64,000 nt of DNA, from contig OZ035963.1 in the NCBI GenBank assembly GCA_964034945.1, positions 43,485,090 to 43,549,089 on the forward strand, in the 5' to 3' direction. A program made the translations under genes and the position numbers. Below, in pieces: positions 1 through 64,000 of this stretch. The notes beneath the pieces are model-generated. The model was not told where the DNA came from, did no database searches, and worked only from the letters and a program-made list of their open reading frames with translations. Source of the DNA: Chrysopilus asiliformis (lineage: Eukaryota > Arthropoda > Insecta > Diptera > Rhagionidae). Numbering within the stretch: the first letter of the stretch is position 1; each line of letters opens with the position of its first letter.

Positions 1-655
1 TTGTAGTAGATGAGGCATCAGATGAGAACACCAAATCCAGAATTCGCCCATTTACATTAGTCACATGGTTCACTTGGCAGAGATTTTTGGAATAAAGATC
101 ATCTAAGAACTCTGCAGTTGATTGGCATGATGTGTTTGGGATCAGGAAATCGTCATCATCAGATGGTGACCAGGTCACAAGAGGAAGGTTGAAGTCACCA
201 AAAATCAAAATGTCATCTTCGGGATCCATTAGGTTGTCAACGAAATCAATCGCGTCACAAAATGATTGATAAATTATTGTTGCTGAAGACGGCGGGATAT
301 AGAAAATGACGACGTAGATAAGCCTTGAAGCAATATTTGTAGATATACATAGAAATTCCAAAACGTTAGGCACAGGAACCTCTACTCTTCTAGATGGGAA
401 AGATGAACGCACCGCACACATTATGCCTCCACCAACAGGTGCATCATGAGATTCGTGTCGATCCCGTCGAAAAACGTTGAAGTTCGATGAAAATATTTCG
501 CCATTAAAAAAACTAGCATTTAGCCACGTTTCGGTGAAGCAAACAATATCGTAATCGCAATCAGATGAAGATGAAAAAAATTGAGATAATTTAGAACGGA
601 TTCCATTTACGTTTTGGTAGTAGATAGCGAGTTGACTACACCGTTTTTTGAAGAA
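1..655 (-). CDS. LINE ORF2, apurinic-type endonuclease domain (partial)
   Basis: This is the N-terminal part of a non-LTR retrotransposon ORF2, cut by the window edge. The minus-strand translation shows the usual endonuclease/exonuclease/phosphatase-fold signatures in order: YYQNVNGIRSK, then FTETWL (catalytic Glu region), FRRDR, GGGI, then IFGDFNLP (the GDFN motif) and a final LDLVFSSDA. In the family this domain nicks target DNA to prime reverse transcription; the reverse transcriptase would lie beyond position 1. The frame opens after a TAA at 656-658, and there is no ATG before the first conserved motif. Translation must therefore enter from ORF1 by frameshifting or by non-AUG initiation. 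No stop or frameshift is seen in the 218 codons, so the copy may be young. A Jockey/CR1-like clade is likely from the motif style, but the clade is not certain. Confidence 0.85.
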
Positions 656-1224
656 TTAGATCGTGATTGATGATTGCGAGGTCTAATTTGAAATTCTTTT
701 ACTATCATATCTGGGGACCAAAAATTTCCATTCAAAATTTCCAAAAAGCAGTAATTAGGAACGAAGATTTTGAACGAAGATACTGATGCTTCCGGTTTTT
801 GAGGAAATTTAAAACATTTTATTGTGTCGTCACTTTTAAAATTGTAGTGCGATTTAACGTAGTTGACGACATCATCCGAAGTTGTAGAAGGATCAAGTCG
901 TGAAATGAAAAGAGTTTTCGGTCTACTTATCGTTTTTAACATAAATCCAGTAGTATTCGCAGAATGCGCAGAATTTTCAGAGTTTTCCTTCACTACGTTG
1001 TCAATGATTTCTCGTGCCAAGTTAGCAGTCGCAATAGGTGAAATACTATTGGAAGATAAATCTGAATCAGAAATTGACGCAGATGTTAAAGCCATACAAT
1101 TATCGATGGGATTTAAATTGGCAGTTAAGTTTGAACTGGTGTTAGCGATTATGGCACTATTTTTCGAAGCCATCGTGCAATCCTCGGTGTTTAATATATT
1201 GTTTGACTCATCACGTTCTGCCAT
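607..1224 (-). CDS. LINE ORF1 protein
   Basis: This open frame of about 205 codons begins MAERDES and ends STTKT at a TAA (607-609), immediately 5' of and overlapping ORF2. The N-terminal half is Ser/Asn/Thr-rich and low complexity. The C-terminal half (from about residue 110, KTLFISRLDPSTTSDDV, to about 190, MIVKEFQIRPR) resembles the compact domain that follows a PHD or zinc-knuckle region in many insect LINE ORF1 proteins. No CCHC knuckle or PHD finger is visible, so the 5' end may be missing. I chose the ATG at 1224 because the next sequence upstream, from 1237, is satellite DNA. The frame stays open through the satellite, but that is a property of the octamer. Its role would be RNA binding in the retrotransposition particle, inferred from position. 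Confidence 0.7.
   Translation of the reverse strand: MAERDESNNILNTEDCTMASKNSAIIANTSSNLTANLNPIDNCMALTSASISDSDLSSNSISPIATANLAREIIDNVVKENSENSAHSANTTGFMLKTISRPKTLFISRLDPSTTSDDVVNYVKSHYNFKSDDTIKCFKFPQKPEASVSSFKIFVPNYCFLEILNGNFWSPDMIVKEFQIRPRNHQSRSNSSKNGVVNSLSTTKT
643..649 (-). promoter_or_regulatory. Candidate -1 ribosomal frameshift site (A_AAA_AAC)
   Basis: Read in the ORF1 frame, the minus strand carries the canonical slippery heptamer A AAA AAC 34 bases before the ORF1 stop. ORF2 is in the -1 frame, and its open stretch starts just upstream of the heptamer. A -1 slip here enters ORF2 exactly. A downstream stimulatory structure was not assessed. Confidence 0.6.
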
Positions 1225-1236
1225 GTAGCCAGTAAA

Positions 1237-2933
1237 ACTGACAGACTGACAGACAGACTGACAGACTGACAGACTGACAGACTGACAGACTGACAGACTG
1301 ACAGACTGACAGACTGACAGACTGACAGACTGACAGACTGACAGACTGACAGACTGACAGACTGACAGACTGACAGACTGACAGACTGACAGACTGACAG
1401 ACTGACAGACTGACAGACTGACAGACTGACAGACTGACAGACTGACAGACTGACAGACTGACAGACTGACAGACTGACAGACTGACAGACTGACAGACTG
1501 ACAGACTGACAGACTGACAGACTGACAGACTGACAGACTGACAGACTGACAGACTGACAGACTGACAGACTGACAGACTGACAGACTGACAGACTGACAG
1601 ACTGACAGACTGACAGACTGACAGACTGACAGACTGACAGACTGACAGACTGACAGACTGACAGACTGACAGACTGACAGACTGACAGACTGACAGACTG
1701 ACAGACTGACAGACTGACAGACTGACAGACTGACAGACTGACAGACTGACAGACTGACAGACTGACAGACTGACAGACTGACAGACTGACAGACTGACAG
1801 ACTGACAGACTGACAGACTGACAGACTGACAGACTGACAGACTGACAGACTGACAGACTGACAGACTGACAGACTGACAGACTGACAGACTGACAGACTG
1901 ACAGACTGACAGACTGACAGACTGACAGACTGACAGACTGACAGACTGACAGACTGACAGACTGACAGACTGACAGACTGACAGACTGACAGACTGACAG
2001 ACTGACAGACTGACAGACTGACAGACTGACAGACTGACAGACTGACAGACTGACAGACTGACAGACTGACAGACTGACAGACTGACAGACTGACAGACTG
2101 ACAGACTGACAGACTGACAGACTGACAGACTGACAGACTGACAGACTGACAGACTGACAGACTGACAGACTGACAGACTGACAGACTGACAGACTGACAG
2201 ACTGACAGACTGACAGACTGACAGACTGACAGACTGACAGACTGACAGACTGACAGACTGACAGACTGACAGACTGACAGACTGACAGACTGACAGACTG
2301 ACAGACTGACAGACTGACAGACTGACAGACTGACAGACTGACAGACTGACAGACTGACAGACTGACAGACTGACAGACTGACAGACTGACAGACTGACAG
2401 ACTGACAGACTGACAGACTGACAGACTGACAGACTGACAGACTGACAGACTGACAGACTGACAGACTGACAGACTGACAGACTGACAGACTGACAGACTG
2501 ACAGACTGACAGACTGACAGACTGACAGACTGACAGACTGACAGACTGACAGACTGACAGACTGACAGACTGACAGACTGACAGACTGACAGACTGACAG
2601 ACTGACAGACTGACAGACTGACAGACTGACAGACTGACAGACTGACAGACTGACAGACTGACAGACTGACAGACTGACAGACTGACAGACTGACAGACTG
2701 ACAGACTGACAGACTGACAGACTGACAGACTGACAGACTGACAGACTGACAGACTGACAGACTGACAGACTGACAGACTGACAGACTGACAGACTGACAG
2801 ACTGACAGACTGACAGACTGACAGACTGACAGACTGACAGACTGACAGACTGACAGACTGACAGACTGACAGACTGACAGACTGACAGACTGACAGACTG
2901 ACAGACTGACAGACTGACAGACTGACAGACTGA
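1237..2933. repeat. Satellite array 1, (CAGACTGA)n
   Basis: About 1.7 kb (roughly 210 copies) of the octamer CAGACTGA, almost without variation. One irregular unit, GACAGACAGACTG, lies at about 1247-1260 near the left edge. The last unit degrades to GACTGAAAGACAT at 2929-2940. The minus strand has no stop codon in any frame (repeating peptide SVCQSVSL); the plus strand has TGA in every frame. The long minus-strand frames over this array are therefore not evidence of a gene. Confidence 0.98.
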
Positions 2934-3027
2934 AAGACATTTTTTAAATATGACTCCAATCGACTCAGGAGTGATCGGGAAATGTTTTTTTAGGCAAAAT
3001 TAAGAGGTCGAAATTTTTCATGAATAC
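2934..3027 (+). repeat. Right flank of the satellite-bearing element (family F)
   Basis: This stretch (CTCCAATCGACTCAGGAGTG through to TTTTTCATGAATACAAT) matches 39121-39216, which follows the short CTGACAGACAG seed in the unexpanded family F copy. Array 1 is therefore an expansion inside a family F element, whose left side has been replaced by the LINE. Confidence 0.8.
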
Positions 3028-3261
3028 AATCTATATATTTAAAAGGCAAAGCGATTTTGTATGGATTTCTTTCGACAGAGCTCCTGGAGTTCCTATTGAA
3101 CCGATTTTGATGATTTTTTTTTTAAATGAAAGCTCTATAGCTGTAGATATGTCCGTTTTACTTTTTTCCCCATTTTTAATAATACTTTATTAGTAATTTG
3201 CCTTTCAAAATTATAAATATGCCGCTAACTAAGTCTTCAATGTTAAAACGACATTTCGTAC

Positions 3262-3495
3262 TGTTCGATTAGTGCAGTGAGTTAGAAGTTGGACTACCAT
3301 GCGCCAGGCCCGGGTTCAATTCTTATCGATGACAAATTCTTTTTTTTTTTCTTTTCAATTTTTTTTTTTGATTTTTTTACTTTTATTAATATATTATTAC
3401 TTAATTTATCTTTAAGTTTACATTTTTACTCCTGAATAAGTGTTAGACTACAATGCGCCAGATGTGCGGGTTCGATTCCGAGTGGTGACAAAATG
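3262..3495 (+). other. Two tRNA-like (SINE-type) segments
   Basis: At 3262-3335 an A-box-like TAGTGCAGTGAGTTAGAAG is followed by the B-box-like GGGTTCAATTC. At 3444-3495 a second piece carries GCGGGTTCGATTCCGAGTGG. Both are repeated in copy 2 (about 6290-6350 and 6465-6510), and related B boxes occur near 5582 and 8288. They lack foldable acceptor stems of normal spacing, so I read them as tRNA-derived fragments of the repeat, not tRNA genes. Confidence 0.45.
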
Positions 3496-3574
3496 TTTTT
3501 TTTTTTAATTTTTTTTTTTGACCTTAAATTACTTATTTTATTTATATTATACTTCTTTAGGCGCGTTGGCTTAA

Positions 3575-3900
3575 GAATGCTGATTTGCTTTCATTTGATT
3601 TTTTTATAAAGAAAAAATCGATTTTTTTTTTGGAAGACAGTACAGAGCAAAATAAAATTAGCGAGGAAATTTCTGCATATTACGTGACTTTGTTATACAA
3701 CAAAAAATCGGTTCTTTTTTGGAAAACATACAGCAAAATAAAATGAGATAGAAAATTTCTGAACAGCACGTGACTTTGTTATACAGCAAAAAATCGATTT
3801 GTTTTTTTGGAAAATATACAGCAAAATAAAATGAGACAGAAATTTTCTGAATAGCACGTGGCATTCTTATACAGAAAGAATTAAATATCTCTAGCTATTT
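3575..3900 (+). repeat. Internal tandem repeat, about 80 bp period
   Basis: Three to four degenerate copies of a unit of the form (A)AAATCGATTTTTTT-GGAA-ACAGCAAAATAAAAT-GAGA-ATTTCTGAACAGCACGTGACTTTGTTATAC. The same array recurs at 7150-7410 in the second copy of the large unit. Confidence 0.75.
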
Positions 3901-4350
3901 GTTGTATAAGAAAATCATGTGATGCTCAGGAATTCAAACCTTAATATGCATATTGACTTTTATTTGACATTTACTGCTTATTAGGATATATTTTCAAAAT
4001 TTCAGGTTAAAAAATATATAGGCATAAATACACGACAAAATTACCTTACATATATTATTGTTTTCACTTCTGTTGGCAGTCCCCAATGACTGCCTGTTTT
4101 TTATTACTTCATTTATCTTTAAAATTTATATTCTTACTACTGAATAAGTGTAAACTACGATTCGCGGACAATTTATCGTGAACAATTTATCGTAAAACAA
4201 TTTATCGTGAACAATTTATCGTAAAACAATTTATCGTAAGAACAATTTATCGTAAGAACAATTTATCGTAAGAACAATTTATCGTAAGACAATTTATCGT
4301 AAGAACAATTTATCGTAAGACAATTTATCGTAAGAACAATTTATCGTAAG

Positions 4351-4438
4351 ACAATTTATCGTAAGGAATATTATTTTTACAAATTCGGGCGCCCGGGCGC
4401 CCGAATTTGTAAAAATAATATTCCTTACGATAAATTGT
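4351..4438. repeat. Perfect 88-bp palindrome with GC core
   Basis: It is centred between 4394 and 4395 on GGGCGCCC|GGGCGCCC. Both 44-base arms match exactly, running outward through AAATTCG, TTTTTAC and GGAATATTA into the ATTTATCG unit. Confidence 0.95.
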
Positions 4439-4499
4439 TCTTACATATATATATATTATATATATATATTATATAATTGTTCTTACATATATATATATA

Positions 4500-4690
<191 letters not shown>

Positions 4691-4707
4691 GAAACATCAT
4701 TAATTTA

Positions 4708-5285
4708 TCCCCCCTCCCCCCTACCCTCCCCAACTCCCCCTTCCCCCTCCCCTCCTCTCCACAACTCCCCCTTCCCCTTCCCCCTTCCCCACCCCTTCCC
4801 CCCCCCTTCCCCCTCCCCCCCCCTTCCCCCTCCCCTTCACCCTTCCACCACCCCCCCCCTTCCCCCTCCCCTTCCCCCTTCCACCCCCCCCCTTCCCCCT
4901 TCCCTTCCCCCTTCCACCCCCCCCCTTCCCCCTCCCCCTCCCCCTCCCCTTCCCCCTTCCCCCTTCCCCACCCCCTTCCCCCTCCCCTTCCCCCTTCCCC
5001 CCCCCCTTCCCCCTTCCCCCCCCCCTCCCCTTCCCCCTTCCCCCTTCCCCCTTCCCCCCCCCCTTCCCCCTTCCCCCTTCCCCCCCCCCTTCCCCCTTCC
5101 CCCTTCCCCCTTCCCCCTTCCCCCTTCCCCCTTCCCCCTTCCCCCTTCCCCCTTCCCCCTTCCCCCCCCCCTTCCCCCCCCCCTTCCCCCTTCCCCCCCC
5201 CTTCCCCCTTCCCCCTTCCCCCTTCCCCCCCCCTTCCCCCTTCCCCCCCCCCCACCCCTTACCCCTTCCCCCGCCCCCCACCAAC
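4708..5285. repeat. Polypyrimidine tract, (CCCCCTT)n-like
   Basis: About 570 bp composed almost only of C and T on the plus strand, mostly CCCCCTT and CCCTTCCCC words with rare A. The minus strand has dense G-runs suited to quadruplexes, and the mirror-like purine/pyrimidine asymmetry suits triplex DNA. Pro/Ser-rich or Gly-rich frames here are compositional. Confidence 0.97.
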
Positions 5286-5635
5286 CCATCACCCACCCAA
5301 CCCATCATCCACCCGACCCATCTCCCCAACACTTCCCACAATAATCTTGTTCTTACGATAAATTGTCTTACGATAAATTGTTCTTACGATAAATTGTCTT
5401 ACGATAAATTGTTCTTACGATAAATTGTCTTACGATAAATTGTTCTTACGATAAATTGTTCTTACGATAAATTGTTCTTACGATAAATTGTTTTACGATA
5501 AATTGTTCACGATAAATTGTCTCACGATAAATTGTTTACGATGAATTGACCGGCACCCGTAAACTACATCGCGCCAGGTACGGGTTCAATTCTGAGCGGT
5601 GGCAAAAGATTTTTATTTTATTTTTTTTTTTTTTG

Positions 5636-6061
5636 TTGAAATTGAGTTTTTTAAACATAAAATTAAAAATATCTGTTACGCATCGTCTTTTATTGGAAAA
5701 AGTGAAAATCATCTTCTCTGACGCTAGCCCAACCCCCTGAAGATAGACTTGAAACTTTCAGAATATGTCCCAACCATCGCGTAGGCGCTCACTAAGGCGA
5801 GATTTTTCGAAATTTTACCGCTGATGGAGTGAACGGGGGGTAAAGGGTGTTTGGGTGTTTTTAAACCGTGATTTTCGCCATGAATCCTGCTCAATAGGAG
5901 GCTGAAAAGTATCACTCGGGGGTTTTTGGGGTCGCTGATCACGAATCCGGTGTTAGATTTTCAAAATTCAAAACGGAAGGTCCTGTAAGGATAATGCAAA
6001 TATCCGTTTTCCCATTTTTTCCGGGAAAAATGTCATTAGGGGGTTATCGGGGTCGCTGATC
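5636..6061 (+). repeat. Family B block with CCTGTAAGGATAA sub-repeats
   Basis: This block has GACGCTAGCCCAACCCCCTG, GTAGGCGCTCACTAAGGCGA and a repeated module containing GGAAGGTCCTGTAAGGATAA and GGGGTCGCTGATCACGAAT. The same block recurs at 8340-8625 and, reversed, at about 19610-21030. Shorter module copies lie at 11435-11700, 16265-16420 and 29940-30100. No protein is encoded. Confidence 0.8.
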
Positions 6062-6647
6062 ACGAATCTATATATTTAAAAGGCAAAGCGATTTTGTTTG
6101 GATTTCTTTCCGCAGAGCTCCAGCGGCTCCGATTTTGATGATCCTTTTTTAAATGAAAGCTCTATAGCTGTAGATATGTCCGTTTAATTTTAATAATACT
6201 TTATTAGTTATTTGCCTTTCAAAATTATAAATATGCCGCTAACTAAGTCTTCAATGTTAAAACGACATTTCGTACTGTTCGATTAGTGCAGTGAGTTAGA
6301 AGTTGGACTACCATGCGCCAAGCACCGGGTTCAATTCTATCGGTGACAAAATTGTTTTTTTTTTTTTTCAAATTCTTTTTTGTTGATTTATTTACTTTTT
6401 TTAATATTTTATTACTTAATTTATCTTTAAGTTTACATTTTTACTCCTGAATAAGTGTTAGACTGCAATGCGCAAGATGTGCGGTTTCGATTCCGAGTGG
6501 TGACAAAATGTTTTGTTTTAAATTTTTTTTTTTGACCTTAAATTATTTATTTTATTTATATTATACTTCTTTAGGCGCGTTGGGCGATTTTTGGATAGGT
6601 AAAATCTTATGAGTTCGCGTCAACGACATGCTAATTTAACAGCTTAA

Positions 6648-7140
6648 CCCATTTTTCGCCGCTCTTAGACGCGTGGGAATTTTTCCATCAAAATTTGTGT
6701 GGAAGCTACTTTTGGGTCGAATATGACTTTCAAAAAGTTTCAGAATTTTCCGACCCACAGTTTTCCGGAAAATTGTGGTGAAAATTCTTAACCACGGCGA
6801 ATAGCCAATACTCTGATATGCTCAATATGTGGTATTTTTTCCAGAAAAACGTGAAAATTTTTATTGATTTTGGAATAAAAATGATCTAAGGGCTCAACCC
6901 CTCACCGCTTTGCGGTACATTCTTCGAAAAATAAACAAAAATGTGAAAAAAGGTTTTGTAGTACGAATTCTTACCAATGGCGAGAAACGAGTATTTTTAC
7001 GTTTCTGGGAGGGTTTTTGTCTGTTTTGTGGCCAAAAATGGGAAAATCCAATTACCCAATCAACGAAAAAATAATTTGATGAGCTTTGATGAACATTCAA
7101 AGTTGTGGTAAGAATTCTTACCGGGTGGCGTATAAATGGG
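6648..7140. mobile_element. TTAA-flanked MITE (piggyBac-like)
   Basis: The 493-bp element has TIRs CCCATTTTTCGCC / GGCGTATAAATGGG and lies between TTAA copies at 6644-6647 and 7141-7144. Copy 1 of the host unit has a single TTAA at the matching place (about 3571). TTAA duplication is the signature of piggyBac-type transposases. There is no credible open frame. A reversed fragment of the same family is at 16200-16266. Confidence 0.8.
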
Positions 7141-7637
7141 TTAAGAATGCTGATTTACTTTCATTTGATTTTTTTATACAGAAAAAATCGATTTTTTTTT
7201 GAAGACTGTATAGAGCAAAATAAAATTAGCGATGAAATTTCTGAACAGCACATGACTTTCTTACACAACAAAAAATCGGTTCTTTTTTGGAAAATTTCAT
7301 ACAGCAAAATAAAATGAGACAGAAAATAACAAAAATTCGATTTTTTTTTTAAAATTATACAGCAAAATAAAATTACACAGAAAATTTCTGAACAGCACGT
7401 GGCATTCTTATACAGAAAGAATTAAATATCTCTAGCTATTTGTTGTATAAGAAAATCATGTGCTGCTCAGGAATTCAAACCTTAATATGCATATTGACTT
7501 TTATTTGACATTTACTGCTTATTAGCATATATTTTCAAAATTTCAGGTTAAAAAATATATAGGCATAAATACACGACAAAATTACCTTACATATATTATT
7601 GTTTTCACTTCTGTTGGTCCCCAATGACTGCCTGTTT

Positions 7638-8213
7638 TTATACCCGTATGGTGAAACCAAAGGATATACTAACATTGCCTTACAGTTTGTAACGCCAAGA
7701 TCCCGTCATTACACAAAAAAATGAATTACACCAGTGGGTTTAGAATGATAAAAAAAAATTCAATTTTGCATGTCCGTCCGTCTGTCTGTCTGTCCGTCTG
7801 TCTGTCTGTCCGTCTGTCTGTCCGTCCGTCTGTGGCGCGGATTGCGGGCGCACGGATTGAGCTAGAGACTTGAAATTTTGTGCAGATCCTTTTTTCGTAA
7901 AATGCGAGGCTAAGTTCGTTAATGGGCACAAATGGACCATTAGGGGGGGTACCCCCCATACGAACGAAAAGGTTTTTTGTGAATATCTCAAAAACGGTGC
8001 ATCTTATTAAAAAAGTGCAAGAACACAAGTTATTTAGGATATGATTCTACATAAAACTCCCATACATAAAAAGCCGATTGGAATAAATTTTAGAAATTCT
8101 TATTAGAAAATTTGACTTCAAAGTGGAATTTTGATATAACGGTTCGCCGTTCACTTAAATCACCATACGGGTTTTCAATAATTGCGAGATTGGCAATTAT
8201 AGCTTTTGTTATG
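7638..8213 (+). mobile_element. HINE (Helentron-derived), copy A1
   Basis: The 5' end TATACCCGTATGGTGAAACC closes back on AAAGGATATA. The ACCCGTATGGTGA word is repeated inverted near the 3' end (TCACCATACGGGT), followed by a hairpin ATAATTGC-GAGA-TTGGCAATTAT and AGCTTTTGTTATG. The centre has a GTCY microsatellite (7771-7831). Subterminal inverted repeats, a GTCY run and a 3' stem-loop are the defining HINE/DINE-1 layout. It sits in a T-run without target duplication; the empty site is visible at 4090-4105. Confidence 0.85.
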
Positions 8214-8625
8214 TTTTATTACTTAATTTATCTTTCAAATTTATATTCTTACTACTGAATAAGTGTAAACTACATCACGCCAGATACGGATTCAATTCTA
8301 AGCGGTGGCAAAATATTTTTCTTTTTATTTTTTTGTTGAAATTGAGTTTTTTAAACGTAAAATTAAAAATATCTGTTACGCATCGTCTTTTATTGGAAAA
8401 AGTGAAAATCATCTTCTCTGACGCTAGCCCAAACCCCTGAAGATAGACTTGAAACTTTCAGAATATGTCCCAACCATCGCGTAGGCGCTCACTAAGGCGA
8501 GATTTTTCGAAATTTTACCGCTGATGGAGTGAACGGGGGGTAAGGGGGGTTTGGGTGTTTTTAAACCGTGATTTTCGCCATGAATCCTGGTCAATAGGAG
8601 GCTGAAAAGTATCACTCGGAAGCGA

Positions 8626-8850
8626 TTTTGTATGTATTTCTTTCGACACAGCTCCAGCTTAAAATCGATTTTGATTATTCTTTTTTTAAAGGAAGCTCTC
8701 TATCTGTAGATGTGTCCACTTTACTTTTTTCCCATCTATATAATAAAAACTGTAAGGGGACAATTTTTATAATTTTGGATTTTCTCAAAAATATTGACAT
8801 TCATTGATGTATTTGGTCGTATAATACTGATGCCAAAAATGACATTTTTA
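8626..8850 (+). repeat. Start of a third tandem unit, then a HINE-like boundary
   Basis: 8626-8735 repeats the AGCGATTTTGTATG, CTCCAGC and CTCTATCTGTAGATGTGTCC words that open copies 1 and 2, then breaks off at CCCATCTATATAATAAAAAC. From there to 8850 nothing recognisable is present. Confidence 0.6.
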
Positions 8851-9372
8851 TACCCGTATGGTGAAACCAAAGGGTATATTAACTTTGCATTACCGTTTGT
8901 AATGCCAAGACCCCGTCATCGCACAAAAAAATGAATTACACCAGTGTGTTTAGAATGATAAAAAAAATTGAATTTAGCATGTCCGTCTGTGGCCCGGATT
9001 GCGGGCGCACAGATTGAGCTAGAGACTTGAAATTTTGTGCAGATCCGTTTTTAGGAAAATGCGAGGCTAAGTTCGTTAATGGCCACAAATGGTCTATTAG
9101 GCGGGGTGGTACCCCCATACGAACAAAAACGTTTTTTGTAAATATCTCAAAAACGGTGCATCTTATTAAAAAAGTGCAAGAACAAAAGTTATTTAGGATA
9201 TGATTCTAAATAAAACTCCCATACATTAAAATCCGATTGGAACAAATTTTAAAAAATCTTATTGGAAAGTTTGACTTCAAACTGGAATTTTGATACAATT
9301 GTTCGAATTTTGATAGGAATATCACTATACGAGTTTCTAATAATTGCCAGACTGGCAATTATAGGGTCTGTT
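8848..9372 (+). mobile_element. HINE copy A2
   Basis: It starts TATACCCGTATGGTGAAACC and closes with AAAGGGTATA. Body sequences match A1 (GAGCTAGAGACTTGAAATTTT, TATTTAGGATATGATTCTA), with a reduced GTCY tract. The 3' part is diverged (CTATACGAGTTTC) but keeps the AATTGCCAGACTGGCAATTATA hairpin and ends GTTATG. Confidence 0.8.
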
Positions 9373-9716
9373 ATGCTTAAAATTTATGTTTGTCCGTCTG
9401 TCTGTATGTCGGTCGGTATTTCTGTCTGTTTGTCTGAATGTTTGTTCCGGCATCACGCAAAAACAGCACACAGGTACAGTTATTGACAGAATACAGGATA
9501 TGATTCTTTTTGATGCCAATCCCCGTTTCTTCTGATATCTCTTACTCAAGTGTGTCGGATCCAGTTTAATAGCAACCCCTTTCCCTCTCTGTAAACTCCC
9601 TCTCTTGAAACCTCTTTATGCGCTTAAGGGTGTCGGATCCGGTTTTCACCATGAGAGAGGTCACCGCAAGAAAAATGTTTGCTCACTAATATCTACCCCT
9701 CCTTTTTATGTATAGC
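9373..9716 (+). other. Second GTCY-containing fragment and unassigned DNA
   Basis: 9385-9450 is a degenerate GTCTGTCTG/GTCGGTCGG tract followed by GGCATCACGCAAAAACAGC, a word typical of HINE centres. 9510-9700 holds two imperfect direct repeats around GTGTCGGATCC (9553 and 9630). No gene is seen. Confidence 0.45.
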
Positions 9717-10657
9717 TAACGATGGTATCTTTTTTCGAACAAAAAACAGTATATTTCACCTAAAAATTTAAAAAAGCAGTAAATCGATTTGAAAACATAA
9801 CAAAAGCTATAATTGCCAATCTTGCAATCATTGGAGACCCGTATGGTGATATTCGTATCAAAATTCGAACAGTCGTACCAAAATTCCACTTTGAAGTCAA
9901 ACTTTCCAATAAGATTTTTTAAAATTTATTCCAATGGGATTTTGATGTATGGGATTTATGTAGAATCATATCATAAATAACTTTTGTTTCCTGCACTTTT
10001 TCGATAAGATGCACCGTTTTTCAGATATTCGCAAAAAACTTAGCCTCGCATTTTACGAAAAACGGATCTGCGCAAAATTTCAAGTCTCTAGCTCAATCCG
10101 TGCGCCGGAATCCGCGCCACAGACGGACGGACGAAAACACACTGGTGTGTGTGATGACGGGATCTTGGCGTTACAAACGGTAAGGCAAATCTAATATACC
10201 CTTTGGTTTCACCATACGGATATAAAAACAGTATTTTTCGCATTATAAATTTTATTCAATGAAAATTTGTGTTTTTGCTCTTGATTTCGACATTTTTATT
10301 CTTTTTCTTTTAAAATTAACAATGGAAAGCAAAATCAAAGTAACGCGTTCTGAAGAAGGATGAATAATGACAAGACAGTAATCGATGGGGAAAGGAAGAA
10401 GCGAATCTATATAACATGTTGCCATCAATACTTCGCTGTTCGTCGTTTGAATGTATTTACACTTGCCATGTGTTGCCACTGTTTTGTGTTGCCACTGACG
10501 TTTTGTATTGCTATTAATAAATTTGAATTTCGAAACGTTAAAGAATTAAAGTTTTCTGAGTATTTAAATACAGTATTTTGGGAAAAAAGCAATTATGCAG
10601 TATTGGAGTCTGAAAAACAATATAATACTGCGAAAAACAGTATAGATACCATCGTTA
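9717..10657. mobile_element. TIR element with near-perfect 8-bp target duplication
   Basis: The ends are TAACGATGGTATC and GATACCATCGTTA, flanked by TGTATAGC (9709-9716) and TGTATAGT (10658-10665). A HINE (9798-10227) is nested inside. Without it the element is about 510 bp. A 122-codon frame overlapping its right end (10360-10728) has no recognisable motif and is probably chance. Eight-bp duplications suit hAT or P superfamilies. Confidence 0.65.
9798..10227 (-). mobile_element. HINE copy A3
   Basis: Reverse orientation: it begins (left) CATAACAAAAGCTATAATTG, with the hairpin partly decayed (TTGCCAATCTTGCAATCA), and ends GGTTTCACCATACGGATATA. The GTCY tract is nearly gone. It is nested in the TIR element at 9717-10657. 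Confidence 0.8.
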
Positions 10658-10665
10658 TGTATAGT

Positions 10666-10887
10666 CCTCACCTGCTATCTTCTGCAATTCTAAAGGGATT
10701 TGGTGCTTCAATGTATGACATGAATTAAAAAGAATAACATTTCCCACAATATTGTCTTTCCCCGTGTGGATAACCACCTTTTACCGTTATTGAATATATT
10801 ATAAGTAAACAGTACGATTTTGTAATACACCGTTGAGTCACAAAGAAAAATGTCTCTAAAAAAATTTCCCTTTTTTGAGTTAACTAT
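10666..10887. other. Unassigned AT-rich stretch
   Basis: I see no gene, repeat match or inverted repeat of note here. Confidence 0.5.
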
Positions 10888-11146
10888 ATGCATTTGACTC
10901 GAGGCCGAAGGCCGAGTAAAGAGGAAGGCGAGAGCTGAAATATATTTAAATAATTTTACGTAACATCTCCATACATCAAATTCCAACAATTCAAGCGTGA
11001 GGGGCGAGGCCGAAGGCCGAGTAGTTGTGGAGGCCGTAGGCCGACGGGGGCAGGGAGGCCGAAGGCCGACCTGCGGAAGGGGAATGAACCGCGAAGCGGT
11101 TCGGGGCGCAGCCCCTAGTACTTTATTATACTCCGTAGAAGAAAGT
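10888..11146. repeat. GC-rich palindromic cluster ending in a family F tail
   Basis: The short self-complementary word GAGGCCGAAGGCCGA occurs at about 10900, 11007 and 11056, with a variant GGCCGTAGGCCGA at 11032. AACCGCGAAGCGGTT and GGGGCGCAGCCCC follow at 11088-11115. It ends with ACTTTATTATACTCCGTAGA and AGAAAGT (11120-11146), the terminal hairpin also found at 39217-39243. The GC content is sharply higher than the surroundings. Confidence 0.7.
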
Positions 11147-11264
11147 AAAAATTAATGACTTGGATGAACCTGATGGGATGTTATGAGTGTATTTAAGTTC
11201 GGCTCAACATTTGTGAGTAGCAACCGCAAATCCCCACAAGTAGATACTAATTTCTAGTCGGTTT
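11147..11264. other. Short unassigned spacer
   Basis: No feature recognised between the family F tail and the family G start. Confidence 0.5.
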
Positions 11265-11993
11265 CTTTTTTTTAAAAGCTTTTATTTAGCTTGCCTTCGT
11301 GTCTGTTTGTCTGTTTGTCTGTCTGTCTGTCAGATCAAATCTTGCAACCCAATTTTGACCAACTTCAACTTGTCCGATTGACTTGAAATTTTGCACACTT
11401 ATATAAGTCCGATGACAATACAATATTTTCACTACTTCGTCCTTGTAAGGATAACGGAAGGTCCTGTAAGGATAACGTGATTATCCTTTTCTCCAAATTT
11501 TCCGGAAAAAAATCTATTCTGGGGGTTTTTGAGGTCACTGAATCCGAATCTGTCATTAAAAAGTCTGTAAGGATAACGGAAGGTCCTGTAAGGATAACGT
11601 GATTATCCTTTTTCTCAATTGTTCCGGGAAAAAATATATTCTGCGGGTTTTGGGGTTCGCTGAATACGATTCTCCAGTTAAAAAGCCTGTAAGGACATCT
11701 CAAATGTAAGGATAGGTATATATTCGAAGACTAAAAAGAACAAAATAAAAAAAATTTAAAAATTTTTTAAAAAAAAAGCTTTTATTAATAAAGAATGCAC
11801 TAAAAAGAAAAAAATAATTTTCTGGACGCCGTGTATCACAAATATAAAAGCTTTTAAAAAGCGAGATACAGCATGAAACAATAAAATAAAAATTTATCTC
11901 GCTTTTAAAAAGCTTTTATATTTGTGATACACAGCGTCCAGAAATTTTTTTTTTCTTTTTAGTGCATTCTTTTTTAATAAAAGCTTTTTTTTT
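11265..11993 (+). mobile_element. Family G element, copy 1, with terminal long hairpin
   Basis: It begins TTAAAAGCTTTTATTTAGC, has a GTCTGTCTGTCTGTCAG microsatellite (11298-11332), then a CACTTATATAAGTCCGATG block and two tandem copies of a CTGTAAGGATAACGGAAGG module. It closes with an inverted repeat (about 11771-11866 and 11897-11993, arms interrupted by small differences) around a 30-base loop. The microsatellite centre is HINE-like. The second copy is at 29795-30378. Confidence 0.75.
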
Positions 11994-12269
11994 AATTTTT
12001 TTTTTTATTTTTTGTGATGAGGCTCATAGTGGCACTGAATCTACGTTCTACCAAATAGGAAGACGGAAAAGCAATCAACAGCTTCTGTTATTTATTTTAA
12101 CTTCCATATTAATAAAAATGTGTCACAATTTTTTTTATTTTATATTAAACCTTGCGCGGACCCCCTGACGTTCTTCAGGGACCCCCAAATCAATTTTAAT
12201 TTTCCACGGACCCCCTGAATGATCCCGGGGACCCCTGGGGGTCCGTAGGGACCACTTTGGGAACCACTG
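11994..12269. mobile_element. End fragment of a hAT-type element
   Basis: 12140-12269 carries repeated GGACCCCCTGA/GGGACCCCC words and ends CACTTTGGGAACCACTG. Read on the other strand, this is the classical hAT terminus beginning CAGTGGTTCCCAAAGTGG. The partner end and target duplication were not found, so this is a solo end or the left end has diverged. Confidence 0.55.
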
Positions 12270-12449
12270 ATCTAGATGAAGAAACTTCGGACACAGATCT
12301 TTTTATGGTATCACTTGTACCTTTGCGATTGAGGAAAAATTTGGAAGACTTAGAATCATCAACGAGCACACCGCGTAACGTCACACCATTTTCAGCAAAA
12401 TACTGCAGGCCAATAAACTTTGCATTTAAAAAGGAAACGAAAGAAATAT
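12270..12449. other. Open but unidentified stretch
   Basis: Both strands are open over much of 12257-12559 (plus-strand frame MGTTDLDEETSDTDLF...). I cannot match either frame to a family. It may be the C-terminal continuation of the ORF1-like fragment next to it. Confidence 0.3.
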
Positions 12450-12710
12450 TTAACGAGGAGCTGCAATTATTAAATCCCAAAGAGTATTTTTGTGCACACC
12501 TAAAAAAAAGAATTTCTTTGCTTCGTCCATCGACGAGCCATGAAGACCTGAGATTATAACATTGGATCTTCTTTTATATCTGTCAATTTCATCAACTTTA
12601 GTCAGTAGGCTCTTTTCATTGCGTGCTTCAATTGACTTCTTCAACTCGACATTAGCAGAGACTTCACGGATTTTCTCAATCTTTAGTACCGATGATTTGC
12701 AAGTTCCTGC
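12450..12710 (-). pseudogene. LINE ORF1-like fragment (coiled coil plus RRSNVIISGL motif)
   Basis: On the minus strand 12540-12700 reads as a charged helical segment (EKIREVSANVELKKSIEARN) followed by RYKRRSNVIISGLHGSS. This juxtaposition of coiled coil and a basic R-x-x-N-hydrophobic-I-x-G-L motif is characteristic of many LINE ORF1 proteins. The frame then shifts at about 12505-12515 (a run of T) and is not convincing beyond. It is flanked by a hAT end on one side and unrelated DNA on the other, so it is a relic. Confidence 0.5.
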
Positions 12711-13042
12711 CCATCAGTGAATAATATTTTGACATAAGAGCTTACAAAGAAAATGGCTCTTTCCCTTCCCCGGTCATATTTCTTTAACCGCTTACTTAAA
12801 CTTAAACTTAACTTTAACTAATAATACCTTTTATTAAAAAATCAAATAACATAAAAAATTTCTAACTTTCACTGTCAATCAGTGTTGCCAGGAAAACGTT
12901 CCCCCTGATCGATATTTAAACATTTCCGAGCATCCAAAAATTAATTTTTATTATTTTTTTTTTTTTTTTGGAAAGAGAGAAAGGGTCTTCAGCAAAAAGG
13001 TTTTTATCGGTTCCAGCTACATAAGTGCTTTCACACCAAATT
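12711..13042. other. Unassigned AT-rich stretch
   Basis: No gene, long repeat or inverted repeat recognised. Confidence 0.5.
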
Positions 13043-13527
13043 TTTTATATCCGTATGGTGAAACCAAAGGGTATATTAAATTTCCCGTACCGTTTGTAAC
13101 GCCAAGATCCCGTCATCACACACAAAAATGAATTGCACCAGTGTGTTTAGAATGATAAAAAAATTGAATTTTGCATGTCCGTCCGTCCGTCTGTGGCGCG
13201 GATTAAGGGCGCACGGATTTAGCTAGAGACTTGAAATTTTACGCCGATCCATTTTTTATAAAATGCAAGGCTAAGTTCGTTAATGGGCAAAAATGGACCT
13301 TTTAAAAACAGTGCATCTTATCAAAAAAGTACAAGAACAAAAGCTATTTAGGATATGATTCTACATAAAAGTCCCATACATCAAAATCCGATTGGAATAA
13401 ATTTTAAAAAATCTTTTTGAAAAGTTAGACTTCAAAGTTGAATTTTGATACAATTGTTCACCGTTCCCTTAAATCACCATACGGGTTTTCAATAATTATA
13501 GGTTTTCTTAATTATAGATTTTGTTAG
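13043..13527 (+). mobile_element. HINE copy A4
   Basis: It starts TATATCCGTATGGTGAAACC with closing AAAGGGTATA and has a short GTCCGTCCGTCCGTCTG tract. The inner part is slightly deleted (GGACC joined to TTTTAAAAACAGTG). It keeps CACCATACGGGTTTTCAATA, but the 3' hairpin has decayed (AATTATAGGTTTTCTTAATTATAG). Confidence 0.8.
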
Positions 13528-14860
13528 GCTGGTTGCGTTTTGAGTGACTGACAGTGGACGCTGTTGAATGGCAAAAGCTTATATTTGTGACAAAGAACTT
13601 TATAGTGATTCAGATTTATTTCTTTACATAAAACCGCTTGTTTAGTCTTTTTGGTTCGATATTTAAAATGTTAATGCTGATTGACAAAAAGTGTAGTCTA
13701 AAAAACAAAAAAAAATCCAACCCGCTCCGATGAGAATGCGATTTAAATCTGATCCAATTCGACCAATTTTTTTCTGATCCGACACGAATGAAGCCTGTGG
13801 ATTCCGGTGTTGATCCATACTTAGGAACCAGAAACAGGCTCCTGATGGGTTTTCAGGGCAGACATGTCTGACCTGTTGGGGGGAAATTTGGATGTGAAAA
13901 CATCCGCAAAAATAATATAATTTTGTTGTTTTTGCAGACCTTATAAGCCGAGAAATTCCGATAGGATTCAATGCTAAAAGGTCGAGTATAAACCATGAAT
14001 CAGAAATGGTTCAATGGTTAAACACTAAATAGTTTATTCGCTCTGGCTTGATGGAGCTATGTTGCCTTAAACCTTATAATTCGCACAAGGTTTGTGGCAT
14101 CGGAGTATAAATACTCAAATCGAGTTTTACTCCACCAAAATCCTGTAAGCCTGCTTGGAAGCTGGCAAAGCAGGCTCTGATGATGGTGAGCCAGCTTTCC
14201 ATACCAGAAACAGGCTCCTGATGGGTTTTCAGGGCGGATAAATATTTCCTGTAAATAAATAAATATTAGTTCCAATGAGTTTTATTTCGCTGAGCTGACG
14301 AAAAACTCATTTGTTCGATTTTGTATGGTCTGGCTAGTGTACTAGATATCAGAAACCGTCAGTAAGTCATCGATTTCAAATAATTTGCAAGTAGGCGCGG
14401 CAAGAGTTCAGTTTAGCGACAATGACGCTACAAATTTTTCCTGTATAGAGAGGGGGAGGGGGAAGCGGCCTCTATCTAAAATGGGTATTTTTAGCTGTCG
14501 CTCGCCCTCCTTGCCCCCTCCAGGGGTCATCAAACTTTGTATGAAACTTGTTTCTTTAAAAAAGAAGAGAAGAAAACTTTCATCGAGTATAAGTTTTTCA
14601 CGACATTTACATCTCTTTTAAAATACGTTTTATTCTGCTCAACATAAATATTCCTCATCAGAAGTGTTATTCTGGTCCACATAAATATTCCTCATCAGAA
14701 GTGAGTTTATATAAAAATTGAGAAATATTTTCATCCCTGGATATAAGTAACGCAAAGAGAGCGATCAGTAGGAGAACATTGCAGGGGGATCCTATCGCTA
14801 CTTCTGTGGAATCTAGCTCTGAACGAAATCCTCCTATCATTACAAGAAAATAGAATATAA
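13528..14860. other. Unassigned region with two pairs of direct repeats
   Basis: A roughly 37-bp segment starting CCAGAAACAGGCTCCTGATG occurs at 13829 and 14204. A 25-bp segment (ACATAAATATTCCTCATCAG...) occurs at 14643 and 14680, a recent tandem duplication. Frames here (for example minus 13663-13971) contain the repeat and show no domain. No gene is supported. Confidence 0.5.
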
Positions 14861-16010
14861 GTTGTTGCGTACGCTGACGATGTGGTCGTAATGGTAACAG
14901 GAAAATTTCTCCCAACACTAAGCGAACTGGGTGGAGCACAATGGTCTTGGGGTTAACCCCTCCAAAACTGAACTAGTACTCTTCACAAGAAAGAGGAAGG
15001 CACCAACCTTTCAACTTCCAAAGATAGGGATAACAAACACAACTCAGTCTCTCACCTGAGGCAAAAACCTTGGATTAATTCTGGACTCCAAACTCTCAAG
15101 GAAAAGGAATACGGAAGAGAGAATGAACAAAGCGTTGTGTGCGTTTTACGCATGTAAAAAAATGATTGGCACGAATTGGGGTACATCACGCATCACCCAT
15201 TGGTTATACACAGCGCTGATCAGACCCATTCGACCATGAGGGTCAACTGCCGATATCAAACCCTAAACAAAGTACAAAGACTAGCGGCGCTAGGAACCAC
15301 AGGAGCTGTTAGATCAACACCAACAGCGGGAATGGAAGCTCTACTGCACCTCATTCCCCTGAATGAGTACACGAGGTGCACTGCGGCTAAAAAGGCACTA
15401 AGGCTTAGAGAGTCCGGCCTCTGGAAGCACAGTACCTTAGGTCATAACATTCTCCCGGAATCCCGGACTCTACGGATTACAGTATTCCTTATCTGGACAC
15501 GTATGTGAACTTCTCAGTTTTGATTCCCGAAAAGAGACTTTTGGATCTCAACAGTGTCATAGAGGAGCAAGAAGTCTCGGTTTACACTGATGGATCTAAA
15601 ACTAAAGAAGATACGGGGGCGGGAGTGTTCTCGGATAACCTTGACCTCCAAAATAACTACAAACTACAAATAGCTACAGGCAGCAATCAAGGCACTGGAT
15701 TCGTCGACGACCAAGTCAAAGATCGTGTCTAATTTCTGCAGAGCACTTAAGCAACTCGGTCTCCATCAAGAAGCGATTGTGTAATCACGAAGTCGCTCTG
15801 GCGCTATGACCAGAAGATGGGGCGCGGCCGAAAATGATTTTTGCCGCAGCTGTGGTGACGAGGAGGAGTCGGAAACCGTGAAACACTTACTCTGTGAGTG
15901 TCCAGCCCTACAAGCACGCTTGGGGCCAGATTTTATAGTAGCCTGACAGAGCTTGGCGACCACCCACTCGAGGATATGCTGAGCTTCGTCAACGAATCGA
16001 GCTGGTTCAA
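14861..16010 (+). pseudogene. Degenerate I-type LINE ORF2 (RT end, RNase H, CCHC)
   Basis: This is a plus-strand relic of the 3' half of a LINE ORF2, in pieces across three frames. It begins VVAYADDVVVMVT at 14861, the reverse transcriptase catalytic Y-x-D-D box. NPSKTELVLFTRKRK and LDSKLSRKRNTEERM follow, then a thumb/connection region (TLNKVQRLAALGTTGAVRST). At about 15580 VYTDGSKTKEDTGAGVF is the first RNase H motif. At about 15845 FCRSCGDEEESETVKHLLC with ECPAL is the C-terminal CCHC zinc motif. Several stops and frameshifts (for example a TGA after SLT near 15057) make it non-functional. An RNase H domain plus terminal CCHC points to the I group (R1/LOA/I-like). A sister fragment is at 26018-26225. 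The end near CTCAACCTAACCTAATC may be the element terminus. Confidence 0.85.
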
Positions 16011-16199
16011 ATAAGATCAGCAAGTTTGATGAAAGGTCTTATGACTACTGAAGACATCACAATGGGCCTGTAGACCTCCGAGTGCATCGCTGTTCTCGCG
16101 TCTGGGCGCGCGCAGTTTTCTCAACCTAACCTAATCTATGGTGTATAAGCATGACGAAGACAGACGTCAATTAACTTATCAATATTGAAAAATATAAAT
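16011..16199. other. Unassigned spacer after LINE relic
   Basis: It may include the LINE 3' UTR up to about 16135. Nothing else is recognised. Confidence 0.4.
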
Positions 16200-16425
16200 T
16201 TATTTCGCCACCCGGTAGAACTCTTACCACAACTTAAAATTTTCATCAAAACTCATCAAATTACTTTTATCCTTACAGGACCTCCCGTGATCCTTCTAGA
16301 CTTCTTAATTGCAGAATCGGATTCACCGACCTCAAAAGCCCCCAGACGAGATTTTTTCCGGAAAATTAGAAGAAAAGATAATCACGTTATCCTTACAGAG
16401 TCTTTCCTTATCCTAAACAGTCACG
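16200..16425 (-). mobile_element. Fragment of the TTAA MITE joined to a family B/G module
   Basis: 16200-16266 (CGCCACCCGGTAGAACTCTT and on) is the reverse complement of the right end of the MITE at 6648-7140. 16265-16420 (ATCCTTACAGGACCTCCCGT, TTTTTTCCGGAAAATTAGA) is the reversed CTGTAAGGATAACGG module seen in families B and G. Confidence 0.65.
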
Positions 16426-16808
16426 AACACTGAAAGAATTTTGTCATTTCATTATGATATTTTTGACTTATCAATTTGAAAATCTTATGATTCTTACGGT
16501 TATTTGACGAAAAAAAGTAAAATTGATAGCCAAAATTGTAGCTTTGATATAATTTGTTGTTAAAATAATCTGTGTACATGCTTATTAGTACAACATTTTC
16601 ATATCATTTTTTAATTTCAAATTAATATGTCTATTTTCCATCAAATTTAAAATTAAAATAACAAGTTTTCATGTCCTTTTGACATTTAAATTATGTTTTC
16701 TACATATGATAATATCAACTAGGCATTGTAATTTCCAATATAAAAGTTTAATTTCAAATTGAAAACAAAAAATATAACGTTCAAACATTACATAGTGTTC
16801 AAAATGAA
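16426..16808. other. Unassigned AT-rich stretch
   Basis: Very low GC. No repeat match within the window and no coding signal. Confidence 0.5.
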
Positions 16809-17374
16809 ATTAAAAACATAACAAAAGCTACAATTGCCAATCTGGCAATTATTGAAAACCCGTATGGTGATTTAAGTGAACAGCGAACAGTTGTATCAAA
16901 ATTCCACTTTGAAGTCAAACTTTCCAATAAGATTTTTTTTTAAATTTATTCCAATCGGATTTTGATGTATGGGAGTTTTATGTAGAATCATATCCTAAAT
17001 AACTTTTGTTCTTGGACTTTTTTGATAAGATGCACCGTTTTCGACATATTCACAAAAAACGATTTCGTTCGTATGGGGGGTACCCCCCCTAATGGTCCAT
17101 TTTTGCCCATTAACGAACTTAGCCTCGCATTTTACGAAAAACAGATCTGTGCAAACTTTCAAGTCTCTAGCTCAATCTGTGTGCCCGCAATCCGCGCCAC
17201 AGACAGACGGAGGGACAGACAGACGGACAGACGGACGGACATGCAAAATTCAATTTTTTTTATCATTCTAAACACACTGGTGTAATTCATTTTTTTGTGC
17301 GATGACGGGATCTTGGCGTTACAAACGGTAAGGCAAAGTTAATATGCCCTTTGGTTTCACCATACGGGTATAAA
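16809..17374 (-). mobile_element. HINE copy A5
   Basis: Full-length reverse copy: left CATAACAAAAGCTACAATTG with intact hairpin (AATTGCCAATCTGGCAATT), ACCCGTATGGTGATT, a 17203-17242 GACAGACGGAC microsatellite, and GGTTTCACCATACGGGTATA at the right. It is the best preserved member of family A together with A1. Confidence 0.88.
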
Positions 17375-17540
17375 AAGACAATGAAGAGCTCAATACAGTT
17401 ATTTAAGAGATCGCTGAGCGTATGCTTTCATATTGTTGGCTTGATAATTCTCGTGAAGAGCTCCGAAATTGAAATAAAATATTTTAAGTGAAAGACTGTA
17501 AAGTGAAATTAAAGCAAGCAAATAATAAACTGAGATTCGT

Positions 17541-18626
17541 GTGAATTCAGGCTTTATCATGAAAGAAAACGATTTGAATATTTCGTTGATCGAAACTGTC
17601 CAATGTGGCAATAATGAAACATCATTCAATGAAAATGTTGTGGTAGTTTCCTCCGAAGGACTGAAGGAATTACTTCAGTCCAATGACACAGAAAAAACAA
17701 ATTTGTGGACCATAATATCAGAATGGGACCTTCCACACATTCTAGACAGACTCATAGGCAAGTTCAATAATTTGCATTACAGAAATAATGAAATTATTTC
17801 ATGTTCAATAATTTGCATTACATAAATAATGAAGTTTTTCAGTATGTGGCGTAACAAGTGTGAATTTGAAATATTTAGACAGAAAAGACATCGAAAAAAA
17901 TTTTCCTGTTGAAACCAATATACGGTTGAGAGCAGAATTTCGCGAGAGATTAGTGCTTTGGTAATCGAAAAATGTGAGTCAATTATTTAAGATTGTAACA
18001 TTTTTATTTAAATATCTGTGGCGAAAAGCCAAAAAAATCTTAAGTCGATTTTCAGACGAAGGCAATCTGTCTGGAAATGCTTTGGCTTCACCTGAAAATC
18101 GACTTAACATATTTTGGCTTTTCACCACAGATATAATAAAATACTTCAAATTTTTTTAGTTTCCGGAGGAAAATCCATCAACTCTTAGCGCTGGTAGCTA
18201 CATAGAGAAATGGATGGAAAATAACTACCAAGGGACCGCTTCATATGAAAAAGCAAAATCAAGCGGTGATTCTTCAAACTACAAAGTAGATTAAAAAATT
18301 TTCGCAAATTATATTCTAATGTAAATTTATCTGTAGAATTTACCCGAAATTCTTAAAAATACTATTTCCGGTAAGGGTATACTAAACATCTACAAGGAAC
18401 GTGAAAGACTAAATGAAGAAGAAAGGAAGATATCAAATTGACCGATAAATGGCATTCGTTTAAAGAACAGCTATGTCGTCATTATATCGTTCATATTAAA
18501 GATAAACAGTACAAAGCTCTTTTTGATTCTATTGATGAAAACGGTGAAAAAGGTAGTTTTTTGAAAATAATCCTTTTTGTATTCCTAAAATATCACCCCG
18601 ATTATGATTGTCGTATCGAAAGTTAA
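17541..18626 (+). pseudogene. Possible spliced gene remnant, SAM-like protein
   Basis: A first open segment (about 17541-17770) encodes MKENDLNISLIETVQ... ending in TIISEWDLPHILDRLI. A second (about 17895-17960) reads RLRAEFRERLVL. Together they resemble the split helices of a SAM-like domain (W-x-L-x-x-x-x-x-x-x-I, then G/L-R-x-x-F). At 18160-18285 a 42-codon exon (FPEENPSTLSAG to SSNYK) ends at GTAGAT. A 51-bp intron with CTAAT branch-like motif and TAG acceptor (18286-18336) leads in phase into NLPEILKNTISGKGILNIYK. The frame then shifts near 18430, before LTDKWHSFKEQLCRHY. The in-phase short intron is real evidence of a gene. Stops in the first linker and the later frameshift suggest decay. 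Function unknown. Confidence 0.45.
18009..18146. repeat. Small foldback inside the putative intron
   Basis: ATATCTGTGGCGAAAAGCCA and TTAAGTCGATTTTCAG on the left pair with CTGAAAATCGACTTAA and TGGCTTTTCACCACAGATAT on the right, leaving a loop of about 35 bases. Confidence 0.8.
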
Positions 18627-18825
18627 ACGTTTCGAAGTTCCGTTGTCGTGTCGATAGCATTTTGGTATTATGTAAGAGACTCGAGACGACTAAAAAGCAT
18701 TGCCATGTTATCCTAGTTGAAAAGTGTGTTTAAAGTGATCCTTTTTATGTCACTCATATAAAATAGTTGTCAATTTGTGTTTTCAAAAATTTAATTTCAA
18801 ACCGATTTTTTTTAATTGTGGAAAA
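18627..18825. other. Short unassigned spacer
   Basis: No feature recognised. Confidence 0.4.
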
Positions 18826-19094
18826 ATGAATTCGTTTGACTTCTTTTTTGCGAATGATGATGGAGAAGAACAAATTGATATGCTGCAACGAAGAAAAGAG
18901 CTTCATGATAACTCTAACCCTCTGGAACTGGACAATAAAACGTATGTTATTATTTAGCTACATCTAATATCAGAGAATACGAAGACTTATTGGAACTAGA
19001 TGACGAAACTCTTGGTTTTCCAAACAACGCACATTTGACCGATCTTGAACTAAATGAAGAAGCAAGAATAATTAGAGACAGAATTGCTCATTAA
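18826..19094 (+). pseudogene. Harbinger-like transposase, internally deleted (tentative)
   Basis: 18826-18950 encodes an acidic N-terminus (MNSFDFFFANDDGEE) ending RRKELHDNSNPLELDNKT, which resembles the start of PIF/Harbinger nucleases (R-x-x-x-D-x-x-N-P-L-E-L). A few bases later another frame gives LLELDDETLGFP to NEEARIIRDRIAH and a stop, resembling the C-terminal tail of such proteins (L-T-D-x-E ... R-x-x-I). The catalytic middle is absent, as expected for an internally deleted derivative. TIRs were not found, so the assignment rests on two short similarities only. Confidence 0.35.
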
Positions 19095-19609
19095 CTACAA
19101 TAAAAAAAATCGTGTTTTTTTTAATAAATACAGTCTTTTAATTCTCCCTAAAATCTATGAATAAATAGTTCAAAAATACAAAATTGTTTTCACGATACAA
19201 TTCTTTCAGTGAAGGTACAATTCTTTCATCGACTGATAAAACATGTCTTAAATTTATTTCGCAATTTCCGATAGTTGAAACCAATGTTTCAAGAAAATTT
19301 CATGTTTTTACCTTCTACATATAATTAAGGTATTAAACTCCCTGAAAACTCCGACATCAAAACGGAGCCCGCACATACATATACCCATCGACTCAGTTCG
19401 ATGAGTCCTCAACATGTGACATATTGCGATGAGTTCGCAAACTTTCCACATTATACCTACTTATATTCATCGTATGAGGTTTGCTTATGTAAGATTCTCT
19501 CACCGTTAGGTGAATTGAGCTATGTTTTTATAATTTTACTAGCTTGCATACCCGTCGTTGCAGGGTTAAGCTTTTTGTATAAGTTTTAGAATACGAAGAA
19601 AACCGGAAG
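19095..19609. other. Unassigned, with an ACTAGC-type repeat boundary
   Basis: 19540-19590 (TTTACTAGCTTGCATACCCG ... TTAAGCTTTTTGTATAAG) resembles 30490-30540 (TTTACTAGCAGACCCTACG ... TTTTTTGTATAAAG), the likely start of a dispersed element. The rest shows no gene. Confidence 0.4.
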
Positions 19610-21030
19610 GAACTTTAAAAATTTTGAGAAAAGTCTTATCCTTGCAGGACTCTCCGTTACGAATTAGTCTAACACCAGATTCGTGACCAGCGACCCCGAA
19701 AACGCCCTAATGCCATTTTTCCCGGCAAAAACGGGAAACGATATTCGCATTATCCTTACAGGACCTTTCGTTAGGATTTTTGAAATTGTAACACCAGTAC
19801 AGCGATTTTTGTGCAAAAGGTGATAATTTTCCCGTGATCTTTCCCGTGATAAATGAAATGGGAAGTTTTTCAAATTTCAATTCAGAAAGTCACAAGACTG
19901 GAAAATTTTATCTCGAAAACAAAAAAAAATTTGGTTTTGGGAACCCGGTTGCCCTGTAGTTTTTTGTGGTGGCCCTTTTCTGTTGACCTCCCTTGTTATC
20001 TCTTCCCAAACGCTGTTTGTTGGCTTTTGCGTTGGGGGTTAGACGGCGGTGCAAAACAGAGAAGTTCTTCTCCACTAAATTTATGAGAAGCAGCCGTTGT
20101 TCCGCCGTTGGCCTAGCAACCTAAACATTAACAATTTTAACATTAATTTGTGACATTTTTTCGCGAATCAATCAACACACAAAAATTGAAATTCATTGAA
20201 TTTAATTCAAGTTCAAATTCCATTTATTGCGGCTTATATTTACACAAAATGGTTTTTTTACAGATGAAGTTTTGATTTTATTTTATAGCGATGGAGGAGA
20301 CACATCTAATATGACAGGAATTCGAGTATTACAAATTTCAACACACAAAACAAAACTCAGCCACCCTCGAAAAATCTCGGTGCGTCAGTGACAGTTCAAA
20401 GTGAAGAGCACAGCTAGTGTGACCATATACAAATTTCGAGGGAAATTTCCAGTCGACTTTCCAATAAAATCTCACCAACACAGGTGCATGCAAACAAGCA
20501 TACATTGACAGGAATTTGTGTCTTTATTGTTATCACGGCTTTTATCACTTATCACCTTTTGCACAAAAATCGCTGTACAGATTCGTGATCAGTGATCCCG
20601 AAAACCCCTAATGCCATTTTTCCCGGGGAAAAATGAGGAAAAGGATATTTGCGTTATCATTACAGGATCTTCCGTTTCGAATTTTGAAAATCTAACAGAT
20701 TCATGATCAGCGACCCGAAAACTCCCTAATGCCATTTTTTCCCGGGAAAAATGAGAAAAAGGATATTTGTGTTATCCTTACAGGACCTTCCGTTTCGAAT
20801 TTCGAAAAACTAACACCGGATTCGTGACCAGCGACCCCGAAAACCCCCGAGTGAAACTTTTCAGCCTCCTATTGAGCAGGATTCATGGCGAAAATCACGG
20901 TTTAAAAACACCCAAACCCCCTGTTTACCCCCTTAGCGGTAAAATTTCGGAAAACCCCGCCTTAGTGAGCAGGACATATTGTGAAAGTTTCAAGTTTCTA
21001 GCTTCAGGGGTTTGGGCTGGGCGTTGATGA
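19610..21030 (-). repeat. Family B element, reversed, with about 128-bp tandem modules
   Basis: A module with TAACACCAGATTCGTGACCAG, CCTAATGCCATTTTTCCCGG and TTATCCTTACAGGACCTTCC is repeated at about 19677-19796, 20583-20700 and 20700-20815. It then runs into the unique block GAGTGAAACTTTTCAGCCTC ... GGGTTTGGGCTGGGCGTTGA, which matches 8425-8610 reversed. The array is split by the TIR element at 19798-20582. Confidence 0.8.
19798..20582. mobile_element. TIR element inserted in a family B module
   Basis: Termini GTACAGCGATTTTTGTGC / GCACAAAAATCGCTGTAC continue into AAAAGGTGATAA on both sides (about 30 bp in all). The flanks join to restore the family B sequence AACACCAGATTCG. The target duplication is either CAG (if the element begins TACAGCG) or ambiguous. 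There is no coding region longer than 80 codons. Confidence 0.75.
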
Positions 21031-21430
21031 GTCAGTCAGTCAATCAGGTAAAACGATTATTATATAGATTTGGACTCGAAAAATCTTTTTCCGAGAATTC
21101 CCCGGCAATATTTTTCACCCAATTCTTGAGAAATTTTTCACTACTTATAAATTTTTCGATACGTCTAATTGTGCCCGTTCTAGAACTTAGCCTAGCCATT
21201 TACAAAAAACGTAACTATACAGAATTTAAAGTCCCTAGTTCAAGTTATGGTGTTCACGGACAAACAGACAGACATACAGACAGACATACAGACAGACGAA
21301 CAGACACACGAACGGACATGAGGAAATCAAAATCTTTTGTCATCCCTAACAAACTGGTGTAGTTCATTTTTTGTGTCCGATGATTGGTTCGATGCGTTAC
21401 AAACGGTATACTCTTATATGATAAATCCAG
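21031..21430 (-). mobile_element. Diverged HINE-like fragment
   Basis: It contains CAAACAGACAGACATACAGA microsatellite at 21258-21310, followed by CAAACTGGTGTAGTTCATTT and GCGTTACAAACGGTATA, and preceded by GAACTTAGCCTAGCCATTTA. These are recognisable but diverged versions of family A blocks in reverse orientation. No intact ends. Confidence 0.65.
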
Positions 21431-21830
21431 AGACCTATGTTTCATTTTGTAAATTACTATACCACGAAACCTTTTATACAATCAACTTAACAGAACATCG
21501 AAATACGTTCTAATCTATTTTAAATTGGTTTAATTGTCAAAAAATGTATGAAAATTTTTAGTTCAAAATGTGGACCGTGTAGATACTTTGCTTGAAAACA
21601 TGTTTTTCAGTAGCAGTTTAAATAGTTTTCAACATTTGACGAAAAAAATGTAGTTTAAACAAAACTAAGTGGTGTTGCAGTAAAGTTTTAAATTTCGTTG
21701 AACGTACCCTGTCTTACGTCATGGGGCAAAACGTTCTTCTTTTCAAATCTTATTTTCTTTGAATTTGGTTATATTCATTTTTTCTCAAAAACGCAGTTTT
21801 CAAAAAAAAATGTATTTTTTGAAGAAAAAA
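21431..21830. other. Unassigned AT-rich stretch
   Basis: No gene or repeat match found within the window. Confidence 0.5.
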
Positions 21831-22195
21831 AGCAGGTGTCTGTCTCGTAGAGACGGCCAGAAGACGTGATCCGCCTACAATCGCCAATAGATATTTAAGT
21901 AAGAAATTTTAGTGAAAAGGAAATTAAGGAAACAAATCTTTATTTAAAACATAACAAAAGCTATAATTGCCAGTCTGGCAATTATTGAAGATCCGTATGG
22001 TGATTTAAGTGAACGGCGAACAGTTGTATCAAAATTCCAGTTTGAAGTCAAACTTTCTAATTATATTTTTTTAAAATTTATTCCAGTCGGATTTTGATGT
22101 ATGGGAGTTTTATGTAGAATCATATCCTAAATAATTTTTGTTCTTGCACTTTTTTGATAACATGCACCGTTTTTGAGATATTCGGTTTCTCTATA
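21831..22195 (-). mobile_element. HINE copy A6 plus a co-duplicated flank
   Basis: 21954-22195 is a reversed, 5'-truncated HINE (hairpin AATTGCCAGTCTGGCAATT, ends at TTTTTGAGATATTCGG). 21831-21953 (GCAGGTGTCTGTCTCGTAG ... AATCTTTATTTAAAAC) is the reverse complement of 46073-46195, which borders HINE copy A7 at the same end. The HINE and its neighbour have therefore been copied together. Confidence 0.75.
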
Positions 22196-22263
22196 CGGTT
22201 ATAATAATTTTATTTATAATTGGTTTATGATAAGCGAAGTACGAAATAAATATCATACATAGA

Positions 22264-22753
22264 AGGTCTGTTCGATATAAGTCCTGGACTTACTCCGAAT
22301 ATTTTCACTTTACTCCACAAAATGGCGGATTTTCTTACTCTGAATTTGTTTTTATCGAACAACTTGGAGTAAGTTCAGAGTAAGTCGCGTTTGGACTGTC
22401 AAGGTTGAGTTTAAGTTTTACGTTTGTGTACAACATTTGTAAACTTACGCTCAACTTGGTATACTCGCAATTCTCCAGAATGATTTTCAACATATAAATT
22501 TTCATAATTATACATTTTATAATTTTTTCTTGACTTCCAAACACTTTAAAAGAGAGGTTATGTCTGACAAATATCAGCTGTCAAAAGTTTACTCCAGCTA
22601 AAAGCAAGAGTAAGTCCAGGACTGAAAATATGAGTTCTGGACTTACACTTTTCTGTTCGATATGTGTTGGGAGTAAGTTCAGACCTCATATCGAATAGAA
22701 AAGAGTAAAAACTTTTACTCTGAGTAAGTCCAGGACTCATATCGAACAGACCT
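22264..22753. mobile_element. TIR element with GAGTAAGTCCAG repeats
   Basis: Terminal inverted repeats of about 32 bp start AGGTCTGTTCGATATAAGTC and CTGGACTTACTC; the right end is the mirror with one difference. The GAGTAAGTYCAGGACT word recurs inside at about 22365, 22607, 22630 and 22670. 490 bp, no coding region. The target duplication was not resolved. Confidence 0.8.
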
Positions 22754-22970
22754 ACAGTGTTCAAAACGCTCCCAATTCTAGTCTTTCGTTCAAATTAGTT
22801 ATTTATATAATGACGAAGGTTTTACATAAATTTACTACTATTTCATCGATTCTACTACTATTTTTCGGCCGATTTATTACGATTTCGAAAATCAAAAGTC
22901 ACAACCCTGAACAGAACTTTAATGCTGGGAGCGAAATATCGCTCTCTTACTAATGAAATATATACTTATA

Positions 22971-24263
22971 ACACATGGATCAATAAGTCCCGAGACTAAC
23001 AATGAAAACAACATTTTTTTTGCCAAATTTTTTTTTATTCATCAATATAATCACCTTTTAGGGTGATACAATCGTTCCAACGCTTTTCCAATTTTTCAAT
23101 ACCATGTTTATAAAAAAAATTATCTTTCGCTTCAAAATAAGCTTCAGTTTCAGCGATGACCTCCTCATTTTAGCCAAATCTTTTTCCCTGGAGCATTTTT
23201 TTAAGATCAGCAAAGAGCCAGTAGTCACTGGGGGCTAAATCTGGCGAGTATGGGGGGTGGGGAAGCAGATGAAAGCCCAATTCGTTCAATTTTGCCATTG
23301 TTTTCATCGACTTGTGGCAGGGTGCATTGTCTTGGTGAAAAAGGATTTTTTTTCTCTGCATGTGCGGTCGTTTTTTTGCGATTTCCTCCTTCAAACGCAC
23401 CAGCAAGTCAATATAATAATCACTGTTGATCGATTTACCTTTTTCGAGGTAGTCAATGAAAATCACGCCATGCGTATCCCAAAAAACTGACGCCATGACT
23501 TTGCCAGCTGACTGCTGCGTTTTCGGACGCTTCGGACGGCTTTCGCCAGCTGTGCGCCGCTCAGATGACTGCCGCTTCGACTCTGGAGTGTAGTGATGTA
23601 TCCATGTTTCGTCCATGGACACGTAACGACGCAAGAAATCTTTTTTATTGCGAGCAAATAGCGATAAACAGCTTTCTGAATCATCGACTCGTTGCTGTTT
23701 TTGTTCCATCGAAAGCAATCGCGGCACCCACTTGGAAAAAACCTTTTTCATTCTCAATTTTTCATGAAGGATAGTAAATGCACTTCCATATGATATCTGT
23801 GTTATCTCAGCAATCTCACGGAGCTTCACTTTACGATCTTTCATTATAATTTTTGTCACTTCACTCACATTTTCCGGTGTAACGGCTTCCACAGGTCTAC
23901 CCGAGCGTTCCGCGTCATTTGTGTCGGTACGACCACGTTTAAACTCGGCAAACCACCGACAAATCGTTGCTTTTGATGGACAAGAGTCCGGGTAACATTT
24001 TTCAATCCATTGTTTCGCTTGCACGGTGTTTTTACCCATTAAAAAACAATGTTTTATCAGAACACGAAACTCGGTTTTTTCCATTTTTTAAACAAACTAC
24101 AAAACGACTTTACTCCAACCTCGATAACTCAGCTGTTTCTGGTCCGATCGACTTAAAATTTTGACACGTTTCAAGCAAAGGTTAGTACTCTAGAAAGACG
24201 TGGTTACTGGTTTACTACGAGCGTCATCTCTGGGTTAGTCTCGGGACTTATTGATCCATGTGT
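22971..24263 (-). mobile_element. Full-length mariner element
   Basis: 1293 bp with TIRs starting ACACATGGATCAATAAGTCC and continuing CGAGACTAAC (about 30 bp, apparently perfect), flanked by TA at 22969-22970 and 24264-24265. The related repeat at 45361-45380 shows the empty site with one TA. Near-perfect TIRs and one almost intact gene suggest a fairly recent insertion. Confidence 0.95.
23035..24084 (-). pseudogene. Mariner transposase, one premature stop
   Basis: A DDE/D transposase of the mariner family, which cuts and pastes its own element at TA sites. The N-terminal helix-turn-helix region includes STICRWFAEF-like SKATICRWFAEF (residues 37-48). WVPRLL (119-124) stands where WVPHEL is usual. 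The catalytic triad is D158 (MDETWIHHY), D252 (HQDNAPCHKS) and D287 (YSPDLAPSDYWLF); D252 and D287 are separated by 34 residues, the mariner DD34D signature. The frame starts at the ATG at 24082-24084 and meets TAA after 304 codons. The same frame then continues for 40 codons with a normal mariner C-terminus and stops at 23035-23037, for a total of 345, the usual family length. The stop removes only the C-terminal tail. A conserved Trp near residue 175 appears replaced by Arg. The element was probably active recently. Confidence 0.93.
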
Positions 24264-24528
24264 TATATGTGTGTGCATGATAACCAAATCATTTTCGTTC
24301 CCATGAACGAGAGTCGGAAACCACAGCAAACGCTTTTGCCGTTAAGAGTGAAACTTTTAAGAGCGAAAAGAACGAAATAACATGGCATTCAATACATCAG
24401 ACTCAATGCACACAAAGGAGGAGCATAAAAAGAGTATAAATGTGAAATCTGTACTACAAGCAGCAAACACAGCATAGCAGCGGCAGTAAAAATTTTGATT
24501 TTGATCTTTAAAAAAATAATTGAACATA

Positions 24529-25597
24529 CCCAAACAGCATCGAAAAGTACGGGAACATGAGATTTGTTCTTTGCGGCTTTAAAATGCAGCAATTTACGCA
24601 ATCGGGGCTAAAAATTTACACCTATAATTCACATCCGCGTAAAAGAAGCAAAAGAAGTGACGAGCGCGTCGCACCGATTAATAATGCGTCTGCAAAGCCA
24701 CAATTGCGTTAGTGGGGAAATTGGTGACCCACGGTTCATCTTTGAGGCAACATTCGCTTCATGAAAATCCTGAAGCGATAGAGCAGCATTTGATGGTTTT
24801 CGGGTCGAAATAGTCTGCCACTAAAGTTTCATTAAAGCTCCCCGTCTAAGAAACACCAAAAAAAATTGATGCCTTCAGCCGCCATATTTCCCATTGACAT
24901 TTGATGGAAACGATTTCGTTTCGAGAATTAAATTTCTTATTTCAGGGGAATGACTGAAAGATATTGCATAAAAAGTGGATAGCAGACATTTTTGAAACAG
25001 CATAATTTTATTGGCATCAAAATTTCATTGCAAAAGAAAAAAAAATTTTACCGATAAAATAAAATTAAAGAAATTTTTGATTGAAAACAAAATAATTTGA
25101 TGGCCTATTAAAATCTGTTTAAATTTCAGATCCAATATTGTCGAAAAATTTTAATGGCAATTAAAATCACGACATGCAATCGGAAGAAAAGTCCATTATC
25201 AAATAATACTCCACAAAAGTTTCCATTAATTTGTCGCCATTAGATTTTTCTCGTTCGTCTTCTGCTTACGTTTTTATTTGTTCATCTCTGTTGACTCACC
25301 AAGCTAAGTAAGAATTCGAGGGAGAAAGAAAACCCGCTCGATGATTTGTGTAATTTTGTGATATAATGCCGTCAGATGACGCTCGCGCATAAAGCTTGAG
25401 GCAACTAATTACGCCCCTGCCGTTATAATTGCGGCGCCGCAAACCGCTGAAAAGTGTTCCCCACTATGGGTGTCGTTGCGCGTCTCATTGGCACAACTAA
25501 CGACGTGTTTGCGACATAAATTGCTTATCGCTGCGATTGGCATGGTGACGAAATATGGGGATGAACACCATAATTGCTGCTTAAAATGCTATTTGGG
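24529..25597. mobile_element. TA-flanked TIR element, 1.07 kb
   Basis: Ends CCCAAACAGCAT / ATGCTATTTGGG between TA copies at 24527-24528 and 25598-25599. The matching repeat at about 45018-45030 reads straight through with one TA. Inside are GC-richer stretches (GACGAGCGCGTCGCACC, GCGGCGCCGCAAACC) but no long frame. Tc1/mariner-like target choice; non-autonomous. Confidence 0.85.
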
Positions 25598-25830
25598 TAG
25601 TTTAACATAACAAAATACCCTAAACAATGCTTTAATGTAGGCCTCATCTTATAACACAGTTTCTGTTCGGATGTCACCACAAACTATCGAGTATCATCGA
25701 TTGTAAATTTGTTATCATGGCAGCAAGCCGATTTTCTAATTTGTACCCCCATAACCAAAATCCAAGACGTATCCACGTCAAAAAATGTATGGCAGGTACC
25801 CGTTATAGCTAACGTTACTTTTCCAAAAGT

Positions 25831-26017
25831 TAATGGAAAACTACGATATTTGCAAAATCGTTTACAAAAATTATAATTCAGTAGCTCAACGCGTTCTCAA
25901 GTTACATAAAAGAAATATACCGACAGACAGGTGTACGCACATCCTCATAGTTTTAACCGATAAGAAAGTTTTTATCTACCGCCGTTCTCCGTAGTGTCCG
26001 TCATGAATATATACATA
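25831..26017. other. Unassigned spacer with ACCGACAGACAGG motif
   Basis: A single short HINE-like microsatellite seed at 25920-25932; otherwise nothing recognised. Confidence 0.4.
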
Positions 26018-26225
26018 TATACAGTTGACTCTAAAACACTTTACGTCAACCCCTCCAAGACTGAACTAGTACTCTTCACAAGAAAAAGGAAGGTACCAAC
26101 CTTTCAACTTCCAAAGATAAGGATAACGCAACTCAGTCTCTCACCTGAGGCAAAATACCTTGGATTTATTCTGGACTCCAAACTCTCAAGGAAAAGGAAT
26201 ACGGAAGAGTGTTGCGGCCACCCAC
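26018..26225 (+). pseudogene. I-type LINE fragment, sister of 14940-15120
   Basis: Encodes YVNPSKTELVLFTRKRK, LSPEAKYLGFILDSKLSRK and RNTEECC. It is nearly identical to the region just after the YADD box of the LINE relic at 14861, but keeps the reading frame where that copy has a stop (SLSPEAKYLG). It breaks off abruptly on both sides. Confidence 0.85.
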
Positions 26226-27100
26226 CTTTCATTACAAATATTCAGTTTCGAATATAACTCCCAATAGCAAGCACCCTTGACATCGGTTTTAACCGAATTA
26301 GAAAATTGAATTTCCCGCCACATCTTGGCCATCACAGCCTTCCTCTTCTCTTCTCAAGAGCATGAGACTCAAATTTATTTCATCCTCGAGAAAAAAGAGA
26401 GGAAAATCGAATCTTTGCCACAGCAAAACATTCGTACCGAGGTAAAGCATGCTCCCCTACACTTCTACTTTTGCAGATAACTCATGCATTTTTTTTTGCA
26501 AAGAGCATTCCGCATAGACAATGGCCGACTTTTGCAAAGCAAGACGAACAATTGCCCTCCTTGGTTGGCATCACTAATTCTGCGCAGAGAAAGTTGAATT
26601 TGAGATACCATGCAGCTCTGCGCTGCATGCAGAATTTACATGTGTTCCACTTCATATAAACGTGTGTATTTAAATTCCGCTGCATGCAGAATTCTGCGCA
26701 TGTGTTTAGGGCATAACTGTAATTTTTCGTTTTGACAAAACCTCTTAAGTCGAAATTATGGTTTTTACCATAAAAGCTTACTCCTAAGTTTACATATGAT
26801 GATTTCGAAAGGTTATTGAAACATAAAATCTTTTTCGCAAAACAACTTAAGTCGACATTATACAATATTTTGGTATTTCATTTTTTGGTAAAAGCCTTTA
26901 TGTCACATAAGTTTTTCGTGGATTTGAATTAATCGTATTTCTTAATAAGTCTAAAGAACTTTTTTATAATTTTAATAGTATCGCTTTTTGAAAACAAGAT
27001 ATGCAAATACTATGGATGAAATACGCTCCCATTTGGCTATCGAATGGTATACTTCACATGTGTTAAATACTTATAGTTTTTTTCAGAATTTTATTTTACT
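26226..27100. other. Unassigned, with GCATGCAGAATT palindromic words
   Basis: 26575-26705 holds CTGCGCAGA, GCTCTGCGCTGCATGCAGAA and GCTGCATGCAGAATTCTGCG, giving partial inverted repeats. 26700-27100 appears to belong to a repeat split by the hAT at 27109 (compare CGACTTAAATGACTTTGTC at 28452 with CTTAAGTCGAAATTATGG at 26745). No gene. Confidence 0.45.
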
Positions 27101-27108
27101 CTTAAAAT

Positions 27109-28407
27109 TAGGGATGGGTATCGATTAATCGATTAATCGAAGTAATCGATTATTTTGTTGAATAATCGATTTTTTTTAATCGATTACAGTACGGTATGAT
27201 TAATCGGGCAATCGATTATTTTGTAACGATTATTACACTTTTTGTTCACTGAGATTTCAGATATGAAGATACAAAAAAAATACATTTTTTTGTAGATGTA
27301 TTTTCTTTCATTAATGTACGCCATACACGCAGATGGTACACGACGTGATTTAGAGCGTACAATCCACCAAAATCGTGTATCAGCACTCAGAGAAATATTT
27401 TGTCAAATTGAAAAAATTCCCAATCATATGGAAAAAATATTTTTTCAATATCACAAAACTGGAGAAGCGAGATCAAACAGGTTTACTGAATAGACCAAAT
27501 TTTTGTCATATGGAAAAAATATTTTTTCAATATGACAAAACTAGAGGAATTTTTCGCTAGGGATCAAATTTTATCATATGGATAAAATTTTTGATCCATT
27601 TGATAAAATAGCGCGAATGGGAAAATTTTCGATTTACCACATGGATAAATTATTTTTTCAATATGACAAAATTTGAAAAAAACGAGCTGGTTTCTGAGTT
27701 TTTTCATATGGATAGTTTATTTTATCGATATGATAAAAACATTTATCAAATCGACAAAAACATATTCGTTTTGACAAAAAATTCGTCTATTAGACAAAAA
27801 GTTTTGTAGCAAGTTCGACAAATTTTTTTTGGTCATATTGACAAAATATTTCTTTGAGTGAGCACAGTGTGTGGGGAGCGACCGAGTACAATCAATCGTG
27901 TACGCTAAGATTGAACCGTTCCAGTTCGGCCTGAATTTAAGAGCACCACAGGAAAGAATTCAACAAAATCCAGTGTTATATTGGAAGCAGATGGCTGATA
28001 CTTTCCCAAGAGTTTCAAAGATCGCCTTAACATATGTGCCAGCGGTAGCAACCTCAGTTCCTTCAGAAACGCTTTTTTCTGAAGCTGGCCAAATTATGAG
28101 GGAACAGAGAAGCCGGCTGACCGCCGACATTGCCAATACACTTATATTCCTCAAGGACATTGATAACAAGCATTGGAATTAATTATTATTTCTTTGTTTA
28201 GTATTTTTTTCTGACTTCTTCTGAATAAATTTTTACTTATTTGTTTCATTGTTTTCATTGTGCCCACTCTTTTCCTACCTTTTTGAAAAAATCGATTAAT
28301 CGATTAATCGATTTTTTAGTCCTCAATTAATCGACATATTGATTAATCCAGATAAAATAATAATCGATTCCATTAATCGATTAGTTGTTGGTCGATACCC
28401 ATCCCTA
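27109..28407 (+). mobile_element. hAT element, ZBED-type derivative
   Basis: TIRs TAGGGATGGGTATCGA / TCGATACCCATCCCTA with an exact 8-bp duplication CTTAAAAT (27101-27108 and 28408-28415). Subterminal regions are packed with TCGATTAATCGA palindromes. The middle (27400-27850) has hairpin-like repeats of the form GTCATATGGA...CAATATGACAAAA. Only the transposase C-terminus survives. Confidence 0.95.
27871..28182 (+). pseudogene. hAT dimerisation domain fragment
   Basis: About 75 residues at the end of this frame are the C-terminal dimerisation region of hAT transposases: NPVLYWKQMADTFPRVSKIA, then ALTYVPAVATSVPSETLFSEAG and REQRSRLTADIANTLIFL, ending KHWN and a TAA (28180-28182). In intact relatives the residue before LFS is Arg (SERLFS); here it is Thr (SETLFS). 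The BED finger and the catalytic core are absent, so the element cannot mobilise itself. The ATG used by the frame lies in unrelated hairpin sequence and is not the native start. Family relatives include ZBED-like proteins. Confidence 0.88.
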
Positions 28408-28415
28408 CTTAAAAT

Positions 28416-28519
28416 CGCTCTCCTGAAAAATGCCGATTTTCGACTTAAATGACTTTGTCATAAAAGCACCGATATAATGCCGGGTTTTAAGTATCTGCCT
28501 TTTTCGCCCTCCTTTACCT
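28416..28519. other. Continuation of the repeat split by the hAT
   Basis: AATGCCGATTTTCGACTTAA and neighbouring words echo the left flank near 26745-26880. Not otherwise assigned. Confidence 0.35.
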
Positions 28520-29005
28520 CTTCGCCTAAACTTTTTAGTTCACAAATTGATTCATCTTTCACATTTTATTTTTTTTTTAATATGAAGTACCTCTCCGATT
28601 GTCCTGATTTTTTTTTTGTTTTATAGGTAAGGGATTAAGGAGTTTTTGGGAGAAAAATAGAAGTGGTGCCAAACCGTTAAGTTACCGTTATATTTTTTAA
28701 AACAAAAAGTATTTTTGCCTAACGGTTCCTCACACTTAATTTTTTTTCTATATATTTTTTTTTTTTTGAAAACTATGACTTTCAACGAAAAAATTCGAAC
28801 CAGTTTCAGTACAATCCGTTAACCCGTTACGGAGCTAGATTTTTTTTTTTAAATCATATTTTATTTTTTTTCTTCAAAACTACTTGTTTTTTTGGATTGA
28901 AATTTTGGGAAATTATTTGTTGTAATAGTGGCTACTTACGAAAAAAAATTCAAGCTTCTATCTCTGGGGGCACTTTTTGTTCCCTTATCTCTCTATGGCC
29001 TTTGT
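28520..29005 (+). repeat. Family J arm, single copy
   Basis: Matches 41730-42226 (GGATTAAGGAGTTTTTG, CTAACGGTTCCTCACACTTA, GAAAACTATGACTTTCAACG, CTTCTATCTCTGGGGGCAC, TTTTTGTTCCCTTATC). The opposite arm present at 40776 is missing here. Confidence 0.85.
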
Positions 29006-29794
29006 ACATTTGCGCACAAAATTGTAATTACTTAATCGTTATCAACGTAAATATAATAAACCATTTCGTCGATTGCAACAGATCTGGTGCAAATAGCTTT
29101 TACATTTTTTGTTATTTTTTTTTATAAAAATCCTCGCGAGTTTGGCTAGGAACTTGAAATTTGACAAAGAGCGTTTCTCTGAAAAATAAGTTCGTTGATG
29201 AGCCTTCCAGAATTTCCCGTTCAAATGAAAATATTTTTGAGATTCTCCGGAAAACGGTGAGTAAGGTCAAAAAATTATAAATGCTAGGAAAACTCTTACA
29301 CAACTCTTCTCTCCAACTGAATTTCATTTTACCACTTCTTCTCACGACTAGAATTATGCCTTTTTCTTATGGCGACTGCCTAAAGGCCACATTTTAATAT
29401 GCAATCAAGCATTTATAATTTGACCGCAATTCGAAATGAATACCTCTTAATATTTCTTAAATTTGTCACATAAAAATTGTCCAAGGATGCGTAAGCATCT
29501 AAGGATAAACTATACTGTTTGAGAATAAATACTCTGTTATATGACCAGATTAAAATTTCCTGTACATATAATCGCGATACTACGTACTTCATATAAGAAA
29601 CCAAAAAGTCTGAAGAGTGGATTGTTGAAAGCTTTGAGGCTCGTAAATGTACAAATTTATGAAACGAATGTCAAATACACAAAACTCATATATTTAGTCG
29701 CGCAAGTCTAATCGTCAGGCACACGGCAATTGATAAGATCAATAATGTCTCAGTGACTGTCATAAACTGACCCTTAGGGCTGGATATGGCTCTT
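29006..29794. other. Unassigned, partly HINE-like
   Basis: 29120-29260 (GAGTTTGGCTAGGAACTTGA, AATAAGTTCGTTGATGAGCC, GAGATTCTCCGGAAAACGGT) resembles the central blocks of family A HINEs but is strongly diverged. No gene seen in the remainder. Confidence 0.4.
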
Positions 29795-30378
29795 TTTAAA
29801 AGCTTTTATTTAGCTTGCCTTCGTGTCTGTCTGTCTGTTTGTCAGATCAAATCTTGCAACCCAATTTTGACCCACTTCCACTTGTCCGATTGACTTGAAA
29901 TTTTGCACACTTATATAAGTCCGATGACAATACAATATTTTCACTACTTCGTCCTTGTAAGGATAACGGAAGGTCCTGTAAGGATAACGTGATTATCCTT
30001 TTCTCCAAATTTTCCGGAAAAAATCTATTCTGGGGGTTTTTGGGGTCGCTGAATACGATTCTCAAGTTAAAAAGCCTGTAAGGACATCTCAAATGTAAGG
30101 ATATATATTCGAAGACTAAAAAGAACAAAATAAAAAAAAAATAAAAATAAAATTTTAAAAAAAAGCTTTTATTAAAAAGAATGCACTAAAAAGAAAAAAA
30201 TAATTTTCTGGACGCTGTGTATCACAAATATAAAAGCTTTTAAAAAGCGAGATAAAGCATAAAACAATAAAATAAAAATTTTTCTCGCTTTTAAAAAGCT
30301 TTTATATTTGTGATACACAGCGTCCAGAAAATTATTTTTTTCTTTTTAGTGCATTCTTTTTAATAAAAGCTTTTTTTT
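29795..30378 (+). mobile_element. Family G element, copy 2
   Basis: Same order as 11265-11993: TTTTAAAAGCTTTTATTTAGC, GTCTGTCTGTCTGTTTGTCAG, CTTATATAAGTCCGATG, one rather than two CTGTAAGGATAACGG modules, then the long hairpin. The internal module number differs between copies, so it expands and contracts. Confidence 0.8.
30157..30378. repeat. Perfect 96-bp-arm hairpin
   Basis: The left arm 30157-30252 and right arm 30283-30378 are exact reverse complements by my reading, with a 30-base AT-rich loop. The arms contain AAGAATGCACTAAAAAG, TTCTGGACGCTGTGTATCAC and AAAAGCTTTTAAAAAGCGAG. Confidence 0.92.
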
Positions 30379-30567
30379 ATTAAAGTATTTTGAATATAAC
30401 CAAAAGACCCCATCGCTCAGTTCTCAACACAAAATTTTAACATTTTCAATGTTTTTTTTTGCGAAATGGATTTTTTTTTGCTCCTTTATAATTTACTAGC
30501 AGACCCTACGTGGCCAGCTTAAAGTTTTTTGTATAAAGAACGATGCACGATTTTGCCCCCCTAAACT
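30379..30567. other. Unassigned spacer
   Basis: It includes the TTTACTAGCAGACCCTACG element-like start at 30491; otherwise featureless. Confidence 0.4.
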
Positions 30568-30824
30568 AACTTTTGAACCCGTGTAGTTTTCACTTTGCTT
30601 GAGTACTTTTTGGAAAGGGCACAGACTCTAGTTTCATCCATATATGGCTTCAAGAGCCACCGAATTGCAGGGAGATGGTGAGGGGTTAACAAACTTTCTA
30701 GTGATTTTTCACAGAAATCATGGAGAAAGTTCGTTAACCACTCACCATCCCCTTGCAATTCGGTGGCTCTTGAGAAAAAGTACTCAACCAAAGTGAAAAC
30801 TACACGGGTTCAAAAGTTAATCCA
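30568..30824. repeat. Foldback of about 255 bp
   Basis: AACTTTTGAACCCGTGTAGT and GTTTTCACTTTG..GAGTACTTTTT on the left pair with AAAAAGTACTCAACCAAAGTG and ACTACACGGGTTCAAAAGTT on the right. The inner arms TCAAGAGCCACCGAATTGCA and GGTGAGGGGTTAAC also pair. The left arm has about 38 extra bases (30614-30648), so the stem has one large bulge. Confidence 0.88.
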
Positions 30825-31612
30825 GGGGCAAAAAAAGCGTCAAATCCTGCATGGTTTTTTTAAATTTACTGTAATGATTATTTTATCCTTTTTACAGAAA
30901 ACTAAATTTTGCAGAAAACTAAAAAGGGACAAATATATTAATTTTCAATGGGAAAGACAGAATGCGGACACGGTACTTTTATAGGAAGACTAGCATAGGG
31001 ATTTGAATTGACTACAGTTGCACGTAGTATCAGATGAAATATGGATGTTTCGAAAGGTATTGACCTTGGCTATCATTTCCAACTGACACCTGAACGGATC
31101 AAGCCGGATCAAATTTTACAGGGCCATATATGTATATACGAAATTTCGCGAAAAATAGTATTTTTAGAATGCCCAGAATTCTGGAATAACAATTTTAAGG
31201 AAAAAATGTGGTTTTACACATTTTTAAATTTTATTATAGTTGTCTAAATATGTCCTAATTTTGATGAAAAAATCGAAATTACTGTACTAAGTGACTTAAA
31301 CAAGTTAAAAAAATTTGTTGAAAATTCGAAAATTTTAAAAAAAACTGAATTTTTACCAACTTTGACCCCATGGCGTTCGAAAACTACTTGTCACAGGAGA
31401 GTATACTTTTGGATTTATAGGTTCACAAGTATTCCCAACGCAATGACATAACCGAAATCCTTCAAAGGCAGAATTCAAAATTTGTATTTTTGGCCACCGA
31501 ATGGCACTTGCCGACCTCTAGCTTTAGTCAAAAAAAAATACCAAAAATCTCCTTTCGATTGAATTTGATCAAATTAAATTTTTTATGTGGAAGAGTTATG
31601 TAAAATAACAAT
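30825..31612. other. Unassigned AT-rich stretch
   Basis: The 31041-31247 frame starts MDVSKGIDLGYHFQLTPERI but has no recognised domain. No repeat match found. I do not call a gene. Confidence 0.45.
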
Positions 31613-31663
31613 TTAACCCTTTCGATGCGGAAAGCCGCTGAAATAAATACAAATATTCTTTAA

Positions 31664-32330
31664 CAGCCTTATTAATAAAAAATCCCTAACACGGAGATAA
31701 CTCATGTGCTAACTAACTCCGAGATAGCAAACTTATCCATTAGATAACTATTCTTATTAATAAAAAATTTTCCTCCATATAATAGCTAACTCGTATTTTA
31801 TTTAAAAATTTAGCTGGAATACGGCAACCCTTGTGCCGAATTGTACCAAAAAATACGAAAATCTTTTACATTTAAGTCAAATTTTGGTTTTTTAAATCCG
31901 TTTCCTTGGAGACGATATTAAAATAAGTCATATTTTGGTTTTTTAAATCCGTTTCCTTGGAGACAATATTAAAATAGGAGTGAAATTAATGTTTTTATTT
32001 TAATTGTGATTCACTGCAAAGTAATTAAAAGTGGAAAATTTAAAAATTGAAGGAAAGCGATCAGAAAAGTGGTGTTCAAGTGATAAGGTAATATAATATA
32101 ACAACATAAATTGCATTTTTTTAATGGATCATTGCTTCTTCCAGTCTTTTTTGCAAGAGTTATGCGCCGTCAAGAGTTATCAACTCCTTAACTCGAGGAA
32201 ATCGGTATGTTAGCTAACACAGAGTTAACTAACGTCAGTTAACTCTTAAAAATTTTTATTAATAAGAATTTCGAGTTATCCACTGCGTAAACCATTGATA
32301 AAAATTAACTAACGTTTATTAATAAGGCTG
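31664..32330. mobile_element. TWA-type MITE, family K copy 1
   Basis: 667 bp with 16-bp TIRs CAGCCTTATTAATAAA / TTTATTAATAAGGCTG and a 3-bp TAA duplication (31661-31663, 32331-32333), as produced by PIF/Harbinger transposases. It contains an internal 60-bp tandem (TTTGGTTTTTTAAATCCGTT) and a palindromic GTTAACT/AGTTAAC region. No coding frame. Confidence 0.85.
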
Positions 32331-32861
32331 TAACTGTATTAGAGACAAAAATGCGATTAGACTTCCCATGATAATTGTCACATGCACAAAGTAATACCGT
32401 TACAATTAGTATAAGCTACGTATTGGGACTCATTCGTCCCATTTATTTTGCTTATTTTGAAAGTAATGTTTGCTTAAACATACACAGTTAAACAATTTTA
32501 ACACATTTTTGTGTTCCATGATGTCCACACCTAAAAAAGTGTTACTTTAGCACTGGATCCCAGTGTTGAATATTCAGACTTTTAAGTGTCATTTTAGATA
32601 AACACTTACAGCCTTATTAATAAAAAATTCCTAACACGGAGATAACTCATGTGCTAACTAACTCCGAGATAGCAAACTTATCCATTAGATAACTATTCTT
32701 ATTAATAAAAATTTTTCCTCCATATAATAGCTAACTCGTATTTTATGTAAAAATTTAGTTTGAATAAGGCAACCCTTGTGCTGAATTGTACCAAAAAATA
32801 TGAAAATCTTTTACATTTAAGTCATATTTTGGTTTTTTAAATCCGTTTCCTTGGAGACGAT

Positions 32862-34158
32862 TAGGGCTTCTCATTTCCCGTAGAAATTGAAATCCCGGGA
32901 TTCCGGGACAAAAATATTCAAAATCCCGGGATCCCGGGAAATCCCGGGATTCGCTAACAAGCAAGAATTTATCCAATTAGATGGGAGAAAAATGTTTAAA
33001 ATCAAAACAATACAAAAAAAATGCGTTATTGATTTTCAATTATTAATATTTTTAATTACAAAAACTTAAATACAAAATAATTCATTGAAACAAACCAAAA
33101 CTACAAAATATTGGTAACTTGATCTATTTTGAATTTTTCTAAATATAAAATATTGGTAACTGGAGTACCATCTATATTGGGCGTTTTCGTTTTTGGCACC
33201 GGAGTCATGGCACCGAAGCAATTGCTACCTGTCAAAAATTAAGTCTGCTACCAAGAGTGCTGTCCCCGTGTTCGAGTATGCCGGAGTGAAGAACTGTCAA
33301 AACCTTCATAATGGGAGATCGCCGGTCAATTCTTGGATTAAGTTTTGCTGTTATTCATCAATTATTGAAAGAATTTGATGAATATTATGCTGCACAATTG
33401 GAAGCTAAAGATATGGAGATTATTTTAATTATATGAGCTTTGCTATTTGGAGAATCTAGTGCCGCACAACCTAAGAACAGTGACTTTCTTCGCTCACGAG
33501 ATTTAATATAAATCAACACAGGCATAATCGAATTTATAGAATTTGAGGGACAGTTCAGTTTTAATCAAGTCATCTACTATTTCCAAAAAATATCATATTT
33601 TACCATTTAGCCAATTGTTTAGCAAGTATCTATCGCTCGTATTGATTGATAAATAATTACCCGTCGAGACTTTCACATTTCCTTTCTTCTAATATGATTT
33701 TTGTCTGCAAAAAAAACTTTAAGATTCAAAATAACGACCGACCGTTTCTTGGTGTCATTTGCTCCCGTACCAAGACTAGGTCCAGCGGTGCTACCACCAA
33801 GAGTCAAAAGAGTTAAACTCGAACAGCCAGTGCCAGAATCATCTGACGCCAAAGTGGCAAATTCGAACAGTTTTTCTTGGCACCAGGCGTAAGGTGCTAG
33901 CACCGCGTCAAAAACGAAAACGCACATTATATTTTCCTAATTTTGAACGAAATTCGTTACTAGAGGGAAAAAGAAGTAAAAATTACGCAAATTTCGTGTT
34001 ACAATATTTTTAATATCGTTAAAAAGAGTAAAAAAAATGTTAATAAGAAATAGCGGGATTCCCGGGAAATTTAATTGAAATCCCGGGATAACGGGATGAT
34101 ATTTTACCCACGGGATCCCGGGAAAACGGGATCCCGGGATCCCTTTTGAGAAGCCCTA
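32862..34158. mobile_element. hAT MITE with CCCGGGA subterminal repeats
   Basis: TIRs TAGGGCTTCTCA / TGAGAAGCCCTA and an exact 8-bp duplication GAGACGAT (32854-32861, 34159-34166). The first and last 100 bp contain many TCCCGGGATCCCGGGA-type palindromes. No transposase remains; another TIR element (about 33180-33926) is inserted in it. Confidence 0.9.
33180..33926. mobile_element. Innermost TIR element (GCGTTTTCGTTTTTG ends)
   Basis: GGCGTTTTCGTTTTTGGCAC on the left pairs with CAAAAACGAAAACGC on the right (about 33912-33926). Both ends continue into GGCACC-rich words. The flanks TCTATATT and ATTATATT are a possible imperfect 8-bp duplication. Small frames (33193-33378; 33673-33927 minus) carry no recognised domain. 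Family unknown. Confidence 0.6.
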
Positions 34159-34756
34159 GAGACGATATTAAAATAAGTCATATTTTGGTTTTTTAAATCC
34201 GTTTCCTTGGAGACAATATTAAAATAGGAGTGAAATTAATGTTTTTATTTTAATTGTGATTCACTGCAAAGTAATTAAAAGTGGAAAATTTAAAAATTGA
34301 AAGAAAGCGATCAGAAAAGTGGTGTTCAAGTGATAAGATAATATAATATAATAACATAAATTGCATTTTTTTAATGGATCATTGTTTCTTATAGTCATTA
34401 TTGCAAGAGTTATGTGCCGTCAAGAGTTATCAACTCGTTAACTCGAGGGAATCGGTATGTTAGCTAACAGAGAGTTAACTAACGTCAGTTAACTCTTAAA
34501 ATTTTTTATTAATAAGAATTTCGAGTTATCCACTGCGTAAACCATTGATAAAAGTTAACTAACGTTTATTAATAAGGCTGTTAAAGTGTTAAAAAAAATT
34601 TAACACTATCAGTCTTGGGAAAAACAAAATCAATTTGGTAATTTTTTTTTTCATTTTTACCGAATTAAAATACTTACCTGAAATGCATCTAACTATTATT
34701 CATTATTTTTAATAAAAAAATGAATAAAAATAATAAAAAAGAAGAAAAAAAATTCC

Positions 34757-34862
34757 CGTGTAGCACCATATGGAATTTGAACCGGTGTGGTTTCTGACAT
34801 CTTTCGCTTGTGAGTTCTGCGCGCATTGCCACTGAGCTGCTTGCTCCTTTGGCGGAGCATAG
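34757..34862 (-). other. tRNA-like segment, minus strand
   Basis: Minus strand reads GCAGCTCAGTGGCAATGCG (A-box like) and, about 50 bases on, CCGGTTCAAATTCC (B box). The spacing and the lack of a paired acceptor stem argue against a working tRNA. It lies in element N and could be a SINE relic. Confidence 0.4.
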
Positions 34863-35275
34863 TTAATATGCAACATGGTTATGTTCAAAAAATGTTTTCA
34901 AACCAACTTTTTTACTTAACTTTTACATAATTTTAACAAATCTTTTATTGGTTCGTAAGTTAATTGTTTTTATTTTTAACAATATTAATTATTAGTAGGG
35001 CCCGGAAGTTTATGCATTTGCATATTTTTTTCTTTGCTTATTTCATGAAACTGATATATATTAAACACGTTTTATATTAGTTTGAATTCACAAAAAGTGT
35101 TTTTATTTTGCATATTATTGCATATTTTGCTGTTAGTGCATAAATGCATATAATTGTATGCTATTGTAAATAAATGCATATATAAATGCATAAAATAGCA
35201 GATTAAAAAAATTGCATCAAATATTTTGATTTTTTTATTTTTTTAGTCGTTTCAATCGTAAAAGTTGTAACAGTT

Positions 35276-36628
35276 ATGCCAAAAGAAAAATTAAAAATTT
35301 CTGAAAAGCTCAATAGTTTTGTTTTAAATTATGGAAAAAATATATTTAAAACAGATGGTAAAATACTGTTTTGTTTAATTTGTGAAAAGAAAATACAGGC
35401 GGACAGAAAAAGTCAGGTGGACCAGCATTTGGCCACCGCATTTCACAGGAAGAATTGTAGCACCCGACATCAGAGTACACAACAATTATTATCCAGTTTA
35501 GAAACTCCTTCCACTTCAAAAAAATCTGAGTTTTATGCTGATATGACAGCGGCGTTTATTTCTGCAGATATACCTCTGTACAAATTGGAAAATCCATCGT
35601 TTTCACATTTTTTGAACAAATACATTGGAAAAACTATTCCATCAGAGTCAATTCTTCGAAAATATTATGTGCCTGATTGTTATGAAGCCACTCTTAATAA
35701 AATTAGAAAAGCAGTGCAAGGGCAAAAGCTTTGGGTCTCTATAAATGAATCCACCGATATATGCGGACGGCACGTCGCACATGTTGTCATAGGAGTCCTA
35801 CGCCCTTTTAGTCAGGAAAAAAGTTTTTTCTTGCTAGCAGCGGAAAATCTGGAAAAAACTAATGCAAACTCAATTGCACGTTTATTTGATGACTCGTTGA
35901 AATTACTTTGTCCAACATATTTGGATAAAGACGATATTCTACATTTTATTTCGGATGCAGCTCCGTACATGATAAAAGCAGCAAAAGGGCTTGTAGTTTT
36001 GTACTCAAACATGATACATTTGACTTGTATAGCACATGGATTTCATCGTGTTTCGGAAGAGATTCGCTTAAATTTTCCAAACGTTGATAGATTAATTTCA
36101 AATGGGAAAAAAAATTTTTTGAAGGCTCCATCGAGGACAGCGAAATTCAGAATGATCGCTCCCAATGTAGCACTTCCACTACAACCCGTTCTGACTAGAT
36201 GGGGAACTTGGATAGAAGCTGCAAACTATTCTTGTAAGAATTTTATCGCTTTTAAAGAAATAATTAGTCAATATGATCCGGACGAAGCATCGTCTATCAA
36301 AATATGTGGAGAAATTTTGAGTAGCGCGACTATCAGGGATGAGTTAATTTTTATAAATGCCAACTATGGCTTTATTCCGGATTTTATCGCCATAATGGAA
36401 ACAAGAGACTTTTTGCTGGTAAATTCTATGAACGAAATCGAGAAGGCATGTGAAAAAATAAATGCTGTACAGACACCTATTGGAAAAAAAATTGTTAAAA
36501 AATTAGAGACGGTTTTAAACAAAAACTATAACTTACAGGCGTTGAAGAATGTGGTAAACTTATTAAATGGTAATATCTCCCGATTATATTATCAGGGTAT
36601 TCACAGTGGTCTTTTAAATTGCGGGTAA
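35276..36628 (+). pseudogene. hAT-like transposase, CGGBP1-type zinc finger
   Basis: 450 codons from ATG at 35276. The N-terminal finger is C33-x2-C36-x14-H51-x5-H57 (FCLICEKKIQ ... QHLATAFHRKN), the BED/CGGBP1-like DNA-binding module. The RNase H-like core follows: KLWVSINESTDICGRHVAHV at 151-170, where relatives have D-E-T-x-D, so the first catalytic Asp is Asn157 here; HFISDAAPYMIKAA (D227) is the second site. HLTCIAHGFHRVSEEIR and LTRWGTWIEAANYS (about 315) are typical hAT motifs. The frame ends at GLLNCG where unrelated sequence rich in GGTAAATTTACCG begins (36608). The missing C-terminal dimerisation domain is 430 bp downstream (37059-37301). The long intact frame suggests recent activity; the Asn157 change and the interruption suggest it is now dead. 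Confidence 0.88.
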
Positions 36629-37058
36629 ATTTACCGCTCGGTAATTCAGTCAAATTTAACAGATTTTTACCGAGACGGTAACTTGGTTCATGTAAAAATG
36701 AATTACCGGATTCGGTAATTGTATACATGCCTTGAGTCGTGTTTTTCGTCCCGGGTATTCGGTATCAAGAATCAACCGGGGGTAGCGCTAGTAATGTTTT
36801 TAGTTGTCAAACTTTCTCGCTGGTTTTTTGTTAATCTCATCGGACAGATGCAATTTTTTTCAATTTTGATAGCCGTTGCCACAATAGAAATTCAAAAGAA
36901 TACATCAAATATGGATTTAAAGGTATGTGACAATCAAATTCGCAGTTCATGATTTGGTCACGTATCATATAAAAGCGCTGTTCTCAAATCTGTGCTGTGG
37001 AATGTTCACAGCAGAATATTTTCAGTCTTTTAATATTACCGAAAATTAAAAGAGGATT
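36608..37058. other. Interrupting sequence with TTACCG repeats
   Basis: 36608-36725 starts CAGTGGTCTTTTAAATTGCG and holds GGTAAATTTACCGC, TTACCGAGACGGTAA and ATTACCGGATTCGGTAATT, which resembles a hAT end with palindromic subterminal words. No matching right end was found before the transposase resumes. It probably disrupted the gene of element O. Confidence 0.55.
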
Positions 37059-37304
37059 GTGAATACCCTCTATATAAAAATAAATATACAATTAAGTAAA
37101 TATCTAACAGGCAAGTTTCACGAAGAAATCCCTGAAAATATTGCAGCACATGTGGATTATCTTCAATACGCTCCCCTTACATCTTGTGAAGTTGAAAGGA
37201 CGTTTTCTTTATATAAGTATATTTTGCGGTCAAACAGAACTACATTTAATTTCGAAAACTTAAAACAAATTGTCGTTGTCAGTTGCAATCAGTCAGTTTA
37301 AGAA
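37059..37304 (+). pseudogene. C-terminal part of the transposon O transposase
   Basis: VDYLQYAPLTSCEVERTFSL followed by YKYILRSNRTTFNFENLKQI and VVSCNQSV is the hAT dimerisation domain of the CGGBP1-type group, with the conserved S-x-E-V-E-R-x-F-S core. It lies just inside the right TIR, in the same orientation as 35276-36628, and is separated from it by the interrupting sequence. The first codons (MNTLYIKINI) are probably not native. Confidence 0.85.
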
Positions 37305-37446
37305 GAATAATATTTTTGAAGAAAAAAAATTTCTTATTTATTGCAATTTTAAGTGCATACTTAAATGCATATTTTAGTAATCTTCAGTGAATATGTATGT
37401 GCATATTTTCAACTTTTTAAGTGCATAAACTTCCGGGCCCTTAGTA

Positions 37447-37870
37447 ATAAAAATGGTTATTACTTATTATTTTTATTTAAAATATATTATTTTTTATTTA
37501 AAAAAATAATAAATTTAAAAAAAAACCCTAAAAACAGAAAAAAATGCGTTGAGCGGGTTCGAATCCCGATCTCGACTCGATTTTTTTTCACATTTTTTAT
37601 GAAAATTAAAATTGTTATTACATTTTTAATATTTTCAATACTGAATTACAAAAATAAAAATATAATAACAATTTTAATTTTCATTCAATTTAATTCAATA
37701 TTTTTTTTGAACCCATATTTAACCATATTTTTCTTTCTGTATAGTAACATTATTTTTAAGAAAATAAAACTTAGTACTACATCATTTCCAATTACTTTCA
37801 GATCTATAAAGAATTTCATTTTAAGATATTCAAGTCCCAATTTGTTTGAAACTCGAAAGTGTTAAAGTCA
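37447..37870 (+). other. Element N interior with a tRNA B-box
   Basis: GAGCGGGTTCGAATCCCGATC at about 37551-37571 is a perfect T-arm/B-box with pairing CGGG/CCCG, but no A-box or 5' half precedes it. The remainder is AT-rich. The 37365-37865 frame is compositional (Phe/Ile/Lys/Asn). Confidence 0.45.
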
Positions 37871-38073
37871 GTTAACTCCCAACAAGGTGTAACCCTAACA
37901 CTTCAATGTGTTATTATTTTTTTACACAATTCAAAAGTGCTAAAATGATATTTATAAGTGTTAAAAATTAACACTTTTTCTTTGAGACTGGAAGAAATTT
38001 GACACTGACGGGTCAAATTTCTAACTGTGTAGACCGGCACATACAATGTCCCGTTCCGGATCGAAAGGATTAA

Positions 38074-38340
38074 AAAAATTCTGCCTGTTTTGAGACAATA
38101 GTTAAATATTTTTCAATTTGTATGAAGAGGGTAAAAAAATAGTTTTAAAATATACGGGTAAAGAAGTATAATTAACTTTACTGCCAAGTTTCATTAACGT
38201 ACAAATAAAAATATAACTGAATTTGGTTTTGATCATTACTGGTCCAGATTTGGATAAAACAACACATAAGATTAATCATGAAAAATGAAAATGTAAAAAA
38301 TGTTTTTTAAAAAATGTAATTCAATCATTACAAAAAAAAA
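38074..38340. other. Unassigned AT-rich spacer
   Basis: No gene or repeat recognised to the right of the nest. Confidence 0.45.
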
Positions 38341-38356
38341 ATACCAGTTCACTTAC

Positions 38357-38456
38357 CAGGAACCTCTATTTTATCGGGATCATCGTCATCATCAAAATCA
38401 GAGCCAGAAGATGCATCCAAATCATCCTCTTCTAAACCACTGCTTTTCTTGGTAGC
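38357..38456 (-). CDS. Candidate exon of an acidic protein (host gene?)
   Basis: On the minus strand a TTCCAAAA-side ATACAG acceptor is followed by 100 bases open in only one frame: ATKKSSGLEEDDLDASSG, then SDFDDDDDPDKIEVP. They end at G|GTAAGTGA, a textbook donor. The GC content and codon use stand out from the AT-rich surroundings. The acidic Ser/Asp-rich segment suggests a nuclear or chromatin protein, but I cannot identify the gene. No partner exon was recognised nearby, so neighbours would lie across large introns, or this is a captured exon carried by a repeat. It sits between the transposon nest and the family F element. Confidence 0.5.
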
Positions 38457-38479
38457 CTGTATTCCAAAACATAAAAAAC

Positions 38480-39243
38480 GTATAAAAATATCTGTTGTGA
38501 ACAGCACATGAGATTCTCATACAAAATCCACGTTTCTGCGAAATTTACACTATTACCCGGTAAAAAATTTATTAGTTTATATAAGCATACAAACTTTTAT
38601 TTTACATAATCTGAAATATCTCGATAACGGTAAAAGACATCGATTTACGGTAGAGAATTTTAATACCTTTAGTTTGCAAGCAATTCGAAAAATCTATTTT
38701 TTTTTAGTTTCAATATTTCGATAACGATAATAGATAGCGGATAACGGTAAAATACAAAATTGTCACACATGCTATTCTCTAATTCATCTGCCAAAAACCC
38801 TCCATTTTTCGAGATAATAGCTAAAAACTGATTTTTTAAATAACGGTATATCTCGACGGTATATCTCGATAACGAGATAAGCAGTTCCATAAGCAGTTCG
38901 TTTATTACACGAAAATGTAATAATTTTTATTGTTTCCAACTTTTATCATACATAAAACTACTGAAAAACGAATAGTTTCGGAGTAAATAATAAAAAACAA
39001 AATTGCGATCTTTAAAAAGCCGCCATTTTGATTATTTCCGGTTAACGAATTTTCACCAAAAGTTAATAGGATGGTCCCACTCTAGGATTAAACATGCCCT
39101 GTACACAAACTGACAGACAGGAAGGAATTTTTGTGATAATGCTCCAATCCACTCAGGAGTGCTTGGGAAATATTTTTTAGGCAAAATGCGAGGTCGAAAT
39201 TTTTCATGTATACAATACTTTATTATACTTCGTATAAGAAAGT
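38480..39243 (+). mobile_element. Family F element, unexpanded copy
   Basis: It contains tandem AATATCTCGATAACGGTAAAA-type modules (38606, 38716 and 38830), then TTCCGGTTAACGAATTTTCA, GATGGTCCCACTCTAGG, and GTACACAAACTGACAGACAG at 39101-39120, followed by CTCCAATCCACTCAGGAGTG. It ends in the hairpin ACTTTATTATACTTCGTATA-AGAAAGT (39217-39243). The left and right parts match the flanks of satellite arrays 2 (48170-48978) and 1 (2934-3027). A short CTGACAGACAG stands where those copies have kilobases of satellite. Confidence 0.85.
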
Positions 39244-40775
39244 AACAAACTATCGGAATAAAAAATAATTCTCCTTCACAGAGTATGGAAAAAAATTAAA
39301 TATGGCATACGAAAAAAGGAGAAAGAACCGCTTTACATAGATCACCAGCTGTATTAAACGACCAACCCCATCTATATTCATTAAATATTCATCAACAATC
39401 ACTTGATTTTTTGAATGAACTAAACCTCTCTCTCTCTTCCTTTTTCTCCCAATATTAAAACAACATAAACACTCCTAAAATAAGTAAAGAACAAAAAAAA
39501 CCCCTCGACGGGACACAAAAAAACTCTGATGTGGGTAATTTTTATTCACTCTGACTATGACAGATATTGACACAGACCTGCTGCTCTTAATGGCTATAAA
39601 TGATAACTAAATCTTAGTAAAGCGGAGTTAAATATACGACTGCACCACAAGACGACTATAATGTTTAAGTATTTACCTCGATATGCGGAAAGTTAGTTAT
39701 ACCTAACTAAAGTCGAGCCAAGAAACGAAACCCCCAAGACCAATTTCTCAAACATATAAGGATACACGAATATATGTATGGAAAATCAATAAATTCACTT
39801 TAACCCACAAAGCCACACCCAGAAATTAATTTCAAGTATTTTTCCTAAAGGATCATTTCGGAGTTATTAACTTACATTCATTATGTTGAGGCCTTTTTAT
39901 AGAGCATAAAAAAATTACTCGAATAGTAAAGATCACCAATTCTTTCATCTGATGATTTTTTTTGTTAGCCGGCAATCGGGAAAATTTCAAATTTTTGGGG
40001 TAAAAAATCGCTCCTCTTTTTTCTCCTTCGCTTTAGTCCCCGCTCTGTGTTTCTTTTGTATGCTGGATATGGATATTTTCCCACGATATTATTGCTCTAA
40101 AAATGGAAAAGCTCTGACGCTGATGATTTTCGTGTTTCGGGAGATTTTCCCTTCTAACGGGAAAAAATCCCCTAGTAATTTTTCCTACATTCAAGGATAT
40201 TTAATTTACATGGAGAGTCAGATAAAGTTTTTTTATAAAGCAATCCTGTTTCTGGTAGCATCTGCGCAAGTTACAGATTCAGTCCGCCGCATTTCTGTGC
40301 AGTACAAATTTTTCTATTTTTGCTCTGGCTTCCGAAGGAGCGGAACAAAGAGAAAAGGGACGAGCTCAACTTTGGTTTATTTTTCTCTTGCCTTGCAGGG
40401 CAGGAAATGGGGCTGAGTTCTATTTATTTGGTCTGATAGATTTTGTCCCAGGTACTTAAATCAAATGAAATTCGCACAGAAAGCATGAAAAATCTGTGCT
40501 AAAAACTATAGATAACTTGCTGAATTCTTTACGTTTTGAAAGTAAGCAATATCTTATTTTAGTATATTCTAATATAATAAATTTTTTCAAAGAGAATAAT
40601 TTTCTCTTTTCGTTAACCGAAGGACCTGTTCTTTGAAAATTGCACATTTTATAAAAAAAAAGGGGAAGGAGTAATTTAACTGAAATTTCCTGTACGAGAG
40701 AGTTTTGTAAAATTCAATTTTGAATACTTTTATTAAATTTGAATTTGAATACTTTAATTCGATTTCTGAAAGGCC
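39244..40775. other. Unassigned 1.5-kb stretch
   Basis: Low-complexity CTCTCTCTCTCTTCC at 39427. A 154-codon plus-strand frame at 39952-40416 (rich in Phe/Ser) has no recognised motif, signal or splice context, and I do not call it a gene. Confidence 0.45.
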
Positions 40776-42226
40776 AGGGATAAGGGAACAAAAAGTGCCC
40801 CCAGAGATAGAAGCTTGAAATTTTTTTCGTAAGTTGCCACCATTACAACAAATAATTTCCCAAAATTTCAGTCCAAAAAAACGAGTAGTTTTGGAGAAAA
40901 AAAATAAAATATGATTTTTTTGAAAAAATTCTAGCTCCGTAACGGGTTAACCGATTTTGATGAAACTTGTCGCAATTTTTTCGTTGAAAGTCATAGTTTT
41001 CAAAAAAAAATTACAGCAAAAAAATTAAGTGTGAGGAACCGTTAGGGAAAAATATTTTTTGTTTTTAAAAAATTATAACGGTAACTTAACGATTTTGCAC
41101 CACTTTTATTACAGCAAAAAAATCAAAAACTCCTTAATGAATGAAGGTGGAAAAATATGGATTAGGTCTAATGGGGAAATCATCTAAAAAAACGCGCCTT
41201 GCATTCTACCTTAATGGCGGTGGGGAAACGAATATACAGTTCACGGTTTCTCAACTTCTATCTCGAAAACTATTCGCCCTACAAAAAAATTTTATTTAAC
41301 CTTTTTTGTAGAGAATTTTCGGAGGGGTAATTCATCTGAACACAAAAAATGCGTAAAGGCTATACAAAGCGAGATATTTACGATTTTTTTGACTTTTGAC
41401 CTTGAATAATAGCAATTTCTCTGTGCGACGCATAGTTTGACGACTTGTATCTCGAAAACTGTTTGTCCTACAAGAAAATTGTATTTAACCTTTTTTGTAG
41501 AGAATTTTATTGTGATTAATTCATCTGAACCTCAAAAAGACGTATAACCCGTACAAAGTGAGATAAACGTAAAAAAAACTAATTTTCGGGACCTTTGACC
41601 TTGAATAACGCACGACGCCGGCGCAATTTTGGAATGGACTTTGGGGACATTGTTTGTTATGTCAAAATAAAGGTCTGTGCAAAAATCCAGTTAACTAGGA
41701 TTTTTTAATAGGTTAAATCCTAATTTTCTTGGATTATTTAGTTCACAAATTGATTCATCTTTCACATATGATAATGTGACTACCTTCACATTTTATTTTT
41801 TTTGAATATGAAGTACCTCTCCGATTGTCCTGTAATTTTTTTTGTTTTGTAGGTAAGGGATTAAGGAGTTTTTGAGGAAAAAATAAAAGTGATGCAAAAT
41901 CGTTAAGTTACCGTTATAATTTTTTTAAAAACAAAAAATATTTTTCCCTAACGGTTCCTCACACTTAATTTTTTTGCTGTAATTTTTTTTGAAAACTATG
42001 ACTTTCAACGAAAAAATTGCGACAAGTTTCATCAAAATCGGTTAACCCGTTACGGAGCTAGAATTTTTTCAAAAAAATCATATTTTATTTTTTTTCTCCA
42101 AAACTACTCGTTTTTTTGGACTGAAATTTTGGGAAATTATTTGTTGTAATGGTGGCAACTTACGAAAAAAATTTCAAGCTTCTATCTCTGGGGGCACTTT
42201 TTGTTCCCTTATCCCTCTATGTTGTT
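40776..42226. mobile_element. Family J foldback element, about 350-bp inverted arms
   Basis: Left arm 40776-41133 (GGGATAAGGGAACAAAAAGT, GCCCCCAGAGATAGAAGC ...) and right arm about 41855-42226 are near-identical in reverse. The centre 41134-41854 has a duplicated block of about 190 bp (TATCTCGAAAACT...CCTTTTTTGTAGAGAATTTT ... TTTTGACCTTGAATAA at about 41262 and 41451). No coding frame. Related single arms are at 28520-29005 and 46428-46476. The target duplication was not found. Confidence 0.85.
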
Positions 42227-42761
42227 CTACAAAATTTCAATGGTTCAGTGGTTTTTGCGTTTCCTGATTATATTATTTATAGTGCTTATATTTGGGTACT
42301 ATATTAACGTAGAAAAGTCCTAGACTGTAAAAAGTTTTTGGATTGGTTACAGCACAGAATAACAGAAGGGAAACAATCGAAAATTTCAATGTCACACGGT
42401 AGAGAGAAGAATCGGCGATAGAAAAAAATATCTTCAACTCGCTTTAAATTTTCGAATTTTCCGGAATTCCTTTTCTTGCCTTCATATTCAAACCGAACAC
42501 GCAAAAGAGATAAAAAATATAACATGCGAAATTTGTTTTGCAGGGTTTGATACGGAATTTTTTTCATTATTCCAGCAATCGAAAATATCTAACTTCTCCT
42601 CACACAAAACACTTTTTAGAACATAAAACGCAATGCGGGATCGTTAAAATGACAATTCGATCGAGTTTTGGTTTCATCCATTCCAAGAAACTCATTTTCT
42701 GCCAAAATTGAAAATCAACCAAAAACGATTTCCATTGCAACCCTGTTTGCATTTTTTCTTC
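42227..42761. other. Unassigned; upstream region of the THAP-like exon
   Basis: Minus-strand frames (42304-42567, 42600-42800) have no recognised domain. With the hAT at 42770 removed, 42600-42769 joins directly to 43807 onward and would be the promoter-proximal DNA of the exon at 43897. Confidence 0.4.
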
Positions 42762-42769
42762 TTTGCACA

Positions 42770-43798
42770 TAGGGATTGCAAATTTACCGAACTTTGTCAT
42801 TACCGGTAACGCGGTAAAAAAAAAAAAAAATTACCGGTAAACCGGTAATTACCGGTAAATTAAACATTTTCTAAAATTATTAGGAAATGCACAATATTAT
42901 ATGATAGAGAGGGTAAAAAATAAGAAATAATGTGTAATTGAAAGTATCCTTTATTTGTCTTCAGAAAACTAAAATATAAAACGCAATATAATATAATAAT
43001 ATTAAGAATAATAAACCAAAATTCTCACCACTTTGTTGAGTTGTTTTGAGAAGCTTGCTTATGTTTATGCAGTTATCTATTTTAAAAACTTTTTTTTGCA
43101 CAGAAATATATATTACTTACTGTACTTATGCTAAGAACATGCAATATTTCATAGCTTACTAAAACAACCATTTGTTTTGAAAATACATTGCTTACTATGA
43201 AATTTTAAACTGCACTGAGAGAACAGAAATCTATATTTTGATAGCCAAACACTAGTGTCAAATTCTGATATTGGGCTTTCCATATAGTGGAAAGACAAAT
43301 GAGCGAAAAGCTTTTGAAAACATTTCTCTCAATATCTTTTCTCTCAGAAATTTTTCAATAGCGCCTAAAGTTCAAGCGAGATAGAAACCATTCATGTTTA
43401 ATCTCGCTTTGTTTAATCTTATAATACGTAAAAAATTATTTATAATATATAAATAACTGTAAAAAGTAAAAAACGCTACCGGGAAATTGGAAAACTTTTG
43501 CTCATACTTTGAGTTTGAAGTCTACTCACCAACGCATATAAAAATTTTTTTTTCACTAGTAATAATCATCCACATTAATATATTGACTTTAAATTTGGCT
43601 GAGTTAAAAGAAAACACTTTTAAATAAGTATAACATTTAATGTATTCATAACAAGAGTAGTTTCACGCCTCACTATAAAAATAATGTTTTTACCGAATTT
43701 ACCGGTAATGAGCTGCAAAATTACCGGTAAAAAAATTATGCATTTTCAGCCGATTTACCGGTAAACCGGTTTACCGTTTACCGGTATTGCAATCCCTA
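42770..43798. mobile_element. hAT MITE with TTACCGGTAA subterminal repeats
   Basis: TIRs TAGGGATTGCAAATTTACCG / CCGGTATTGCAATCCCTA, exact 8-bp duplication TTTGCACA (42762-42769, 43799-43806). Both subterminal 100 bp consist of ACCGGTAA/TTACCGGT palindromic words. 1029 bp, no transposase. Confidence 0.92.
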
Positions 43799-43822
43799 TT
43801 TGCACACAAACGCATATCAATT

Positions 43823-43850
43823 GTAAACAAAACGACGTCGTTTTGTTTAC
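43823..43850. promoter_or_regulatory. 28-bp perfect palindrome centred on GACGTC
   Basis: GTAAACAAAACGAC|GTCGTTTT... reads identically on both strands. It lies 47 bases before the ATG of the THAP-like exon and holds a CRE-like core, so a dimeric factor site is possible. Confidence 0.6.
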
Positions 43851-43896
43851 ATTTTTAGTTCAATTTTTCCGAGAAAGGTTGGAAGAACTATTTATT

Positions 43897-44000
43897 ATGC
43901 CAAAATTGGAATTTTTAAAATGCCTCGTCAAGCAATGTTCCGCGGACAGCTTAAAAAATCCCGACAGAACGTTTTTTAGGGTACCGAAAGCACCAGAAAG
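43897..44000 (+). CDS. First exon of a THAP-like zinc-finger protein (candidate)
   Basis: ATG at 43897 opens MPKLEFLKCLVKQCSADSLK, then NPDRTFFRVPKAPER, which fits the beginning of a THAP domain: M-P, C-x4-C at residues 9 and 14, and the R-x-F-F-R-V-P block that matches the usual F-x-x-F-P. The exon runs into GAAAG|GTACAT, a plausible donor, with the codon split after its second base; many THAP genes have an intron near here. THAP proteins bind DNA through a C2CH zinc module and may be host regulators or P-element-type transposases. The remaining ligands would be in the next exon, which I could not find before 44825. The call rests on 34 codons. Confidence 0.45.
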
Positions 44001-44824
44001 GTACATTTTTTCGATTAGATACAAAAAAGGGGGAAAATTTAGGAAACACTAAAATTTTCTCGTAATTCCGAGGAAATCAAATTTTTTGAAAAGAATTACG
44101 TTATTCGCCGCTGCTTCGCGTATCACATAACAATAAACACGTCACAACATCCACGATTTTACACAATAAATCGGCATAAATTCAAAACGTTTCCGACATT
44201 TATCTCGATGTTTTTTTGTTCGGTTTGACAAACGTCAAACCTTGATATTACCTGATTCAAGGGTTCGTGATTCAAAAATTGCAAAAGGCGCGTAGATTTG
44301 AATTTCAATAAATTTCTGAACTTTGAATTTCATCTTTTGGATTTGTAAGGGTTTTAAGTTCTCAACGAATTATTTGTCGGATCTAAAAGTTTAGTCTCAG
44401 AATAGGGTATTGGAGTAATGTCGATTACATTAACTTTTTGATCAAAAAAAAAGTTTTTACTAGTATCTGAGCGACGAGCATTACCGCTTCTTTCAAACAA
44501 TCAACGTAATTAATTCATACATACTAACTGTTATTAGGGATATGAATTAAATTAAATTTCCGCGAATTTCCATTTTGTGATTTTAGCGGAATAAAATTAT
44601 GTACATCAACACATCCAATAGTTTAATTCTGGCAACCCCTTGGAATTTCATCCGCCATTTCTGGGCACACATATAAAGCAATTCGTGTGCTTACAAGGGA
44701 AATGAGATAGCCACATAAGGTCCGGAAAGTTCTTCGCACATCAAAAACTTTTGTTCCTCGATTCCCTTCTGTTATTCTGTGGTTACAGTATTTGTATTAA
44801 AAACCAGTCCAACCAAAACGATTC
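44001..44824. other. Unassigned, possible intron
   Basis: Nothing recognised. If the THAP-like exon is real, this is the start of its first intron. Confidence 0.35.
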
Positions 44825-45550
44825 GGCCATCTTATTGACGTGGATACGTCTTAGAGTTTGGTTATAGGGGTACAAATTAGAAAATCTGCTTGCTGCCATG
44901 ATAACAAATTGCAATCGATGATACTCGATAGTTTGTGGTGACATCCGAACAGAAAATGCAGCCTACATTAAGGCAATGCGGCCTACATTAAGGCATTGTT
45001 TAGGGTATTTTGTTATGTTAAACTATGTTCAATTATTATTTTTTAAATCAAAATCTAAATTTTCACTGCCGCTGTTGTTGTGTTTGCTGCTTGTAGTACA
45101 GATTTCACATTTATACTCTTTTTATGCTTTCTTTGTGTGCATTTTTTTATGCTTTCTCTTTCGTCCTTTAAAGAGAGAAATTTTGAGCTCCGCGGTACTG
45201 TTCGTAAGAGTCGGAACGATCGATGCACATTTTTCGTTCTCCCTCCCAAGTTAAGAACGAAATTGTTTCTATTTAAGTGTCGCTTCTTGTTCAAAGCGGT
45301 TTGTGGGTTTCGCATAAAAATGAATGAAAGCCTCGAGCCATGGCTGTTGGGTTTGATCACACACATATATAAGTATGTGATTTTATTAGTAAGAGAGCGA
45401 TATTTCGCTCCCAGCATTAAAGTTCTGTTCTCAAATAACGTAAAAACAAAACGCAAATGTAAAGATCTTAAGAGCAAGAACGTAAAAACCATAATTTTTT
45501 CTCGTTCTTTGGAGCGTTTTACTAAAATGCTGAATTTCGTTCTCTAGAGA
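44825..45550 (+). repeat. Dispersed repeat I, uninterrupted copy
   Basis: Reverse counterpart of 22900-25790 without the mariner and the TA-flanked element. It contains ATTGACGTGGATACGTCTTA, GATGATACTCGATAGTTTG, a small internal duplication (GCGGCCTACATTAAGGCA) and GGAGCGATATTTCGCTCCC-like inverted repeats (AGAGCGATATTTCGCTC at 45395). Frames of up to 155 codons on both strands look like repeat shadow. Confidence 0.75.
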
Positions 45551-46072
45551 GTGATTATACCCGTAGGGTGAAACCAATGGGTATATTAGATTTGTTTGTA
45601 ACGCCAAGATCTCGTCATCACACAAAAAAATGAATTACACCAGTGTGTTTAGAATGATAAAAAAAAAGTTGAATTTAGCATGTCCGTCCGTCCGTCCGTC
45701 TCTGGCGCGGATTGCGGGCGCACGGATTGAGCTAGACTTTTGCGCAGATTGGTTTTTCGTAAAATGCAAGGCTAAGTTCGTTAATGGGCAAAAATGGACC
45801 ATTAGGGGCGGGGGTACCCACGAAAAGGATTTTTGCGAATATCTCAAAAACGGTGCATCTTATCAAAAAAGTGCAAGAACAAAAGTTATTTAGGATATGA
45901 TTCTACATAAAACTCCCATACATCAAAATCCGATTGGAATAAATTTTAAAAAATCTTTTTGGAAAATTTGACTTCAGAATTTTGATACAACTGTTCGCTG
46001 TTCACTTAAATCACCATACGGGTTTTCAATAATTGCCAGATTGGCAATTATAGCTTTTGTTATGTTTTTTAA
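45551..46072 (+). mobile_element. HINE copy A7
   Basis: TATACCCGTAGGGTGAAACC with closing ATGGGTATA, a GTCCGTCCGTCCGTCTC tract, GAGCTAGACTTTTGCGCAG (small deletion), CACCATACGGGTTTTCAATA, an intact AATTGCCAGATTGGCAATT hairpin, and an end at GTTATG in a T-run. Confidence 0.85.
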
Positions 46073-46427
46073 ATAAAAATTTATTTCTTTAATTTCCTTT
46101 TCACTAAAATTTCATATTTAAATATCTATTGGCGATCGTTGTAGGCGAATCCACGTCTTCTGGCGTCTGTACAAGACAGACACCTTCTTTTTAAAATTGG
46201 TTTAATTTTGGTTTGGTTCGTCCTTTTTTTCAGTATGGTTCGGTTTATGGTTTGGTTTTAGTTGACTAAAATTTCAATGGTTCATTGGTTTTTGGTTCGG
46301 TTCAAAAATCCAGTTGAAATAGCCCTTAACAAAAATCTAAATTGAACTACTAGTTTTAAATTCGTAATTTCTAAGCACATAAAAAATATAAAAGATTAAA
46401 AGAATTAAAAACAAAAGCCATAGAACG
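46073..46427. other. Flank shared with HINE A6, then unassigned
   Basis: 46073-46195 matches 21831-21953 reversed. 46195-46320 has repeated TTTGGTTTGGTTCG / GGTTCATTGGTTTTTGGTTC words. No gene. Confidence 0.55.
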
Positions 46428-46476
46428 ATAAGGGAACAAAAAGTACCCCCAGAGATATAGTTTCAGCATTCACTGG
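46428..46476 (-). repeat. Family J end fragment
   Basis: GATAAGGGAACAAAAAGTAC and CCCCAGAGATATAG match the tip of the family J arms. The rest of the arm is absent. Confidence 0.7.
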
Positions 46477-46804
46477 GTCATTATTACGTAATCGTTGTAA
46501 ATTACCCATTAAAAAAATCAGAAATATGTCATTTCTGATGCTTCAAAATAGTGAAAAGGCTAAAACGACCAATAGGCTTTCCCGACGCACACAAATTTTA
46601 AATTTACTGTAATGATTATTTTATCCGTTTCAAAGTTTTTTTTTATTCAGGAGTTTTTCAATTTTGTAGGGTTTTTCTTTAGTCGGGGATTATTCAAAAA
46701 TTTTATTTTGTTTTTTTTCACTCTTTTTAAAGATAACAATGAACAAACTTTTTATGTCCGATTGAATTTAAAGTTTTTTGGTAACCATTTTGTATTGTAA
46801 TAAT
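46477..46804. other. Unassigned AT-rich stretch
   Basis: No gene or repeat recognised. Confidence 0.4.
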
Positions 46805-46968
46805 TAGAGCCTCCAAAAATTGTTAAAAAAATATGTCCAAAAATTGTTGTTAAATTGTTAACGAATATTGCAAAAAATTGTTAGTGTTTCGAAAAAAAAA
46901 CGAAAATTTCCTGAAAAAGCTGGTTTATTAGTACAGATATTTTATTTCTTCGCATACAAGGTTTAAAG

Positions 46969-47138
46969 CAGCGTTTTCCAAACTGGGAGGCGTGGACTAG
47001 TCTAAGGGGAGGCGCAATACGTAACATATAGGTACATATTAACTACTATGCTGCTGATGCTACCCTTACCCCGTAGCAAACATAACGGTTCAAATATTTT
47101 TAAGGGAGCCGTGGTAAAATAAAGTTTGGAAACCACTG
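46969..47138. mobile_element. Small hAT MITE (170 bp)
   Basis: CAGCGTTTTCCAAACTGGG and, reversed, CAGTGGTTTCCAAACTTTA are hAT termini. The flanks are GTTTAAAG (46961-46968) and GATTAAAG (47139-47146), an 8-bp duplication with one mismatch. Confidence 0.85.
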
Positions 47139-47152
47139 GATTAAAGGATGTA

Positions 47153-47850
47153 CAATGCAAGTGATATGCTTTAAATTTGAAAATGCCTGTTCAAGCCACG
47201 CCCTGCCTTTAACATATATGGCGCTTCATCGGAAAGCATTAGCCAAATATTGTCAAATTTTATGTCACCTCCATAAAGCAAAGAAAATACTTTAAATACA
47301 GATTGTTGAACTATTGTTTGTTTTTTCCAGAAACTGTGTACTTAATAGCATCGGCTTACTATATTTTCCATTTAAATTGCCGACCAAAATATTTAAAACG
47401 TACGTAACGTACAAAAAATAAACGTCTCAATTTGAGAACAAAATATCAGAAAAAAATCATTCATACCTTCCAAGCGAGTCGTGAGTTTCGTCAAAAATAA
47501 AGTAAATAGGGTCGTTTCCAGATCTTTCTTTAATAATTTTAATTGTTGATTCATAAAATTTATCAATCTGATTGTAGAATGTGTTAACGCATGGCAAAAT
47601 TACTTCATGTTGATCCAAAAAAAATTTAATACTGGGATGGTGCACTTTCCATAATGGAATACCTGTTTCAGAATTTTGGATTTAGAGCCAGAAAACACAG
47701 AACAAAAATGTAACTAGAAAATACCTGCTTCCAAAAATGCCTTAGCCAATTTAAATGCATACGTTTCTGATCCGGCTTTTCCAACATTTGAATTTGCTGT
47801 GGCAATTGAAATTTGTTTTTTGGTGTCTCTTAAACTATTATTTTGATGGT
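47153..47850 (-). pseudogene. hAT transposase relic with an intron
   Basis: Minus strand, 5' to 3': KQISIATANSNVGKAG and AFKLAKAFLEA (to 47725); a 62-bp GT-AG intron (47663-47724); GIPLWKVHHPSIKFFLDQH, LPCVNTFYNQIDKFYE and YFIFDETHDSLGRY (to about 47470), which keeps the catalytic Asp that transposon O has lost; a disrupted join; then VLNILVGNLNGKYSKPM, QFLEKTN, a frameshift, and NIWLMLSDEAPYMLKAGRG with the second catalytic Asp. The order matches residues 85-240 of the transposon O protein, so the two are related. The in-phase intron suggests a once-spliced transposase or domesticated gene; the frameshift says it is now broken. The zinc finger and C-terminus were not found. Confidence 0.75.
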
Positions 47851-48169
47851 TTTTTTAGTTGACATGGGATTTAAATTGAAGTCCAATGTTTGAACTAGAA
47901 TTTAATAAAGAACGGTACAAAAACTGCAGTTATAACATGGAGGCGTTATTGCATTAGTGTGCAAAATTTAAGCATCGGGGGATATTTTTGACGTGTTTTT
48001 TGATGACTTCTCGGGTATGTAAATACGCTGCTGTCACGTGTGTGTGTGTAAATACACTGCAATGCAACGAAAACAACAAAATTGTGGAGTATTACCAGTT
48101 GTGACAAATTTTGATTCTCAATTCTCAGGTTATGGTAAAATATTCTTTGGAGGCTTTTTGTACGTAACA

Positions 48170-48978
48170 TTTTCACTGGCCACAAGTTTTTTCAGACTTT
48201 AGCATGGAAATAATCAAAAAATATCAGTTGTGGTCAACACAAAACTTTCTTCTACAAAATCTACGACCCTGTGCAATTTACGTTATAGCCCTGTCGTATT
48301 GTCAACTCAATACAACCTCCTAATAAATTGTTGGTTCATCCAAAAATATCAAAAACAAAATTTGAGTACAAAATTTGAGATAACTTGAGAACTGTAAAAG
48401 ATATCAATTTAAGGTAAATGGCAAAAATGTAGAAAATGTTAACATCTTTAATAATTCTTTTAACTGATTTGTCGAAAAACCGTTAGTTTGCAAATTATTC
48501 GCAAAAATATGATTTTTTACGTATTAATGAAAATATCTCAATAACGGTAAAATATAACGGATAAAGGTAAAAGACAAAATTGTGCAGAATGCCATTCTCA
48601 TTAATTCACTTCATACATTCAGTCAGCAAAAACCCGGTAATTTTCGAGATAATCGCAAAAAACTGTTTTTTTTTTTTGGAAATAACGGTTTATCTTGATA
48701 ACAGGTTGTGATATCGAGTTATAGCTAAAGACAAAAGTGTGGGAAATTTTATTTTCTCCAACTTTTGTCATACTTAAGGCCACTAAAAAACGCGTAGTTT
48801 GGGAGTAAATCGAGAAAAACTAAATTGCAATTTTTGAAAAACCGCAATTTAGTTTTTCTCGGATACTTCTGGTTAACGGATTTCCACAAAAAGTTGATAG
48901 GATCGTCCCATTTCAGGACCCAACATGCCTATAAAATTTCATGGCGCTAGCTCTATTAGTTTTTGAGAAATCTTGTAC
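48170..48978 (+). mobile_element. Left part of the family F element carrying array 2
   Basis: Tandem AATATCTCAATAACGGTAAAA-like modules (about 48375, 48530, 48690), a 40-bp inverted repeat (GAGAAAAACTAAATTGC ... GCAATTTAGTTTTTCTC at 48812-48861), then TTCTGGTTAACGGATTTCCA, AGGATCGTCCCATTTCAGGA and CTTGTACACAGACTGACAGA. It aligns with 38600-39115 and runs without a break into the satellite. Confidence 0.85.
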
Positions 48979-51900
48979 ACAGACTGACAGACAGACTGAC
49001 AGACTGACAGACTGACAGACTGACAGACTGACAGACTGACAGACTGACAGACTGACAGACTGACAGACTGACAGACTGACAGACTGACAGACTGACAGAC
49101 TGACAGACTGACAGACTGACAGACTGACAGACTGACAGACTGACAGACTGACAGACTGACAGACTGACAGACTGACAGACTGACAGACTGACAGACTGAC
49201 AGACTGACAGACTGACAGACTGACAGACTGACAGACTGACAGACTGACAGACTGACAGACTGACAGACTGACAGACTGACAGACTGACAGACTGACAGAC
49301 TGACAGACTGACAGACTGACAGACTGACAGACTGACAGACTGACAGACTGACAGACTGACAGACTGACAGACTGACAGACTGACAGACTGACAGACTGAC
49401 AGACTGACAGACTGACAGACTGACAGACTGACAGACTGACAGACTGACAGACTGACAGACTGACAGACTGACAGACTGACAGACTGACAGACTGACAGAC
49501 TGACAGACTGACAGACTGACAGACTGACAGACTGACAGACTGACAGACTGACAGACTGACAGACTGACAGACTGACAGACTGACAGACTGACAGACTGAC
49601 AGACTGACAGACTGACAGACTGACAGACTGACAGACTGACAGACTGACAGACTGACAGACTGACAGACTGACAGACTGACAGACTGACAGACTGACAGAC
49701 TGACAGACTGACAGACTGACAGACTGACAGACTGACAGACTGACAGACTGACAGACTGACAGACTGACAGACTGACAGACTGACAGACTGACAGACTGAC
49801 AGACTGACAGACTGACAGACTGACAGACTGACAGACTGACAGACTGACAGACTGACAGACTGACAGACTGACAGACTGACAGACTGACAGACTGACAGAC
49901 TGACAGACTGACAGACTGACAGACTGACAGACTGACAGACTGACAGACTGACAGACTGACAGACTGACAGACTGACAGACTGACAGACTGACAGACTGAC
50001 AGACTGACAGACTGACAGACTGACAGACTGACAGACTGACAGACTGACAGACTGACAGACTGACAGACTGACAGACTGACAGACTGACAGACTGACAGAC
50101 TGACAGACTGACAGACTGACAGACTGACAGACTGACAGACTGACAGACTGACAGACTGACAGACTGACAGACTGACAGACTGACAGACTGACAGACTGAC
50201 AGACTGACAGACTGACAGACTGACAGACTGACAGACTGACAGACTGACAGACTGACAGACTGACAGACTGACAGACTGACAGACTGACAGACTGACAGAC
50301 TGACAGACTGACAGACTGACAGACTGACAGACTGACAGACTGACAGACTGACAGACTGACAGACTGACAGACTGACAGACTGACAGACTGACAGACTGAC
50401 AGACTGACAGACTGACAGACTGACAGACTGACAGACTGACAGACTGACAGACTGACAGACTGACAGACTGACAGACTGACAGACTGACAGACTGACAGAC
50501 TGACAGACTGACAGACTGACAGACTGACAGACTGACAGACTGACAGACTGACAGACTGACAGACTGACAGACTGACAGACTGACAGACTGACAGACTGAC
50601 AGACTGACAGACTGACAGACTGACAGACTGACAGACTGACAGACTGACAGACTGACAGACTGACAGACTGACAGACTGACAGACTGACAGACTGACAGAC
50701 TGACAGACTGACAGACTGACAGACTGACAGACTGACAGACTGACAGACTGACAGACTGACAGACTGACAGACTGACAGACTGACAGACTGACAGACTGAC
50801 AGACTGACAGACTGACAGACTGACAGACTGACAGACTGACAGACTGACAGACTGACAGACTGACAGACTGACAGACTGACAGACTGACAGACTGACAGAC
50901 TGACAGACTGACAGACTGACAGACTGACAGACTGACAGACTGACAGACTGACAGACTGACAGACTGACAGACTGACAGACTGACAGACTGACAGACTGAC
51001 AGACTGACAGACTGACAGACTGACAGACTGACAGACTGACAGACTGACAGACTGACAGACTGACAGACTGACAGACTGACAGACTGACAGACTGACAGAC
51101 TGACAGACTGACAGACTGACAGACTGACAGACTGACAGACTGACAGACTGACAGACTGACAGACTGACAGACTGACAGACTGACAGACTGACAGACTGAC
51201 AGACTGACAGACTGACAGACTGACAGACTGACAGACTGACAGACTGACAGACTGACAGACTGACAGACTGACAGACTGACAGACTGACAGACTGACAGAC
51301 TGACAGACTGACAGACTGACAGACTGACAGACTGACAGACTGACAGACTGACAGACTGACAGACTGACAGACTGACAGACTGACAGACTGACAGACTGAC
51401 AGACTGACAGACTGACAGACTGACAGACTGACAGACTGACAGACTGACAGACTGACAGACTGACAGACTGACAGACTGACAGACTGACAGACTGACAGAC
51501 TGACAGACTGACAGACTGACAGACTGACAGACTGACAGACTGACAGACTGACAGACTGACAGACTGACAGACTGACAGACTGACAGACTGACAGACTGAC
51601 AGACTGACAGACTGACAGACTGACAGACTGACAGACTGACAGACTGACAGACTGACAGACTGACAGACTGACAGACTGACAGACTGACAGACTGACAGAC
51701 TGACAGACTGACAGACTGACAGACTGACAGACTGACAGACTGACAGACTGACAGACTGACAGACTGACAGACTGACAGACTGACAGACTGACAGACTGAC
51801 AGACTGACAGACTGACAGACTGACAGACTGACAGACTGACAGACTGACAGACTGACAGACTGACAGACTGACAGACTGACAGACTGACAGACTGACAGAC

Positions 51901-54900
51901 TGACAGACTGACAGACTGACAGACTGACAGACTGACAGACTGACAGACTGACAGACTGACAGACTGACAGACTGACAGACTGACAGACTGACAGACTGAC
52001 AGACTGACAGACTGACAGACTGACAGACTGACAGACTGACAGACTGACAGACTGACAGACTGACAGACTGACAGACTGACAGACTGACAGACTGACAGAC
52101 TGACAGACTGACAGACTGACAGACTGACAGACTGACAGACTGACAGACTGACAGACTGACAGACTGACAGACTGACAGACTGACAGACTGACAGACTGAC
52201 AGACTGACAGACTGACAGACTGACAGACTGACAGACTGACAGACTGACAGACTGACAGACTGACAGACTGACAGACTGACAGACTGACAGACTGACAGAC
52301 TGACAGACTGACAGACTGACAGACTGACAGACTGACAGACTGACAGACTGACAGACTGACAGACTGACAGACTGACAGACTGACAGACTGACAGACTGAC
52401 AGACTGACAGACTGACAGACTGACAGACTGACAGACTGACAGACTGACAGACTGACAGACTGACAGACTGACAGACTGACAGACTGACAGACTGACAGAC
52501 TGACAGACTGACAGACTGACAGACTGACAGACTGACAGACTGACAGACTGACAGACTGACAGACTGACAGACTGACAGACTGACAGACTGACAGACTGAC
52601 AGACTGACAGACTGACAGACTGACAGACTGACAGACTGACAGACTGACAGACTGACAGACTGACAGACTGACAGACTGACAGACTGACAGACTGACAGAC
52701 TGACAGACTGACAGACTGACAGACTGACAGACTGACAGACTGACAGACTGACAGACTGACAGACTGACAGACTGACAGACTGACAGACTGACAGACTGAC
52801 AGACTGACAGACTGACAGACTGACAGACTGACAGACTGACAGACTGACAGACTGACAGACTGACAGACTGACAGACTGACAGACTGACAGACTGACAGAC
52901 TGACAGACTGACAGACTGACAGACTGACAGACTGACAGACTGACAGACTGACAGACTGACAGACTGACAGACTGACAGACTGACAGACTGACAGACTGAC
53001 AGACTGACAGACTGACAGACTGACAGACTGACAGACTGACAGACTGACAGACTGACAGACTGACAGACTGACAGACTGACAGACTGACAGACTGACAGAC
53101 TGACAGACTGACAGACTGACAGACTGACAGACTGACAGACTGACAGACTGACAGACTGACAGACTGACAGACTGACAGACTGACAGACTGACAGACTGAC
53201 AGACTGACAGACTGACAGACTGACAGACTGACAGACTGACAGACTGACAGACTGACAGACTGACAGACTGACAGACTGACAGACTGACAGACTGACAGAC
53301 TGACAGACTGACAGACTGACAGACTGACAGACTGACAGACTGACAGACTGACAGACTGACAGACTGACAGACTGACAGACTGACAGACTGACAGACTGAC
53401 AGACTGACAGACTGACAGACTGACAGACTGACAGACTGACAGACTGACAGACTGACAGACTGACAGACTGACAGACTGACAGACTGACAGACTGACAGAC
53501 TGACAGACTGACAGACTGACAGACTGACAGACTGACAGACTGACAGACTGACAGACTGACAGACTGACAGACTGACAGACTGACAGACTGACAGACTGAC
53601 AGACTGACAGACTGACAGACTGACAGACTGACAGACTGACAGACTGACAGACTGACAGACTGACAGACTGACAGACTGACAGACTGACAGACTGACAGAC
53701 TGACAGACTGACAGACTGACAGACTGACAGACTGACAGACTGACAGACTGACAGACTGACAGACTGACAGACTGACAGACTGACAGACTGACAGACTGAC
53801 AGACTGACAGACTGACAGACTGACAGACTGACAGACTGACAGACTGACAGACTGACAGACTGACAGACTGACAGACTGACAGACTGACAGACTGACAGAC
53901 TGACAGACTGACAGACTGACAGACTGACAGACTGACAGACTGACAGACTGACAGACTGACAGACTGACAGACTGACAGACTGACAGACTGACAGACTGAC
54001 AGACTGACAGACTGACAGACTGACAGACTGACAGACTGACAGACTGACAGACTGACAGACTGACAGACTGACAGACTGACAGACTGACAGACTGACAGAC
54101 TGACAGACTGACAGACTGACAGACTGACAGACTGACAGACTGACAGACTGACAGACTGACAGACTGACAGACTGACAGACTGACAGACTGACAGACTGAC
54201 AGACTGACAGACTGACAGACTGACAGACTGACAGACTGACAGACTGACAGACTGACAGACTGACAGACTGACAGACTGACAGACTGACAGACTGACAGAC
54301 TGACAGACTGACAGACTGACAGACTGACAGACTGACAGACTGACAGGACTGACAGACTGACAGACTGACAGACTGACAGACTGACAGACTGACAGACTGA
54401 CAGACTGACAGACTGACAGACTGACAGACTGACAGACTGACAGACTGACAGACTGACAGACTGACAGACTGACAGACTGACAGACTGACAGACTGACAGA
54501 CTGACAGACTGACAGACTGACAGACTGACAGACTGACAGACTGACAGACTGACAGACTGACAGACTGACAGACTGACAGACTGACAGACTGACAGACTGA
54601 CAGACTGACAGACTGACAGACTGACAGACTGACAGACTGACAGACTGACAGACTGACAGACTGACAGACTGACAGACTGACAGACTGACAGACTGACAGA
54701 CTGACAGACTGACAGACTGACAGACTGACAGACTGACAGACTGACAGACTGACAGACTGACAGACTGACAGACTGACAGACTGACAGACTGACAGACTGA
54801 CAGACTGACAGACTGACAGACTGACAGACTGACAGACTGACAGACTGACAGACTGACAGACTGACAGACTGACAGACTGACAGACTGACAGACTGACAGA

Positions 54901-57900
54901 CTGACAGACTGACAGACTGACAGACTGACAGACTGACAGACTGACAGACTGACAGACTGACAGACTGACAGACTGACAGACTGACAGACTGACAGACTGA
55001 CAGACTGACAGACTGACAGACTGACAGACTGACAGACTGACAGACTGACAGACTGACAGACTGACAGACTGACAGACTGACAGACTGACAGACTGACAGA
55101 CTGACAGACTGACAGACTGACAGACTGACAGACTGACAGACTGACAGACTGACAGACTGACAGACTGACAGACTGACAGACTGACAGACTGACAGACTGA
55201 CAGACTGACAGACTGACAGACTGACAGACTGACAGACTGACAGACTGACAGACTGACAGACTGACAGACTGACAGACTGACAGACTGACAGACTGACAGA
55301 CTGACAGACTGACAGACTGACAGACTGACAGACTGACAGACTGACAGACTGACAGACTGACAGACTGACAGACTGACAGACTGACAGACTGACAGACTGA
55401 CAGACTGACAGACTGACAGACTGACAGACTGACAGACTGACAGACTGACAGACTGACAGACTGACAGACTGACAGACTGACAGACTGACAGACTGACAGA
55501 CTGACAGACTGACAGACTGACAGACTGACAGACTGACAGACTGACAGACTGACAGACTGACAGACTGACAGACTGACAGACTGACAGACTGACAGACTGA
55601 CAGACTGACAGACTGACAGACTGACAGACTGACAGACTGACAGACTGACAGACTGACAGACTGACAGACTGACAGACTGACAGACTGACAGACTGACAGA
55701 CTGACAGACTGACAGACTGACAGACTGACAGACTGACAGACTGACAGACTGACAGACTGACAGACTGACAGACTGACAGACTGACAGACTGACAGACTGA
55801 CAGACTGACAGACTGACAGACTGACAGACTGACAGACTGACAGACTGACAGACTGACAGACTGACAGACTGACAGACTGACAGACTGACAGACTGACAGA
55901 CTGACAGACTGACAGACTGACAGACTGACAGACTGACAGACTGACAGACTGACAGACTGACAGACTGACAGACTGACAGACTGACAGACTGACAGACTGA
56001 CAGACTGACAGACTGACAGACTGACAGACTGACAGACTGACAGACTGACAGACTGACAGACTGACAGACTGACAGACTGACAGACTGACAGACTGACAGA
56101 CTGACAGACTGACAGACTGACAGACTGACAGACTGACAGACTGACAGACTGACAGACTGACAGACTGACAGACTGACAGACTGACAGACTGACAGACTGA
56201 CAGACTGACAGACTGACAGACTGACAGACTGACAGACTGACAGACTGACAGACTGACAGACTGACAGACTGACAGACTGACAGACTGACAGACTGACAGA
56301 CTGACAGACTGACAGACTGACAGACTGACAGACTGACAGACTGACAGACTGACAGACTGACAGACTGACAGACTGACAGACTGACAGACTGACAGACTGA
56401 CAGACTGACAGACTGACAGACTGACAGACTGACAGACTGACAGACTGACAGACTGACAGACTGACAGACTGACAGACTGACAGACTGACAGACTGACAGA
56501 CTGACAGACTGACAGACTGACAGACTGACAGACTGACAGACTGACAGACTGACAGACTGACAGACTGACAGACTGACAGACTGACAGACTGACAGACTGA
56601 CAGACTGACAGACTGACAGACTGACAGACTGACAGACTGACAGACTGACAGACTGACAGACTGACAGACTGACAGACTGACAGACTGACAGACTGACAGA
56701 CTGACAGACTGACAGACTGACAGACTGACAGACTGACAGACTGACAGACTGACAGACTGACAGACTGACAGACTGACAGACTGACAGACTGACAGACTGA
56801 CAGACTGACAGACTGACAGACTGACAGACTGACAGACTGACAGACTGACAGACTGACAGACTGACAGACTGACAGACTGACAGACTGACAGACTGACAGA
56901 CTGACAGACTGACAGACTGACAGACTGACAGACTGACAGACTGACAGACTGACAGACTGACAGACTGACAGACTGACAGACTGACAGACTGACAGACTGA
57001 CAGACTGACAGACTGACAGACTGACAGACTGACAGACTGACAGACTGACAGACTGACAGACTGACAGACTGACAGACTGACAGACTGACTGAGACTGACA
57101 GACTGACAGACTGACAGACTGACAGACTGACAGACTGACAGACTGACAGACTGACAGACTGACAGACTGACAGACTGACAGACTGACAGACTGACAGACT
57201 GACAGACTGACAGACTGACAGACTGACAGACTGACAGACTGACAGACTGACAGACTGACAGACTGACAGACTGACAGACTGACAGACTGACAGACTGACA
57301 GACTGACAGACTGACAGACTGACAGACTGACAGACTGACAGACTGACAGACTGACAGACTGACAGACTGACAGACTGACAGACTGACAGACTGACAGACT
57401 GACAGACTGACAGACTGACAGACTGACAGACTGACAGACTGACAGACTGACAGACTGACAGACTGACAGACTGACAGACTGACAGACTGACAGACTGACA
57501 GACTGACAGACTGACAGACTGACAGACTGACAGACTGACAGACTGACAGACTGACAGACTGACAGACTGACAGACTGACAGACTGACAGACTGACAGACT
57601 GACAGACTGACAGACTGACAGACTGACAGACTGACAGACTGACAGACTGACAGACTGACAGACTGACAGACTGACAGACTGACAGACTGACAGACTGACA
57701 GACTGACAGACTGACAGACTGACAGACTGACAGACTGACAGACTGACAGACTGACAGACTGACAGACTGACAGACTGACAGACTGACAGACTGACAGACT
57801 GACAGACTGACAGACTGACAGACTGACAGACTGACAGACTGACAGACTGACAGACTGACAGACTGACAGACTGACAGACTGACAGACTGACAGACTGACA

Positions 57901-60900
57901 GACTGACAGACTGACAGACTGACAGACTGACAGACTGACAGACTGACAGACTGACAGACTGACAGACTGACAGACTGACAGACTGACAGACTGACACTGA
58001 CAGACTGACAGACTGACAGACTGACAGACTGACAGACTGACAGACTGACAGACTGACAGACTGACAGACTGACAGACTGACAGACTGACAGACTGACAGA
58101 CTGACAGACTGACAGACTGACAGACTGACAGACTGACAGACTGACAGACTGACAGACTGACAGACTGACAGACTGACAGACTGACAGACTGACAGACTGA
58201 CAGACTGACAGACTGACAGACTGACAGACTGACAGACTGACAGACTGACAGACTGACAGACTGACAGACTGACAGACTGACAGACTGACAGACTGACAGA
58301 CTGACAGACTGACAGACTGACAGACTGACAGACTGACAGACTGACAGACTGACAGACTGACAGACTGACAGACTGACAGACTGACAGACTGACAGACTGA
58401 CAGACTGACAGACTGACAGACTGACAGACTGACAGACTGACAGACTGACAGACTGACAGACTGACAGACTGACAGACTGACAGACTGACAGACTGACAGA
58501 CTGACAGACTGACAGACTGACAGACTGACAGACTGACAGACTGACAGACTGACAGACTGACAGACTGACAGACTGACAGACTGACAGACTGACAGACTGA
58601 CAGACTGACAGACTGACAGACTGACAGACTGACAGACTGACAGACTGACAGACTGACAGACTGACAGACTGACAGACTGACAGACTGACAGACTGACAGA
58701 CTGACAGACTGACAGACTGACAGACTGACAGACTGACAGACTGACAGACTGACAGACTGACAGACTGACAGACTGACAGACTGACAGACTGACAGACTGA
58801 CAGACTGACAGACTGACAGACTGACAGACTGACAGACTGACAGACTGACAGACTGACAGACTGACAGACTGACAGACTGACAGACTGACAGACTGACAGA
58901 CTGACAGACTGACAGACTGACAGACTGACAGACTGACAGACTGACAGACTGACAGACTGACAGACTGACAGACTGACAGACTGACAGACTGACAGACTGA
59001 CAGACTGACAGACTGACAGACTGACAGACTGACAGACTGACAGACTGACAGACTGACAGACTGACAGACTGACAGACTGACAGACTGACAGACTGACAGA
59101 CTGACAGACTGACAGACTGACAGACTGACAGACTGACAGACTGACAGACTGACAGACTGACAGACTGACAGACTGACAGACTGACAGACTGACAGACTGA
59201 CAGACTGACAGACTGACAGACTGACAGACTGACAGACTGACAGACTGACAGACTGACAGACTGACAGACTGACAGACTGACAGACTGACAGACTGACAGA
59301 CTGACAGACTGACAGACTGACAGACTGACAGACTGACAGACTGACAGACTGACAGACTGACAGACTGACAGACTGACAGACTGACAGACTGACAGACTGA
59401 CAGACTGACAGACTGACAGACTGACAGACTGACAGACTGACAGACTGACAGACTGACAGACTGACAGACTGACAGACTGACAGACTGACAGACTGACAGA
59501 CTGACAGACTGACAGACTGACAGACTGACAGACTGACAGACTGACAGACTGACAGACTGACAGACTGACAGACTGACAGACTGACAGACTGACAGACTGA
59601 CAGACTGACAGACTGACAGACTGACAGACTGACAGACTGACAGACTGACAGACTGACAGACTGACAGACTGACAGACTGACAGACTGACAGACTGACAGA
59701 CTGACAGACTGACAGACTGACAGACTGACAGACTGACAGACTGACAGACTGACAGACTGACAGACTGACAGACTGACAGACTGACAGACTGACAGACTGA
59801 CAGACTGACAGACTGACAGACTGACAGACTGACAGACTGACAGACTGACAGACTGACAGACTGACAGACTGACAGACTGACAGACTGACAGACTGACAGA
59901 CTGACAGACTGACAGACTGACAGACTGACAGACTGACAGACTGACAGACTGACAGACTGACAGACTGACAGACTGACAGACTGACAGACTGACAGACTGA
60001 CAGACTGACAGACTGACAGACTGACAGACTGACAGACTGACAGACTGACAGACTGACAGACTGACAGACTGACAGACTGACAGACTGACAGACTGACAGA
60101 CTGACAGACTGACAGACTGACAGACTGACAGACTGACAGACTGACAGACTGACAGACTGACAGACTGACAGACTGACAGACTGACAGACTGACAGACTGA
60201 CAGACTGACAGACTGACAGACTGACAGACTGACAGACTGACAGACTGACAGACTGACAGACTGACAGACTGACAGACTGACAGACTGACAGACTGACAGA
60301 CTGACAGACTGACAGACTGACAGACTGACAGACTGACAGACTGACAGACTGACAGACTGACAGACTGACAGACTGACAGACTGACAGACTGACAGACTGA
60401 CAGACTGACAGACTGACAGACTGACAGACTGACAGACTGACAGACTGACAGACTGACAGACTGACAGACTGACAGACTGACAGACTGACAGACTGACAGA
60501 CTGACAGACTGACAGACTGACAGACTGACAGACTGACAGACTGACAGACTGACAGACTGACAGACTGACAGACTGACAGACTGACAGACTGACAGACTGA
60601 CAGACTGACAGACTGACAGACTGACAGACTGACAGACTGACAGACTGACAGACTGACAGACTGACAGACTGACAGACTGACAGACTGACAGACTGACAGA
60701 CTGACAGACTGACAGACTGACAGACTGACAGACTGACAGACTGACAGACTGACAGACTGACAGACTGACAGACTGACAGACTGACAGACTGACAGACTGA
60801 CAGACTGACAGACTGACAGACTGACAGACTGACAGACTGACAGACTGACAGACTGACAGACTGACAGACTGACAGACTGACAGACTGACAGACTGACAGA

Positions 60901-63900
60901 CTGACAGACTGACAGACTGACAGACTGACAGACTGACAGACTGACAGACTGACAGACTGACAGACTGACAGACTGACAGACTGACAGACTGACAGACTGA
61001 CAGACTGACAGACTGACAGACTGACAGACTGACAGACTGACAGACTGACAGACTGACAGACTGACAGACTGACAGACTGACAGACTGACAGACTGACAGA
61101 CTGACAGACTGACAGACTGACAGACTGACAGACTGACAGACTGACAGACTGACAGACTGACAGACTGACAGACTGACAGACTGACAGACTGACAGACTGA
61201 CAGACTGACAGACTGACAGACTGACAGACTGACAGACTGACAGACTGACAGACTGACAGACTGACAGACTGACAGACTGACAGACTGACAGACTGACAGA
61301 CTGACAGACTGACAGACTGACAGACTGACAGACTGACAGACTGACAGACTGACAGACTGACAGACTGACAGACTGACAGACTGACAGACTGACAGACTGA
61401 CAGACTGACAGACTGACAGACTGACAGACTGACAGACTGACAGACTGACAGACTGACAGACTGACAGACTGACAGACTGACAGACTGACAGACTGACAGA
61501 CTGACAGACTGACAGACTGACAGACTGACAGACTGACAGACTGACAGACTGACAGACTGACAGACTGACAGACTGACAGACTGACAGACTGACAGACTGA
61601 CAGACTGACAGACTGACAGACTGACAGACTGACAGACTGACAGACTGACAGACTGACAGACTGACAGACTGACAGACTGACAGACTGACAGACTGACAGA
61701 CTGACAGACTGACAGACTGACAGACTGACAGACTGACAGACTGACAGACTGACAGACTGACAGACTGACAGACTGACAGACTGACAGACTGACAGACTGA
61801 CAGACTGACAGACTGACAGACTGACAGACTGACAGACTGACAGACTGACAGACTGACAGACTGACAGACTGACAGACTGACAGACTGACAGACTGACAGA
61901 CTGACAGACTGACAGACTGACAGACTGACAGACTGACAGACTGACAGACTGACAGACTGACAGACTGACAGACTGACAGACTGACAGACTGACAGACTGA
62001 CAGACTGACAGACTGACAGACTGACAGACTGACAGACTGACAGACTGACAGACTGACAGACTGACAGACTGACAGACTGACAGACTGACAGACTGACAGA
62101 CTGACAGACTGACAGACTGACAGACTGACAGACTGACAGACTGACAGACTGACAGACTGACAGACTGACAGACTGACAGACTGACAGACTGACAGACTGA
62201 CAGACTGACAGACTGACAGACTGACAGACTGACAGACTGACAGACTGACAGACTGACAGACTGACAGACTGACAGACTGACAGACTGACAGACTGACAGA
62301 CTGACAGACTGACAGACTGACAGACTGACAGACTGACAGACTGACAGACTGACAGACTGACAGACTGACAGACTGACAGACTGACAGACTGACAGACTGA
62401 CAGACTGACAGACTGACAGACTGACAGACTGACAGACTGACAGACTGACAGACTGACAGACTGACAGACTGACAGACTGACAGACTGACAGACTGACAGA
62501 CTGACAGACTGACAGACTGACAGACTGACAGACTGACAGACTGACAGACTGACAGACTGACAGACTGACAGACTGACAGACTGACAGACTGACAGACTGA
62601 CAGACTGACAGACTGACAGACTGACAGACTGACAGACTGACAGACTGACAGACTGACAGACTGACAGACTGACAGACTGACAGACTGACAGACTGACAGA
62701 CTGACAGACTGACAGACTGACAGACTGACAGACTGACAGACTGACAGACTGACAGACTGACAGACTGACAGACTGACAGACTGACAGACTGACAGACTGA
62801 CAGACTGACAGACTGACAGACTGACAGACTGACAGACTGACAGACTGACAGACTGACAGACTGACAGACTGACAGACTGACAGACTGACAGACTGACAGA
62901 CTGACAGACTGACAGACTGACAGACTGACAGACTGACAGACTGACAGACTGACAGACTGACAGACTGACAGACTGACAGACTGACAGACTGACAGACTGA
63001 CAGACTGACAGACTGACAGACTGACAGACTGACAGACTGACAGACTGACAGACTGACAGACTGACAGACTGACAGACTGACAGACTGACAGACTGACAGA
63101 CTGACAGACTGACAGACTGACAGACTGACAGACTGACAGACTGACAGACTGACAGACTGACAGACTGACAGACTGACAGACTGACAGACTGACAGACTGA
63201 CAGACTGACAGACTGACAGACTGACAGACTGACAGACTGACAGACTGACAGACTGACAGACTGACAGACTGACAGACTGACAGACTGACAGACTGACAGA
63301 CTGACAGACTGACAGACTGACAGACTGACAGACTGACAGACTGACAGACTGACAGACTGACAGACTGACAGACTGACAGACTGACAGACTGACAGACTGA
63401 CAGACTGACAGACTGACAGACTGACAGACTGACAGACTGACAGACTGACAGACTGACAGACTGACAGACTGACAGACTGACAGACTGACAGACTGACAGA
63501 CTGACAGACTGACAGACTGACAGACTGACAGACTGACAGACTGACAGACTGACAGACTGACAGACTGACAGACTGACAGACTGACAGACTGACAGACTGA
63601 CAGACTGACAGACTGACAGACTGACAGACTGACAGACTGACAGACTGACAGACTGACAGACTGACAGACTGACAGACTGACAGACTGACAGACTGACAGA
63701 CTGACAGACTGACAGACTGACAGACTGACAGACTGACAGACTGACAGACTGACAGACTGACAGACTGACAGACTGACAGACTGACAGACTGACAGACTGA
63801 CAGACTGACAGACTGACAGACTGACAGACTGACAGACTGACAGACTGACAGACTGACAGACTGACAGACTGACAGACTGACAGACTGACAGACTGACAGA

Positions 63901-64000
63901 CTGACAGACTGACAGACTGACAGACTGACAGACTGACAGACTGACAGACTGACAGACTGACAGACTGACAGACTGACAGACTGACAGACTGACAGACTGA
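48979..64000. repeat. Satellite array 2, (CAGACTGA)n, at least 15 kb
   Basis: About 1,880 tandem octamers continuing past the window edge. I saw only four irregularities: GACAGACAGACTG at the left edge (about 48985), an extra G at about 54346 (GACAGGACTGAC), CTGACTGAGACTG at about 57085-57096, and a 2-base loss at about 57995 (CTGACACTGAC). The minus strand is stop-free in every frame, so the indels do not close it; the enormous frame it yields (repeat SVCQSVSL) is not a protein gene. Confidence 0.98.

Follow-up and report, generated by a model that had tools for sequence, protein, structure and literature searches.

Two octamer arrays at a putative internal microsatellite position of a dispersed element in Chrysopilus asiliformis

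We found that two tandem arrays of an 8-bp unit in Chrysopilus asiliformis (Diptera, Rhagionidae) each adjoin a partial copy of one dispersed element, here called family F, and alignments support the view that both arrays occupy the position of an internal microsatellite of this family. The window, namely the whole stretch of DNA that was analysed, has 64,000 nucleotides, and all positions below refer to it. Short GACN tracts in old F copies have probably expanded in place, long after insertion, into the octamer arrays. The direction of this change (growth of the arrays, and not contraction in the unexpanded copy), its mechanism and its timing are what we infer from the sequence, and the birth of both arrays at these loci is the simplest reading of the direction. 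The beginnings of short-unit satellites are difficult to trace, since homogenisation wipes them out. In this window both arrays still have a transposon flank, and an unexpanded relative is present as well.

The longer array, array B, is formed by (GACTGACA)n on the forward strand at 48982..64000, with about 1,877 copies as judged from TRF, unit spacing and the indel count, and runs off the window. TRF reported a period of 8 at 48982-64000 (1,877.2 copies, 99% matches), unfinished at the window end. The 1.7-kb array C (1237..2939, forward strand) has about 212 copies by TRF (period 8, 1240-2938, 212.4 copies, 99% matches), and its last unit, GACTGAAAGACA at 2928-2939, is degenerate. These values agree with the approximately 210 and more than 1,800 copies given in the first-pass annotation, which was made from the sequence alone. 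Exact GACTGACA spacing was observed in 1,871 of the 1,876 intervals between successive GACT words in array B, and in 209 of 210 in array C. Compared with a perfect periodic string, array B contains no substitutions over 15,019 bp (upper 95% bound for zero events, 2e-4 per site) and four indel sites (+4 at 48993, +1 at 54347, +2 at 57090 and -2 at 57997), and array C has no substitutions in 1240-2927. The +4 indel corresponds to a 12-base irregular unit, GACTGACAGACA, which is common to both arrays and stands at the left edge of each (at 1244 in C and 48982 in B), as had been noticed before. From this edge unit, rightward growth of the arrays had been proposed; this is not supported, since in array C the irregular unit is preceded by one octamer more than in array B, and the right edge of C also keeps the degenerate unit. 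Outside the arrays, the octamer ACTGACAG occurs in the window, on both strands, only at 13547 and at the seed at 39109-39120 described below. Array B is head-to-tail, homogeneous and of kilobase scale (15,019 bp), and is in this sense a satellite.

The length and homogeneity of the arrays are as given by the assembly. A homogeneous 15-kb array that reaches the window end, with indels as its only irregularities, might owe its length and perfection to the assembly, and consensus errors can also give an indel-only pattern. However, an F flank and a degenerate or irregular edge unit accompany both of the arrays, and we regard such an artefact as very improbable.

Family F is known from three copies within the window, all on the forward strand. 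Copy A (38480..39245) is unexpanded and contains the seed tract ACTGACAGACAG at 39109..39120. Used as the blastn query (38480-39243), it matched three pieces to the left of array B, at 48476-48929 (69.5% identity, E 1.6e-51), 48217-48294 (73%, E 5e-7) and 48367-48411 (80%, E 2e-5), and one piece to the right of array C, at 2917-3030 (82%, E 5e-26). On the basis of blastn and the alignments, copy B (48212..48981, with the left limit set by eye) is the left flank of array B, and copy C (2940..3027) is the right flank of array C; from about 3028 another repeat family follows, which recurs at 6065. In the aligned pieces, copies A and B are 69.5-80% identical and copies A and C are 82-88% identical. 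Thus the earlier description stands with respect to the seed in the unexpanded copy, the F left flank before the 15-kb array (three pieces within 48217-48929) and the F right flank after the 1.7-kb array; the flanks named there, at 2934 and 48170, do align with 38480-39243 by blastn, and these E values rule out a chance similarity. The right end of copy A carries a 30-bp motif, TACTTTATTATACTTCGTATAAGAAAGTAA, which recurs once, at 11119-11148, with two mismatches, where none is expected.

The junctions place the arrays inside the element. At the seed, copies A and B agree at 20 of the 21 positions of TGTACACARACTGACAGACAG. In copy A, TGTACACAAACTGACAGACAG is followed by the right flank, whereas at array B, TGTACACAGACTGACAGACAG is followed by octamers. 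At the other side, array C ends with ...GACTGAAAGACATTTTT, compared with ...GACAGGAAGGAATTTTT in copy A. A GACN tract is therefore found at one alignment position in all three copies, and the boundary between array and element lies at about position 630-640 of the 764 positions of F, not at the end of F. Because both flanks of the unexpanded copy A meet at the 12-base seed, the arrays appear to lie at an internal point of the element. That F inserted into an octamer array unrelated to it, or beside one, is scarcely conceivable: a LINE does abut array C, which indicates that other elements can adjoin an array, but an insertion of F beside an existing array is contradicted by a boundary that falls within F at each of the two loci and by the flanks of copy A, which are joined through the seed.

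The LINE fragment (1..1236, reverse strand) touches array C with its 5' side. It contains an AP endonuclease domain (Pfam Exo_endo_phos, E 3.2e-8), and a frame of 205 aa at 610-1224, which had neither a Pfam match nor, in a set of 119 candidates, a relative at E <= 0.001, was taken as ORF1 by its position. Since the LINE lies directly to the left of array C, the F left flank of this array, if present, would be located beyond the window. The right side of array B is likewise beyond the window, and no array in the window has both F flanks. The proposal that one family is seen in three states is thus upheld in part: the arrays lie at the F microsatellite position, although neither has F on both sides. 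Regarding other elements, 271 relatives were found for DUF659, with 36-49% identity among the best 120, several of the named ones being from aphids; the mariner has 98% identity over 95% of its length to one protein, and 73% identity to proteins of Drosophila palustris and Trachymyrmex septentrionalis (both among the best 120 of 3,377).

According to another alternative, an octamer satellite that existed beforehand invaded F copies, either by ectopic conversion or when extrachromosomal repeat circles integrated, and the seed provided the homology. The identical octamer at two loci would be expected in this case, and the single F flank visible at each array resembles the one-sided element-array intermediates of a Helitron satellite that are described in oyster (PMC12628747). 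However, each of the two octamer arrays in the window has its start or its end at the seed position of F, and their one-sidedness is explained by the window end for B and by the LINE for C; we consider a spread of this kind to be quite improbable.

Our results bear also on the timing of expansion in place. In the best blastn piece, about 30% of the aligned sites differ between the flank of array B and copy A, whereas the 15,019 bp of array B itself are free of substitutions, so array B would have been amplified or homogenised long after the insertion of the element. Copy A shows a 43-bp gap just before the seed relative to copy B, in which the corresponding block is at 48929-48971 (forward strand). 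Because copy A is without these 43 bp beside the seed, it is better regarded as a decayed relative than as a pristine progenitor. The earlier proposal that copy A is the progenitor is weakened accordingly by this deletion and by the divergence from copy B, and the same two features mean that its tract may be short through contraction. It is possible that F transposed with long arrays already present and that copy A lost its own array by contraction or deletion, so that decay and not birth is observed; the deletion beside the seed would fit this history, and so would the 12-base irregular unit that the two arrays have in common at the left edge, as if it came from an array-bearing ancestor. We consider this unlikely, because the contrast between zero substitutions in 15 kb and a flank difference of about 30% needs a later homogenisation or amplification anyway. 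Growth of a short tract within an old F copy accounts for the arrays more simply.

Family F had been called HINE-like, and we compared it with another family in the window, family G. The HINE features considered here include subterminal inverted repeats of 12-15 bp, a palindrome located 8-35 bp from the 3' end and insertion between T and T. The family G example at 7635..8217 (forward strand), delimited by self-blastn, is HINE-like by structure and has a (GACR)n microsatellite at 7771-7834; the other copies are at 8845-9385, in which no tract was found, 9792-10231, 13042-13526, 16807-17376 and 45555-46069, so that a GACN tract is present in five of the six. The subterminal inverted repeats of G, ACCCGTATGGTGA, match at 13 of 13 bp in two copies, at 12 of 13 in one and over 11 bp in two, with p <= 0.01 in five of six copies; the remaining copy has 9 of 10 bp (p = 0.26). 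With the copy ends set at the blastn limits, the distance of these repeats from the end is 4-12 nt on the 5' side and 42-54 nt on the 3' side, and the published spacing for HINEs is 2-4 and 38-60 nt (PMC4067079). By plain count, an exact 3' palindrome with arms of 8-11 bp occurs within the last 60 nt in three of the six copies, and arms of at least 5 bp were not found in the last 60 nt of the other three. As regards the subterminal inverted repeats, family G conforms to the structure of a HINE.

Family F has in common with HINEs an internal GTCY/RGAC-type microsatellite, whose position is the same in copies A, B and C. However, the best score for subterminal inverted repeats in copy A (first 70 against last 130 nt) was 8 compared with a null mean of 7.4 (p = 0.41), and with 40 nt p was 0.95, the ends of F being provisional. 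Short candidate palindromes are present near both of these provisional ends of copy A, TTATAC-TTC-GTATAA at 39223-39237 and CTGTT-GTG-AACAG at 38492-38504 with ATGAGATTCTCAT nearby. A block beside the microsatellite of copy B (48909-48956, forward strand) resembles the core of G: in four of five G copies none of 1000 shuffles reached the observed score, and in the fifth p was 0.295. The core of copy B gave p = 0.011 against the element at 21259, and p values of 0.14-0.70 against four others. The 43-bp stretch at 48929-48971 falls largely within this G-like part, and copy A, which is without most of the block, gave p values of 0.049-0.81 against the five G copies. The left end of F was also compared with the 3' end of G, with p of 0.003-0.41 over five G ends for copy A and 0.43-0.87 for copy B; as this likeness is suggestive in copy A and absent in copy B, it is not used as evidence. 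Of the HINE-like label, therefore, the G-like core beside the microsatellite of copy B is retained and the subterminal repeats are not. Because the subterminal-repeat test failed and the ends are uncertain, F is not filed as a HINE; it is described as a dispersed element with a putative HINE-type core.

We also searched for the octamer and for F outside the window. In public contig collections, the F right-flank word and the shared core pattern each gave no matches, and the F right-end motif was found at 13 loci, of which 12 carry a near-identical unrelated sequence and one carries another, as judged by eye. A 32-base stretch of the octamer gave no matches in viral_contigs, and at least 120 stretches of (GACA)7 were present in the public collections. 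In genome_contigs, (CAGACTGA)3 was found in 26 stretches, all in records titled as bacteria; 23 of them belong to one Acidobacteria MAG, where the octamer occurs in short dispersed arrays, and in these 23 stretches (140 kb) there are 35 arrays of at least four units, mostly CTGACAGA (144) and CTGACAAA (140). Comparison of the F copies with all 26 bacterial stretches yielded no blastn match at E <= 0.01. Because the octamer can multiply without F, as in the Acidobacteria MAG, identity of the octamer alone proves nothing, and it is the flanks that carry the argument.

One possible reason why the tract of F could grow so far is the pairing ability of its unit. Because the octamer mixes GACA and GACT, CTG faces CAG in the folded strand, and the predicted folding of the GACA plus GACT octamer resembles that of CTG/CAG repeats. 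In DNA of 160 nt, the calculated energies for the two strands of GACAGACT were -44.1 and -33.2 kcal/mol, compared with -33.1 for CAG, -60.4 for CTG, 0 for GACA, and -19.8 and -8.2 for GACG. Among ten GACX-GACY combinations GACAGACT ranked second, only GACCGACG being stronger; among the 210 circular orders in which its bases can be arranged, the octamer ranked 41st, with one strand scored. Ten other GACN tracts of 16 to 64 bp, those found by one pattern search of the window, had a fold energy of 0 in eight cases and of -1.4 and -1.5 kcal/mol at best in the other two, whereas the first 64 bp of the two arrays gave -12.9 and -9.6; the low energies come partly from the tracts being short and mixed. 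The hairpin argument was framed after the octamer had been seen.

In the model that we favour, F is an old, non-coding dispersed element whose short microsatellite of the GACN type has a constant place inside it, and in at least two of its copies this tract held the mixed GACA-GACT octamer, which is predicted to pair with itself, CTG with CAG, leaving an A.A or T.T mismatch at every fourth base. Expansion may then have had two stages, which we infer from the state of the arrays: growth in place long after insertion, probably by hairpin-assisted slippage or repair, followed by unequal exchange or other bulk amplification that could have produced near-identical arrays of 1.7 kb and at least 15 kb. 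A more general proposal, which we offer tentatively and regard as doubtful, is that the change of every second GACA to GACT turns a non-pairing mobile microsatellite into a CTG/CAG-like hairpin repeat, which, carried by transposons, would seed repeated and independent runaway expansions. If this is true, the GACA to GACT switch would parallel, in nature, the repeat expansions seen in disease, with new satellites as its product, and a correct hairpin idea would predict which transposon microsatellites turn into satellites.

The F arrays have a unit of 8 bp and lie at a microsatellite position, in which they differ from the satellites of Drosophila DINEs and from the oyster satellite Cg170/HindIII, whose units are much longer than 8 bp. 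In the literature, no related paper was found for six of the sixteen forms of the octamer searched as whole words, and among the matches listed no title concerned a comparable octamer that had expanded to 15 kb from such a tract, as judged from titles and the starts of abstracts. DINE-1 has a GTCY-rich microsatellite of variable length (PMC2374699; see also PMC4067079), and DINE-1 and HINEs are dispersed non-coding elements with a variable-length GTCY/RGAC microsatellite in a conserved block (PMC2374699, PMC4067079), a pattern shared by family G through its subterminal repeats and by F copy B through the similar core beside the tract; F differs in having no detected subterminal inverted repeats and, instead of a variable-length microsatellite, a kilobase GACA-GACT octamer tract. 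GTCY repeats in insect MITEs are counted among transposon-born microsatellites (PMC6947457, PMC9659126). The (GTCY)n microsatellites of lepidopteran MITEs (Coates 2011, as cited in PMC4067079, PMC9659126 and PMC6947457) and the GTCY or similar microsatellites of mini-me elements (Wilder and Hollocher 2001, as cited in PMC2374699) are likewise transposon-borne, but kilobase octamer arrays are not mentioned in the parts of these sources that we used. The (GAA)n repeat of Friedreich ataxia, which is Alu-born (cited in PMC9659126 and PMC6947457), is also a transposon-borne simple repeat with a great expansion, although repeat, host and element are different. When short arrays inside transposons expand, satellites can result, for which Helitrons/Helentrons are a common example (PMC12628747), and central tandem repeats of DINEs have turned into satellites in Drosophila (PMC9659126, citing Dias 2015). 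As in the present case, the Drosophila DINE satellites and oyster Cg170/HindIII went from an array inside a Helitron-type element to a satellite (PMC9659126, PMC12628747), and the oyster satellite shares with the F arrays the one-sided junctions between element and array (PMC12628747). From these passages on transposon-array satellites and GTCY microsatellites, the kind of event is already known; thus, satellites growing from transposon arrays are not a new concept, and it is the scale and the clarity that stand out here.

In the one case in which an octamer array adjoins a LINE (window 1-1236, minus strand), only 12 nt separate array C (1237-2939) from the first ATG of the LINE, at position 1224 on the minus strand, and the LINE frame stays open upstream, across the array, with no stop codon. 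The frame of a mariner transposase (23170-24084) is, over 95% of its length, 98% identical to a 334-aa protein. A foldback-like element lies at 4149-5568; its inverted arms, of 217 nt and 94% complementarity, consist mostly of 16/31-bp tandem repeats, and between them are tracts of (AT)n and (TG)n as well as C-rich ones.

The 30-bp motif at the end of the dispersed, non-coding family F (39216-39245) recurs at 11119-11148, where it forms the end of a GGCCGAAGGCCGAG-rich stretch (about 10900-11118); the terminus may be common to both. The neighbouring dispersed family G has six copies (7635-8217, 8845-9385, 9792-10231, 13042-13526, 16807-17376 and 45555-46069), five of which have HINE-type subterminal repeats (p <= 0.01). 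A 3' palindrome was observed in three of the six, and GACN microsatellite tracts in five.

The octamer of the window recurs in the bacterial MAG RPQK01 (titled Acidobacteria) as many short dispersed arrays, in which the units CTGACAGA and CTGACAAA are intermixed. In 23 stretches of this MAG (L014-L016, L018-L030, L032 and L034-L039 of the genome contig collection), which amount to 140 kb, 35 arrays with at least 4 units were counted.
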